From Turritopsis dohrnii (lineage: Eukaryota; Cnidaria; Hydrozoa; Anthoathecata; Oceaniidae), in NCBI GenBank assembly GCA_027922465.2, contig BQMF02000042.1:496001-560000 (forward strand): a DNA stretch of 64,000 nt, written 5' to 3'. The translations under genes and the position numbers were made by a program. Below, piece after piece: positions 1 through 64,000 of the stretch. Each line of letters opens with the position of its first letter. Position 1 is the first letter of the stretch. The notes beneath the pieces were generated by a model. The model worked only from the letters and a program-made list of their open reading frames with translations, searched no databases and was not told the DNA's origin.

Positions 1-783
1 GAATTTCAGAAAAGAGACTTACTACATTTTCCCACTCCTTTGTGTTTGTTGATCACAAGAAACTGCATCTAAACATCTAAGTATATTAACTTAATCGGTT
101 ACCTGTTGAGGTGGAATGTATTATTTAGAGTATTAAAAAGCATTAACGTCTTTTAATCTGTTTAGGTATCAACAGATAATCAAAACAAAATCCAGAGGAC
201 GCAGAAAGGCAACAGTGGGCGTATAATGGAAAAAAAGAGGATAGATACAGCAACACTAGCTACAACTCGACCACAATGCAATGCTTCAACAGACATTTGG
301 TTAAGGCGGTATTAAAGCACTCTGCGCCCACATAACTGCTCCAATAGCTATTTGTTATAATTAAAAAATGATTGCGCTGCAGAAAAAGATTGACATGATT
401 TCACTCGTGTCCATGGCCACTCTCTCTTTATTTTTTTTTTGTCTTTATTTTTCTCTTCTCAGACAATAGACAATATTATGGAAATGAAAAAGCTTTTAAT
501 GAAGAAGTTATTTTTTTAAAACAAATATAAATGGTTCAACAATATAACCTCTCAAACAACGATTTATATAAACAAAATTTATTAAAATTTACACTGAAGC
601 TTTATGAACCTTGTCGACACAAATCAGGTGATTTTGGCGTACCAACAATCGATTTTTCCATATTGTTTAGACATAAAGTAAGCATTCACGTGAATCTTGT
701 TGCAGTTGGTTCAAAGAAGCAGTCATACAAAATTGACTAATATGGGCACTTTATAATTAATTAATCCAAACATTTTGAACAAC
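1..783. other. No gene recognised
   Basis: AT-rich sequence with homopolymer runs. The only open frame of note (531-740, plus) is short, low-complexity and has no recognisable motif or splice context, so I do not call it. Confidence 0.5.
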
Positions 784-900
784 CTTTAGTAGTTCTCCAG
801 TTGTACTTTCTCTCTCCACAATTTTTTCCTGGGTATGAATGGCTGCTTGATGATGGTTGAGGGGTAGAAAAATGAAATTTTCCACAATATTTAAACCTGC
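784..900 (-). CDS. Isolated DUF924-like exon (second copy or fragment)
   Basis: A 117-nt phase-0 open segment with a good acceptor (AATTTCAG at 901-908 on the reverse strand) and a weaker donor (AAG/GTTGTT). It encodes 39 residues containing FIFLPLNHH followed by QEKIVE. This aligns by eye with the FFLYLPLEHH segment of the complete DUF924 gene downstream on the same strand (8079-8171) and with the DUF924 family pattern of an LPL/H motif followed by QE. The complete gene already has that exon and stops at 6718, so this piece must belong to another copy whose other exons lie left of the window, or be a duplicated exon fragment. The product is unknown. The assignment rests on about 20 residues and could be coincidence. 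Confidence 0.35.
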
Positions 901-1189
901 CTGAAATTCTCCTCGAGTTACTTTTCTCTTGTGTTCTAACTCATTCACTTATGATTTTTGCCATCACCAAAGAAGTGGAGAGTTTAACATGCCAACATTT
1001 GACATGGAACATGCCAACATGCGATTGACGAGAAACTTATTCGTATGGTATGCCCTTATACGCATTGTTGCACTGGAACCATAAAGCAGCATTGAAGTGA
1101 AGCTATTCAGAACACCTGATTTGCTTTAAGGTCTTTCCAAATTTGCTTGGTGGCAGCCAAAGATCTTTGCAGGACTTTCAGGGATACCC

Positions 1190-2215
1190 AAAATACCTAA
1201 CTGACTTTTGACTGTGTTACACATGATTTCTGGCTTGCTAAACTATCAGCGTATGGTCTCACTGAAAACTCTCTTTGTCTAATTTGTAGCTATCTGTCAA
1301 ATCAAACACAGAGGGTCAAGGAAAATCCTGTGATTCACTCAACTTAAAATCTAGGGTGCTCCAAGGCTCAATTTTGGGACCAGCTATCTAAATGGCCTTT
1401 TTTATTTCGTAGATTCAGAAATTTGTACATGTAGATGATAAAGCAGTTTTTGCTGCTTCTCACAATTCCAATGAAATCAAGTCTCAACTATAGCAATCTT
1501 TAAAGTGTATCTATGATTGGTTCTAAAATAACTATGTCGTCTAAATTTAGATAAATGTTAGATATTATAGATACATCACAGAAATTTACATTTTTTTGAT
1601 GATTTTTCTAACAGTGGGTGGTATTACTATTACGTCATCTAGTGAAATAATTCTAGGTGTTAGTAAAATTTAAATTTAAACTTACATTTATACCTTAAAT
1701 CACATATTTCCAAAATCTGTAAAAAGGCTGGGAGAAAAAAACTTTATGGGATGTCGAGATTATGACCTTTACAAAAAGAAGCTGAATTTACTTCTAAAAT
1801 CTATGTCAGTTTAATTATTGTCCATTGTTGTGAGCTTATACTTCACGTAGTAATTACAACAAAATTAATTCTCTTCAGGGCGTTGCGTTTAAGTTTAATG
1901 TAATTCTGATCTTGATTTTGAAGAACTGTTAGTCAAATATAGATGTAAATCAAACCACACCTCAAACATTTTCCAGCTAATGCTCTTACTATAAAAATGT
2001 CTATATAATCATGGGCTCTTCTTACTTGCAGGAAATCTTTCATTTAAATTCAAACAACTACAACCTTTGAAATCGTAATGATTTCAAGGCTGAACATCTT
2101 CGTACTGTAAATCACGGTAACGAAACAATTTCATTTAGAAGTCCTCAAATTTGCAGGTTTACTTACGAATTCCGGACTGAGCTGACTAAGCCAGCCTGAA
2201 CGATTTACCTGCATA
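1190..2215 (+). mobile_element. Degenerate non-LTR (LINE, CR1/jockey-like) reverse transcriptase remnant
   Basis: The three plus-strand frames, read with many frameshifts and stops, give successive landmarks of a LINE reverse transcriptase in the right order. FDCVTHDFWLAKLSAYG near 1200-1250 corresponds to the family's 'AFD.V.H..L..KL..YG' block. YLSNQTQRVK follows near 1285, then QGSILGP near 1350-1375, then a VDDKAVFAA segment near 1425-1455 at the place of the catalytic (A/V)DD box. After that come W/F..N thumb-like residues, an 'ILGV' block near 1640, 'INSLQ..ALR' near 1865-1890, and a C-terminal 'NHGNETISFRSPQI' segment near 2110-2150. No frame is intact, so it is a fossil. The 5' part (endonuclease) is not seen, which suggests the usual 5' truncation. 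The clade assignment is from memory of motif spacing only. Confidence 0.85.
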
Positions 2216-2776
2216 TTTGAGGTATTACGCCTTTCAATTAAAGGTGGTGATAGAAACTTCGGGTTTACTAATATGGCTATTTGTTGCTGTTGAATGACTA
2301 AAAATTAAGCTTTGAACATCCAATTCACGCTCTTGTTCCTCTTCCAACGTCGATGATACGTTGGTTCTTCCATCCCGTATCGTTATCGAGCAAACAGAGA
2401 AAGAGCTATCGCTGTTATTTGCAGATAATATCAAACTTCCTAACTCAGCGGTGTCTAATTTATTAACCTATGAACTTTCACTTTCATTTCGTGAATTACT
2501 GAAACAGAATATTTTGAGTGATTTTTTTCAAAATATTCCAGCTGGAATATCTTGATAACAATCAAGCATGTACAAAAATGACTATCAGAACTGGAAAATG
2601 TACCTCAGTGCATATTGTGAAAAATTTAATGAGCATGCAAATATATGGTGGACAGCACAAAATACAAAAAATCTAAAATTAACGCTGGGCCTAAATCCTG
2701 CCTCCGAACCAACTCCAACTCTGGGCACATCTTCCTTCAGATTTCCTAAGAGGCTTTCAAATAAATACTGTGAAAA

Positions 2777-3449
2777 TACTATGCATGGACGTATAAAAAG
2801 GGAAGGACTTACAACTTTTATAAATCTATTCAAACAAACCTCGCCTCGGTTTATTGAAATTTTCACAAAAGCAGTTTTGAAACTCCCTCAAGTGCTGTTA
2901 AAAATACATGTTTCCATTGGCTTCCATGATCGTAATAGCCAACCAGAAATGAATTTTAAAGATTTTATGATTATTTTGAAGCCAGGTTTTAAGATCTGAT
3001 TCCTCATGACTTCTTACAGTCTCAAACATGAAATTTTCAGAATTGAATGAAAAAGCACTCTTCTTTCTGTATATTCTCAGGCATCACCCAGGCGTCTTTC
3101 AAAGTACCGAATCTTTGGATATAAATATATACACAAAATACTCCCTAACTCTGAGAAATTTATCTTAATTCCAATCCGACATTTTTTAAAAAGGTTGAGT
3201 AGAAGTCTTGTGATACTCAAGAGTATTGCTGATGCTTCTGCAAGTCGTATTTTCTCGCAATTCGTTGGTTTTCCACATCGGATTAAACATAAAGCGTCGT
3301 ATAAACCCACCCATGTGAACCGAAATCCAGTGAAATGCGAGGCGAGGATTACATCAAAGAAATGCCGACAGAATAGATTTTAATAATAGAAATGAAAGGC
3401 TTTAGTATAAGTTGTGAGTCCTTCTCTTTTTATACGTCCATGTACTATG
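2777..3449. mobile_element. MITE of 659 bp with terminal inverted repeats and TSD
   Basis: The ends are inverted repeats of about 38 bp (2784-2822 and 3405-3442) beginning CATGGACGTATAAAAAG, with only a few mismatches. They are flanked by the direct repeat TACTATG at 2777-2783 and 3443-3449, a 7-bp (perhaps 8-bp) target duplication. The inner sequence has short open frames on both strands with no recognisable protein, so it is non-autonomous. The TSD length would fit hAT-type mobilisation. Confidence 0.8.
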
Positions 3450-3593
3450 TAACTTTTTAATCGTTAAAAACCACATTTTATGCAACATTTCTTTCTATCG
3501 AATGTCCACATGATTTTTTACAGAAATCAAATAGTTGAACTTCTCCTTTCATTAATGTGATACATACAGGCTACATGGAAATTGTCCGAAAAT

Positions 3594-4627
3594 TCAGCAT
3601 AATAATTTCTTGGCTTTCTCTCGGAACCTTACATCAATAATGGAATATATAATCGGATTTATAGCAGTATGGAAGGAATAAGGTATGAATCCCACTAAAG
3701 TAATGACATCTTCCGCCGTTCTGGACATGTTATTACGGCCAACATGAACGATGATTATCCACGCTAAACGTAATGGAAGCACAAGAGCGACAAAAGCCAC
3801 CAATATGCTAATCAAAACCTTCATTCGCATTCGTATCCAGAACCAATTGGTTTTCTTCCCGTTACCAGAATAGTTGGGATGGCAGCTGCAAAACCAAGCA
3901 CACAAACTGTTGCAACCACAAATAAAAGGACCTGGTTTGTAAACCACTTGCTCATAGGATACAAAATTCCCACGTATCTTTCTAAGGTTACGCAAAATAT
4001 GAAGCCTATTTCAACAGTTTGACTCAAGTCCAAAACACTTAAAAGTCCTTTACATGATCCAGCGCTGTATATCCATTCACATGTCCACAACTCGGGTGTG
4101 GCTTTCACAATTATAAATACAGAGAATACAAAATCACTAAGGGCTAGACCACCAATCAAATATTGGTGTCGGGAACTTTTTCTGTGGTATTGAATGGTTA
4201 CTGTGACGACTAACAGGTTATTTAAAAAACCTACAAGACCGCTGATCAAATTAAAGACTGCTTTAGTTATTCGCACCGCCTTTCCATTAACGTAATATAG
4301 CATAGACGACGCATTTTCTACAGTCTTTCGAAATTGACATAATACATTTTGTTTGATACAATTACAGTCAGCATCTGCCACCTTAAACCTAATACACAAG
4401 TCTTTGAGTGTTAAACTTTCCTGAAATGGAGATGATGATTATCCGACTCCTTGATGATCCGGAAAGAGACACATTATTTGGCGAAGTTCATTAGAAGTGG
4501 TGTTTGGTAGACCTTGTCTACCCGTTCCTCCAGGTATGCCACGAAAAATCCCATCGTTCTGAAAATCTGCAGATCCTATCAATACAAACATAATCAACAC
4601 AAACGTCATATTAGCAGATAGATGCAT
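3594..4627 (-). pseudogene. Class A (rhodopsin-like) GPCR, broken: nonsense codon, frameshift and loss of TM5
   Basis: Reading from 4627, the first 62 codons start with a signal peptide (LIMFVLIGSADF). The frame is cut by a TAA at 4439-4441 and continues in the same frame through to 3821. TM1 (about 4230), TM2 with LALSDF, TM3 with the ERY form of the DRY motif followed by VGILYP, and TM4 are clear. After an extracellular GSGYECE segment the frame is lost near 3835. In the next frame TM6 (ISILVAFVALVLP) and TM7 with the NPIIY form of NPxxY follow, ending at 3594 after a short basic tail. Only about ten residues separate TM4 from TM6, where about 70-90 are expected, so extracellular loop 2, TM5 and intracellular loop 3 are deleted. 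The junction carries a short GAATGCGAATG repeat that could have promoted the deletion. The ligand class cannot be told. An unusual spliced or truncated receptor is possible but less likely given the stop codon. Confidence 0.85.
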
Positions 4628-6717
4628 TATTGATTTTTATTGCTTACTCTAGAATGACAACAAGTATGAGTAAATGTAAAAACAAAGAATGGTTTAAAAG
4701 ATGCTTTGGGAGCAAATAAGGCAATATATTCTAATTTGAAGAACAAAAACATGTGCCTATGTAGACCTAAATGGATTATAAAAATTCAAAATAAATATTC
4801 GAAATAAGCTTTAAGTACCAAAATCTTCGACAATTTCAGTATTCGCCTTTAATGAGCGGCTGTCTGGAAAACAAAGCAGTGCGAAATGGAATTTTAACAA
4901 AATAAATTTTAAAAGGTATCCAGGTCCATAAGATGATGACACATGATCGTATCACAAAATTACATCACATGATCATATTTATGATTTCTTTGTGACCTTC
5001 TCAGACTAGAAACTGTAGTTAATAATACATCCCTTGCTCATATTTCCATTCATTTTAAAGACAAGTTTAAGTAGTGGTATATGTGCAAAAACTCTTTTAA
5101 AGCTCCTCTACGATCTTCACGAGAGAACCAATAACTCCCGATAATAGCTACTTGTTCCAGACCCAATCCTTATTGTTCTAATGAAGGATTCCTATTAATG
5201 ACGTCAACATACTACATTTTTCACTTCATTTTATAACAGGTTCATTAAAAACTTGGTTTTATTTTCCAATCAAATGAAGCATCTGTTCTTTTTTATCGTT
5301 TTTCGGCCCATCCCGGCAAACGGCCCGTCCCGCCTCTCATACAAACAGCCCCTTAATCTATACAAATTCTGAAAAGAGTCTACTTGGCTTTAACAGAGAT
5401 TTTGAATGAATAACAATTGAATTTGTGGAAGTGATGAAAAATAAGATTAGTTAATATATTATAACACCTTAAGATTAGTATAATAGAGAAACCCAATTTT
5501 TTCCAAATTTTCTCCAATTTCTAGACTCTTTTCTTCTATTATATATATTTGTAAACTTCATGGCACTCCCACAGACCTTTATGAAAGTTTGGTGACGAAG
5601 TCAAACATTGAATAATAATAACAAATAACAAAGAAAACGAATTTTCTTTTAATTTGTGGAAAATGAAGATGAAGATTGATGTTTCGTGGGTAACAACATT
5701 CAGCCATTTACAATGTATAAATGTTATATCTGGATCACAATGAATAAACCAAACCTTATATGCTTTACAACCTGTGATATACACGTTTCTTTTTATAAGA
5801 ACCAGAAAAATCTGATCAGTGACTAACCCAAAATAATGTTTACTGCAAATTCCACAGTTCGAATTCGAGAATCACTCGAATCCTTCGTTTCTATCTCTAA
5901 GGTGAAGGAAAGGATGTCACAGATGATCCCTGGAAATATACTCCCACCAGATGTTCCTATTAAATCCAAAAAAATTTCTTTGCCTTGTGGTTCTTTAGAG
6001 TATGTTCATCTGACAAATCGTTACCATTTCATTAATACGTTGAAAACACTTATATAAGTATTTGAACAAATGAGGCCAACCCTGAGCCTTACCCTCCCTA
6101 AGCCAAATACATTTCACAAGGTTTACACCGTAAGGTCTGATGGTAATGATTTGCCAGACGAATTTATTGCTGATTTTCAATACTGCCAGAGTTAGTTACA
6201 AGGGAATTTGCATGAGAAAAAAATGGTCAAGTTGACAAGACATGTATTCAAAAATAAATAGTCTGAACTTGAAGGGATGTTATATGATAGGTGTATAACA
6301 TAAATATATTATAAATAATATCATGTGGATAAAAAAACAGAAACTTTCAAAATTATTGTCCTAATCGACAATCAAGTTATTGCAAAAGAGAAGTAAAAAA
6401 AAGTTCTTATAATCGTTTTCTACACTGGTGACAAAAAATGTCCCACAAAAAAGACAGCAAGCCATGTAAATACACAACACGAACCCTTCATCTGGTCGAC
6501 AAGCCAGTGCTGTCATTTATAGGTCATTTTGGAAATGACGTCATCATAGCCCATTCGTCTTTATATTTGTTGCAATCATTCAAAATTGATTATACCATGT
6601 TTATATTACATATATATTTTTTCTGATTGACACATTCTTTATAAAATGTGTTGTCAGAAATTGATAGTTGCGCATGTGCAGTAGCCTATTTGCGCGTGCG
6701 TAAAAATAGGTGATGTT
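4628..6717. other. Intergenic, no gene recognised; one palindromic repeat copy
   Basis: AT-rich sequence without supported exons. It contains one copy of a short inverted-repeat element (6009-6158, listed separately). Small open frames here lack motifs. Confidence 0.5.
6009..6158. repeat. Palindromic dispersed repeat, copy 1
   Basis: The arms TCTGACAAATCGTTACCA (6009-6026) and TGGTAATGATTTGCCAGA (6141-6158) are inverted repeats with two mismatches in 18. A second, shorter copy at 15611-15701 has the same arms and shares an AAGGTTTACAC segment, so this is a dispersed family rather than a chance hairpin. Confidence 0.65.
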
Positions 6718-9429
6718 CTAAAACGTCGTCTTGGTTTCCTTTAAAAATATCTCCTCCTCAGGGGTATTTTTCCGACCAAGTGCTACATTTCTTTTCGGAT
6801 ACCTTCCAAATTCTTTGATGACGTCCTAATTAAACAAAAATCAGTCAGGCTGCATTCTGAACAAAACATATCACTTCGATGTGGCTTATACACCGAAAGC
6901 CATCATCCTGTCAAAACGATTTACCAGTAGAGAAGACATTTACAACCTTAACAGCCAAGACTTTTTTAGAAATCATTAATTTCGTACATCAAGGGAATCT
7001 AACTAAATTAGATGAATCAGATGTGTGTGCCAGTGTGTGTGTGTATCAACTACTATCACATGCATATGTTTCCTCGCTGCTACCGTTTTCGACGATAAGA
7101 TTGAGTTTAACTTAAAGGAGAACTAAAGAAAGAATCTTGGAAACAAATGTGAGTATTCAGGGGCTTTGTTATCTAAATCACTTGGGGCGTCACATATTGG
7201 TGAAGGTTTCCACAATATTAATTATACACAAAACTTAGGGTGGAACAGTCAACTACACATCCAAATAGAACTTGGCAAGCAAGCTACGAGACTTTCCTCC
7301 AATAACTTGTGCTTTGAACTGCTTTGTTTATGTAACTCATACTAGCAAATTACCTGATGCTGTTTGGAGTAAACCAAACCATTTTCGGCGACGCCTTCGT
7401 GTGGTGTTCCTTTACATTCATCAAACAACTCTTTATATAACTCAACACATCGATCCTAAAAACAAATTCTCATATACACGTTCAAATATTTAAAAAGCAG
7501 TAAAAAGTAAAGCAGGGATTAAAACCAGAAATTTCCGATTAGGACCGTTTGAACCCCGTTTTATAGCTGCCATACCTCAGCCAGTGAAACTATCATCTGA
7601 TAGGACTAGGCGAGCATCGTTCCAGTTCAAAGACACCATCGGAATTATTCATGGTTTGTAATGGTTGAAAATTTTTACTTTTCTACTGACGCAAATGAGT
7701 GGAAACAATCATCGGTGACGTCAAAAACTATCAGTTTTTAAGGGATGCCGTGATTTTTTTCTTTATCGGATAAAGTTTTGGAAATCCCAACTGGGAAAGT
7801 GCATTACTAGATCCAATTGTGAAGGGGCCGTACGTTTACCGGTTCCTAATGTCTGATTAACACGCTGTAGGAATACTTTTAATTCAATGTACTTTTAAAT
7901 TAATGAAAATAATATTTAACTTTCCCACTGCACTAAACTATGAAGACAGCTGATGTTAATAATCAAAAACTGCAGACAGAATTCATTTACAAAATGTCAA
8001 CCCTCCAACACAATCGCCATTGGTTACGTATTGAGTTACACTCATTTGTGCGAAGCCTTAGTAAATTCAATAACTCACCAGTGTGGCTTCATCTTCATGG
8101 TGTTCCAAAGGCAGGTAAAGAAAGAAGCGCTCGGGTGGTGTAAATTCTTTATACTTTCCACTGTCTATGATCTGGAAATAACACATCTTTTCAGATCCAG
8201 AGAAAATGTATTGAAGCAAGGTTCAGTTTGTATTCATGGTGTTCACAGGGCGTAATCTAGAATGGCGGGGCAGCATCCGGCGGAAAGGAAAAGGGCACGT
8301 TATGAACATCAAAAGGGCACTTTTTATACAAGAGTGAAAAAACATGAGAGGGCAGCGTCTGATCAACGGACACTCTTTTGTCATAGATTAGACCCTGGTT
8401 CACATTTTGTTAGTTCTCTCCAACCAAAAAGAAAACGTAGAAAAGAAATACTTTTAAAGCCACAGCCAACGCCTTTCCATCATGACTAAAGCTGTCAGCA
8501 GTACCCTGGAATGAAGAGGAATTGTTATAAAAAGCTCTGAGTTACTACGTTTTGGATTTCTCCAACTGAACGCAACACTTACTCGATAAATATTTCTGCA
8601 AAATTGATCAATCAAAATGATGAAAGCTAATCCTCCTTGTAAGCCAGCACTTAAATCTTCCCAGCTGGAGAGTTCACCATTACGTGCTTTGACAACCTGA
8701 AGAAAAAACCTAAAACACTTTACAAGAAGAAAACTTAAGAGCCACCTTTTTTTAAGAGGCTGACAATTTCTGTACATCGTGATAGTGACCATCTCAAAAT
8801 TATTTTATTTTTAGATATTTTGTTGCCTATGTTGTGATTGCAATATGGCAGCAAAATTTGAAAAAAAAAAAAGATTTTGTGTTGTAAATTTAATGCCATC
8901 ACACAATAATAGTTCACACTACCTTTTTGCAAAAATGTGTTTGCCTTAAACTGGTTGAAATATTTCAAGCAAAAAAATCATGTGCACTGTTTCTAATCTA
9001 TTTTAAATCAACTGCAAAGTTTATTTAACGGGTAGTAAAATTAAAAAATCAAAATATTTTCGTACCATCAGAAAGAATTTCGAAAATGATGAAAGGCGGT
9101 TTTTGAATTTTCAAAGAATCATTTTTCTTTCCTGAGATATTGTCATTTAAAGTTTTGCTCAAAACTTGATCTCCATGGCAACATGACATCACAATGTTCA
9201 AAAAGACATTGCTGATATACAAATACCTGAATGATTCACACAGTGACAAAACAGAAGAAAAAAACAACTCAAGCTGCTCTTGACGTAACTAACAAACACT
9301 ATTATGAACACATACCATTTCTCCAAAACGATCCTTTATTGCTTGGTCGACATCCGGTGTTCCAACAAACCAAGATTTCTTTGGAATTTCTTCAAACCAA
9401 TATTTCAAAACAGAATCGTAACTTTCCAT
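6718..9429 (-). CDS. DUF924 family protein, multi-exon (one internal exon not located)
   Basis: Five phase-0 exons on the minus strand: 9427-9429 (ATG) to 9316 (114 nt), 8696-8583 (114 nt), 8505-8452 (54 nt), 8171-8079 (93 nt), and 6825-6718 (108 nt, ending TAG). Each boundary has consensus sites (for example TTTTTTCTTCAG acceptor at 8697, CGA/GTAAGTG donor at 8583). The exons read in order through DUF924 (PF06041) hallmarks: VLKYWFEE near the start, ELSSWED, IILIDQFCRNIYR, GTADSFSHDGKAL, ERFFLYLPLEHHEDE, and C-terminal EFGRYPKRN followed by LGRKNTPEEE. The family is mostly bacterial with scattered eukaryotic members, predicted helical and TPR-like, with no established reaction. About 40 residues expected between the fourth and last exons (the QE...Y..RH part) were not found in 6826-8078. 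They may lie in a diverged or missed exon, or be lost. No stops or frameshifts occur in the five exons, so the gene looks functional. Confidence 0.88.
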
Positions 9430-9946
9430 CTTGCAATAATGAACTAGCTTTACTAAACTATATAAACAAACACTTAACACGAATAGCTTTTCATACAGAA
9501 AAAGAAGAGAACAACACAAAATATTTTCTTTTTCTTGTTATAAAAGACACAGAAGTTGCACTTACTTTTTTGAATTATGATATTTTGAACAGAGCGATCT
9601 ACTTAATGTATACAGCAATGACATCCAAGGATTTTCTTTCCCTATACAAAAACAAAATTGCTTATAAGAATTTCATTCATTATGGAAATAAGGTATTCAG
9701 TAATATATGCAAACCTAACACCCAATCATTTTATTAATAACAGTAAAGAAATTTTTTTCATCACTATCACTGACATATATTAAACTATTGTACTTTATTA
9801 AATTGATCAATTATTTAGCCACTTTTGATTTTCGAATGACGTTATCATACATGACGAAATTTTGGTTCCTTGATTGTGAGTTTATCCATTATAAATTTAC
9901 AGATATTGTTGAAATGACAATAACTTGTATACTTACTGCAGCTAAA
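9430..9946. other. No gene recognised upstream of the DUF924 start
   Basis: Promoter side of the DUF924 gene. The plus-strand open frame 9231-9737 is the complement of its first exon plus AT-rich flank and shows no motif. Confidence 0.4.
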
Positions 9947-10120
9947 AGGAGCAGAGGCGTAGTTAGGGTCAGTCAAAAAAAGTGGAGGAGTTCAACATTA
10001 TGATATTTCTTTTCAGTCTTAAGTATCGATTAGGTTACTTGCACGCTTTCCTTTTCTACCCTAAATGACTTAATTCTCCTCCACAAATTTTGACTGACCT
10101 CTGGCTACGCCTCTGAGGAG
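9947..10120. mobile_element. MITE, 164 bp, CAGAGGCGTAG ends, 5-bp TSD
   Basis: Terminal inverted repeats of about 40 bp start CAGAGGCGTAG at 9952 and end CTACGCCTCTG at 10115. The arms share the GTCAGTCAAAA and GTGGAGGAG blocks. AGGAG is duplicated at 9947-9951 and 10116-10120. There is no coding content. Confidence 0.85.
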
Positions 10121-11608
10121 TATACTGAAAATAATTTATATACAGACAATAAATCACATATGAGAAAAATTTTCTAAGTCTTCAATATTATTCAAGGTTC
10201 TCGAGGTCCCTTCTTTAAATTCAAGGCTTTTCAAGGTTTCAAGATTTTCAAGGCCTTGATTGAACTTTTTCTTGAAAGGTTTTCAAATGCAAATGGACAC
10301 AAATAGAGAAATGATCTAACTAAACTTATATACAATATACAATACACAATAATTATTTCTAAACACTTTTAAAAATTTGATGAAACTTGTTTGTCTGTTT
10401 GTTTGTTTGTCTAAAAAATCTTCTATCAATGTGCATTCGTCATACACAAACCTTCACCAATACGAATCTCAGTTACAGTCATCAAATTTGTTTTTATGAC
10501 ATAGCCCCAAATTAAATCATTCTGTCTCCATGAGGTAGTTCTAAGTGAAAACAATCTAAATGATTTTGAACAATGTCATCTTTTTTACTTGGAGTTTAGT
10601 CGTCTACGTAGTTTTCCGATTTTAATTTTCCAATTCTGACATGGAATGATGTTACTTTCAATCTTTGTCAGTATGTAAACAATCCTTTATATACTTGAAC
10701 TTTGTACTTAAACACTTTCAGTTGTATAACTTCCTTACACCATCTAAAATGACATTTTTAGATAACAAGATACATAACAGATGACAAGGCAATTCCTCTA
10801 CATTTATATATACATTCTGCTACAGAAATAAAATTGGCTGGCAAAATCCATCGATGCTGTGTGCACATATTTTAAGAACGCATTTGAAAAACTTTTATGT
10901 ATATAAAATGTTCAAAATTAAAAGTATTTAAAGAACCTAATATTTTGATCAACCTGAAGTTTTCTGTGCATTGCATTTACCAGAGTTTCAGGTCTGTTCT
11001 ATTCTAAATAATCAGAAATCAGAAAAAAAAATAGCCAAAAATCATAATAGACGACAACTATGACGATGACTACGAAACCCTATTCCAATAGTCAGCTGGC
11101 TAAAGCCGCTGATTAATGATAAAAGTATGAACTTGAAAAGGTCTGGAATATTATCAATACAAAATACATATAGCATCATAAAAATAGCATTTTGTTAGTT
11201 TAAAATTAAAATATCAACACTACATAGCTTTACAAGCTTTTGAGTATTCTCTTCGTCTTTGTCTTGATATATTATAAAATGCACAGTCAAACACTGATGT
11301 GGACCTACTATATATAAAAAAACAACAAAAAAGTAAAAACATTTGAAACCTCAAGAGTTGAGGATTGGAAAGTGTGCAGTTGAAAAGAATGAAGTATCTA
11401 TTTGCCATAAATTTTTAATGATAAAGGATATATAATGATAATTAAATGTTCATGTTTTTATCATGAAAAGATTAACACTCTGAAGAATTGAAAGCTAAAA
11501 TGTATTAGCAGTTAGATTAGGGTTAGTAAGCTAGTAAGGTTAACCTCGACTGAGAATCAGATATTTAAAAACATGATGTTTTTAAAAACTTGATGTTTTT
11601 AAAATGAG

Positions 11609-11671
<63 letters not shown>

Positions 11672-12794
11672 CAAAAGGAAAGAAAATTTTCAAAAACTGT
11701 GGAAAAAAACTTCCTAATCAACTGTTTAAGCTCCAGATATGCCAACTCTCTCGAGGTTACCAGTTCTTTTTAATTCCACTTTTCTTGTTGTTTGTTGTCA
11801 CCTAATTTTTACTCTGTGTTAACTTTATTGCAGGTCTTTATATGCTCAGACCGCCCTGATATTATGTGGTGGGCATCATCACAACAAAGCTGCGCATAGC
11901 CGCAAACCACAAATGAAATCCCTTTCACTTTTCAAAATGTTGACATGTCTGGAGCTTTATCATGCGCCAAATTACAATTTTAGAAAAGTGAAAGATAAAA
12001 ATAATGGGAATGAAAAATTTTAGAGAAAACTAGAGAAGCACTTGGGAGTTGTCACAGTCCTGTAATGTTGAAACTCACAGTACCCTCCTACATTGCTTCT
12101 GTTGGCTGCAGAAACTTTTTCTGAAAATTTGCATCTGAATAATCTTTTTCGTTGCTTCAGTTTTGGTGGATGCTGCATGGGCGTGACGGAAGTGCCAAAG
12201 ACAGTAAATTGGCAAATGTTATTACCAAAACGCATGTAAAGACATCGATTGTTTTGGGTTCTCTGTGTTTGGCTAGAAACTTTTCCTGTGTAACATAACA
12301 AACACTACATCACTGATACAGGTTTTCTGACAAACAATGAAAAAAATGACAAATTTGGTGGAAAAAATGGAAGAAATGACATAGAAAAAAAAATAGGTCT
12401 TCAAAAAAATGAATAAAAAAATATGATAGATCTTCAAAAAAAATGAAAGAAAATAATAATAATAATAATAAAATAAGATAAAAAAAAAAAAGATGTACTT
12501 GACAGCCAGCTAAAGATAACCCTCATCTCCCCTTGATGTCATTGTGAACAATCGCTAACTTCCAGGCCGTTTTAGACCATTTAGAACCAAGATATTATCA
12601 ATCAATTAAACTTCTCTTTCTTTTTTGGTTATTTTTTTTGTTCGAAATCCTAGATTCGACCCTGCCCCCTATGACCACAGGACATAACTTAACCCTTACC
12701 TTATTTTATCCAAACTCACAAGTTTTACACAACGACAAACGAATTTGTCTGGTTGAAATCAGCGGATAGAATAGTTTAGCTGCTAAGGAAAATA
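10121..12794. other. Intergenic; no gene recognised
   Basis: AT-rich, with T/A-rich low-complexity tracts (10180-10280, 12350-12490). No exon with splice support or recognisable protein motif was found on either strand. Confidence 0.5.
11613..11668. repeat. (AT)n microsatellite
   Basis: About 28 uninterrupted AT dinucleotides. Confidence 0.98.
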
Positions 12795-13821
12795 GTACTA
12801 TCGTTTTTAAAAAAGTGTTTTGTCTTTTAAAACGTGTTTTCTTTTTAAAAACGGGCTTTGTTTTTTAAAACGGTCTTTCCTTTTAAAGACATGTTTATTT
12901 AAAAATGTGCTATCTTTCAAATAACTTTTCTTTTCAAACACCATTTTACCAATCAAACTTTCTTTTATTAAATGAACCTCTAAAAATCTTTAAAAATGTA
13001 TTTTCTGGTGGAGAGAAAAAAGGTATTCTCATTCGGAAGGGACTGAGTACTAAGTTTGAGTATGTCTCTATTACCAGTATCGAATCCAGGTTTTCTTGCC
13101 TTTTTGATATACGGACGGCGGCGTTTATCGAAAAGGCAAGAAAACCTAGATTCGAGATGAAGTAACCAAATAAGAAATAATCACATAACTGGGGTATGGA
13201 AGACTGTACTCTTCTGGTGATTCTCTTATGCAGTGACTGTCTCTCTGGATATTGCCCTATCCAACGATTCTGTTACACGTAACCTTTTTGCACTTTGATA
13301 TTTGATAATTTCTTCCTAGCAGTGAATCCAACACCATTTTTTCTCCTGAATGAGGTGAATCATCGAGGATATTCTTAACTATGGCACTTCAATTTATATT
13401 ATCTATATAAGTGTAAGTTGAGATCTGTTGTTGAAATATTTTCCGACATTCTCTGGAACACCAGTAGGTTCTGCAATTTGATTCCATTTCATACCAATCA
13501 ATTTTAAACTTAAAACTAGCTCTTTGTCAATAATTTTAATGGGTCTTTCTGGGTTTCCCTTAGCTGTCTTCGCAATATTGCTTTGGCCCCACCAGTGAGA
13601 ACAGAATTAAGGAGAATTTCAGTACAGAATTATCGAACTGTTAAAAATAGCGAAATTGTGACACTTTTTTAAAGCCCAATTAAAGAAAAAGACGAGTTGA
13701 ACAATAACACATTTTTAAATAAGCACGTCTTAAAAAAGGAAAGCCTGTTTGTTTTTAAAGATTGTTTTCAAATAAGAAAATTGTTTTAAATAAGAGAGCC
13801 CGTTTTTAAAAACGAAAGTAT
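12795..13821. mobile_element. About 1.0-kb element with long degenerate terminal inverted repeats
   Basis: Sequence 12795-12913 and the reverse complement of 13709-13821 match along roughly 110 bp. The shared blocks, in order, are CGTTTTTAAAAA, AAAAACGGGCT, GGTCTTTCCTTTT or its equivalent, and TTTATTTAAAAATGTG. The arms are rich in TTTAAAA-type palindromes. A nested hairpin repeat lies at 13080-13155. No transposase is visible, so it is non-autonomous. I could not settle the exact ends or the TSD. Confidence 0.6.
13080..13155. repeat. Hairpin repeat family 'CCAGG/TTCGA', copy A
   Basis: Arms 13080-13109 and 13126-13155 pair over 30 bp with two mismatches around a 16-nt loop containing GGACGGCGGC. 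Related copies are at 15851-15940 and 17572-17658. Confidence 0.85.
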
Positions 13822-14602
13822 TTTTTTCCGCTTTCGCGCGCGATTACTAAGGGTTACAGCATCCAGACTGCCATATTCAGCGCACAATAGATCGCTTTTC
13901 GCGCGCGAGCGAACGAGAGTGCAGTGCAGCGCCGCAAAGTGCCTCGACGAATTTAAAATGAATGTTGTTCTTTGAGAAAGCCATTCCAGAGTTATGGTAC
14001 ATTCAGTAACTTCCAATGTTCGAAAAAAACATCATATAGCAAGTCCGAAGTGAAACCACTGATTTATCTTAATGATAATCTGAATATATATTATACTCTC
14101 TTCATTGACAGAGGGCTCCCTCGAGGCAACGGAGAAAAATTGATCCCACATAGCAATTTTCCTACTTATTAAGCGAATTTTTCCAGCCAGGATTATGGGA
14201 GGTTCAAGGGATCCATTGGTTCATTTTCACTTAAGGAAAGTCTCAGTTATGTGGATCCCAATCATCGTAAATATATACATATATAAAAAAAAGAATTTTC
14301 TCTGTTGGTGTTGCAACTGCTCACTTATAAATATTCATCAGAATCTTTGAAAACTTTTTTAATGATTATTATATTAATAACTTAATTTTTAATAATCTAA
14401 GAAATATGCCCATACATCTAATCTTTCCCGGCATTTTTTGTCTCCTTGCCAAAAAAATAGTATTTTTTTTATATCACGGTCAAGTCCCTTAAATTTTTGA
14501 ATTTTTTTTTTTTTATCACCAAAACGTATAAGACACAAATACAGCTACTGAAACTGTGTAGCAATTAGGAAGCTCTAAAATTTGTCCTTGAAACCTTGAA
14601 AG
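13822..14602. other. No gene recognised; local CG-rich patch
   Basis: A short CG-rich stretch at 13830-13940 carries two TTCGCGCGCG motifs about 67 bp apart, unusual in this AT-rich window. Nothing else could be supported here, including the N-terminal exons expected for the Ig gene that follows. Confidence 0.4.
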
Positions 14603-14777
14603 AAGCAGACATTTTTATAAATATTCGCCACAGAATTTTGTATATGGAAAAAATAAAACAATAAGACTAAAATAAGCGCAGGCTTTTCTGCATAGCCATC
14701 ATCAGTGCTACAGTAAACTGTTTACAGTAGCAGTTTACAGTTGTTTTATTTTTTCCATATACAAAAAGCAGACATTT
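14603..14777. mobile_element. Short hairpin insertion bounded by a 12-bp direct repeat
   Basis: AAGCAGACATTT occurs at 14603-14614 and 14766-14777. Between them, TTTTGTATATGGAAAAAATA near 14636 is matched by its inverse ending at 14765, with a CAGTAAACTG/CAGTTTACAG hairpin near the middle. The layout is that of a small palindromic insertion with a target duplication. Twelve bp is long for most DNA transposons. Confidence 0.65.
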
Positions 14778-14947
14778 GTTTTTTCAATATTATTATTCTA
14801 GCTACCACTTAATCATTGTAATGCTCAACAAACATTGCACACAGTTCATATGACTAATTGATCTCATTAAAACTTCATGATGAAAACCATGTTAAATTTT
14901 GCGTATTGCATAACGTTTAAAAATTGATCAAGCCTGTCGTTTTTCAG

Positions 14948-17183
14948 ATTTTTTCACGACGGAGATTTGTCTCAAAGGTTCAAACTAACATTTACCCATA
15001 TGATGGTAACGGATGCAGGCACATACAAATGCATGGTGGGAGATGAAGGAGACAAAATGATTTCTAAACAATTTAAAGTTGTGGTAAAAGGTAAGTGGTG
15101 TGAGATTTCCTGATTCTTTTACATAAATGTGAAGCGTGGTAAAATGTAGTATTATGTCGAGTATCACGCCTCTTTTAAAGTCGGCTCTCGTGAATTCTGA
15201 CACTTGATCACAAGTAAAAAAGATACAAAACATAAAAAGTAAAGACCAGGTCGTCGTAAATACATATTTTAATTCTTTGATGTTTTGTTGTCTACAATCC
15301 ATTAAGTCAGTCACTAGGCTCCAGACTGTAGACACACTTCCAGGCTAGTGACTTTTGGAATGATCATTTGAAATGAGATTTGATGGTATTCCAAACATTG
15401 TTTATCTAATTTGTCTTTTCTAACTTGCTCATTTTCGTTTTCAAAATTCTGTTCTTAATTTCCGCGACACATTCTTCTACGTGGTTTTCCTTCTCTCTGC
15501 AAAAGATGTAAACTTACTACATTTCTTTCCTAAAGTTCTTTTTAAACATCCCATTGGTACGTCAGACTTGTCTTGATTGCTCTTGTTCATCCCTAGTAGT
15601 AGAGTGTTCATCGGACAAATCGTTATCACTCTGAGCCTCACTAACCCAATCACATTTCAGAAGGTTTACACTGTAAAATTTGAGAATAACGATTTCTCAG
15701 ACGAATATATATATATAGCACCACACACACAAACACACGAACACGAGCTTGCGGAAATCTCAAATTCCTGGAATTTCATGGTGTTGAAATTATTAGTGAG
15801 TCCCATAATCGGTGAAACGACAGAATCAATAGAGACGAGGGTAGATGTGCAACCTCGAATCCAGGCTTTGTTGCCCTGTCGATACACGGGATAGTGGCTA
15901 TCGCTATATCGAAAAGGAAAGAAACCCTGGGTTCGAGGTTCGATGAAGTCACTAGGCTTAACCTCGGGAAAATTGTATTGGGATGTTAGAGCTAGGCGTA
16001 AGATTTCGTGATGTAATCCATGAGAAAGCCTACTGTCACAAGTATATATAGTAAAATCTCGATGTAATCCAAAAGAAAGCCTATTGTCATAAGTTTATAT
16101 AGTAATATCTATGAGAAGGCCTACTGTCATAAGTATTATCTCGATATAAGAAATCCTGACGAGAACTTTCATTCAATTCGTTTTACCACAGTTTCAGAAA
16201 CATATATTTGTCATAATTCTCTAATTTCTTGCATTGTATCTCGCTACACTAACAGAATATTTATGGAAGAAACAAAAATTGACTAAGTTCCACCTGTCTT
16301 ATTGCAGAAACACCAGAAAACGAAATATTGATTGCTGAGTCATTATTCCCAAGAGATGTTTCAGTCAGCGTTGGGCAAAGCGTTCGATTTACATGCAAGG
16401 GGAAAGGGGCAAACGGTAAGTATATAAAATTGCAGTTACTAGAGGAAAAACCCTTGGTAACGAATGTTTTGATTTGCATTGTTAAACAGTGTGTTCAAAA
16501 CAATTCATCCTTTTTTTTCAGATATAGCGAAATTTTTCATATGGGAACATTCAGTTATACATAACAGATCAGTAGGGAATGACCACAAGCCTAGTGTTCT
16601 CACCAGGAACGTGGAGCAATGTGCAGGTCAGAGTGTGCTTCAAATTGGCAACGTTCAGATAAGCGACAGCGGAAAAATTGCTTGTGTTATAGCGAATCAA
16701 AGGGGATATGTTCGGATTGAAACATTATTGACTGTGAAAGGTACGTGACAGATTGACAAAATGTGAAAATGTTATGGTTTTGATTAGATATGATCTATTC
16801 AATAAACAAACATCTTCCATAACCTGATGTCTATTCACTGAAGTAACCTAAAGCTTTTAAAACGCAAACGCTAAAAGAAAGATGTTACTTGTTTTGCGTT
16901 TCTTCCGTAATATTGCGCATTGAATATGACGTAAATTTCCTTAGCTTTTTCTAAGTGTTCCACAAAGTTAGGAGATCTATACTCCAAATGATTCACTGTT
17001 TCAGAAAAATCGCTCGATAAATCCGCTACTTCGGCTCATCTATCTATCATTATTCCAATCGTCGTATTGTGTTTCGTCATTATTGCCGCTATTGCGGGAA
17101 TGTATGGTTGGAGAATCTACAAAAGATACGGCATACGAAAACGGACTCACTCGTACCACTACACAAGTACTTCGGACAGCTAA
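14948..17183 (+). CDS. Type I membrane protein with Ig-like domains (3' half of gene)
   Basis: Four consecutive exons with matching phases: 14948-15090, 16308-16415, 16522-16740 and 17005-17183 (TAA). Donors are AAAAG/GTAAGT, ACG/GTAAGT and AAAG/GTACGT; acceptors all end in CAG. Exon 1 gives the C-terminal half of an Ig domain with the F-strand signature DAGTYKC. Exons 2 and 3 form a second Ig domain: SVRFTC for the first cysteine, FIWEHS with the core Trp, and SDSGKIAC for the second cysteine. Exon 4 encodes a transmembrane helix (IIIPIVVLCFVIIAAIAGMY) and a short basic tail ending THSYHYTSTSDS, with two Tyr and several Ser/Thr but no classical ITIM. The product should be a cell-surface receptor or adhesion protein. 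Upstream exons (signal peptide, first half of Ig 1) were not found between 13822 and 14947 and may lie further left. The layout resembles cnidarian allorecognition-type Ig receptors, but this is context, not proof. Confidence 0.85.
15611..15701. repeat. Palindromic dispersed repeat, copy 2 (in Ig-gene intron)
   Basis: Shares the arm TCGGACAAATCGTTATCA, the AAGGTTTACAC block and the inverse arm with the copy at 6009-6158, but is about 60 bp shorter. It lies in the first visible intron of the Ig gene. Confidence 0.6.
15851..15940. repeat. Hairpin repeat family, copy B (in Ig-gene intron)
   Basis: Begins AACCTCGAATCCAGG and ends CCTGGGTTCGAGGTT, an inverted pair with TATCGAAAAGG-type inner arms. 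Same family as 13080-13155 and 17572-17658. Confidence 0.75.
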
Positions 17184-17571
17184 TTCTAAGCTTATCCGAA
17201 CCAATCAAAATGAATTAGCAATCAAATCAACCAATCAAATCAATTAGCATGATTTGGTACGCTCTGAAATTGACGAATTGAAGTACTACAAATCAGTTCT
17301 CATGAGTGACAAAGATTCTTACGTTACAATGATTTGTTGTTGAACCAACCGTACCACCTCGAGTGTTTCTGATGTGAAATAACCTATGCTAACTTGACAT
17401 CTAATTTGGATTCAGGGTCTATATCATATCATCATAACAGGTGTCTGAAGAACATTCTTTTACTGTGTTGTCAAATTCTCGTTCATTATTCAAGTACATT
17501 TAATGAATGATTATCCAAATGAAATTTTTAATTTTGCTGAAGAGAACCTCTAAGTAACGATAAAAAGGCCC

Positions 17572-17658
17572 AACCTCGAACTCAGGGTTTCTTATCATTT
17601 TGATATATGGACGCCCGCAAAGTCTATCAAAAAGATAAGACACACTAGGTTTGAGGTT
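17572..17658. repeat. Hairpin repeat family, copy C
   Basis: Begins AACCTCGAACTCAGGG and ends CTAGGTTTGAGGTT. The inner arms TTTTGATA/TATCAAAA surround a GGACGCCCGC loop that matches the loop of copy A. It lies about 390 bp past the stop codon of the Ig gene. Confidence 0.75.
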
Positions 17659-17953
17659 GAAAGAGATCTTTCGCTGAATTAGTGGTGTAAAAGGTTGCTG
17701 AAACCGAGAGGAAAACTATACATCCTTCGTGTTTTGAGATGAAGAGCCATTGTAAGTACGGATATGCTCAGAATTATATAGCTTATCAGTTTTTTTTGTT
17801 CCAACTAAATCTGTGAAGCAATAAAGTATAGCTGTTTTATCATTTGCACGTGTTCCTATTTCAGAAGTTCCCTTTGTAATGAAAGAAGCATTTTCCAAGG
17901 TTCTCTTGAGACCTGCTACGTTATTAAAATGTTAAAGGTCTCGTTAAGAGTGT

Positions 17954-18112
17954 GTTTATCTAACAATTTCAGACCACCAAACTTTTCGGTAAAAACACTC
18001 ATAAAAGCGTTTGAAAAAACGAGGCAAGAGTTGTTCATAAACTCGGCTATCCAAACAAATCTTATAAGGTTTACACCAAATAGTTTTAGTGGTCTGAAAT
18101 TGTTAGATAAAC
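17954..18112. repeat. Inverted-repeat element, 159 bp
   Basis: GTTTATCTAACAATTTCAGA at 17954 is matched by its exact inverse ending at 18112, giving arms of about 28 bp with one or two mismatches. No coding content. Confidence 0.75.
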
Positions 18113-18699
18113 TGTATGTTAATGATAAAAGGTCCTTGCAAGAACGATAGTTTATATCCTAAACGGTGTTCACCGTTCCGTTTTGTACTAAATTCACATA
18201 AAAATGCTTGTGCGATTTCGTTCCGTGCCTGATTGGTCAGCTTAAACAACTTACTGACAAATTTAAGTATTTGTACAGAACGCAAGTGGAGACCCCTAGA
18301 ATTCATTTTATAAACTTGCCTAATGCAGTCCGTTATAGCCCGCATGCTTTTCATTAAGAATCCTAGTTATTATGATTGACTTAAGTTTTTATGTTGCTTC
18401 ACTAAACGTAACTGTAAAAGAAAGGATCGCGTTAAACCTGGAATACATTATCCATTTAAATGGATCAGTTTAAATGGATCAGTCAAATTTTTATAATGTA
18501 AATGAGAATAGAATGGAATATAGTTTTAAGTATGGAATGCCTCTCCATTATCAAATAGCTACTGGGCTACTGTGAACGACATGCAAAATGTAAGCCTTTA
18601 ATAATAAGTTCTCTCAGATTTTGATAAATGCCAGAACAGTAATTGTACCTGTTCATGATCTATCGTTCTGCACAGCTTTTGTGGTGGCTGTACTATTTT

Positions 18700-18900
18700 T
18701 TAATGGTGAAAGCAAGTAGACCTATGACATATCAGTACTTAACTGTTTCAATGGTAGGCGAAGTTGGCCTGGATGGTGGGATCATTGATCAAACTAAATT
18801 CAAAACAAATGACAAATATGGATTTGATAGGCTTATAATTTCAAAGAGAGTTGTTGACATTTTAAATGGATCCATCACTTTCCATCACTTGTGCATCCCA
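18700..18900 (+). pseudogene. Possible tyrosine-recombinase-like C-terminal fragment
   Basis: A plus-strand open stretch contains RPMTYQYLTVSMV, then GGIIDQTKFKT, then YGFDRLIISKRVVDILN. I recall this pattern from uncharacterised metazoan transposon proteins with a phage-integrase-like end. No catalytic Arg/His/Tyr set can be shown here, and the frame runs into a dispersed repeat at about 18905. Treat it as a transposon-derived fragment of uncertain family. Confidence 0.3.
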
Positions 18901-18904
18901 CTTT

Positions 18905-19440
18905 TATTTTAGAGAGTGATATATTTGTTTAATTTTTACGGTCATCGTCCTCTTATGTGCGCGTAAAACCACGTAGATGCGAGAGACACTTTTTTCACGA
19001 TCATTCCAAAAGCGCACGTGGCATCATTTGACGTCAGTTTTTTTATGATCACGGGGAATCATTGCATTGCATCCCCAATCGAACGCGACGTTTTTGGGGA
19101 AATATCTCAAGAACCAATAGGGAAAACTGACGTTTTTTAGGGTCCGCGACACGGGTGAGCGGGTGACGCAACATTTGGGTCCAAATTTTATTCGGTACTG
19201 CGGCTATGACGTCATCAATATCTTTGATCGACGATATCTCTGCAACGGTTGATCGTAGCGAAACAATCTCATACAACTTTTTGATCAGTTTTTCGAGCTC
19301 TACAACATGGGTACATTTTTGAGTTGCGATTCTGTGATTTATTTTCTCGTCACGGGGATCGTTCACGGGAAAGACGATTTTGACCCATCCTTTTCGAAGT
19401 TAAGTTTGGTAAAAAGTTTTTACCCGGGATACTATCAGTT
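18905..19440 (-). repeat. Dispersed ~500-bp repeat, copy A (carries TGACGTCA and CACGTG sites)
   Basis: The reverse complement aligns over its whole length with 38820-39345 on the plus strand. A long block including TTGGGGATGCAATGCAATGA is identical. Both copies keep CRE-like TGACGTCA and E-box-like sites, and a CTCTCTAAA end. Translations also align (for instance PQKRRVRLGMQCNDSP), but copy B has an in-frame stop, so coding is unproven. Confidence 0.75.
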
Positions 19441-19734
19441 TTAACTCTTAAATGACAATACATCGAGAATGGAAACTGAGTTAGTCTCTCAGATAGGAAG
19501 CGTGGAGAGTCGTGGTGTTGTACTTACTTATACTATGGGTGACTTCGGAGGACTGGGAGACGAGTGATTGCATTAAAAACTTACGTATAGGTTGCGATAC
19601 TTTTTGCGAAGATTGCTGTTTTATTCGACAAAGTGTGCTGCACCTAATTTATTTTCACTTTATACAGTCGAATTTTCAACGCATTTAATAATGAGTTTAA
19701 CTCTTAAATGACAATACATCGAGAATGGAAACTG
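19437..19734. repeat. 40-bp direct repeats about 255 bp apart
   Basis: TTTAACTCTTAAATGACAAT continuing ACATCGAGAATGGAAACTGA is present without mismatch at about 19440-19479 and 19695-19734. The first copy starts exactly where dispersed repeat copy A ends. Confidence 0.85.
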
Positions 19735-19849
19735 ATTTGTGGAAAAATAAGAAACTTTCGGCCTAAGGTAAGAGCAATTTTATAGTGTGGATTTTTCCAT
19801 AGAAATGCTCTCCTTCGCAGTGTGTTTACAATAAATTTCCCCACTGGGC

Positions 19850-20450
19850 ACAAGTAGCATGGACCAAAATTCAACGAAGGGTTATTACAAAAGAAGATAT
19901 TATTTTGGTAAGTCTAAAAACAGTTTTTCAAATAGCAGACTACCATGTCAAAACCCAAAATCGTTTTATTCAGGCTAATGATACAGGATAAGTAGATTAT
20001 GTAGTATGAAAGCTTGGGAATGTTGTAGCAAGGGGTGTTTTTACTTCTGCTGAACATAGAGAATGTTCAACTGACCGGGAACTGTTAGCTGTAAAACTCG
20101 CTTTTAAATTCTTTTATATTTACATTGCAAATTCTTTCTTGGTTTGTGCCTTAAAGATAATGAACTATTGTATGTGGAGTTGAGGGTTGTTCTATGCTGA
20201 TGTCAGTAGAAACAGAACAACTGAGCAATGGGATCTAGCAGCTGTTATTACTAACAAAGCGCTCAAACAAAGTAAAAAAAAGGTTGGCTCCCTCGTGGAG
20301 ATGTCAAAAGAAAACTACTGACACATGTGCTGGGGGACTCGTTGTTTCAGACCGTCTTCAAAAGCTTGTAACCAAGAGATTCAGCAAGTTGGAGATTACT
20401 GACTTATCTTTGCACCAAGTTTGTAATTCGGTCTCGCTGTACTTTTAATC
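19850..20450 (+). pseudogene. Degenerate retroelement RT/RNase H fragment, DIRS-like
   Basis: With stops and shifts, the plus strand reads QANDTG, then an STDRELLAVKLAFKFF block near 20075-20110. This matches the 'DAS..G...SSTWRELKAV' layout of the RNase H part of DIRS-type polymerases. Further decayed sequence follows to about 20450. No catalytic motif is intact. Another retroelement class with a similar RNase H cannot be excluded. Confidence 0.45.
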
Positions 20451-20860
20451 ATTTGGTAAGGAAAACTTACTTGCTTGCTCATCGATTTTATATATCTTCA
20501 AACAAATTTTTTTAAAAATGATGATAAAAAAAATCACCCTAACAAATTCTAGTAAGTAAACGTATAAAAAGAAATATAAACGAAAAAGAAGTTTTTCTTG
20601 ATAAATGTCCATTTCTCAATCTATGGGAAAAAAATATATCTGCCTTCTTAAAAACGAACGCTGAATGCAATGAGGGATGGTTTTAGTAACAGCAACAATA
20701 CTAACAACAAAAACAGTATAATATGAATAGAATGTCTAGGAGCATAAGTTCGTTATGTCTTTAGGTGACTCAATATCGGATTTCCACTCAACAGAAGTAT
20801 CTAAGCCGCAGCAAAAACAAAGTAGGCATTCTTGCAGATTCATTTCGCGCTGATGTATTC

Positions 20861-21055
20861 TCAGTTATCTAGCATGGGTAAATTTGTTGAATAGAAATCT
20901 GTCTTACGTAAATAGGCGAAAAAAACAACAACAATGTAGCAAGTAGCAAGAGCTGCGTAGTGATAATTGTATCCAACATTAGATAACGAAGTCACATCAG
21001 ATGTTTGTTGAGCTGATGGGGTCAGATGGTGCTTTGCAGTGGTTTTGTCTTGAAC
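20861..21055 (-). CDS. C-terminal exon of a membrane protein (TM segment, short tail)
   Basis: A 195-nt exon with a CTTAG acceptor at 21056-21060 and a stop at 20861-20863. It encodes 64 residues: a Ser/Thr/Gln-rich stalk, a hydrophobic segment YAALATCYIVVVFFAYL that fits a single transmembrane helix, then the tail RKTDFYSTNLPMLDN. It looks like the end of a type I surface protein and faces the Ig gene at 14.9-17.2 kb. Candidate upstream microexons lie at 21380-21790, but their phase does not join this exon directly, so an exon is missing or one of the calls is wrong. Confidence 0.45.
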   Translation of the reverse strand, partial: VQDKTTAKHHLTPSAQQTSDVTSLSNVGYNYHYAALATCYIVVVFFAYLRKTDFYSTNLPMLDN

Positions 21056-21379
21056 CTAAGAAAAGTATTAGGACGTTTTTTTCATCTTTCTCACAAGCTT
21101 CAGATGAACACGAGCTTAGCACATGCCTCCGGTTTTTCTTTCTCAAAACTTCTTGAAATAGTACATGATATTTCTTTGGTGTTAAAGAAGGATTAGTCCA
21201 TCAAAATACAACATTTCATATATTTTAATCTGTTAGATCAAAATTTACCGAAAAAAAGAGATCTTTGTACTTAAGTTCAAAGCGCACGTTTATTTATCCA
21301 CCAATTTCATGATAAATGTTGCATGTGTTCTATGACATAATGTTACTTACTTTATCATTGATAAGGTAAATAACTCAAC

Positions 21380-21790
21380 TTCATGGAGCTTTCTGTTCAT
21401 TGCCAGTCAAATTTTTGTCTAAGAACGTAATAGAGAAAATAATGTTTTGTTAAATCATTTCTTTCAAATTCGTGTTGAAATAGCTACACTAATTACAACA
21501 CGCAATTCTTCCACACTCTAGACACTGATGAAGATTACTAAATAGAATTTTTAAACCTACTTGAAGGCTCTTTTTGTCCACTGACTGTTATTTCTTCGTC
21601 TAAAAAATTGTGGGATAATTTAAATGGTGGAAGTATTTGCGTTGGGTTCATGAAGAGTATTATCTTGAAAATTCTACGTTTATTACACAACATCATTTTT
21701 TTACACACTCAAGAAGGTGGTTGGATTAATAATCGGAAACCATAAACCTACTTGAAGGACTTTTCCGTTCACTGTCTGTCTGCTGTTTGT
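21380..21790 (-). CDS. Three repeated 39-nt microexon candidates
   Basis: Segments 21752-21790, 21561-21599 and 21380-21418 are each exactly 39 nt, preceded by a (T)TTAG acceptor. The first two are followed by GTAGGT and the third by GTTGAG. They end CCTTCAA, CCTTCAA and CCATGAA. Spliced to each other in phase 1 they give a Lys/Ser/Gln/Glu-rich stalk (such as EEITVSGQKEPS). The last one would carry a TGA, so it may be dead. Spacing is 181 and 191 bp, which suggests tandem exon duplication. They are likely stalk exons of the membrane protein ending at 20861. Confidence 0.4.
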
Positions 21791-22045
21791 CTAAAAATGT
21801 AAAGTATCATATAACGTAAAGCGAAAACACGTTCCTTAGAGGTTTGTGTAGAAAATTCTTAGTTAAATCGACCTTCTATTTGAACACGTCTTTTGACTCA
21901 GATACTTAAATGACTTAGTAACTCATAGCAAAAATGTTTTGAGTTCTTAAGTTTCCTAATCATTGATTAGTTGGTCTACTTACCAGCTTAAAACCAGTGA
22001 ATAAGGCCAGAGATATTTACATCACTGCTGTAATATACCTGATGG

Positions 22046-22804
22046 TACCTTAAGGAAAGAAATTTTGGCGGGAAGAAATTTTGGCGGATTTTGCGGATTG
22101 CTTCAAAAACCGCCAAAATCCGCCAATATTTCTTCCCGCCAAAAATAGTTATTTTTGGAATCCGCCAAAATTAATTCTCGCCAAATTTGATTTAAATGCT
22201 CGTCCGCCAAAATTAATTCCCGCCAATATTGATTATTTTCGTGAACCGCCTATTTTTTTTCAAAAGGAATTAAAAGGTAAAATGCTAGAATTTCAGCATT
22301 GCGCATCATTATTTCATTTTAAATCAATTCGTGCTAACGATTGTTGGTCTCTTCTGACCCTTCCATTTTTTGCTGGCTCTCTCTGAACTGGTGAGAAAAA
22401 GGTTCTGATGTCTTTTTTTGCGGAGATCAGATGTTTTAGATGATTTCGTCAACGTGCAAGACAATGACGACGACGAAAAATGGGAAGATGATAACATTGA
22501 ACGAAACGCTTTCGATTTTATTACAGATGATGAATTTGATTCATAAATTACTGTAACAAAAACTTTTTTGAAAAAACGATCCATATGTTGGACTTTCCTC
22601 TTCTCATTTAAATATTTTGTGTCCTTATTCTATCGAACCACTTAATTGAAAATTGATTATTGGGGGCATCCGCCAAAATTAATTCCCGCCAAATTTATTT
22701 TTTTACTCGATCCGTCAAAATAAATTCCGCCAAATTGTGTCGAAATTGGGGGATGAGCTCATCCGCCAAAATTTCTTCCCGCCAAAATTCCTTCCGTTAA
22801 GGTA
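22046..22804. mobile_element. 759-bp TIR element with CCGCCAAAA subterminal motifs
   Basis: The ends are inverted repeats over about 44 bp, starting TACCTTAAGGAAAG on the left and ending CTTCCGTTAAGGTA on the right, each carrying two ATTTTGGCGG motifs. Many further CCGCCAAAATTAATTC-type motifs follow in 22105-22250 and 22665-22740, like subterminal transposase sites. TA flanks both ends, so the target duplication could be TA. The plus strand near 22440-22540 reads an acidic tail (VQDNDDDEKWEDDNIERN, then FDFITDDEFDS and a stop), which may be the C-terminus of a deleted transposase. Confidence 0.8.
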
Positions 22805-23505
22805 GTTTAAAGCACATAGGAGTGGAGTATTTAAGTATAACATGACTGATACTCGTAAACGGGCAGTAACTGCTCCGCTCGAAGCTACTGATCACAATGC
22901 CACCACCGGATTAGATAGTGCAATCACATGCTTAGTCATTCTTAATTAGTTTTCAAGAGTTTTGGTACTAGAGGATAATTACTAAAAAATTGATTCATGC
23001 AAAAAGTGAAACAATCAAATACTTAAAAACGAATTTGTATGTCAAAAGTGATGTCGGAAATAGTATTTTTAATTTAAGGGTCGCAAAAAATTATCGACTT
23101 TTAATTTAATGTGTATTTGTTTAATGAGATCATAAGAGATTAATTGACCAAAGTCAAGTGCATTTGAGATAACTACAACTTGCAGACTTGAAGACCCTAC
23201 AAAATCGCATAACCAGTGTTGTCAATTTTAGTGTGTCCCAAAAGACAAACTTTAAACAGTAAATGGTTTTAAATAGTGAAAAAAAATCACGAAAATTTTG
23301 AACATTTTCTCTTAATCTCGTTCAAATATCACAATTTGTGAAGAAAAGATCGCAAATTCTTACAGTCAAATTGCACTATAAATAAAATGTTGCATCTCAC
23401 GACGTCTGTTATAAAGACTAGTAAATCTTATGTGGTCGACCTTTCTCATAAGTTTTAGACAACTAAAATATTTGCAACGTAACCCAGCACCTATTACATA
23501 CACTA
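22805..23505. other. No gene recognised; 3' flank of the STAND gene
   Basis: AT-rich. A short last exon of the STAND gene is expected somewhere here or within the window to the left, but I could not identify it. Confidence 0.4.
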
Positions 23506-26500
23506 TTAAACTATAACATCAATTAAATGTAACATATACTCTATATACTTACTCAGATAGTGGAAAACACAAAACAGATTCCACATTGTTGTTAACGTAC
23601 TCGGATGGCGGCTTCCTAGTATTTCCTTTTGAATATCCAACACGTCCTCATACAATTTCATCGATTCATCGTACTTGCCTTGATCTCTCAAAACACCGGC
23701 CAGGTTGGACTGTGTCGTTAACGTACTCGGATGGCAGCTTCCTAGTATTTCCTTTAGAATATCCAACACGTCCTCATACAATTTCATCGATTCATCGTAC
23801 TTGCCTTGATGTTTCAAAACACCGGCCAGGTTGGACTGTGTCGTTAACGTACTCGGATGGCGGCTTCCTAGTATTTCCTTTTCAATATCCAACACGTCCT
23901 CATACAATTTCATCGATTCATCGTACTTGCCTTGAAGTGTCAAAACACCGGCCAGGTTGGACTGTGTCGTTAACGTACTCGGATGGCGGCTTCCTAGTAT
24001 TTCCTTTTGAATATCCAACACGTCCTCATACAATTTCATCGATTCATCGTACTTGCCTTGATGTTTCAAAACACCGGCCAGGCTGGACTGTGTCGTTAAC
24101 GTACTCGGATGGCGGCTTCCTAGTATTTCCTTTAGAATATCCAACACGTCCTCATACAATTTAATCGATTCATCGTACTTGCCTTGATCTCTCAAAACAC
24201 CGGCCAGGTTGGACTGTGTCGTTAACGTACTCGGATGGCGGCTTCCTAGTATTTCCTTTAGAATATCCAACACGTCCTCATACAATTTCATCGATTCATC
24301 GTACTTGCCTTGATGTTGCAAAACACCGGCCAGGTTGGACTGTGTCGATAACGTACTCGGATGGCGGCTTCCTAGTATTTCCTTTCGAATATCCAACACG
24401 TCCTCATACAATTTCATCGATTCATCGTACTTGCCTTGATTTTGCAAAACACCGGCCAGGTTGGACTGTGTCGATAACGTATCCGGATGGCGGCTTCCTA
24501 GTATTTCCTTTCGAATATCCAACACGTCCTCATACAATTTCATCGATTCATCGTACTTGCCTTGAACTCTCAAAACACCGGCCAGGTTGGACTGTGTCGT
24601 TAACGTACTCGGATGGCGCCTTCCTAGTATTTCCTTTAGAATATCCAACACGTCCTCATACAATTTCATCGATTCATCGTACTTGCCTTGATCTCTCAAA
24701 ACACCGGCCAGGTTGGACTGTGTCGTTAACGTACTCGGATGGCGGCTTCCTAGTATTTCCTTTTCAATATCCAACACGTCCTCATACAATTTCATCGATT
24801 CATCGTACTTGCCTTGATCTTGCAAAACACCGGCCAGGTTGGACTGTGTCGTTAACGTACTCGGATGGCGGCTTCCTAGTATTTCCTTTAGAATATCCAA
24901 CACGTCCTCATACAATTTCATCGATTCATCGTACTTGCCTTGATGTTTCAAAACACCGGCCAGGTTGGACTGTGTCGTTAACGTACTCGGATGGCGGCTT
25001 CCTAGTATTTCCTTTAGAATATCCAACACGTCCTCATACAATTTAATCGATTCATCGTACTTGCCTTGATCTCTCAAAACACCGGCCAGGTTGGACTGTG
25101 TCGTTAACGTACTCGGATGGCGGCTTCCTAGTATTTCCTTTAGAATATCCAACACGTTCTCATACAATTTCATCGATTCATCGTACTTGCCTTGATGTTG
25201 CAAAACACCGGCCAGGTTGGACTGTGTCGATAACGTACTCGGATGGCGGCTTCCTAGTATTTCCTTTCGAATATCCAACACGTCCTCATACAATTTCATC
25301 GATTCATCGTACTTGCCTTGATTTTGCAAAACACCGGCCAGGTTGGACTGTGTCGATAACGTATCCGGATGGCGGCTTCCTAGTATTTCCTTTCGAATAT
25401 CCAACACGTCCTCATACAATTTCATCGATTCATCGTACTTGCCTTGATCTTGCAAAACACCGGCCAGGTTGGACTGTGTCTCTAAGGTACTCGAATGACG
25501 ACTTCCAAAAATGGATTTTCGCATTTTATAGATTTCTGTAAATGTGATTGCAGCCTTACGATGGAATCCGTTATTGAGTTTTTTTGATGCTTTTTGTTCC
25601 TTCACCGCTATTGCTGTTGGATGTGATTTCGAAAGAAGAATTTTCACTTGTTTGCCCAAGTTTTTTAAGATTTCGTCGCTTTCACGAATTCTTCCCGCTG
25701 TTTTCAGTACTTCTGATAGTTTGAGTTTGACTTGATATGTAACTGGATTTTCATCGCCATAGTCAACTATACATTCTTTGTATGCGTTATGAATTGTTCT
25801 ATATGCTGTTTGATAATCACCTATAAGTAGATGAGAGTCACCAAGGCACAGTTGCAATTCTAATCCAATTTTACTTCTATTATGCGAGGGAATACTTTTT
25901 AGTAATGTTTTAATTTCTTCAAAGTTAGCAGTGTGCAATGATGTCTTTAGTTTTAACAACGTGATTCTTAATTGAGACTTGATGTCAATATCTTGGACGT
26001 TCCATATGTGGTTGTCTATGATATTTTGGAGTCCATCAAGATTTTCCTTACTTTCAAATAAACATTTACCATGTAGATAAAGAATTTTGGATTGGGTATT
26101 CGAGTTGACTGTTTGTATAGTATTAGGCTTGACAAGTTCTTCCATTATTTCTTTGCAGTTCCCATAATCGCCATTCCTGTTGAAGGACTTGGCTTTCAAA
26201 TAGTTAATGTAGATCAATTCTTCATTTGAAAATGTGAAGTGCTCTTGCCAACAATTTAAGTGATAGACAGCGTTTTCGAATTGGCCATGATTTAGCAATG
26301 ATCGTACTGATCCTTTAACAATATCAATGATTCCATCAATTCTTCCCATTTCGGTAGTGTTTGACAAAATACAGCGATAAATGTGATTAGACCAGTATTC
26401 TCCAAACTGAAAATGCTTGTGGTTCTGATTTTCTTTAATGGCATTTCTACACATGCTTATAACATCGCTGATGGCTCTTCGCTTCTCCATCACTGACATT

Positions 26501-27951
26501 GATTCTTGAATAACGGATTGCAATAACGAATGTATGGACATATTTTGAGTGGCCTCATCAAACTGTACCAAAGAATACTTAGATAGCAGGGATGTTGCGT
26601 CTAACAAAGCCTTTGACCCAACATCATCTAATTTTTGAAGGAAGGTTTGACTAATCGATTTCCCATTGATGATCGACATGATGAATGCGCTTCGTGTAGC
26701 GGTTGAATTTAGTTTTACTTCATTTAGTGCCATCTGATATGTGGCCCATATGGTCTTTTCGGTATTGATAGGATAATTTTCAGGATCGTCGACCATCGCA
26801 GCAGCATAATATGTTTTCAACATTTCCACGCATTTCTTAACCGTAATTCCTGTAGTTTTCATGTACGCAATAACCAGCTGCAATGCCAATGGAAGACATC
26901 CTATTTGTTCAGCTAATTCTTCATAGATTTCTGTGGCTTCTCCATTACTGCGCTCTTCTTTCAAAATTTTTACGGTAGCATCCCGTGCTAAAAAAGGTAG
27001 TTTTAAATGATCAAAGGGTTGTCCCCATTGCGTATTCTGGCTTGTAATCAATACATCTCCTTTATAGCCATTAAATTTGGGAAGATATCGCTTAATTTCT
27101 CCAAAATTTTTGACATTGTCCAACACAAGGATATGATTCCGTTGTGACAGAAATTCATATACTCTTTTAACCATAACAGTTCCACTGATGGTTTGACCGT
27201 TGCTGTCAAGGCTTGACAACCCAATCTCTTGCGAGACGTCCAGTAAATCTTTCTCGATGGTATTTTGGTTTTCTGCATTTACAAAAACGATGTTGTGGTT
27301 GTAGTACGATTTGAACTGGTGGCAGTAGGCGCGCGCAAGTTCCGACTTTCCGGACCCAGACAATCCGGATATCACCACTCTTCTTTTTCCATTAATAAAT
27401 GATTGATGCAGCCAAGAAATTTCGTTGTCTCTACCGTCAAAGTTGTTTACAACCTCTAGTAAACCAAATTCTATATTTTCTGGATCTTCATACATTGGAC
27501 GGTTAATGATGCGTTCTATTTCATTTTGTGGACAGCCTAAGTCGAATAAACAGTGGGAGAAAGTTTGGATGGTTTTTTGGAACTTTCCTGTTGAAATCAA
27601 GCCAAGGTGAGCGTTAGTATTCCTCAGTTTTCTGAATGTGTCAAGTTGGTTGATGTGGTCAACACTGAGGCTGCAACAGGTTCTCATGATCAAGATCACT
27701 GATGTGGCATCCAAAGTGTATACAAAAGTTTTCTTAGAACTTGGAAACAACATCTTCCACTGATCACTGCCAATTTCGCCTTTGTTCCTAAGTCTAGAAA
27801 AGTCCTTTATCGAATTACTCAAGAATTTAAAGAAATCTGTCGGGTCTTTGGGCACGTTATAGTCATTGTGCATAATCTCAATGATCCTTTTCAAACCGTA
27901 GCAAGCTAAGCGATCAATCCGTCTGCGCTTGTTGTCTTCACTTGAATTCAT
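23506..27951 (-). CDS. STAND/NLR-like receptor: HEPN-like + NB-ARC + near-identical TPR array
   Basis: An uninterrupted frame of 1,481 codons from ATG 27951. I chose this start because a clear acceptor (TTTTTCACAG) lies 7 nt upstream, so the longer open frame to 27999 is intron or 5' UTR. Residues about 15-135 resemble the DZIP3-type HEPN domain (QWKMLFP, then a RNTNAH motif fitting R-x4-H at 110-115). The NTPase follows: Walker A GLSGSGKS at 196-203, Walker B ILVLDNV near 274-280, VLITSQ near 300, GCLPLAL at 351-357, and an MHD-like IHSLL near 473. Residues 510-813 are diverged helical repeats. From about 814 come sixteen 42-residue kinesin-light-chain-type TPRs, of which 2-15 are nearly identical. 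The last is cut off: a strong donor CTGA/GTAAGTAT at 23553 suggests splicing there, so the final residues to 23506 are probably intronic. By analogy such proteins are cytosolic sensors that oligomerise on ligand binding. The ligand is unknown. Confidence 0.93.
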   Translation of the reverse strand: MNSSEDNKRRRIDRLACYGLKRIIEIMHNDYNVPKDPTDFFKFLSNSIKDFSRLRNKGEIGSDQWKMLFPSSKKTFVYTLDATSVILIMRTCCSLSVDHINQLDTFRKLRNTNAHLGLISTGKFQKTIQTFSHCLFDLGCPQNEIERIINRPMYEDPENIEFGLLEVVNNFDGRDNEISWLHQSFINGKRRVVISGLSGSGKSELARAYCHQFKSYYNHNIVFVNAENQNTIEKDLLDVSQEIGLSSLDSNGQTISGTVMVKRVYEFLSQRNHILVLDNVKNFGEIKRYLPKFNGYKGDVLITSQNTQWGQPFDHLKLPFLARDATVKILKEERSNGEATEIYEELAEQIGCLPLALQLVIAYMKTTGITVKKCVEMLKTYYAAAMVDDPENYPINTEKTIWATYQMALNEVKLNSTATRSAFIMSIINGKSISQTFLQKLDDVGSKALLDATSLLSKYSLVQFDEATQNMSIHSLLQSVIQESMSVMEKRRAISDVISMCRNAIKENQNHKHFQFGEYWSNHIYRCILSNTTEMGRIDGIIDIVKGSVRSLLNHGQFENAVYHLNCWQEHFTFSNEELIYINYLKAKSFNRNGDYGNCKEIMEELVKPNTIQTVNSNTQSKILYLHGKCLFESKENLDGLQNIIDNHIWNVQDIDIKSQLRITLLKLKTSLHTANFEEIKTLLKSIPSHNRSKIGLELQLCLGDSHLLIGDYQTAYRTIHNAYKECIVDYGDENPVTYQVKLKLSEVLKTAGRIRESDEILKNLGKQVKILLSKSHPTAIAVKEQKASKKLNNGFHRKAAITFTEIYKMRKSIFGSRHSSTLETQSNLAGVLQDQGKYDESMKLYEDVLDIRKEILGSRHPDTLSTQSNLAGVLQNQGKYDESMKLYEDVLDIRKEILGSRHPSTLSTQSNLAGVLQHQGKYDESMKLYENVLDILKEILGSRHPSTLTTQSNLAGVLRDQGKYDESIKLYEDVLDILKEILGSRHPSTLTTQSNLAGVLKHQGKYDESMKLYEDVLDILKEILGSRHPSTLTTQSNLAGVLQDQGKYDESMKLYEDVLDIEKEILGSRHPSTLTTQSNLAGVLRDQGKYDESMKLYEDVLDILKEILGRRHPSTLTTQSNLAGVLRVQGKYDESMKLYEDVLDIRKEILGSRHPDTLSTQSNLAGVLQNQGKYDESMKLYEDVLDIRKEILGSRHPSTLSTQSNLAGVLQHQGKYDESMKLYEDVLDILKEILGSRHPSTLTTQSNLAGVLRDQGKYDESIKLYEDVLDILKEILGSRHPSTLTTQSSLAGVLKHQGKYDESMKLYEDVLDIQKEILGSRHPSTLTTQSNLAGVLTLQGKYDESMKLYEDVLDIEKEILGSRHPSTLTTQSNLAGVLKHQGKYDESMKLYEDVLDILKEILGSCHPSTLTTQSNLAGVLRDQGKYDESMKLYEDVLDIQKEILGSRHPSTLTTMWNLFCVFHYLSKYIEYMLHLIDVIV
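23584..25515 (-). repeat. 126-bp tandem repeat array encoding TPR units
   Basis: About 15.5 units of exactly 126 bp, kept in frame. Units 2-5 and 9-12 are the same series. The seven-unit block 25386-24505 and its copy 24504-23623 are related by an 882-bp shift. Differences between units cluster at unit positions 8 (S/D), 11 (T/S), 21 (Q/R/K/T), 22 (D/N/H/V/L) and 40 (R/L/E/Q). The rest is almost invariant at the DNA level. Confidence 0.95.
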
Positions 27952-27996
27952 TCTTAACTGTGAAAAAGAAAATACATATAAACATATTGAAGAAAA

Positions 27997-28263
27997 CAAA
28001 TTTAGTATTTTACTGATATTCTTGCGATTACCGACTCATATTTAAATTGTAATATCACCACGTTACAAATAAGCCACGACACGATAACTACGCACGCCTT
28101 CAATGATCACAAACTCACATGTGCAAGACTAATATGTAACGACATTTATACAAATACATATACACCCTATGGGACACAAAATATGCGCAAACGACTCCAC
28201 GGATTCCGTGTCCATGGAGACAAAATGTGAACTGAACATAACACGAAATACATAAACACAACA
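27997..28263 (-). repeat. 3' LTR of BEL/Pao element
   Basis: On the element strand it begins TGTTGTGTTTATG and ends CTAAATTTG. It ends 46 bp upstream of the STAND gene start codon, in the same orientation. Confidence 0.92.
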
Positions 28264-28445
28264 ACTGGCTCCCCTCAAGATGTCGTATCATCTTGAAATA
28301 TTAAGCAGGCTCCTCGTCGTGGAATCTCTTTACTCTTTACTCTCTCTCTCAATTTCGTAATTGGCCGATGTTATTTACTTCTTCCATCTGGTCCACTAAT
28401 CTCAACTCCTGCAACATTGATCACGGCCACTGATTGTTTCTCTAA

Positions 28446-30945
28446 TTATACGAATTTTCCAACGATTTCTAGTAATGTTATCAGATTCAGTAACACCACA
28501 TCTCCAATTTGAAAATTCCTTGTCCTTTTTTGCCAAATTTGGCGTTTTTGCAAACTTTGGAGGTACTCTTTTTGCCATCTTTCCCAGAACTCGTCAGCTA
28601 TGTGCTGTACACGTTTCCATTGTTTGCGGAAATACAGAGATGATACTTCAAAGTTTCCTGGTAGCGGTAGTACAACCTTCGATTTTGAAGTCAGCAACAA
28701 CATCGGTGTAATTGGCACCGGACTAAAAGGATCATTTATGCTTTCGATGGAAAGAGGTCTTGAATTGACAATATTCTCCGCTTCCATCAGTAAAGTGGCG
28801 AGAGATTCGTCGGTTTAGGAAGCACCATGAGTCAGAAGTAGGATTGCTCTCGTTGATCGAATTAGTCTTTCCCATGTACCCCCCCCCCCCCCCTATCAGA
28901 AGCATGTGGGTGGATTCTTTGCTTATCCATTTCAGCAAGCAATCTCTTGAGTTCATTTTCGGCACCAACAAAATTCGTTCCATTATCACATCGTAATTCT
29001 CTGATGTTGCCTCAACGAGCGATGAATCTACGCAAACATAAAATGAATGAATCGGTTTCAATAGTATGGGCGACTTCAATGTGGATAACTCTACATGCCA
29101 TACACGTGAAGATGCAGCCGTATCGTTTTATCATTTTTCTCCATTGTTTATTAAGGAACGGTCCGAAAAAATCTACCTGACAGTAAGTGAATGGTGGACT
29201 AGGAGATAATCTATTTTTTGGTAAATCTGCCATTATTTGACTTCCTAATTTCCCTCTCAGCATACGACATATTACTTATTTATGGATGATGGACTTGACT
29301 GTGTTATTTGCATAAATAACCCAAAAACCATTTTGCCTCAATTCATTGAGAGTGCCACATCTTTCTGAATGTTTGACATTTACGTGGCACCATAATATGA
29401 TTAATCGAGTTATGTGTTGATTTTTAGGTAAGATAATTGGATGCTTCAAATTGAAATCAACATCCATATTTGAAAGTCATCCTCCGCAATTTACTTTGCT
29501 TCTTTTTCGCATTAGATATGAAACGAAGTACGAAAGCCATTGTTCTCACACACTTCATATAACTTGAGAATTTGTTGAAAAACGTTAAAACTGTATTCGT
29601 TATGGTCGTAGCCAACACATTTATATTTCTCTTCAGTTCTTTATCGTTCGAATCAATCGTAAAATTTTTTAATGGATCAGGCCATGTATCTGGCTTTTGC
29701 CACAAAAAAACTGGTCCTTGGAACCAACGTGTGCTGCGTTTGATTTGATAAGTCGCAAGACGTCATCAGCAGGATTTAAACAAGATGACACATATCTCCA
29801 TTGTCCTGCTTTGGATGAATTGGACTCGGTTAACCACGTTGATCTGAAAACGTTTTGCTTCATTAGAGATATAACCAAGAACAACATTGCTATCAGTCCA
29901 GAAAAATTCTTCGTCAATTTTTACATCTTGAAGTTCATTCTTTAAAAGTTGACTACTTTTCACAGCAACTGTCGCAGCAGTGAGTTCCAATCTGGGAATT
30001 GTGTAATCGCAGCAGTACACCAAATAAAGAATTAATGAAATCAGGTCCTTGCATTAGTTGATTATTTAAAGACACTCCGTTGTATTTTGCGCTACAATCA
30101 ATAACCACTCTAATTTTCCCGGGTTTGTGAGGGTGATAGACGCCATGACGGGGTAAATACCAAACTTTTCCATCTTTTCCCTTTAATTGATCGGATGGTA
30201 TTCTTCGAGTGATTCCTTTACTGAATAGGTCATTCATAAATGTGACGTAATGATCTTTAAATTCTGAATTCTTCTCAAGTTTATGCTTAATCCAACGACA
30301 TCTGACGGCTACCTGTTCATGGTTATTTGGCATGAAACTATTGAATGGCAAAGGGAGTTGATAATGCCCATCAACAAGCACTATTTCCTGATCCATAGTA
30401 CTCATGAATTGTACATCTTCCTGTGAGAAGAGGTGATTTTTCTTTGAGAAAAGCGAAGATTGTTGATTTGTAAATGATTCTTCGAATTTCGTTGTGTACA
30501 TTTGACGCAAGATTTTTTCAATGGTTACATCGTCTAACTTATCTTCAACGATAAAGTGATGTGAGGCAAGTGAATCGTTATGGACCTCCTTCACGGCTAT
30601 TCTATTGCATGAAATTTTGTTATTTGGAGGAAGATTATTAACTGGTCCTACAATGCTCCATCCAAGCCTAGATCTGAAAGCATAAGGACCACCATCTTTG
30701 CCAGGTATCAACTCTAACGGTTCTTGAGCAGCTGGACAGTTTGCACCAATTGGCAATCCTACTGGCAAATTTTTATCTTTGACTGCACAGAATTCCACAA
30801 TGTCTCTTAAATGGGTCCATTGTTTTATTTTCTTTGGGGTTGGAATTTCCTCACGATCAATAGGCAAATTATATCTGCTATAAGTCTTCGGCAGAGAGAC
30901 ATGCTCGTGATTTACTGGATTTGTAACAACTAATCCATCTATCAT
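28446..30945 (-). pseudogene. BEL/Pao pol remnant (RT, RNase H, integrase) with internal deletion
   Basis: 30945-29953 carries the linker and start of RT (SRLGWSIVGPV, then RVVIDCSAKYNG). At about 30020 it jumps straight to the RNase H segment (IPRLELTAATVAV, then FFWTDSNVVLGYI). The RT palm with its YVDD-type box, roughly 300 residues in the family, is absent. Integrase follows: zinc-finger region 29467-29276, core near 29200-29012 (QVDFFGPF, then HIEVAH), and a C-terminal IGDVVLL near 28490. A protease-like LDNCSQGTF sits just upstream at about 31060. Frameshifts separate the blocks, one of them at a run of C at about 28879-28893. It cannot encode an active polymerase. Confidence 0.88.
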
Positions 30946-31059
30946 CTGTTATATCTCACTGTCTTCTCCTGTCATTGTTTTGATGACGATTTCCGTACTT
31001 GTTCCCTTCAAATTCATTTGTTTGAGAACATCATTTGTGACAAACGTCCCTTGACTACA

Positions 31060-33223
31060 GTTGTCAAGCATAGCATAAACTTTCAATTTCTTCATGGAGG
31101 CTGGATGAGATAAAACTACTGGAACAATTGACAGGCTTTATAACACCAGGTCTGGTATTGGTTTAATTGCAGGTGATTTCTTTTGAAATAGTGCACCCAT
31201 TCGTCAATTTATTATCTCTATCTTTGTTTTCTTTATTCATTACATATGAAAGGCTTGTGTCCTCTCTTTTATCTCCTTCAGTTCATCCATTTTCTTGACT
31301 CGTATTTGCAGTGTAGCCATGTAACATGGTAGGATGTTTTCGTTTGCATATAACACAAGTTAACTTCATTCTGCAGCAACGAAAACTGTGCAATCTGGAT
31401 ATAGGATTTAAACATCCGTAACAAAGTTTCTGCTCTGATACGAATTTGTTACGCTCAGAAACATCCTTCTTGAGAATTTTCTGACTATCCTTTAAGCTGT
31501 GTGGATTTTTTCAGGCACAGCTTTCGTTCTTTGTTGCATTCATTCCAATTGCATTTGCTTTCATAGTTTTTCCTAGAATTTCTTTCTTTCCTTTTAGGTC
31601 ATTTATTGCTTCTTTGGCGTAAAGTGGATCGTTCACCAGTGTAGTTTCATTGTCTATAAATTGAACGAAGGGAACCTGTAAGGGTAGCTTTTCTGTTGTG
31701 AGACTGTCTTGTCTGTAACACTTTTCTGTTCCATCTTTCTTGTAGAGATGAAGGAAGTTTAGATTGCATTATGCGTAATGTATCAGGTGCATTTAGCTCA
31801 CTCTTAATACGACCCGATGACATACCACTGTGGCAGCGCACAAGGAAATTATGAAACTTTCGGATTTCCTTCGGAGTCGCCATGCTTCACTGCAGGCCAA
31901 TCTCTCAATTCCTTTCCATAGGCGTTAACAAGTCGAAATGGGTCACCATATCGTTTCTTGAGTAGTTTCTTTGCATTACTGTAACAAACATTTGAACTGT
32001 CACGTATACAACCCTTTATCAGATCTTTTGGTTCTCCATGACAGTATTTTATAAGTCTTGTAAGTTTTTCTCTTTCATCAGATATTTTACGTTCAACTGC
32101 CTCTTCGAATGATTCCATGAAATATTGGCAATCTAGAGGATCTCCATCGAATTTTTCGCTTTCAATCTCCGGCGCACTTTGTTGGAGTAGCAGGTGGCAT
32201 AACAATTTCCCAGTTGAATTTTCGTCGTTTAATGAGTTGGTTTTTCTGGATGATTCCCATTTCGCATTGTCAAGACAGCTTTCACGCTCACATCTGCCGC
32301 ATGCATACAAATCGCCTTTACAGACACCTGATCTTTCAAAGCGTCTGTAAAATACGTAATGACAACACCTACAACATAGAGCACCCATATTGCACTCATC
32401 AGCTTTGTTTTTGCTCTTAACATATTGATCAGAACCCAGATTATGATTATCGTATTCACTTTTTCTTGTAACATCGTCATGAGTAGGATGCTCAAGTAAC
32501 TTCTCCGTTCCCTTTAACCATTCAGTGCATTTCGAAGAAGTATCAGCTATTGGAATTCTTAATTTGCTTCCTTGACTTAGTGAGGAAACATAGTGTTCAT
32601 CTTCTTCTTGATAAATATTCATTTTTGCTTTTGCCTTCGCGATTTCTTCCTGGATGCAGAGACGCTGGAGGTTTGATTTTGCAGAATTGATTAATTCTTT
32701 GGCCGCTAATTTTTTATCTGTTTTTAACTGTGCTGCTTGCTCTCGTGGAAATGCGACTTTTCGTTCCTCGCGACTTTACAGACCTATTGGCTTTCAGCAG
32801 ATCGCTTGAAGAGAGCAATTTACGATCGGATAGTTCTGATTTCTTCGTTACTTTAGCGGGTTCGATATCGCCAACGTTAGGTACTTCAATGTTCGAAGTA
32901 TTATTTACCTTTGTTGCAGAGTCATCCATCCATTTTCTTGCGAAAACAAGTGCTTCCACAACCTCTCTATCTAGTTTAACAATAATTTCTTCACATTCGA
33001 TCTTTTCTTCCTCCGAGACCAACAGCGCGCAATATTCTTTATGTACAGTCACCAATTCTTTCATTCCAATATCCAGTTTCGAGTAATACTTCTCTACCAT
33101 TTCGAAATCACCAACACCTGTAGCATCATAAATCTTCCCAACTAACTGGTTGATTTTCCTTATTAAAAATGTTCTTGCTTTCATCTTTAATGACAAAATA
33201 TATTGTTCCCCTTTTTCTGTCAT
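31060..33223 (-). pseudogene. BEL/Pao gag and protease-like remnant
   Basis: 33223-32714 is an acidic/basic helical gag-like N-terminus. 32622-31849 and 31883-31647 continue gag in shifted frames (for example ESEKFDGDPLDCQYFMESF, typical of BEL/Pao gag). A zinc-knuckle-like stretch (LCYGCLNP, then TCVICKRKHPTMLH) lies near 31420-31310, before the protease-like block. Stops and shifts make it non-functional. Confidence 0.8.
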
Positions 33224-33259
33224 TTTATGACTACGGTTGCCTTCACTACCCGAGTATCA

Positions 33260-36200
33260 AATAATCCAATAAGCAAAAGAATAGCAAGCAAATGTAGCAA
33301 GTAAATGTAGCAAGCTTCTAAATTGCAGCACCAATAAGCTGCAAACAAGATATCTTCGTTTCGAACAGCAGATATGAGGGAGATAAACAACTACGTCGAT
33401 GAATAACAGGACAACGACGGCGACAACAAGACCTGACTGATTGACAGGTGCAAATGTAGCAAGCTTGAAACTTACAGCAACAACAGACTGCAAACAGGAT
33501 ATCTTCCTTTCGAATAGCAGATATGACGGAGATAAACTATTTTAGACGATGATTAACAGGACAACCACGGCGACAACCAGACCTGACTGATTGACAGGTG
33601 CAAATGTAGCAAGCTGGAAACTTACAGCAACAACAGTCTGCAAACAGGATATCTTCCTTTCGAACAGCAGATATCAGGGAGATAAACAACTACGTCGATG
33701 TATTACAGGACAACGACGGCGACAACAAGACCTGACTGATTGACAGGTGAAAATGTAGCAAGCTTGAAACTTACAGCAACGACAGACTGCAAACAGGATA
33801 TCTTCCTTTCGAACAGCAGATATGTGGGAGATAAACAAGCTTCGTCGATGAATATCAGGAGAGCGACGGCAACAACAAAACCTGACTGATTGACAGGTGC
33901 AAATGTAGCAAGCTTGAAATTTACAGCAACAGCAGACTGCAAACAGGATATCTTCCTTTCGAACAGCAGATATCAGGGAGATAAACAACTACGTTGATGA
34001 TTTACAGGACAACGACGGCGACAACAAGACCTGACTGATTGACAGGTGCAAAATGTAGGAAGCTGGAAATTTACAGCAACAACAGACTGCAAACAGGATA
34101 TCTTCCTTTCGAACAGCGGATATGAGGGAGATAAGCATGCTTCGGCGATGAATAACAGGACAACGACGGCAACAACAAGACCTGACTGATTGACAGGTGC
34201 AAATGTAGCAAGCTTGAAACTTACAGCAACAACAGTCTGCAAACAGGATATTATCCTTTCGAACAGCAGATATCAGGGAGATAAACAACTACGTTGATGA
34301 TTTACAGGACAACGATGGCGACAACAAGACCTGACTGATTGACAGGTGCAAATGTAGCAAGCTTGAAACTCACAGCAACAACAGACTGCAAACAGGATAT
34401 CTTCCTTTCGAACAGCAGATATCAGGGAGATAAACAACTACGTTGATGATTTACAGGACAACGACGGCGACAACAAGACCTGACTGATTGACAGGTGCAA
34501 AATGTAGCAAGCTGGAAATTTACAGCAACAACAGACTGCAAACAGGATATCTTCCTTTCGAACAGCAGATATCAGGGAGATAAACAACTACGTCGATGAA
34601 TACCAGGACAACCACGGCGACAACAAGACCTGACTGATTGACAGGCACAAATGTAGCAAACTGGAAACTTACAGCAACAACAGACTGCAAACAGGATATC
34701 TTCCTTTCGAACAGCGGATATGAGGGAGATAAACATGCTTCGTCGATGAATACCAGGACAACCACGGCGACAACAAGACCTGACTGATTGACAGGTGCAA
34801 ATGTAGCAAGCTTGAAACTTACAGCTACAACAGACTGCAAACAGGATATCTTCCTTTCGAATAGCAGATATGACGGAGATAAACTATTTTAGACGATGAT
34901 TAACAGGACAACCACGGCGACAACCAGACCTGACTGATTGACAGGTGCAAATGTAGCAAGCTTGAAACTTACAGCAACAACAGTCCGCAAACAGGATATC
35001 TTCCTTTCGAACAGCAGATATCAGGGAGATAAACAACTACGTTGACGATTTACAGGACAACGACGGCGACAACAAGACCTGACTGATTGACAGGTGCAAA
35101 TGTAGCAAGCTTGAAACTTACAGCAACAACAGACTGCAAACAGGATATCTTCCTTTCGAACAGCAGATATCAGGGAGATAAACAACTACGTTGATGATTT
35201 ACAGGACAACGACGGCGACAACAAGACCTGACTGATTGACAGGTGCAAAATGTAGCAAGCTGGAAATTTGCAGCAACAACAGACTGCAAACAGGATATTT
35301 TCCTTTCGAACAGCAGATATCAGGGAGATAAACAACTACGTCGATGAATTACAGGACAACCACGGCGACAACAAGACCTGACTGATTGACAGGCACAAAT
35401 GTAGCAAACTGGAAACTTACAGCAACAACAGACTGCAAACAGGATATCTTCCTTTCGAACAGCGGATATGAAGGAGATAAACATGCTTCGTCGATGAATA
35501 CCAGGACAACGACGGCGACAACAAGACCTGACTGATTGACAGGTGCAAATGTAGCAAGCTGGAAACTTACAGCAACAACAGTCTGCAAACAGGATATCTT
35601 CCTTTCGAACAGCGGATATGAGGGAGATAAACATGCTTCGTCGATGAATAACAGGACAACGACGGCGACAACAAGGCCTGACTGATTGACAGGTGCAAAT
35701 GTAGCAAGCTTGAAACTTACAGCAACAACAGTCTGCAAACAGGATATCTTCCTTTCGAACAGCAGATATCAGGGAGATAAACTATTTTAGACGATGATTA
35801 ACAGGACAACCACGGCGACAACAAGACCTGACTGATTGACAGGTGCAAATGTAGCAAACTTGAAACTTACAGCAACAACAGACAGCAAACAGGATATCTT
35901 CCTTTCGAACAGCAGATATGACGGAGATAAACCAACCTCGACGATGAATTACAGAACACCCACGGCTACAACAAGACCTGACTGATTGACAGGTGCAAAT
36001 GTAGCAAGCTTGAAACTTACAGCAACAACAGACTGCAAACAGGATATCTTCCTTTCGAACAGCAGATATCAGGGAGATAAACGACTACGTGGATGAATAA
36101 CAGGACAACGACGGCGACAACAAGACCTGACTGATTGACAGGTGTAAATGTAGCAAGCTTGAAACTTACAGCAACAACAGACTGCAAACAGGATATCTTC

Positions 36201-36560
36201 CTTTCGAACAGCAGATATGACGTAGAGAAACTATTTTCGACGATGATTAACAGGACAACCACGGCGACAACAAAACCTGACTGATTGACAGGTGCAAATG
36301 TAGCAAGCTCGAAACTTACAGCAACAACAGACAGCAAACAGGATATCTTCCTTTCGAAGAGCAGATATGAGGGAGATAAACAGCTACGTCGATGAATAAC
36401 AGGACAACGACGGCTACAACAAGACCTGACTGAAAGACAGGTGTAAATGTAGCAAGCTTGAAACTTACAGCAACAACAGACTGCAAACAGGATATCTTCC
36501 TTTCGAACAGCAGATTTGACGGAGAGAAACTAAGTTTGTTGATAAATAACAGAACAACGA
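33260..36560. repeat. ~150-bp minisatellite, about 22 copies, in the retrotransposon leader
   Basis: I count 22 occurrences of the GATAT(C/T)-TTCC block at a spacing of about 148-153 bp from about 33343 to 36490. Every unit carries CCTGACTGATTGACAGG or a close variant, and most carry a GATATC...GATATC pair. Units differ by substitutions and small indels, so the period is not a multiple of three. The long minus-strand open frames across the array are by-products. Confidence 0.95.
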
Positions 36561-36717
36561 CATGATTCGCAGGCGTGATCTTTGATCAAAATCTTTTAAT
36601 CGTTATCGTTGAGTGGCAGGACAATGGCGGTATATCTTCAATCGTTTTTATGTTTCACTGTTCCAGCTGATGAATTTACAACTTTGAAGTGGCCGAAGAA
36701 ATTGGGGAATGTGGAAG

Positions 36718-36984
36718 CAAATTTAGTATTTTACTGATATTCTTGCGAATACCGACTCATTTGTAAATTGTAATATCACCACGTTACAAATAAGCCACGA
36801 CACGATAACTACGCACGCCTACAATGATCACAAACTCACATGTGCAAGACTAATATGTAACGACATTTATACAAATACATATACACCCTATGTGGCACGA
36901 AATATGCTCAAACGACCCCACGGATTCCGTGTCCATGGAGACAAAATGCGAACTGAACATAACACGAAATAGATAAACACAACA
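36718..36984 (-). repeat. 5' LTR of BEL/Pao element
   Basis: Same length (267 bp) and ends as 27997-28263, with about 96% identity by hand count. It should carry the element's promoter. Confidence 0.92.
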
Positions 36985-38388
36985 CATATATCTTTTCTGA
37001 AGGAATATCTGATAGTGAACAGGACCAGAGAAGCTAGGTATAGTAATCGTTTAATTGATAATTTGTTTATTTGTTTATTTGTTTATTTGTATTTACTGAG
37101 ACTGCATTAAGCCGTGGTAAATGTTTATGGTGTTCAAGTGTTCACATCAGAACAGAAAGTCTCCTATTTAGCACATAATCAAGTTAAACTAACACAGATT
37201 AACACTTGATTGATGCGTAAGGAGGTTGATATGATTCAATAACAGCGGTAGCCAAATCGAATGTCTTAAATGCTGTTTTTCATGTTTTATGTTGCAAGCA
37301 GTATTTTGGCTTTTCTTCCCAAGCATATAAGAAATTTGCTGAAGAAATGTGCGTAAAGACAACATCATCCTAAAGGTTTCTTTGCCTTTTTTTTATATGA
37401 TCTAATTTTATAACAAAAGTATTTTTGGGTAGAAATTAAACTTAGAAATTAAAACAAGAAACTTTTTACATTCTTAACAAGTTGTTAAAGGTTATATCAT
37501 GGGTAAAAATTGTTTCGTGTTTCAATGAATACTGGAGCTGAACCGTGTGAAGGTTTTGTGAAGTAACTTTTTACTTGGGAGACCACGAACACGACCATAA
37601 ATGGAAATAATAAAATTGAAACATCGCAACGCTTAAAATATTACATTTTAATTACTCAAGGATAAAACGTCGCCTACAATCTAGCCTCTTTTCTTCTGTA
37701 GAAGCTAAAAAAAATCTATAAGCCAAATTATGACATGTATCGGTCAAATTGGGACCAAATTCCGAAAGTTCTCCAATTTTCATGAAAATTTCCATAAAGC
37801 ACAATTAAAAAGTGTTGATTTCGAATTTGACAGTCACTTTATCAGATTTGACCAAAATTGGGCAATTCAGTTCAAAATATATAAACACAAATACAAATGT
37901 CCGGTTTTGTATGAGTCGTCTGCTTCTAAACGAAAATCGACCAAAAGTACATATTTAATTGACCGAGAGTTTCAAAGCGCGAGTCTTTCTTGTTATATAA
38001 TTTAACACACAATGTAGCTCTGCTCAAATAACATGCTCTACATTTGACCGAAACCATATTTTTTTGTACACTGAAGATGAGAAGTAACTTAAATGTAAAA
38101 CGATTTGCAACATAACGCAAAACTATAATGCATATAAAAGACGCTAATGTCCAACTATGGAATATTATTATTATTGACTAATATTTATACAGGATAAAAC
38201 TCAATTTAATTGAAAACAACAGGTTGCAACAGGTTAAAAGTCTCTTTTAACTTTTAACTTTCAATTCATGATATGATGAAATTGAAATTTCAATAAAAAA
38301 ACATTTTCATATTTTCTATAAAACAAAAAAAAGCTTTTCGTTGTATGAGCTTACATTATCAAGTGAGGTGACGTCATAGCCAGATGGA
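36985..38388. other. No gene recognised
   Basis: AT-rich, with a TTTATTTG-type short repeat at about 37062-37092. Open frames at 37730-38005 and 37926-38120 lack motifs and splice support. Confidence 0.5.
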
Positions 38389-38658
38389 TTGGCAATTAAT
38401 TCGTTTGGTGAGAATCATTTTGTTCTATCTCCAATTTTTTTAAAACGAGAAAATTAAGTTTTAAATTTCATAACCTTAGTGAATCTTTAAGAAACCAAAA
38501 AGATAACACTGTCGTTTGAAGAAGATTTCGCGCTTGTTTTTGGAAAAAGCTCACGGAGAAAGAGCAAAATAATACTGAAAAGCTTGAAAACAATCAGGGC
38601 TCCTTTATTCCAAAAATGGAGATAGAACAAAATAATTCTCACCTAACGAATTGGCAAT
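38389..38658. mobile_element. MITE, 254 bp, with 8-bp TSD
   Basis: TTGGCAAT is repeated at 38389-38396 and 38651-38658. Between them about 45-50 bp of inverted repeat can be read (TTCGTTTGGTGAGAAT on the left, ATTCTCACCTAACGAA on the right, plus a shared TTTTGTTCTATCTCCA block). The 8-bp duplication fits a hAT-type origin. Confidence 0.85.
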
Positions 38659-38819
38659 AGACTCAATAATGCAACACCGATTGCAGTTTATGAAATCGCC
38701 AAAAAAATCGCGAAAATACATAAGTGATCAGTAATTTTTCCTTCTTTTCTCTCAAACGTTCATAACTTTGTTGAGCGTGGTTCTTCTGTTTCCGATTTAG
38801 TTTCGTGAACTAGTAACTC

Positions 38820-39345
38820 GCGTAAAAGTTTTTTTACGGCTTTAATTTCGAAAAGGATGTGCAAGAATCCCGCGTTTCCGTGTGCGAACCCCGTGACGAA
38901 AATTTCAATTACGGAATCGGGACTGGAAAATGTACCCATGTTGTAGAGCTTGGAAAACTGAGCAAAAAATTGTATGGCGTCGTTTTGCTACGATCAACCG
39001 TTGCAGAGATATCGTCGATCGAAGATTTTAATGACGTCATATCCGCAGTACCAAATAAAATTTAGGCCCAAATGATGCGTCACCCTATCACCCGTATCGC
39101 GAACCCCAAAAAACGTCAGTTATCCCTATTGGTTATCGAGATATTTCCCCAAAAACGTCGCGTTCGATTGGGGATGCAATGCAATGATTCCCCGTGATCA
39201 TAAAAAAACTGACGTCAAATGATGCCACGTGCTATTATACTAATCGTGAATGTGTCTTGCGTGGTCGAACTGCCGCTATATGACCACGATCAAGAAGATT
39301 TTGACCATTAAAAAAACAAAAACACAACACTCTCTAAATTAAAAG
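38820..39345 (+). repeat. Dispersed ~500-bp repeat, copy B
   Basis: Inverted relative to copy A at 18905-19440. The best-conserved part is about 38935-39230. An in-frame TAG after the VPNKI segment argues against a conserved protein. Confidence 0.75.
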
Positions 39346-39496
39346 TGGTATGCACGATTGCGGATTAATATAAGTAGATGCGTGGTAAAACTTTTCTTTA
39401 TTTTCTGTTACTAATCCTTAGTTATTAAGTTTAGCATTGCTTTTTAATGACATATTTTATTAACTAATACCTATTTATTATTTCTATTTATAAGCT

Positions 39497-42400
39497 ACAA
39501 GCCCCCACAAAATATTTGGGAAAACCCCCTTCCCCCTCATCTCAATGTTGTATGAAGTGCTGCTAGGCCCCCGACTACTTTTCTTCACCCCAGAAACATT
39601 CTGTTATCTTTCAACATAAGCAACATTGAATTTGGGGGCAGGGGGGACCTGGCTTATCAACTTGCAGGGGCATTTTCCATTTTAAAACCAATATTTTAAG
39701 TTTTCCCAATATATTTTTGTGGAGGGTTGTGTGAAAATTTCAAACTGAAATGCTTGATTGCTGGGCAACCGTGTGTGATAGGCCTTTGATTTTTGGTTCT
39801 GTAAACTACCATTGATCTTAAAATTGCAGTGATAAACAGTTTTTCGAAATATCCGTAATGGCGGACTTAGTTGTGACAGTTTGGCTTTGCACCATGTGGA
39901 TCTTCTTCTTGTTGGAAAATCTAAACAGTTCTTCATATAACTAACTTGTTTCGATCATATGGACATAATTTTCGTATCTCTCTTTCCCAGAAAACCTCTC
40001 TTTCTTGAAAGAAACGTTTTCTTTCCAAAGTAAACAAAGAAAATTAGCAGTTTGATATTCCCCCCTTTGGATGAAGACAGCATATAGAAAGACTCCTTTG
40101 AAATGCCTGTACATTTTAAGATATCTGCATCAAGAGATGAACATATCAGGAAGAACAGTTTGCAAAATGTACCCAATGTATTCATCATCAAGTATTTATT
40201 GACATGCTAAGAAAGCTACCTATTCTGTCTGGCAACTCACCTCAAGATCCACAAAAAAAGGGAAATCTACCCAGACTAACTAAAAGAAATAAGTGTCCTC
40301 TTATCCGTCAAATACCCAAGTTGCCAGCTGATGCTAGTTCATTCACTGTAAAAAATAAGGCGTGTCGCAGCAGATATACCCAAAGATTTACACGATTCAT
40401 GATATGAAACTGTCCATTTTGCAGACCTTGTTCTTATGAGAGAACTATAATAAGTAATTTCAAACTTAGGGATATCATTGTACACGTTACACACACGTTA
40501 CGCACACGTTACACACACGTTACATTTAATGTTCTAAGAAATCTATAGGGAATTTGACACGTTACACACGTTACACACTTTTTCTTATAAAAAGATATGT
40601 ATTTGTTTTTTAAAAAAAAGTTGATGTAACGTGTGTAACGTGTTCCAAAACAGTGTACTTTATTGAAAAGTCAGCCAAAAAACAAGTGTAACGTGTGCGT
40701 AACGTGTGTGTAACGTGTGTAACGTGTGAAACACTTCTGTTTCTACTTTCATTATGTCACATTTTGTTTTGTTTGAGCCATCCTACAGTAGCAGTCGTAA
40801 CTAAGCACAAGTCCATAAACTAAATAAACAAAACCCCTTTTATATAATCTATGTATATATATATATACCTAATACATGAGGCAATGACTTAAACTGGACT
40901 CCAAGACTGTTTCTCAATGGTAGTAAAGGAGTACAGGGAATTATAAGCACAATTATTTTGATGATGAGATATCTCCTTCAAGATAATGACCTTGTATTTC
41001 ACTCTCTATAGTATATATAGTCAAGTTTATTTCTGCTGCCTTCAAATACTTGATACATTTTTTTTTGGCCTGAATAATCATAACTGTATGTTTGTACATA
41101 CTTTCTATAGCTTTGGCTATCAATGGTGTGGCACAGTGACATGCATAACCATTTTAAACTTGTATGGGATACATTGGCAGCTCAAACTTGATGGTATGCT
41201 TATTTGTTTATCTTTTTAATAAGACTGTCTGGAAACCATGACTGACCTTTGTGTGGCCATGTAGATCTGTTTTTTGGCCAGAAAGTCTTTGTGAAATGCC
41301 TGTGTGTTATTGAAATGCAGTAAATAGAGATCTTTTTAATATTTTGTAGGCAAACCTCTGTTCATTTGTTTTTCTGAATTCAGACAAGCCCCCACAAAAT
41401 ATTTGGGAAAACCCCCTTCCCCCTCATCTCAATGTTGTATGAAGTGCTGCTAGGCCCCCGACTACTTTTCTTCACCCCAGAAACATTCTGTTATCTTTCA
41501 ACATAAGCAACATTGAATTTGGGGGCAGGGGGGACCTGGCTTATCAACTTGCAGGGGCATTTTCCATTTTAAAACCAATATTTTAAGTTTTCCCAATATA
41601 TTTTTGTGGAGGGTTGTGTGAAAATTTCAAACTGAAATGCTTGATTGCTGGGCAACCGTGTGTGATAGGCCTTTGATTTTTGGTTCTGTAAACTACCATT
41701 GATCTTAAAATTGCAGTGATAAACAGTTTTTCGAAATATCCGTAATGGCGGACTTAGTTGTGACAGTTTGGCTTTGCACCATGTGGATCTTCTTCTTGTT
41801 GGAAAATCTAAACAGTTCTTCATATAACTAACTTGTTTCGATCATATGGACATAATTTTCGTATCTCTCTTTCCCAGAAAACCTCTCTTTCTTGAAAGAA
41901 ACGTTTTCTTTCCAAAGTAAACAAAGAAAATTAGCAGTTTGATATTCCCCCCTTTGGATGAAGACAGCATATAGAAAGACTCCTTTGAAATGCCTGTACA
42001 TTTTAAGATATCTGCATCAAGAGATGAACATATCAGGAAGAACAGTTTGCAAAATGTACCCAATGTATTCATCATCAAGTATTTATTGACATGCTAAGAA
42101 AGCTACCTATTCTGTCTGGCAACTCACCTCAAGATCCACAAAAAAAGGGAAATCTACCCAGACTAACTAAAAGAAATAAGTGTCCTCTTATCCGTCAAAT
42201 ACCCAAGTTGCCAGCTGATGCTAGTTCATTCACTGTAAAAAATAAGGCGTGTCGCAGCAGACATACCCAAAGATTTACACGATTCATGATATGAAACTGT
42301 CCATTTTGCAGACCTTGTTCTTATGAGAGAACTATAATAAGTAATTTCAAACTTAGGGATATCATTGTACACGTTACACACACGTTACGCACACGTTACA

Positions 42401-45390
42401 CACACGTTACATTTAATGTTCTAAGAAATCTATAGGGAATTTGACACGTTACACACGTTACACACTTTTTCTTATAAAAAGATATGTATTTGTTTTTTAA
42501 AAAAAAGTTGATGTAACGTGTGTAACGTGTTCCAAAACAGTGTACTTTATTGAAAAGTCAGCCAAAAAACAAGTGTAACGTGTGCGTAACGTGTGTGTAA
42601 CGTGTGTAACGTGTGAAACACTTCTGTTTCTACTTTCATTATGTCACATTTTGTTTTGTTTGAGCCATCCTACAGTAGCAGTCGTAACTAAGCACAAGTC
42701 CATAAACTAAATAAACAAAACCCCTTTTATATAATCTATGTATATATATATATACCTAATACATGAGGCAATGACTTAAACTGGACTCCAAGACTGTTTC
42801 TCAATGGTAGTAAAGGAGTACAGGGAATTATAAGCACAATTATTTTGATGATGAGATATCTCCTTCAAGATAATGACCTTGTATTTCACTCTCTATAGTA
42901 TATATAGTCAAGTTTATTTCTGCTGCCTTCAAATACTTGATACATTTTTTTTTGGCCTGAATAATCATAACTGTATGTTTGTACATACTTTCTATAGCTT
43001 TGGCTATCAATGGTGTGGCACAGTGACATGCATAACCATTTTAAACTTGTATGGGATACATTGGCAGCTCAAACTTGATGGTATGCTTATTTGTTTATCT
43101 TTTTAATAAGACTGTCTGGAAACCATGACTGACCTTTGTGTGGCCATGTAGATCTGTTTTTTGGCCAGAAAGTCTTTGTGAAATGCCTGTGTGTTATTGA
43201 AATGCAGTAAATAGAGATCTTTTTAATATTTTGTAGGCAAACCTCTGTTCATTTGTTTTTCTGAATTCAGACAAGCCCCCACAAAATATTTGGGAAAACC
43301 CCCTTCCCCCTCATCTCAATGTTGTATGAAGTGCTGCTAGGCCCCCGACTACTTTTCTTCACCCCAGAAACATTCTGTTATCTTTCAACATAAGCAACAT
43401 TGAATTTGGGGGCAGGGGGGACCTGGCTTATCAACTTGCAGGGGCATTTTCCATTTTAAAACCAATATTTTAAGTTTTCCCAATATATTTTTGTGGAGGG
43501 TTGTGTGAAAATTTCAAACTGAAATGCTTGATTGCTGGGCAACCGTGTGTGATAGGCCTTTGATTTTTGGTTCTGTAAACTACCATTGATCTTAAAATTG
43601 CAGTGATAAACAGTTTTTCGAAATATCCGTAATGGCGGACTTAGTTGTGACAGTTTGGCTTTGCACCATGTGGATCTTCTTCTTGTTGGAAAATCTAAAC
43701 AGTTCTTCATATAACTAACTTGTTTCGATCATATGGACATAATTTTCGTATCTCTCTTTCCCAGAAAACCTCTCTTTCTTGAAAGAAACGTTTTCTTTCC
43801 AAAGTAAACAAAGAAAATTAGCAGTTTGATATTCCCCCCTTTGGATGAAGACAGCATATAGAAAGACTCCTTTGAAATGCCTGTACATTTTAAGATATCT
43901 GCATCAAGAGATGAACATATCAGGAAGAACAGTTTGCAAAATGTACCCAATGTATTCATCATCAAGTATTTATTGACATGCTAAGAAAGCTACCTATTCT
44001 GTCTGGCAACTCACCTCAAGATCCACAAAAAAAGGGAAATCTACCCAGACTAACTAAAAGAAATAAGTGTCCTCTTATCCGTCAAATACCCAAGTTGCCA
44101 GCTGATGCTAGTTCATTCACTGTAAAAAATAAGGCGTGTCGCAGCAGACATACCCAAAGATTTACACGATTCATGATATGAAACTGTCCATTTTGCAGAC
44201 CTTGTTCTTATGAGAGAACTATAATAAGTAATTTCAAACTTAGGGATATCATTGTACACGTTACACACACGTTACGCACACGTTACACACACGTTACATT
44301 TAATGTTCTAAGAAATCTATAGGGAATTTGACACGTTACACACGTTACACACTTTTTCTTATAAAAAGATATGTATTTGTTTTTTAAAAAAAAGTTGATG
44401 TAACGTGTGTAACGTGTTCCAAAACAGTGTACTTTATTGAAAAGTCAGCCAAAAAACAAGTGTAACGTGTGCGTAACGTGTGTGTAACGTGTGTAACGTG
44501 TGAAACACTTCTGTTTCTACTTTCATTATGTCACATTTTGTTTTGTTTGAGCCATCCTACAGTAGCAGTCGTAACTAAGCACAAGTCCATAAACTAAATA
44601 AACAAAACCCCTTTTATATAATCTATGTATATATATATATACCTAATACATGAGGCAATGACTTAAACTGGACTCCAAGACTGTTTCTCAATGGTAGTAA
44701 AGGAGTACAGGGAATTATAAGCACAATTATTTTGATGATGAGATATCTCCTTCAAGATAATGACCTTGTATTTCACTCTCTATAGTATATATAGTCAAGT
44801 TTATTTCTGCTGCCTTCAAATACTTGATACATTTTTTTTTGGCCTGAATAATCATAACTGTATGTTTGTACATACTTTCTATAGCTTTGGCTATCAATGG
44901 TGTGGCACAGTGACATGCATAACCATTTTAAACTTGTATGGGATACATTGGCAGCTCAAACTTGATGGTATGCTTATTTGTTTATCTTTTTAATAAGACT
45001 GTCTGGAAACCATGACTGACCTTTGTGTGGCCATGTAGATCTGTTTTTTGGCCAGAAAGTCTTTGTGAAATGCCTGTGTGTTATTGAAATGCAGTAAATA
45101 GAGATCTTTTTAATATTTTGTAGGCAAACCTCTGTTCATTTGTTTTTCTGAATTCAGACAAGCCCCCACAAAATATTTGGGAAAACCCCCTTCCCCCTCA
45201 TCTCAATGTTGTATGAAGTGCTGCTAGGCCCCCGACTACTTTTCTTCACCCAGAAACATTCTGTTATCTTTCAACATAAGCAACATTGAATTTGGGGGCA
45301 GGGGGGACCTGGCTTATCAACTTGCAGGGGCATTTTCCATTTTAAAACCAATATTTTAAGTTTTCCCAATATATTTTTGTGGAGGGTTGT
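39497..45390. repeat. 1,887-bp unit in 3.1 near-identical tandem copies
   Basis: Copies start at 39497, 41384 and 43271, with a partial copy at 45158-45390. Period is exactly 1,887 bp. I noticed very few differences (for example AGATATACC versus AGACATACC near 40375, and one missing C near 45250). Each unit repeats the same small frames: 84 and 78 codons minus, 67 and 77 codons plus, none recognisable. Each also has one CACGTTAC motif cluster and a short (TA)n. Possible natures are a recent local amplification, an inserted circular or rolling-circle element, or an assembly artefact. Confidence 0.97.
40482..40733. repeat. Symmetric CACGTTAC motif cluster (one per 1,887-bp unit)
   Basis: CACGTTAC-type motifs lie in the order four, two, gap, two, four. 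The first six point one way (40482-40523, 40557-40575) and the last six are inverted (40626-40642, 40686-40730), around an AT-rich centre. The same cluster recurs 1,887 and 3,774 bp downstream. The layout recalls replication-origin iterons or transposase-binding arrays. Confidence 0.9.
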
Positions 45391-45440
45391 AGTCTTGTTT
45401 TGGAGGCAATTTTACATTTCACTTTTTTCACGATTTTCTT

Positions 45441-46612
45441 TGACGATTTTGATCACTGGGCACTGTTGTTAATTACAATTATAATGCTATAATAAAAGGA
45501 AACATAGAGCTCACGATCAAATTTAACTTCAGACGAACTGTTCTATGTAGATAAAGGAAAATTTGACGGCAGATATAGATCATAAATGTCAGCTAAAGTT
45601 GAAGATAGTGTATTTAAAAAGAACATCGGATATCTGGAGGGATTAAAATTTCACTGATGAGTCACACATAGATATTTTGTTTACAATCTTACAAGGGAAC
45701 TCCTGTTGCTGGTCGTTGTTTTCTGTCTGACGGAAGAAATTGTAAAGTAACATTGATTTAGAATTAATAATAATAATTAAGCCAAAGAATGAAGAATGAT
45801 AAAGACATTTATTGAAAACAAGGTGCAGGCATTATTTTCTAATGTGACATTATTTTCTATTATAGATCTCAATCACTTAATAAGGTATGGTTGAGTATCA
45901 CTTTTTTACGTTTGGAAGAACGAGGCATTAAGTGATGTCATATGGTACAACTCAGGCAGATATGAGAAGGTTTTGACTACCCTGGGTTCGAGGCTTTGTA
46001 AACTAGTATTGATCGCATCTTAGACAAATAGTAAGAGGATTTTGATAAATAACGAATACTATTTTAAGTGATGTATTGACCAGAACACAGGCTAATGTTT
46101 TTACATTATTGAACGTTTTTTACTTAGGCTATGGTAGCAGCTACTAAAATAGGTCAGATACAGAATGTTACGACAAATGCAACGTTTTACCAGCACAGAA
46201 ACGTGAGTAATCGAAGAACACGCTCATGAAAGAACATACCTACCGGGAAAATTTGTTGAAAAATCACTGCGAAGGAGTATATTTCTATAGAAATATACAC
46301 ACTATTTCAATAAAAATGCTCTTCATCAGAGTGACTTTTGACAATTTTGACCACTGGGCACTGTTGTTAATTGCAATTAGAATGCCATAATAGAGGGAAA
46401 CATAGAGCTCACGATCAAATTTAACTTCAGAGGAACTGTTTTATGTAGGTAAAGGAAACTTTGACAGCAGACATAGATCATAAATGTCAGCTGGGATTAA
46501 AACTTCACTGATGAGTCACACATATATATTTTGTTTACAATCTTGAAAGGAAACTCCTGCTGTTGTTGCTGTTGTTGTTGTTGGTCGTTGCTGTCTGTCG
46601 GACGGAACAAAT
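45441..46612 (+). repeat. Direct duplication of a ~270-300-bp segment
   Basis: 45441-45741 and 46339-46612 align in the same orientation from CACTGGGCACTGTTGTTAAT through GAGTCACACATA to GGTCGTTG...CTGTC. The second copy has an internal deletion of about 50 bp and a (GTT)n expansion near 46563-46582. No coding sequence is seen. Confidence 0.8.
46267..46340. repeat. Short dispersed repeat, also at 60431-60508
   Basis: Shares CTGCGAAGGA, ATTTCTATA, AATAT(A/G)CACAC and CAGTGACTTTT-type blocks in the same order with 60431-60508. A weaker trace is at about 19800. Confidence 0.55.
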
Positions 46613-47229
46613 TTTGATTGTCTTTCGACTTTGACAATTTGTCTAACCAGCAAATAAAGTAAAGAAACTTTAAAAAAGTGTAGAAATCATGTTTTTTACG
46701 CAGTCATTTTAATTTACGCAACATCGACCTCAGTTAGTATCCCTTTTTCCTAATTACTCTTTTTTTTTGAAGTTGTTTAACCCGTTAAGCGATGAATGAT
46801 GAGCAAACGTTACGCTTCAAGCATACATCGATCTTCAAAAGAATGGAACCAAGAATTATAGCCGCATTTATTTCAACGAATTTTGTCAACTGGCAATAAA
46901 GTTTTGTATCAAAATAGAACCCCATTTTGTTAGCTGCTTTCTCAAGACGTAGTTTTGTTTAGAAACATCAAAAGTACACGAAGAGAAAATCAAAAAACTA
47001 ACTCATTATCTCCATCACGATCAATTAAGATCTTTAAATGATAAGATTAATTTGCAAAAAACAAAAACAATTAGTTTTAATCGCTGTCACTTTAAGAAAG
47101 CCACTGTTTCGTACGTTTGAATAAATTTTACATCAGCAATTGCCTTAACTAAGAATCCCAGATGTCATATAAACCACAAATAGATTTCATGCCTTCTTTA
47201 AAACAAAAACAAGACACGGCTTCACAATG

Positions 47230-47335
47230 ATATATATATAATTTCACTAGATGTCTAACTCCCGTAAAAACGCTATCAAAAGAGTGAGGCCGAAAAAAAA
47301 ATTGGCAGCCATTATAAATAGTGGCAAAAAATGTA
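47230..47335 (-). repeat. Dispersed repeat, inverted match to 48865-48965
   Basis: The reverse complement shares TTGCCACTATTTATAATGGC, then TTTTTT.GGCCTCACT and ATATATATCATTG blocks with 48865-48965 on the plus strand. No coding role is supported. Confidence 0.6.
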
Positions 47336-48519
47336 AACAGTGTGCAGTGTAATGGGCGAAAAAGTGAAAGAATTAGCAATAACATGAGTTATGATCTTGT
47401 ATGTTTATTTATTTTGATGAAAAAATAGTTATTGAACTTAATACAAACTACGATTATAAAAACAAAAGGCAATAAGTTCGAAAATTATGCAGCTTTAGAC
47501 TACGTTTGGAAATATAACGAACACAGTATCTTTTTTTATATTTGGCTGTTTCAATGTCTTTTGTAGGTTCGTTCTAGAAGAAACTGATGTGTATATAAAT
47601 GTTTTTGGCTAACTTCAGCATATGGCATCATGTCTGGCATAAAAACAAGCTCTCATATTCAAAATCAAAATTGCATTTTAAATGCAATTTTATTGATGAC
47701 AAATCTGATCCTTTTTGTCAAAATGTGCCCCTGTCTGTTCCATCACATGTGATGCTGTGACCTATCAGATTACTGATTACTGAATACTAATTTATAAACC
47801 TCTTGCAAGTGAATATAAAGTTGTGATGCTGGTTTACAAAACCAAAATTTACAAAACCCTTGACTTGGATGCGTGTTTCCTGTGGTTCACTATGACAATG
47901 TTGTGATTAGCTAAACATACATAATTAAATCTGACGATCTATGTTAGCAATATTGATACTTTAGTTCCCAGTATCGATTTGCAGAATCAAAAGATATGGA
48001 AACAACAAATCAAGATTGGTCATAATTTCCAATGGGGAAAGTAGTAGATGGGAATTCACATTTTGTCAATATAGTTGTTTGTTTGAGAACTATGTTAAGA
48101 AGATTGAAACAATTCCCAACGAGAAGCTGCTGTGTTGAAACATTAACATAAATGCATGTGATGAAATTTTCCATGTGTCCATCTGAGAAGAGCCATATGT
48201 TTCCTGATAGAATATTTTATGCATGGTTTGTTTTGATTTGGAAATTTTGCAACTACCAATTTGTTTATTTATTTTGAGTTTTGTATCATTTTACTCAGCT
48301 TCTATCTTGGTTTATTTATGTAGCATTTATCCAGTTTATCTTTGTCTAGTCATGGTTTTCTCGTCCTATGCTAATCTTGTTTTTCTACCCATGCCCACAG
48401 TTTGGTTTATATTTTATGATTGATTGATATATACATATTATTTAGGTTTTTTTTCTATGTCTTGTTTACAAGTGTTGAAATATATTTGTTCGAAAGCAGT
48501 AAATCTGCAGTTCTTTTTG

Positions 48520-48780
48520 TGGGAAGTTTCCTGGGGCCTTTTGGTGGTGTTTAATGGATGTGGTATCGGGAATTTGAAGATAGACGGAATGGCATTAGAT
48601 TTCCAATATGGTTTTGAATTACCAAAACTGAAGAGTATATAATCTCTTGGGAGAAAGTGTTTACTGCACATACAGGAATGTTTTGTTGGTGAATCTTTCT
48701 CTTAAATAAAGCTCATTTATCCATTTGGCACATAATTTTCGATCGGAAACGCATAAAATGGATACTACAACCGTTCTGAA
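48520..48780 (-). pseudogene. THAP-domain fragment, frameshifted
   Basis: The minus strand reads AKWINELYLRERFTNKTFLY, then after a one-base shift CSKHFLPRDY, and further on NAIPSIFKFP. These match the second half of a THAP zinc-binding domain: Lys-Trp, the C..H pair in CSKHF, and the AVP box. The N-terminal C..C pair was not found upstream. It is probably a remnant of a THAP-type (P-element-like) transposase or of a THAP gene. A host exon is less likely because of the shift. Confidence 0.6.
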
Positions 48781-49044
48781 ATTGATTTGTGCATCTACTG
48801 GAACATAAGACTTAAAAACATGGTTTTATTTTTCTATTTGTGTTTAAACAAATTCACTTTCGTTTTCACTCTTGCCACTATTTATAATGGCTGCCAATAT
48901 TTTTTTTGGCCTCACTACGGGAATTGTAGTCGGACATCTAGCGCTTCGCTTATATATATCATTGCGGCTTCAGGATGTCTCAGAAAGACTATCTATTTCT
49001 CAACAATTACCTGTCAAAATATTGCTAAATTTACATTACAATAA

Positions 49045-51534
49045 AGCACTTTTTCAGTACTTTCTGTTGATATAAACTTTTCAAGAAAATAATTATTCTT
49101 CGGAAAGTTATTGACGAAAAACTCACAAAAAAATGTCATTAAAGAACTGTTAATCGATTTTTTAAAGAAATTAATGATGCAAAACTGTGGGTGATGCCTT
49201 CCTTGGGCATCTGGAAGCACTGAATTTTCAATCTTTCAATATCCTCATAGCGACTCTCCTCAGAAAAGTATTTGTTGGGTGAATAGTCGAATCCGTGCCA
49301 GTATGATGTGATCAAATGGCAACAATGAGAAGTACTGACACAGGCATAAGTGAAGAGGTATTTTTCCTTTCCATATCATCATTTCTGGTGAGCGATGGGC
49401 AATAATATTAAAATTCTAAAGCTACTTCCAAAACACTATTATTTCTAAGTTATATTTTTAAAATAAATTAAAAGCCAAACCATGATTGATGCATCTTCTA
49501 GCGGTCATATCGAGATCATCGATTAACAAAATAAGTGAAGCTACTGGCCATAAGGAGACACAAAGTAAAAATTAATCGACGATACGATACGATACGATAC
49601 GATACGACGATACAAAAAGTAAGTGAGGAAATAACAACAACAAAAATGACAAGACTAAAGTGAAGAGCCTTCTAATGATTCCATATAATAAGGAATTTGT
49701 TTATTAAAATATTGAATGATTAGTTAGGTTTGTAAACATACGTGCGTCCTTTGCTTGATAATGCATTACAACAAACGCAGAATATCGTTGATAAAGTTCA
49801 ATTTTGCGTAACACACAATGCACCTTCACAGATAATTAAATGCTTTCTTTCAAGATTATTAGGATGATTACATTTCCTGCCCACTCGATTTTGGTATGCA
49901 TCTTATTTAGCTTGTACAGTGTGTTTCAAAACTTTGGCTTCAAAAATTTTCATGGCATTTTTGAAGAAAATATCTTAATTATTATAAATTTTATATCGAT
50001 AGAATCCTTATTTTTTGGTCTTTCTCAACATATGCATATGCAATATATCCCTCATATTTCGATTAAAGTCGGATCAATATTATAACACAAAACACAAAAT
50101 CCAAGCTACCTAGCTAGCAAGGGAAATCAGCAGTATATAATCACTGGATTACTTATAATATACGGCCATGATATTAAGAATTCCTTTTGCTTCTCCGGTA
50201 AAAATAACTTCAGATGTAATTGATCTGTGTTTTCAAAAACACAAACTCCTCTATCGGAAAATTTACGTTTCAGTTTACAATTCTGGATTCAGCCATGATC
50301 AACAAATCGCCCCTATTCCAGCCTTAAAAGTAAAGCTTATGTTTTTAATGCTATCCAGCCTACAACTAGGGACACAAATTTATGGATGGACAAAAAATGC
50401 TGATGAAAGATCAGCTGCTTTCTTGCTGACCAATAAATTACAAAATATTCATGTAGATATTTATGTTGTTTTAAAAAAGAAATTCGACAACCGTCAACCA
50501 ATCCTTGCTCAAATACACATAAATCTTGAATAAAGCTCATTAACATGGTAATACCAGCAAATCCTCTTGTAAATTCAGGCAAAATGAAAAATTAAATTAT
50601 TGGTAGACACTTCACTGGTAAACAGTTCTAAGTAACTTTAACAATTCTGACCGTTCAAAAAATGTAAAAAGTAGTTCTGACCTTCTCGTAGTTGCTCAGA
50701 GAAGGGTTTTTTCGATGTCACAAAGCCAATAGCGGGTATTTAACAACTAGCAGAGGTTTATTCACAATGGCTCTGACTAAAAAATTATGATTTATAAATG
50801 CATGAAGTATCCACAAACTTTTGATAAGTGGAACGCATCACAAGTCAAAATATTAGGGTTGGGATATGGAAAAGCTAAATTCCAAAAATATAATACGTTA
50901 TGCTATTTTGATCGATACAGTGGGTTTATTGAAAAAACAAACTGGACTAGTTTTTCAGCTTTGAAATAGGTGCTCTTACAAAAAAAAAAAAATAACATCT
51001 CTAGGTTCTTCTGAACAAAAGCTATTCTCCTTCAAAGACAGGATGTAACATACGTTATGTAATTTTCGAACGTTTTGATTTGCACGCTTTCTATTGCAAA
51101 TTCGAACGTTTTTATTTGATTTTTTGACTTCACATTGTTCAATGTTCGTGTATGATCAGTTTTTGCGAAGTGTTTGGAGAAGTGACGAGGATAAAAGAAA
51201 ACAAAAAGTAAGTAATCATGATTATAGTAACATCCGTTATATTGTAATTGAAGGCACTTTCTTATGCAGGGCCGACGACTCGTACTTGAAAGTGAGGAGG
51301 CCCAATTTTCCTAATAGTATTGAAAATTGTAGCTATTGATCATTTAAATTAAGAGATCAAATCTACAGTGAGAGTCTCAGCCTCAAGAAATTTTAAGCTA
51401 TTTTCAATGTCGTGTTGATATTGAGATATTCACTGTAAAAATATTTCACCGCCGAAAAATTGTAACATCATTCAGTGGACTCTCACTACAATCCCCTGGA
51501 TTGATGTTAAATTTCTAATCACATGATTTAAAAA
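49045..51534. other. No gene recognised; (GATAC)n at 49577-49611
   Basis: A short GATAC microsatellite is present. The 121-codon plus-strand frame at 50168-50533 has no recognisable motif, domain or splice context. Confidence 0.5.
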
Positions 51535-51687
51535 AATAAGTTCGTCGCTTTTTATGAAGAAGGAAAATTATTTGAAATTCATGAAAGGCGACGAACTTAT
51601 AAAAATATGTTCTTTGTCGAATAAGGGATGAAGTTATTCTGTTCCCACTGAACGAATAAGTTCTAAGAAATAAGCGACGAACGTATT
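51535..51687. repeat. Inverted-repeat element, AATAAGTTCGTCGC ends
   Basis: AATAAGTTCGTCGC at 51535 pairs with GCGACGAACGTATT ending at 51687 with one mismatch. An extra inverted copy of the arm (GGCGACGAACTTAT) sits near 51590-51602. Confidence 0.65.
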
Positions 51688-52118
51688 TCGCTTCAGAGGG
51701 AACTAAGCTTAATGACACATTCTCCATACGCAGCCACTGAAGACAAAGCAAATAAACACCGGTGTTTGATGAATAAATTATGCAGATTATTTAAATGTAA
51801 TGCACATATTTATGGCCCTGATTAAATATCAGGTTTCCTACCTTTTTCTGAACTGATTTGAAATTATAGTGAAATTATACTACCTTATTATACTACTACT
51901 TATTTCTTGTGGTGCAATTTGATTTTTTAAAAAACTTCGAGGATCGAATTAATTTTTAAAAGCATTTTCAATAGTTTTTGGAATGATCGATATTTTGAAA
52001 ACTGTGTACCTGCCAAATATCGCACTTTTTTAGAATGATTCTTAAGCAGTTTCATTTATTGAAATTTTGGGCTTTTAAGCGTTTAAGAAAATGGGATAGC
52101 AGTGTGGATCAAACACTT

Positions 52119-52555
52119 TAGTCCGGGGGCCAGGGGCGTCAACTTTACTGGTCAGGGGGGCAAATTCTAGCATAAGTCATAGTGTTGGTGTACTATTGGG
52201 GCTTCAGAAAAAAGGTGTTTGCTTATCCAAATTTTCTTGCACACATGTATTTTACAGACCAGAACGGATACAGACCGAGAAAATTAGGAGACAAAGTAGG
52301 AAATCTTAAAATGCAGATAGAATTGGACCTAGTACACCTGAGTTGCTCAAATTTGGTGAAAAGCTCATCAATGAAATGTACAAAATGTTTCAATTTTTTA
52401 TTAGCCACTGACTTGAAATTTTCTGCTGATGTCAGCAAACATTTCCGAAATTTTCACTTTTTTTCGTTATTTTTTCCAAACAATTGCTATAAATACCTAT
52501 TATGAAACACCCTTTGTGATGAAATTTGGTTTGAATAATGTCCTTCGTTTCAGGA
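52119..52555 (+). repeat. Left inverted repeat of the PIN/CXC element
   Basis: About 437 bp matching the right repeat in inverted orientation with few differences. It preserves the uninterrupted form of the site where a MITE sits in the right repeat. Open frames across it are by-products. Confidence 0.9.
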
Positions 52556-52968
52556 TAAAAGTTTTTAGGAAAAGTAATGTAATTGTGTTTTACTGACCGA
52601 AAAGTAAAAACAGAAAAAAACAAACACACACAAGTCTCAATTTCGAATGTCAATATGCTTATACAAGAGAATTGATTTTAAGATACTGTTAATTCTTATA
52701 AACTGCTAAAATGAAATAAAGCACAAGAATACAACAATACTTAGCAAGTCATGATTTAAAATATGCTGATGTCCTCAAAAATTTTGAAATTATTGGTTTT
52801 TGTTCCATTATTATTTCAAATAACTCTTACGAATGACTATTTAGAGACATCTTTAGTCGTGAAATTTGTTTGAATAATTTTTTTGTTTCCCAAACCACTG
52901 AATTTCTAACGAACTACAAATACAAACTAGCAATAAGAACAAATAAGCAATAAAAGATCAGATAAAAA

Positions 52969-55900
52969 TCAGTCGTTGTCGCTGTCATGAGAATCACCAC
53001 ATTCTTCAACATCAGATTCCTCAAAGTCACTTTCCTCTTCTTCGTCGTTGTCGTTATTGCAACTCTGGCATTTACAAAGTTCTGTGCATTTCAGGTTAGC
53101 CTTTCGACAGTTGCATACATTACTTTCGCATTTCGATTTTTTGCAAGAACATGACATGAACTGAAGGATAGCATCAGGTGCTGCAGGTTGACTCGTTGCG
53201 GGTCAGGAAACTTCTTTTTACTAGTGAACAGCTGATATCTAGCTTCATTGACATCTTCACATTCTTTGATGCCATACAAGGTACATGTATAATGCTCCAA
53301 GACTTCAAGTGTTGCATCGCTCACCTCAATCGTCGATCCAAGAAGACGCATTGCATCCATCCATTTCTCCTCTTCATACAGTATTTTTAATGATTTGATC
53401 TTTCCAATGCCAGTCAGACTGCTAGTAGTGTCGCAACCAGAAAATGCATGAAAACCTGGTAAAGCGTCGAGTTGATCAGGTTCCATTGTATTTGAAGTGA
53501 TGTCATACAGAGCCATCTTCGATGCTGTACCAATTTCTAGGAAGATCCTTGCTTCAATTTTTGATGCGAAATAGAGCGAGAGCACTGCAAAATCTGTATC
53601 TACTGTGATAATTCGTACTGAAGAAAATCCCAAAGTAGCAGCAAACTGTGCGCACAAAAACATTTTGGTATCTGCTTCTTCTTGTGACGACTGTAAATCT
53701 TCTACAATTTCCTTCTTTAAATTCATTCTATTCACTCTTATGCAGTAAGCTTTATCTTCGCAAGTGACATAAAGCTAGCCCTGGGAACGAGGTTGATAAA
53801 GCTCTCGATTAATAAGTTTAGTGATATTACTTTCATTCTGTGACCAATCGTCAAGGAGAAATCTCACAAGCTCTCTGTTGCAAATACTTACCCCAGGATT
53901 TGGGTCGTTACTGGTTTCGGTGTAGAATTTTTATTCTCAGTGACCCTATCGCTGATCGACGTTTCCTTTCGAGGGATTTGATAGAAGAGGGTAAGTAAAG
54001 ATCAGTTATGAAAAAAGATATTCTGCAAGATGTGGTCAGAATTTTTCCAAGAAGATAGTCAGCAATATCACCAAACGTTGATAGCGTGGATGGAAGTTTT
54101 TGAAAAAGTACCATTCCATCAAATATAGGTGGTGTATTTTCGGGACAATGGTCAGCTATTGGAATCGACTCGGATAAGGCTGTAAAAAGTTTTGATTTAA
54201 TTGTTTTCGACAATGATTCGTCGGCATTCCCCAAAGAAAGTGGTATCGAAGCTAATTCAAATTTGAGGGCATCTCTCATGCTTATGTTGCGATCTTTAGA
54301 AATCAACATCAGCCTTGCAAAGGTTTCTCTGTCTGATCTCAATGCCATCATCAATCCCTTTGTCTGGGAAATGGGTTTCTTCAACTTGCTACTGAAAGTT
54401 AGGAGTTTGTTCTTCTTTATTGGATCGTTGAACTTTTCCTCAGTCGTGTAGATTCTCTTTTCCATGAAAGATTGTACAGAACTTTTTCCAACTTCTTCAG
54501 CACGTTCCAAATCATTTGTCACTTTTTCGTTTGGTACAATACCGGAATGGATTGCTACAAGTTGTTCACTTGCTCGAAATGGGTTTGACCAATTGGAGAT
54601 AAGTTCGTAACAATCTTTAACCATGCTTTCATCTTGTATTTTTCTTGTCTTTCCAAGATCTTTCCTGTCTTTTGACGATTGATCCACATTGATTCTTTGC
54701 TTGAAGTCGGTGTTCATCTCTGCCACTACATGACTGGAAAAGACCCACCTTTGAATAGACCCAACTGAAGTGCTAATGCCACCTCCAATGATGCCACCCG
54801 GACCCTTTTGCTCTTTGTTGATGGGTTGTTCTATTACCTGGTCGGGTGGCAACATATTGAAACATCTTTCTGTTCTTTTCACGCAAAAATTACCAATTTG
54901 AAATTCATTGTATATGTCAGGCATTGTTTCTGGAAGTTCTTTGAGTCTAGCCCAACAATACGTGAAATGACGAGCATAATTAACTCTGTTGTTATGCATG
55001 GATCCACGGTAGCATTCTTTCCATACTACTCAGATGTAGTTCCCAATCACCGATTCTGGTAGATTTGATAGAGTCCAGTGCGATTTCAATCATTTCCAAA
55101 AAGCTCTGCCAAAACAAAGCTTGAAGGCCTAATGTTTTGCTTTTAATCATGTTTTCAAACTGATCGTAGTAATTTTGTAGCACACTGGAGCAATCCATAA
55201 CCTGAAGAAGAGAAATAAACAAGAATGCTTAAACGTACTACAAACAAATTTTATGGAAACAATAACTTCTCTTATTATAGGGAATAAAGTTTAATAACAT
55301 GCTTCAAGCATATTAGCCTGTGTTCTTTTTTCTACCAACTTCATTAATTCTTTTGACTCCAAAAACTCTGCTACGATATTGTGGTTTCCATTTTCTTGCA
55401 TCCAATTCTCGAATGACTCTATTTTCAGGCGGAACATAGCTTCGTAAATTGTTTTAAGCACTCTTAAGCCACGATTGTAGTGCTTTCCTCCCAGGACAGC
55501 GTTCACACTGCCAGGGCCAGTCAGGTTAGCCTCGATTATCATTTCTTTTAGACCAGATGCACCAAATCTTTTACCTACAACAGCCATGAAAATACAACAA
55601 GCGTGGAATGGTCCCATACGAAGATTGATAAAATCCTGAAGATGACCGTTGTTTGGAGCTGCTAAAACTTCTAAGGCTTTCGAATAAATTGCATGGTCTA
55701 GTACAAGATCAGCGTGTTGCAAGCCAATTGCCTCAGCTTTAGCTTTAACCTGCTTCAAAATTTCTTGAACAGTATCAAATTTAGTGGGTGACTGGTTAAT
55801 TGCTGGAAGATAATGCACTTTGTGTACTTGCTTTTCCTCTTTGTTTGTGACCTCACTGAAAAACCCAGTCCAACTCGGAATCTGTTGTTCTTTTCCTTCA

Positions 55901-58425
55901 TCTGCAGCCTTCATACGTGCCACTACCCAGATAAAATTTGAGAGCTTTGATAACATATTTCCAATTAGGTTGCTATTGGTGTCAATGGTTTTTACAGAAG
56001 GTGGATGAGATCTTTCTTTTGGTTTGTAGTATGGCGCGATAACCTCATTGAAGCATGGTTTGAACGATCGTCGACGTTGAGTGGTAACAGCTACAGGAGT
56101 GGGAGATTGAAAATGACTGACTGTAATTTCTACTTTCTTTTGAATTAGGATTCCATTTGTACAGTGCATCGACGCGCCACTTAGTGACTCGGGGTTATGG
56201 TCACAATTATCATAGACAAATGTGACGAATGTTGAGGGCTGGAAATTATTTGGAATGTAACTCATGAGACAGGCGTTTTGACTTTGTTGCTCTGCCAAAA
56301 ATGTTTCAAAGCGATTAACTTCATAGTAAGAAACTGAATGGCCTAATTTGTTTAAGCATTCAATCATTAACTTGGACCCTGTCTTCCGTTTGCAAAAGAC
56401 ACCTAACTGCAATTGCTTTACAGTTTTTAGTGCACCATTAGTTGTCGTGTACAGAATATCTTGTCCAATAGATTTGATTAGCCTTTGACATCGTTTACTT
56501 TTACCCTTGTCCGTAAACAGGGCTTCCAGGAAGTTTTTCAGAAGCTCAGGTATTACAACACTTTCACTCTTGACTTCGCTTGGCTCTGGAGGCCAACTAC
56601 TAAACGATCCTTTGAGAGTTTTAATTTTTTCTTTAATGAGCATGGCTGCTTTTTTAACTCGCTCCTTGTCATTGTTTAATCTGTTATTGACAAGCTCCTG
56701 AGAACCGTTTAATATTATTGGATTTCTGCGAAAGCAAGAAATACATTAAAACCGGCTCTGTTCTTTTTCTTCTTCTTACTGTCCAAACCTAGCGGTTTTT
56801 TGAAATCTCGTGCGAATGTTTACACGAAGCCAAAGTCACGCATTTCAGTCGAAGAAACTCATAACAAGGAACCAACCAAAAGGATCCCAAAGCAGCTTTA
56901 ATCAGTATAATTAAAGAAGATGCACATTTCCAAAACTGAAGATGAAGAATAAAATCTGTAGCAGTAATTTATTATTATCTTATATTATATTTTCTGTTGA
57001 TGTAGCCGACGTTTTCAAAAAGGTAACCTTTTTACCGAATCTCGTAATTATTCGTGACTTCAGTAATTGCACTTTAGTACCTTTCAGTGTCATACCTCTT
57101 TCCTCTTGAATATTTTTGTATGTGTTGGAGAGACTAGTCATGCGAATAATCTCTCCCTCTTTTATGACAGCATCTTCAATGTAGTTGGCAAGAATTTCAA
57201 AGCATTCGTTTCTATTATCGTGGCGCCGTAGTATAGTGGTTATCACTCTCGTATTTCATGCGGGAGACCGGGGTTCAATTCCCCTTGGCGGCGATTCACC
57301 ATGCGCGAGTGAATGAACCATAGCGCCGGGTTGACCCATGCCATGTGAGGGAAATTGGGTAGATGATACATCGGGTGTTGCAGGAGGTAATCCAGAAGAG
57401 CACAGGCCCTTGATTGGGTTTGTGTCACTCATGAGAGTGTCAAATACTTCGGAGCCTCCAACCTAAGCCGTGGCCCCTCCTGGAAAGCAGATGCAATAGC
57501 AACTGAGCGAGGCTAGCCACGTAAAACAATACCAAATAAATAAATAAATAAATAAATAAATAGATAATCTGCTTCATTAGAATTGTTCTCTTTGTTAAGT
57601 TTGCGATGGCCGCCACGATAACATGAACGATGGAATTGGAATTCCTTAGAAATTACATCTGTTGTCTGGAGGCCGGAAATTTGAGCTTGCTGGTAATCAT
57701 TTCCGTTTCGACATATGTCAATGATCATTTCTGCGCTTGATGTTGTTACAACTTTAACAAGAGTTTCATAGCCACTTCCATTTGGGTTAGTTTTTCTTTT
57801 TAAACAAATGATACAAGTTTGCGGAGCAAGAATCAAACCTAATATGATATTATGTAATAAACTATATTAAAATAAATGACCATCATAATGAAATGTAGGA
57901 AATGCATCTAGCAAAACTAATACTGTACCTCTCGAGTTTCTTTATTTCTACAACTATGTCTTGCAGAATAAGAGGAAGCACTCGTTGACTCATCACTATT
58001 ACTATTCAAGTCGATAGCTGGAAGTGATTTTATATTTGTGTAAGATTGATAACATTTTCTATGATAGCGACAAGTAGAGGAATCAGGCACTGTATCCTTA
58101 TCATACTTTTCTACAAACTTGTCTTCTTTCTTCAGGGATGTTATATAGACTTTCTAGAATAACATAAAAGACTTTGATAAATTAATCTATACGTTTCTGC
58201 AATGTCAACTTTACTACAACTTTACTATTTTGTCTGCATTATTTTTTTCTAACCTGCCAAGAGACTTGTGTAAAAGGTGAAACTGGTTCTGTAGAATTCC
58301 TGATGTGTATGATGCAATTTCTGGTAGAGGATTTCTCTGATTTCTTTCTTTTCTTTTTCTTGGGAGAGTCATACCAAACTTCTTCCCCATTCATACCAAC
58401 GTCTAATTCTATCTACACAACAAAA
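52969..58425 (-). pseudogene. Multi-exon gene with Cys/His-rich N-terminus, PIN/FEN-like acidic core and CXC domain
   Basis: Exons in order: about 58425-58254 (CIIHIRN, ending SWQ); 58153-57929, 75 codons with YHRKCYQSY; about 57838-57565 with CIICLKRK and FHRSCYRG, cut by a SINE and resuming at about 57220 to 56980; 56736 (CAG acceptor) to 55291 with VYDNCDHNPESL and GGKHYNRGLR; then about 55222 to 53160. Within the last part, MLPWIHA is followed by a one-base shift near 55005, a stop follows HRNQ near 53906, and another TAG lies near 53775. EEADTKM, VDTDFAVL and GFHAFSGCDTTSS then give spaced acidic residues as in PIN/FEN-type nucleases. After another shift near 53140 comes a CXC (tesmin/TSO1-like) domain, CSCKKSKCESNVCNC, and an acidic tail ending at 52969. 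Related uncharacterised proteins are, from memory, common in cnidarians and other animals. The nuclease role is inferred from motif spacing only. Confidence 0.8.
57222..57564 (+). mobile_element. tRNA-derived SINE, inserted in the PIN/CXC gene
   Basis: The first 72 nt form a tRNA-like cloverleaf sequence: box A around TAGTATAGTGG, box B GGTTCAATTCC, and an anticodon arm CTCGT-ATTTCAT-GCGGG with TTC (Glu-like). A roughly 220-nt unrelated body and an (AAAT)n tail (57532-57564) follow. It splits the third exon of the minus-strand gene. I found no clean target duplication. Confidence 0.9.
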
Positions 58426-58557
58426 CTTGTTATTAAAAATCAAGCCCACAACTTTATATAAACGTGTCTGAAGATAATAAAAAAATAAAATAAAACCCGG
58501 TTTAGTTTATTACAATTAATTAGCAATGCAATAGTTTCAATGAAATTTTCAAAAACA

Positions 58558-59239
58558 TCCTGAAACGAAAGACTGCTAGTAAACATTATTCAAACCAAAT
58601 TTCACCACAAAGGGTGTTTCAAAATAGGGATTTATAGCAATTGATTGAAAAAAATAACGAAAAAAGTGAAAATTTCGGAGATTTTTGCTGACATCAGCAG
58701 AAAATTTCAAGTCATTGGCTAATAAAAAATTGAAACATGTTTTAAACTTTATTGATGAGCTTTTCACCAAATTTGAGCAACTCAGGTGCACTAGGTCCAA
58801 TTCTATCTGCATTTTAAGATTTCCTACTTTGTCTCCTAATTTTCTCGGTCCGTATCCATTCTGGTCTGTAAAATACATGTGTGCAAGAAAATTTGGACAA
58901 GCAAACACCTTTTTTCTGAAGCCCCAATACACCTTTCCCGTAATTGATTGCGCAATACTTTTTACCATACTCCGCCTCGTTTTCGCAAAGGTTGATATGG
59001 TAACAGAATGGCACGGGACTCATTTCAGTAATGAGCAATTAGTGTAATGATTGTGATAGTGTTAATGATTGAGCACGGGAGATTCGGTTGTCATGGTATA
59101 GCATATTGAAAACGAGGTAGAGCATGATAAAAATATTGCGCAATCAATTACAGGAAAGGTGTATAGTATACCAACACTATGACATATGCTAGAATTTGCC
59201 CCCCTGACCAGTAAAGTTGACCCCCCTGGCCCCCGGACT
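58558..59239 (-). repeat. Right inverted repeat of the PIN/CXC element
   Basis: Reverse complement of the left repeat apart from a nested insertion (58930-59161) and a 12-nt indel near its inner end. Confidence 0.9.
58928..59163. mobile_element. Nested 232-bp MITE with TA duplication
   Basis: CACCTTTCCCGTAATTGATT at 58930 pairs with its inverse ending GGAAAGGTG at 59161, and the arms extend to about 55 bp with mismatches. TA flanks both sides. The matching position in the left repeat (near 52196) has no insert, which fixes the boundaries. TA duplication fits Tc1/mariner-type mobilisation. Confidence 0.92.
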
Positions 59240-62200
59240 ACTTCCAACAATTAACTATCTTTGCAGTAGAATTGAAAGATAAATACCTACTCATTTGGCT
59301 CGTAATTGATTTTTCTTTCCACTTCTTCTCAACAGTCAGAGGAATAAGAACAGAAAACAATAATTATGGAAGAATTGGTTCTTTCGTCTTGGTTGGTATG
59401 ACAGAGGTATCATTTACACTTAATCTCCTGTATGGCGACTAGCCGGCAGTGAATCTGTAATCAAAAAACATTAAGAATGCTAACAAACTATTTGGCTCGA
59501 AGGAAACGAAAAAGTTTGGGATACTCAAACCATGTGACGAGAGAGAGGCTTGTTGTGAACCAATCCCGCTTATATACGAGTCGAAATGCGCATGCGCTGA
59601 CTCACTCCCCCAAGCATCCGACAGTGATGCAGAATACGCAAAGAAACTCTGTTTCCATTATCTGCGAATCCACATTCAACAACGCAAATCTTGATTTAAT
59701 CGATTTAATAATTAAATTAGTAATTACCAAAGAAAACGTTCCTCTGAAAATTTTTTAGTTCATCAAACGTTTCACACAAATCTTAAAAAACATTTGAAAA
59801 AAAAGACCTAATTTTATGCTCAGTGAGTCAAACACATTTTACAGAGTTTTCGCCATGATATTTCGACTGTAATTGCCTGTATGAGATACATTAAATCTAA
59901 CACCCCAACGCTGTTATTGTTATTATCGTTTTACTCATCGGTGGAAAACTAAAAAAAACTTTAAACATTCTCGAATTCTCCGCTTTTATCAGTACCCTAT
60001 CATGATGCATGGATTCTTAGCCGTTGGGTAGGGTGGAGAGAGCCGCACTGGATGAAAAATTTATCTTCAGCAGACGACGCGAGGTTCCATCATTTGGGAA
60101 CAAAGGTTCAAACGACATTATAAAAGTTTACAAACAAAAAACACACAAGGTGGTTAAAAATTTTATACATTTGCTGTCTTACATGACACTAAAAATTTCC
60201 AGCGGCATTTTCAAAATATATATATATATATATAGATAGATAATTCGTACAAATATTTAAAGTATAAGGATAAAATATGAAGAATAAATTACAAAATTAC
60301 AAAATGATCAGTTGTTTCAGTGACGCCTCACTGAAACAACTGTCGACCAATCATCGCTCATCTTCTATTAACCAATCCCTGCTCAACTGCAAATAAACCT
60401 TACCCAGTCGGCACATTTATTAAAAAAAACTCTGCGAAGGAATGCATTTCTATATAAATATGCACACAATTTCAATTAAAATTCTCTCCGTCACAGTGAC
60501 TTTTTGGCGATTTTGCTGACTGGATAAGTAAAGCTCATGAGCAAAGAAATACTAGCAGATCCTCTCTTGTAATTTCAGAGAAATGGGTCAAATTTAATGG
60601 GGCGATTTCTACTAATCTTAAGCCGGCTTTAAGTTCTTGACACAGTCAAAGTAGTTTGGCGAGATCTGCGTGTGACCTCCAACTAACTACAAAGAATAAT
60701 TACAAAAAGTTACATCGTCATCAAAATAACTGGTAAAACATTTCTTTATACCACAAAATATATTTACAACCACAGAACGTTGTATTAATAGGGTGTTATC
60801 AACGAACCAATAATATTAAGACAATTTGATTCGACCAATCAGTTGGAAGCTTAAGAACCAATCACCTATCGTGATGAGCCATGGACGAGAGCTTTTGAGT
60901 CCAATAATCACTACTCTTCTCAAGTTGAGTGGATAACTAAATAAAATAAATAATAGTATATCACCTAAACACCCAAAGAAAGCAGAAAGGGTGGTGAAAT
61001 TCTTACGGGTTGCGAAGGGCATGATTCACTATTATTAGATTTCGCTAAGCGAAAGATATTGGTTTCGGCGGCGTTCTATCTATCTATCTAATCTATGTAC
61101 GGCGAAGGTTTTTTAGTACCGCACTTACTAACTTAAAATTCTTTTATTTCTATTTCTTTTTATCCTTGCTCTCATGACCATGATATGTTTTCGTATATTT
61201 CGTGAGCTATAAAGTGTATTTACCACATAGTCACAAAAAAAGGATCTTTCCCTAAAGGAAAAAGAAGAAAAAGGGTTTTAATTACTTTTTTGATTCCAAG
61301 TACCACTGTGAAATTTGAATTAAGTAAACTTTAGTGACGCTTTTGATGTTGATATCCTTCGAAGATCAACTGCAGTGAAGAAGAAGCTTTACAAGCAGTT
61401 TTAATTTTTAACTCTAGCTTCAAACCGTCTATTACAAACAAACTATTTATTTGTTATTTGATTTGTTTATTTTGTTTGAGTATTTTGGACAGACTTTCGT
61501 TTTTTAAAATTTTTTCGAACAAATCTTTTTTTCTTATCTCTTTTGGCTCACGTTTTTCTTATAACATCATTTTTTAAAAAAAAAATTATGGTTACAGCTC
61601 ATACAAGTATATTTCTTTTGTTTCAATTTGTGATGTTTATTAATAAAGTTAGGTTTACACAATAAAACTTTTTTATTTCTATGCTTACACTAGCAGATCG
61701 TTTTACCAAAATGCATCAGTAGGGCAACTAGGCTCAGAAACAGGGAGGTTACGCGGAAATACGAAAACACGTATCACTATGGAGACGGTTTATTATAAAT
61801 TCCGCTCTGCAACCCAATCACCCTCAAGTATGTATTTAGAATGGGCGTTATTTATAGGTCGCTATTCTTAAACAAACATAAGCGAAATCTTTCGACCATC
61901 CGGTCGTCTTGTTAGGTACTGCTACGCTCGTTGTTTTTTTTTTCACATTACCTTACAAAAGAAATAAGTCTGGTTTTATGACTTGACGTGCTAAAAACAC
62001 GTACTCAATTATTTTATGCTATCCCAGTGAACAAATTTCTTTCTTCTAGGAATATAAACACGATGAAAATCCTCTTCGTGACAATGATATTTGGTCGATT
62101 TAATCGAAGAGACTAGCCAAAATTGATTTTGAGAAATACATCAAAATTGTCGGAGAAAAGTGACTTATTTTGGAAAAATGACTAATTTTCTTCCAGACCC

Positions 62201-62263
62201 CCACCCCCTGAATAAATTCAGACCCATTTGTTTCCCGGATAACATAATGCTTGCTGCATCTAC
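59240..62263. other. Intergenic; no gene recognised
   Basis: Contains the repeat at 60431-60508 and a perfect hairpin at 60309-60342. Open frames at 59477-59758 and 60024-60239 have no motif. Some further 3' exons of the coiled-coil gene may lie here but were not identified. Confidence 0.45.
60309..60342. repeat. Perfect 15-bp hairpin
   Basis: CAGTTGTTTCAGTGA, a 4-nt CGCC loop, then the exact inverse. It could form a stable stem-loop in DNA or RNA. Its function is unknown. Confidence 0.9.
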
Positions 62264-63714
62264 CTCTCCAACACGATGGATCCAGTACTTCTTATCGAGT
62301 GCTTCAGCTGATGACACACCAGCTCGTTCTAACTCTTGAGAAAGGAGAGAATTCACCTGGTTGAAAAAAAAGAAGGGAATCTGTTTTTGTTGTTTCTACA
62401 CAGACTAAGCAAATTATAAACCATGTCTTGATGGTCAAATTATAAACCATGTCTTGATGGTCAAATCATAAACCATGTCTTGATGGTCAAATTATAAACC
62501 ATGTCTTGATGGTCAAATCATAAACCATGTCTTGATGGTCAAGTCATAAACCATGTCTTGATGGTCAAATCATAAACCATGTCTTGATGGTCAAATCATA
62601 AACCATGTCTGGATGGTCAAATCATAAACCATGTCTGGATGGTCAAATTATAAACCATGTCTTGATGGTCAAAATAATAGCAAAATAAAAAAACACAACC
62701 GCATGATTATACCATAAAAAACGCTACATTAGACTAGACCAATTCCTTCCGATAGCAATTTGAAAATAACTAAAACTCAAATAATTTGCTTGTAGCAATA
62801 TCACGCTACAAAAGGACTTGTAGCAATATCAAGCAATATCACGCTACAAAAGGACTTGTACCAATATCACGCTACAAAAGGACTTGTACCAATATCACGC
62901 TACAAAAGGACTTGTAGCGTTTGAACTGAAAACAAGGAAAAAGCGTACTGGCAGCACAATTTTCGAGTAATTTTGAGAGAAAATAGGATTTTACTCACGC
63001 TGTCCGCTTTCAAAGATCGTCCATTTCTTAACGAATAATCCTTCTATAAAAAGAATTCAATGGAGTTAAATAAGTAACCGACGTCCATCACTTTCTTTAC
63101 CGACTTTGGACATGGTCCCGGCATAAAAATTGCGTTTATTATGACCTCCATCCCTTTTTTACCGACATGGTCTCGTCATAAAGTGTGAGCAACATAACAT
63201 TTCATTGAATTCTGGCTGTTATTTCGTGACAATTGCACGGCAATTTAAGTCGAGTTGACGTCCAATATAGTGGCGTGAACGCCCAATCAAATAAAGTTGT
63301 TACCAGATCTCGCCATAAAATATAATAACGTTGACAATGTTGGTTCTTCTAACAACAGATTTCACAGATGCTCTTATCGTATGAAGATGTACTTCAATCG
63401 ATCTAAGCTTTTTTACTTACAGATAAATCTCTTTCGTTTATGCTTCTATCCAGATCAGTTCGTAACAATTCGATATCATTTTCTTTAGATTTCAACTGAG
63501 CATGCAAGTTCTAAAACACGATGGAATGAACAGTCGAACGACGATTTTACCCTAATTGGATACGACTAACTTGAAATAGACTATTTTTGTCACTTTTATT
63601 GGACTCGAAAACCGTCACATCATTAGACATCAAAACGTCACTGACCTTTCTGCTGATCGTCTGTCGTTCCAGTAATGTCCGTTGTCGGAAATTTTCTTTG
63701 TTCAATTCACTAAG
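62264..63714 (-). CDS. Coiled-coil protein, four internal exons (gene continues off the right edge)
   Basis: Exons 63714-63646 (69 nt), 63510-63421 (90 nt), 63043-62999 (45 nt) and 62356-62264 (93 nt) are all phase 0. Acceptors include TTCTCCCTTAG and donors include TCT/GTAAGT and AGC/GTGAGT. They read LSELNKENFRQRTLLERQ, LHAQLKSKENDIELLRTDLD, SLRNGRSLKADS and NSLLSQELERAGVSSAEALD. The heptad-like Leu spacing and the charge (Glu/Lys/Arg/Gln-rich) point to a long coiled coil, as in centrosomal, ciliary or cytoskeletal proteins. I cannot name the family. The 5' exons lie beyond 64000, and the 3' exons were not found to the left. Confidence 0.75.
62411..62670. repeat. 26-bp minisatellite, 10 copies (intronic)
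   Basis: Ten units of 26 bp (AAATCATAAACCATGTCTTG plus ATGGTC, with A/T and T/G variants) fill exactly 260 bp in the intron between the third and fourth coiled-coil exons. Confidence 0.97.
62790..62919. repeat. 28-bp minisatellite, about 4 copies (intronic)
   Basis: Units of TTGTA(G/C)CAATATCACGCT plus ACAAAAGGAC, in the same intron as the 26-bp array. One unit has a partial internal duplication. Confidence 0.92.
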
Positions 63715-64000
63715 CTAAGGGAGAAGAATATGAACTTTAAGGGTTTTGGAAAGTAAAAAAATGAAGTACAGAAGTAGTTAGTACTGGGACGGAAAATGGC
63801 CATCCAATGGTTACCCGATTTCATCCGAAAACAAACAATATGAAATCCGATTATAATATTACATCAACAATAATAAAATAAGCCTGAATTTTTCAAAGGA
63901 TTGGGAATGAACAAAAAGTCACGTTTTAAGTATGCGCATGCTCAAAAGGAAAAGTAAGAGCCCACTTTTTTCTTGATACCTAAAATACTTTCAATGTAAT

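Follow-up and report, generated by a model that had tools for sequence, protein, structure and literature searches.

Homogenized TPR arrays and diversifying groove codons in a probable family of HEPN/NB-ARC receptors of the hydrozoan Turritopsis dohrnii

Introduction

Fungal NLRs have been described in which highly conserved TPR units, mostly 42 amino acids long, combine positive selection at concave positions with polymorphism in unit number; high internal conservation is defined there by repeats that share more than 85% identity across a minimum of 100 amino acids (PMC4986451). Among cnidarians, expansions of NB-ARC/TPR and DZIP3-HEPN proteins are known (PMC10236652, PMC7642931, PMC8260672). 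Coral NB-ARC proteins are reported to carry mostly TPRs, with many N-terminal DZIP3-like HEPN domains (PMC10236652), and 103 NACHT/NB-ARC proteins with TPRs are reported from Hydra viridissima (PMC7642931). The coral TPR-CHAT proteins are described as an expanded family whose TPR length varies widely in haplotype-variable regions (PMC12314368), and haplotype-variable HEPN and NACHT genes are described from the pearl oyster (PMC9646362). In Nematostella, roughly 40% of a set of 94 tandem-repeat proteins, from which Pfam repeat domains were mostly excluded, are reported to have Ka/Ks above 1 (PMC2805694).

Intracellular recognition diversity in animals without antibodies is an open question. Here, we analyze a window of 64,000 nucleotides from the genome of Turritopsis dohrnii together with the paralogs of a repeat-bearing gene that it contains. 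The gene probably belongs to a lineage-expanded hydrozoan family of intracellular STAND/NLR-type receptors, in which a DZIP3-type HEPN domain, an NB-ARC switch and a TPR superhelix are joined with unit exchange and groove-diversifying selection, and in which ligand binding would trigger an RNase.

Results

Architecture of the window gene and its predicted effector

The repeat array sits in a minus-strand ORF of 1497 aa (23506-27999), the frame of which is open from stop to stop from 28035. One paralog, 95% identical across the N-terminal 810 aa, has an equal stop-to-stop length of 1509 aa. The coding region and the elements preceding the repeats are:

23506..27951, minus strand: coding region of 1481 codons and a stop, starting at the first in-frame ATG upstream of HEPN (ORF analysis)
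27658..27831, minus strand: DZIP3/hRUL138-like HEPN domain (PF18738), predicted RNase effector (E 4.9e-07, 30.1 bits, curated cut-off 27; residues 41-98 of the searched piece)
27607..27624, minus strand: Rx4H motif RNTNAH, predicted HEPN RNase active site (motif search)
26821..27381, minus strand: NB-ARC ATPase domain (PF00931; E 2.1e-09, 37.5 bits, cut-off 23.5)
27343-27366, minus strand: P-loop GLSGSGKS (NB-ARC motif)
27115-27126, minus strand: VLDN (NB-ARC motif)
26884-26901, minus strand: GCLPLA (NB-ARC motif)
26491..26685, minus strand: DUF7779 (PF25000), between NB-ARC and the TPRs (27.2 bits, cut-off 27, borderline)

HEPN_DZIP3, NB-ARC and TPRs thus lie within one ORF, in the order effector, switch and repeats. 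With an intact P-loop in its NB-ARC domain and this tripartite layout, the gene fits a predicted receptor of the STAND/NLR type, the class to which the initial annotation had assigned it. The family match above the cut-off, together with the motif, likewise fits a predicted DZIP3/hRUL138-like HEPN RNase, Rx4-6H being described as the HEPN RNase site (PMC3710099).

The window has a GC content of 35.7%. Upstream of the gene lie pieces of an element that its domain types mark as BEL/Pao-like.

A homogenized repeat array with non-synonymous differences

Toward its C-terminus, the window gene is composed of the following repeat elements:

23587..25506, minus strand: array of 42-aa TPR_10/TPR_12 units, period 126 bp, 15.2 copies, 96% matches (TRF, domain search, fold model)
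25396..25521, minus strand: unit 1, at the N-terminal end of the array; divergence in codons 2-14, five of which carry synonymous changes, and array-like sequence in later codons
23632..25395, minus strand: units 2-15, the homogenized core; differences all non-synonymous, at codons 1, 11, 14, 24, 25 and five minor codons
24892..25395, minus strand: units 2-5, a block found again 7 units further on, as units 9-12 (exact matches of up to 289 bp)
24010..24513, minus strand: units 9-12, the second block copy, with two nucleotide differences from the first
23506..23631, minus strand: start of unit 16 and C-terminal cap (TMWNLFCVFHYLSKY...), common to several paralogs

The last part unit is this C-terminal cap, found in several paralogs, and not a frameshift. 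Codons are numbered in our own register, in which the codon number equals that of the initial annotation plus 3 and its position 40 becomes codon 1.

Units 2-15 differ pairwise at no more than 9 of 126 nucleotides, and 12 of the 14 have distinct sequences. Variation occupies 14 nucleotide columns in 10 codons, and none of the differences is synonymous. Reading by eye, the initial annotation had described near-identical 126-bp units whose differences were all non-synonymous and concentrated at five positions (now codons 11, 14, 24, 25 and 1), with single changes elsewhere; the counts bear out this description, and the same single changes were recovered (S7R, R8C, N18S, M33I and D38N). At least 17 changes are required, distributed as 3, 3, 3, 2, 1, 1, 1, 1, 1 and 1 over the ten codons. 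Their clustering in few codons has P = 0.005, and the chance of finding no synonymous change among 17 is 0.012, 0.005 and 0.002 at kappa 1, 2 and 4, respectively; only the first unit was dropped in these window tests.

Unit 1 carries its synonymous differences at five codons, so that silent change is possible in the window gene. Since units 2-5 recur as units 9-12, the two copies differing at codon 38 (unit 3 versus 10) and codon 18 (unit 5 versus 12), the unit changes are not 14 independent samples; without units 9-12, 16 events remain and the pattern is unchanged. A four-gamete test over 10 codon pairs was positive for 1-24 and 1-25 only, a result that recurrent mutation could also explain.

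Near-identical repeats are hard to assemble and can be misplaced, and the assembly combined PacBio reads with polishing by short reads (FALCON, Arrow and Pilon; PMC9835754). Collapsed or mis-corrected repeats could fake homogeneity, the differences being errors, and the recurrence of units 2-5 as units 9-12 could be a mis-join. Errors, however, would not all be non-synonymous, and they would not hit identical codons in 19 further loci. Moreover, short-read polishing should, by reasoning, blur such a pattern instead of creating it, and the reading frame is kept in all window units. An assembly or polishing artefact is accordingly very improbable, and we treat the near-identity of the units as genuine.

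A gene family in the Turritopsis dohrnii genome

A protein search with the N-terminal 810 aa returned at least 50 places covering at least 600 residues, window gene included. Identity was 67-100% in 25 of these, 61% in one, 42-46% in 22 and 26% in two, and internal stops occurred in 6 of the 50. We took 27 paralog loci first (L027-L053) and added three later (L054-L056), which served with L052 as a check on the second subfamily. The conclusions on the family are drawn from one genome assembly of one individual. In its mitochondrial cox1, nine TGA codons stand in frame, and translation with AGR as Arg and ATA as Ile suits conserved positions, pointing to a code of the cnidarian or sponge type. 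A GFP search aimed at placing the genome gave no match either here or in 14 controls, and so carries no weight.

Counting the window gene, 27 ORFs were found, with none in L047. Between 6 and 36 units were detected in 22 of these ORFs, two in L030 (in the frame chosen) and none in the other four, and the longest frame in the family spans 2331 codons. Arrays with at least 8 detected units entered the site tests, after removal of the first and last unit of every paralog array. This gave 19 arrays from the 27 paralog loci (L030, L043, L047, L048, L049, L050, L051 and L053 were left out).

The predicted active sites recur across these genes. RN-x-x-[AS]H is present in 24 of the 27 family ORFs and the P-loop in 25; the former is missing in L040, L045 and L053 and the latter in L045 and L053, in each case frames that do not contain the corresponding part. 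V[LF]D[DN] occurs in 21 of 22 aligned ORFs, L045 being the exception. This last count was read from aligned columns. By pattern, Walker B was matched in 0/27 and GLPL in 8/27 ORFs, and the fixed ranges passed over some motifs.

Viral contigs yielded five pattern matches and no relatives. Bacterial relatives are distant, comprising 14 loci at 24-40% identity and 217 plasmid records, all below 60% identity (34.5-44.2% in the 20 listed). For this reason, two loci supplied rows for the alignment and the others were kept for background comparison; L023-L026 did not enter the analysis.

Diversifying selection at concave helix-A codons

The most variable, concave-exposed positions of TPRs are reported to be 2, 5, 9, 12, 13, 33 and 34 (PMC1261162). 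TPR positions 2, 5, 9, 12 and 13, all in helix A, correspond to codons 14, 17, 21, 24 and 25; positions 33 and 34 were left out of the test because their equivalents are uncertain in the longer 42-residue unit. Over the 19 arrays, within-array non-synonymous change was greatest at codons 24, 25, 21, 14, 1, 11 and 17, in that order. The literature set therefore takes ranks 4, 7, 3, 1 and 2, and the five codons chosen in advance on the window gene rank 1, 2, 4, 5 and 6 of 42. Two of the concave positions, TPR 9 and TPR 5, are invariant in the window and hypervariable in the paralogs. Among 850,668 possible five-codon sets, only 33 match or exceed the non-synonymous count of the literature set and 4 that of the window-derived set.

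Non-synonymous (N) and synonymous (S) changes in the 19 arrays were counted by parsimony on per-array trees, ignoring recombination between units. The literature concave set gave N 432.6 and S 84.4 (omega 1.60, binomial P 1.8e-5), the window-derived set N 463.8 and S 72.2 (omega 1.47, P 8e-4), and the scaffold, comprising codons outside both sets, N 775.5 and S 556.5 (omega 0.41). With 0.5 added per count, concave omega exceeded 1 in 16 of 19 loci and exceeded the scaffold value in all 19. Across 12 mutation models (kappa 1-4, GC-to-AT bias 1-3), the estimates spanned 1.64-2.09 for concave codons versus 0.41-0.67 for the scaffold. Four arrays of the distant subfamily (L054-L056 and L052, the last also among the 19) pooled to 1.47 versus 0.40. 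Concave omega fell below 1 in L035, L045, L046 and L055 (0.69 in L055).

Tested singly, only codon 21 (P 1.7e-6) survives correction for 42 tests; codons 24 and 25 reach nominal P values of 0.0035 and 0.014, and codons 4 and 41, outside the groove, also show few silent changes (nominal P 0.007 each). Codon 18 is under purifying selection (omega 0.30, P 0.0006) and is Asn in 343 of 386 inner units from 23 arrays. The site pattern as a whole recurs in 20 arrays of one genome, namely that of the window and the 19 others.

Relaxed constraint would account for such variability if concave surface residues tolerated change with no selection for diversity. Concave positions are described as the most variable in TPRs generally (PMC1261162), most single codons are not significant after correction, and the window alone, with no synonymous change in 17, gives a P of only about 0.005. 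Relaxation, however, brings omega to 1 at most, a ceiling exceeded by the pooled concave value, by its whole range over the 12 models and by the ratio of 3.86 between the arrays of the nearest paralogs (see below), which makes it quite unlikely as the cause. Selection maintains the scaffold and favors change at concave helix-A positions, a conclusion that the counts support. The initial annotation's proposal that selection diversifies the groove is therefore supported in arrays other than the one from which it was made.

Targeted hypermutation of the hypervariable codons, for instance by a diversity-generating retroelement, could take the place of selection. In multicellular bacteria, such elements are reported to diversify the putative antigen sensors that conflict systems use (PMC10907252), and variation at window codons 1, 24 and 25 is confined to the first two bases. 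In the paralogs, however, the same codons carry synonymous changes (S 15.8, 14.0 and 9.2, respectively). We consider hypermutation scarcely credible here and retain diversifying selection as the explanation.

Homogenization and turnover of the arrays

The mean synonymous difference (pS) was 0.185 within arrays versus 0.396 between arrays. For 8 of 20 arrays (L027, L033, L035, L037, L039, L042, L045 and L046), the synonymous distance to the most similar other array is smaller than the mean within the array itself, so that homogenization is uneven among members. The window gene and its nearest paralog are the extreme cases; in others, homogenization is weak, old or shared between loci. The concerted evolution suggested in the initial annotation thus describes these two genes well and the remaining members only unevenly.

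The nearest paralog, L027, lies 113 kb away on the same contig and matches the window gene over at least 5.5 kb at 96.6%, the match running to the edge of the fetched stretch. The two N-termini differ by 40 N and 34 S changes (dN 0.021, dS 0.068) and the arrays by 72.5 N and 5.5 S, a ratio of 3.86; over 210 paralog pairs, the median N-terminal dN/dS is 0.37. Comparison of arrays with N-termini gives a Fisher P of 8.7e-8 on rounded counts, a value that is too small because copied units inflate the array counts, although its direction is clear.

Correspondence between the units of the two genes has been lost, with mean differences of 5.07 in order versus 4.94 over all pairs and no identical unit shared. 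Since unit numbers are equal in the window gene and L027, this suggests gene conversion rather than unequal crossing-over for that pair. Collectively, the data support within-array exchange that keeps the units of the window gene near-identical, and nearest paralogs whose arrays lack unit-by-unit correspondence while their N-termini are still conserved.

Fold of the array and placement of the variable codons

The accepted AF2 model, covering units 2-9 and based on a gapless 4-row alignment (one window row, three bacterial rows), has a pLDDT of 95.4; in it, unit positions 10-25 form helix A and positions 29-46 helix B. AF2 modelling of the array from a single sequence gave a pLDDT of 45 and helix/strand units unlike TPR, and that model was discarded. 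An 18-row alignment (A2), in which the register was lost, was set aside. Marold 2015 is reportedly the paper on the 42PR structure.

The closest solved structures by sequence are the TPRs of kinesin light chain (KLC). In Foldseek, KLC TPR domains fill the first 12 rows, several of them with a cargo peptide; 4y6w/4y6c, the near-identical-repeat protein of Podospora, appears at ranks 28 and 30. VIA-align places APPBP2 (Z 29.4) and LGN (27.0) first, with 24.2 for KLC1 5oj8, 23.5 for 6fuz and 23.4 for 4y6c. The register is kept in the first aligned residues, model residue 14 pairing with 214 in 6fuz and model residue 136 with 210 in 5oj8.

The residues of the KLC1 peptide site have been named, and N344 and N386 are members of asparagine pairs binding the main chain of the peptide (PMC6214655). 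Twelve of them map to unit codons 14, 17, 18, 21, 22, 24, 25 and 29, with letters agreeing in 12/12 (N469 lies outside the stretch compared), and codon 18 occupies the position of both N344 and N386.

Non-synonymous changes in helix A prefer one face (P 0.017). Relative to the mean direction of variation, codon 14 lies at 1, codon 21 at -19, codon 25 at 21, codon 18 at 41, codon 17 at -59, codon 11 at 61 and codon 24 at -79 degrees. Helix B changes show no facing preference (P 0.67). The initial annotation had held its five positions to be mostly groove-facing and had proposed structural modelling as a check. The model returned a TPR fold, the changes in helix A favor one face, and three of the positions, 11, 21 and 22 in the annotation's numbering (TPR 2, 12 and 13), are established concave or contact positions. 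Its position 8 (codon 11) is in helix A on the same side as the accepted contacts and is not a known contact; its position 40 (codon 1) is near the end of helix B. Codons 1 and 11 are both strongly variable and at most putatively groove-facing.

The prominence of KLC among these structures raises the alternative of an adaptor, KLC-like or of the scaffold type, in which diversification of the units would serve the binding of many self proteins. The N-terminus, however, consists of HEPN and NB-ARC, with the RNase motif and P-loop retained in the family as counted above, and array turnover between recent paralogs would be unexpected, by reasoning, for an adaptor of an animal's own proteins. An adaptor function thus seems unlikely, and the receptor reading is the one pursued below.

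Discussion

The best reading of the window gene is a fungal-type NLR family with high internal conservation, present in an animal and equipped with a predicted RNase effector. It looks like a fast-changing recognition system, for which an immune or allorecognition role is putative, on the grounds of architecture and evolution. Turritopsis dohrnii can be maintained clonally and goes through repeated rejuvenation, and its polyps are colonial; in such an animal, pathogen defence and self/non-self recognition are both plausible pressures.

In the mechanism that we infer, the groove of the superhelix would bind a peptide or protein, with a microbe, a virus or a non-self cell as candidate targets. 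Binding would free the NB-ARC switch to oligomerize, and oligomerization would activate the HEPN RNase, so that RNA is cut and the cell stopped or killed. Shuffling of units with different groove residues would create new binding surfaces, as proposed for the fungal NLRs with high internal conservation.

A more specific and rather doubtful possibility is that the arrays read extended peptides in a modular way, in which the codon-18 Asn would grip the peptide backbone and codons 14, 17, 21, 24 and 25 would read side chains. If each unit is a backbone grip that reads a few side chains, unit shuffling would rewrite the recognition code and give an animal that lacks antibodies a fast-changing intracellular repertoire of peptide receptors that triggers RNA cleavage. 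The result provides a list of loci and codons open to direct testing.

Among known systems, the KLC TPR domain (42PR fold) resembles the array in unit length, fold and ligand groove. Unlike the window gene, KLC has six diverged units. An N-terminal coiled coil that binds the heavy chain is described for KLC (PMC6214655), and the N-terminal part of the window gene has HEPN, NB-ARC and DUF7779 matches. The coral TPR-CHAT proteins share an expanded gene family with varying TPR length, but carry a CHAT effector, and their published description, as far as available, does not include a groove analysis. The cnidarian NB-ARC/TPR and DZIP3-HEPN receptors of corals and Hydra viridissima have the same domain set; near-identical units with site-specific diversifying selection do not figure in the available descriptions of them.

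The fungal NLRs combine NB-ARC with arrays of mostly 42-aa TPRs, high internal identity and positively selected variable sites on the concave side, and the parallel that the initial annotation drew with them agrees with their published description (PMC4986451). The window array falls within the fungal definition of high internal conservation, units 2-15 being at most 9/126 nucleotides apart, and positive selection at concave TPR positions is found in the pooled counts (1.60 vs 0.41, 19 arrays) and, codon by codon, only at codon 21. Unlike the fungal genes, the window gene has a HEPN effector, an animal host and no known incompatibility role, and turnover is seen here between paralogs.

A literature search of titles and abstract openings found no report of groove-specific diversifying selection in animal NB-ARC/TPR receptors. 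Since no report was found that joins the fungal-type repeat pattern with the cnidarian receptor set in an animal, the combination appears to be new. As judged from sequence, the novelty would lie in homogenized repeats with groove diversification in an animal NB-ARC/TPR receptor, the components themselves being already known. A cnidarian thus shows the fungal solution of homogenized repeats with diversified binding residues, here combined with a predicted RNase effector.

Elements and repeats around the receptor gene

Repeated motifs lie on one side of the receptor gene and retroelement-like pieces on the other, and three tandem arrays are found elsewhere in the window:

22057-22795: motifs of CCGCCAAAATT type in several copies, downstream of the receptor gene
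28446-32775, minus strand: BEL/Pao-like retroelement pieces, immediately upstream of the receptor gene
33303-36561: 21.8 copies of a unit of about 150 bp, resembling a satellite array (90% matches)
39497-45456: 1887-bp tandem unit, traced by a repeated 300-nt sample
62410-62673: array of a 26-bp unit (10.2 copies, 96% matches)

The upstream pieces carry DUF5641 above the cut-off and DUF1759 just below it, domain types that suggest a BEL/Pao element. The downstream motifs possibly constitute a non-autonomous element, and short stretches resembling this region also occur at L027, the nearest paralog locus of the receptor gene. Within the 1887-bp-unit region, which includes short repeats of ACACGTTACAC type, the 300-nt sample showed three recurrences at 100% identity, spaced exactly 1887 bp apart, and a fourth place at 65%.

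A rhodopsin-family GPCR in the window

3594-4438, minus strand: rhodopsin-family GPCR (PF00001)

This gene spans two overlapping frames, with PF00001 scoring above the cut-off in one and below it in the other, reflecting either a frameshift or an intron.

A bacterial TPR array

L001 (Phycisphaerales), 3497-5386: fifteen 42-aa TPR units

These bacterial units maintain exact register with moderate divergence. The array could serve as an outgroup in the groove test, which compares nonsynonymous and synonymous variation between concave and scaffold codons.

The mitochondrial contig

Loci L057 and L058 belong to a mitochondrial contig (G000:C880) on which cytb and cox1 lie near each other, with cox1 broken into two frames near 6572. 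At 28281 bases, this contig is longer than the mtDNA of Turritopsis lata, which is reported to be linear and to measure 15,047 bp.
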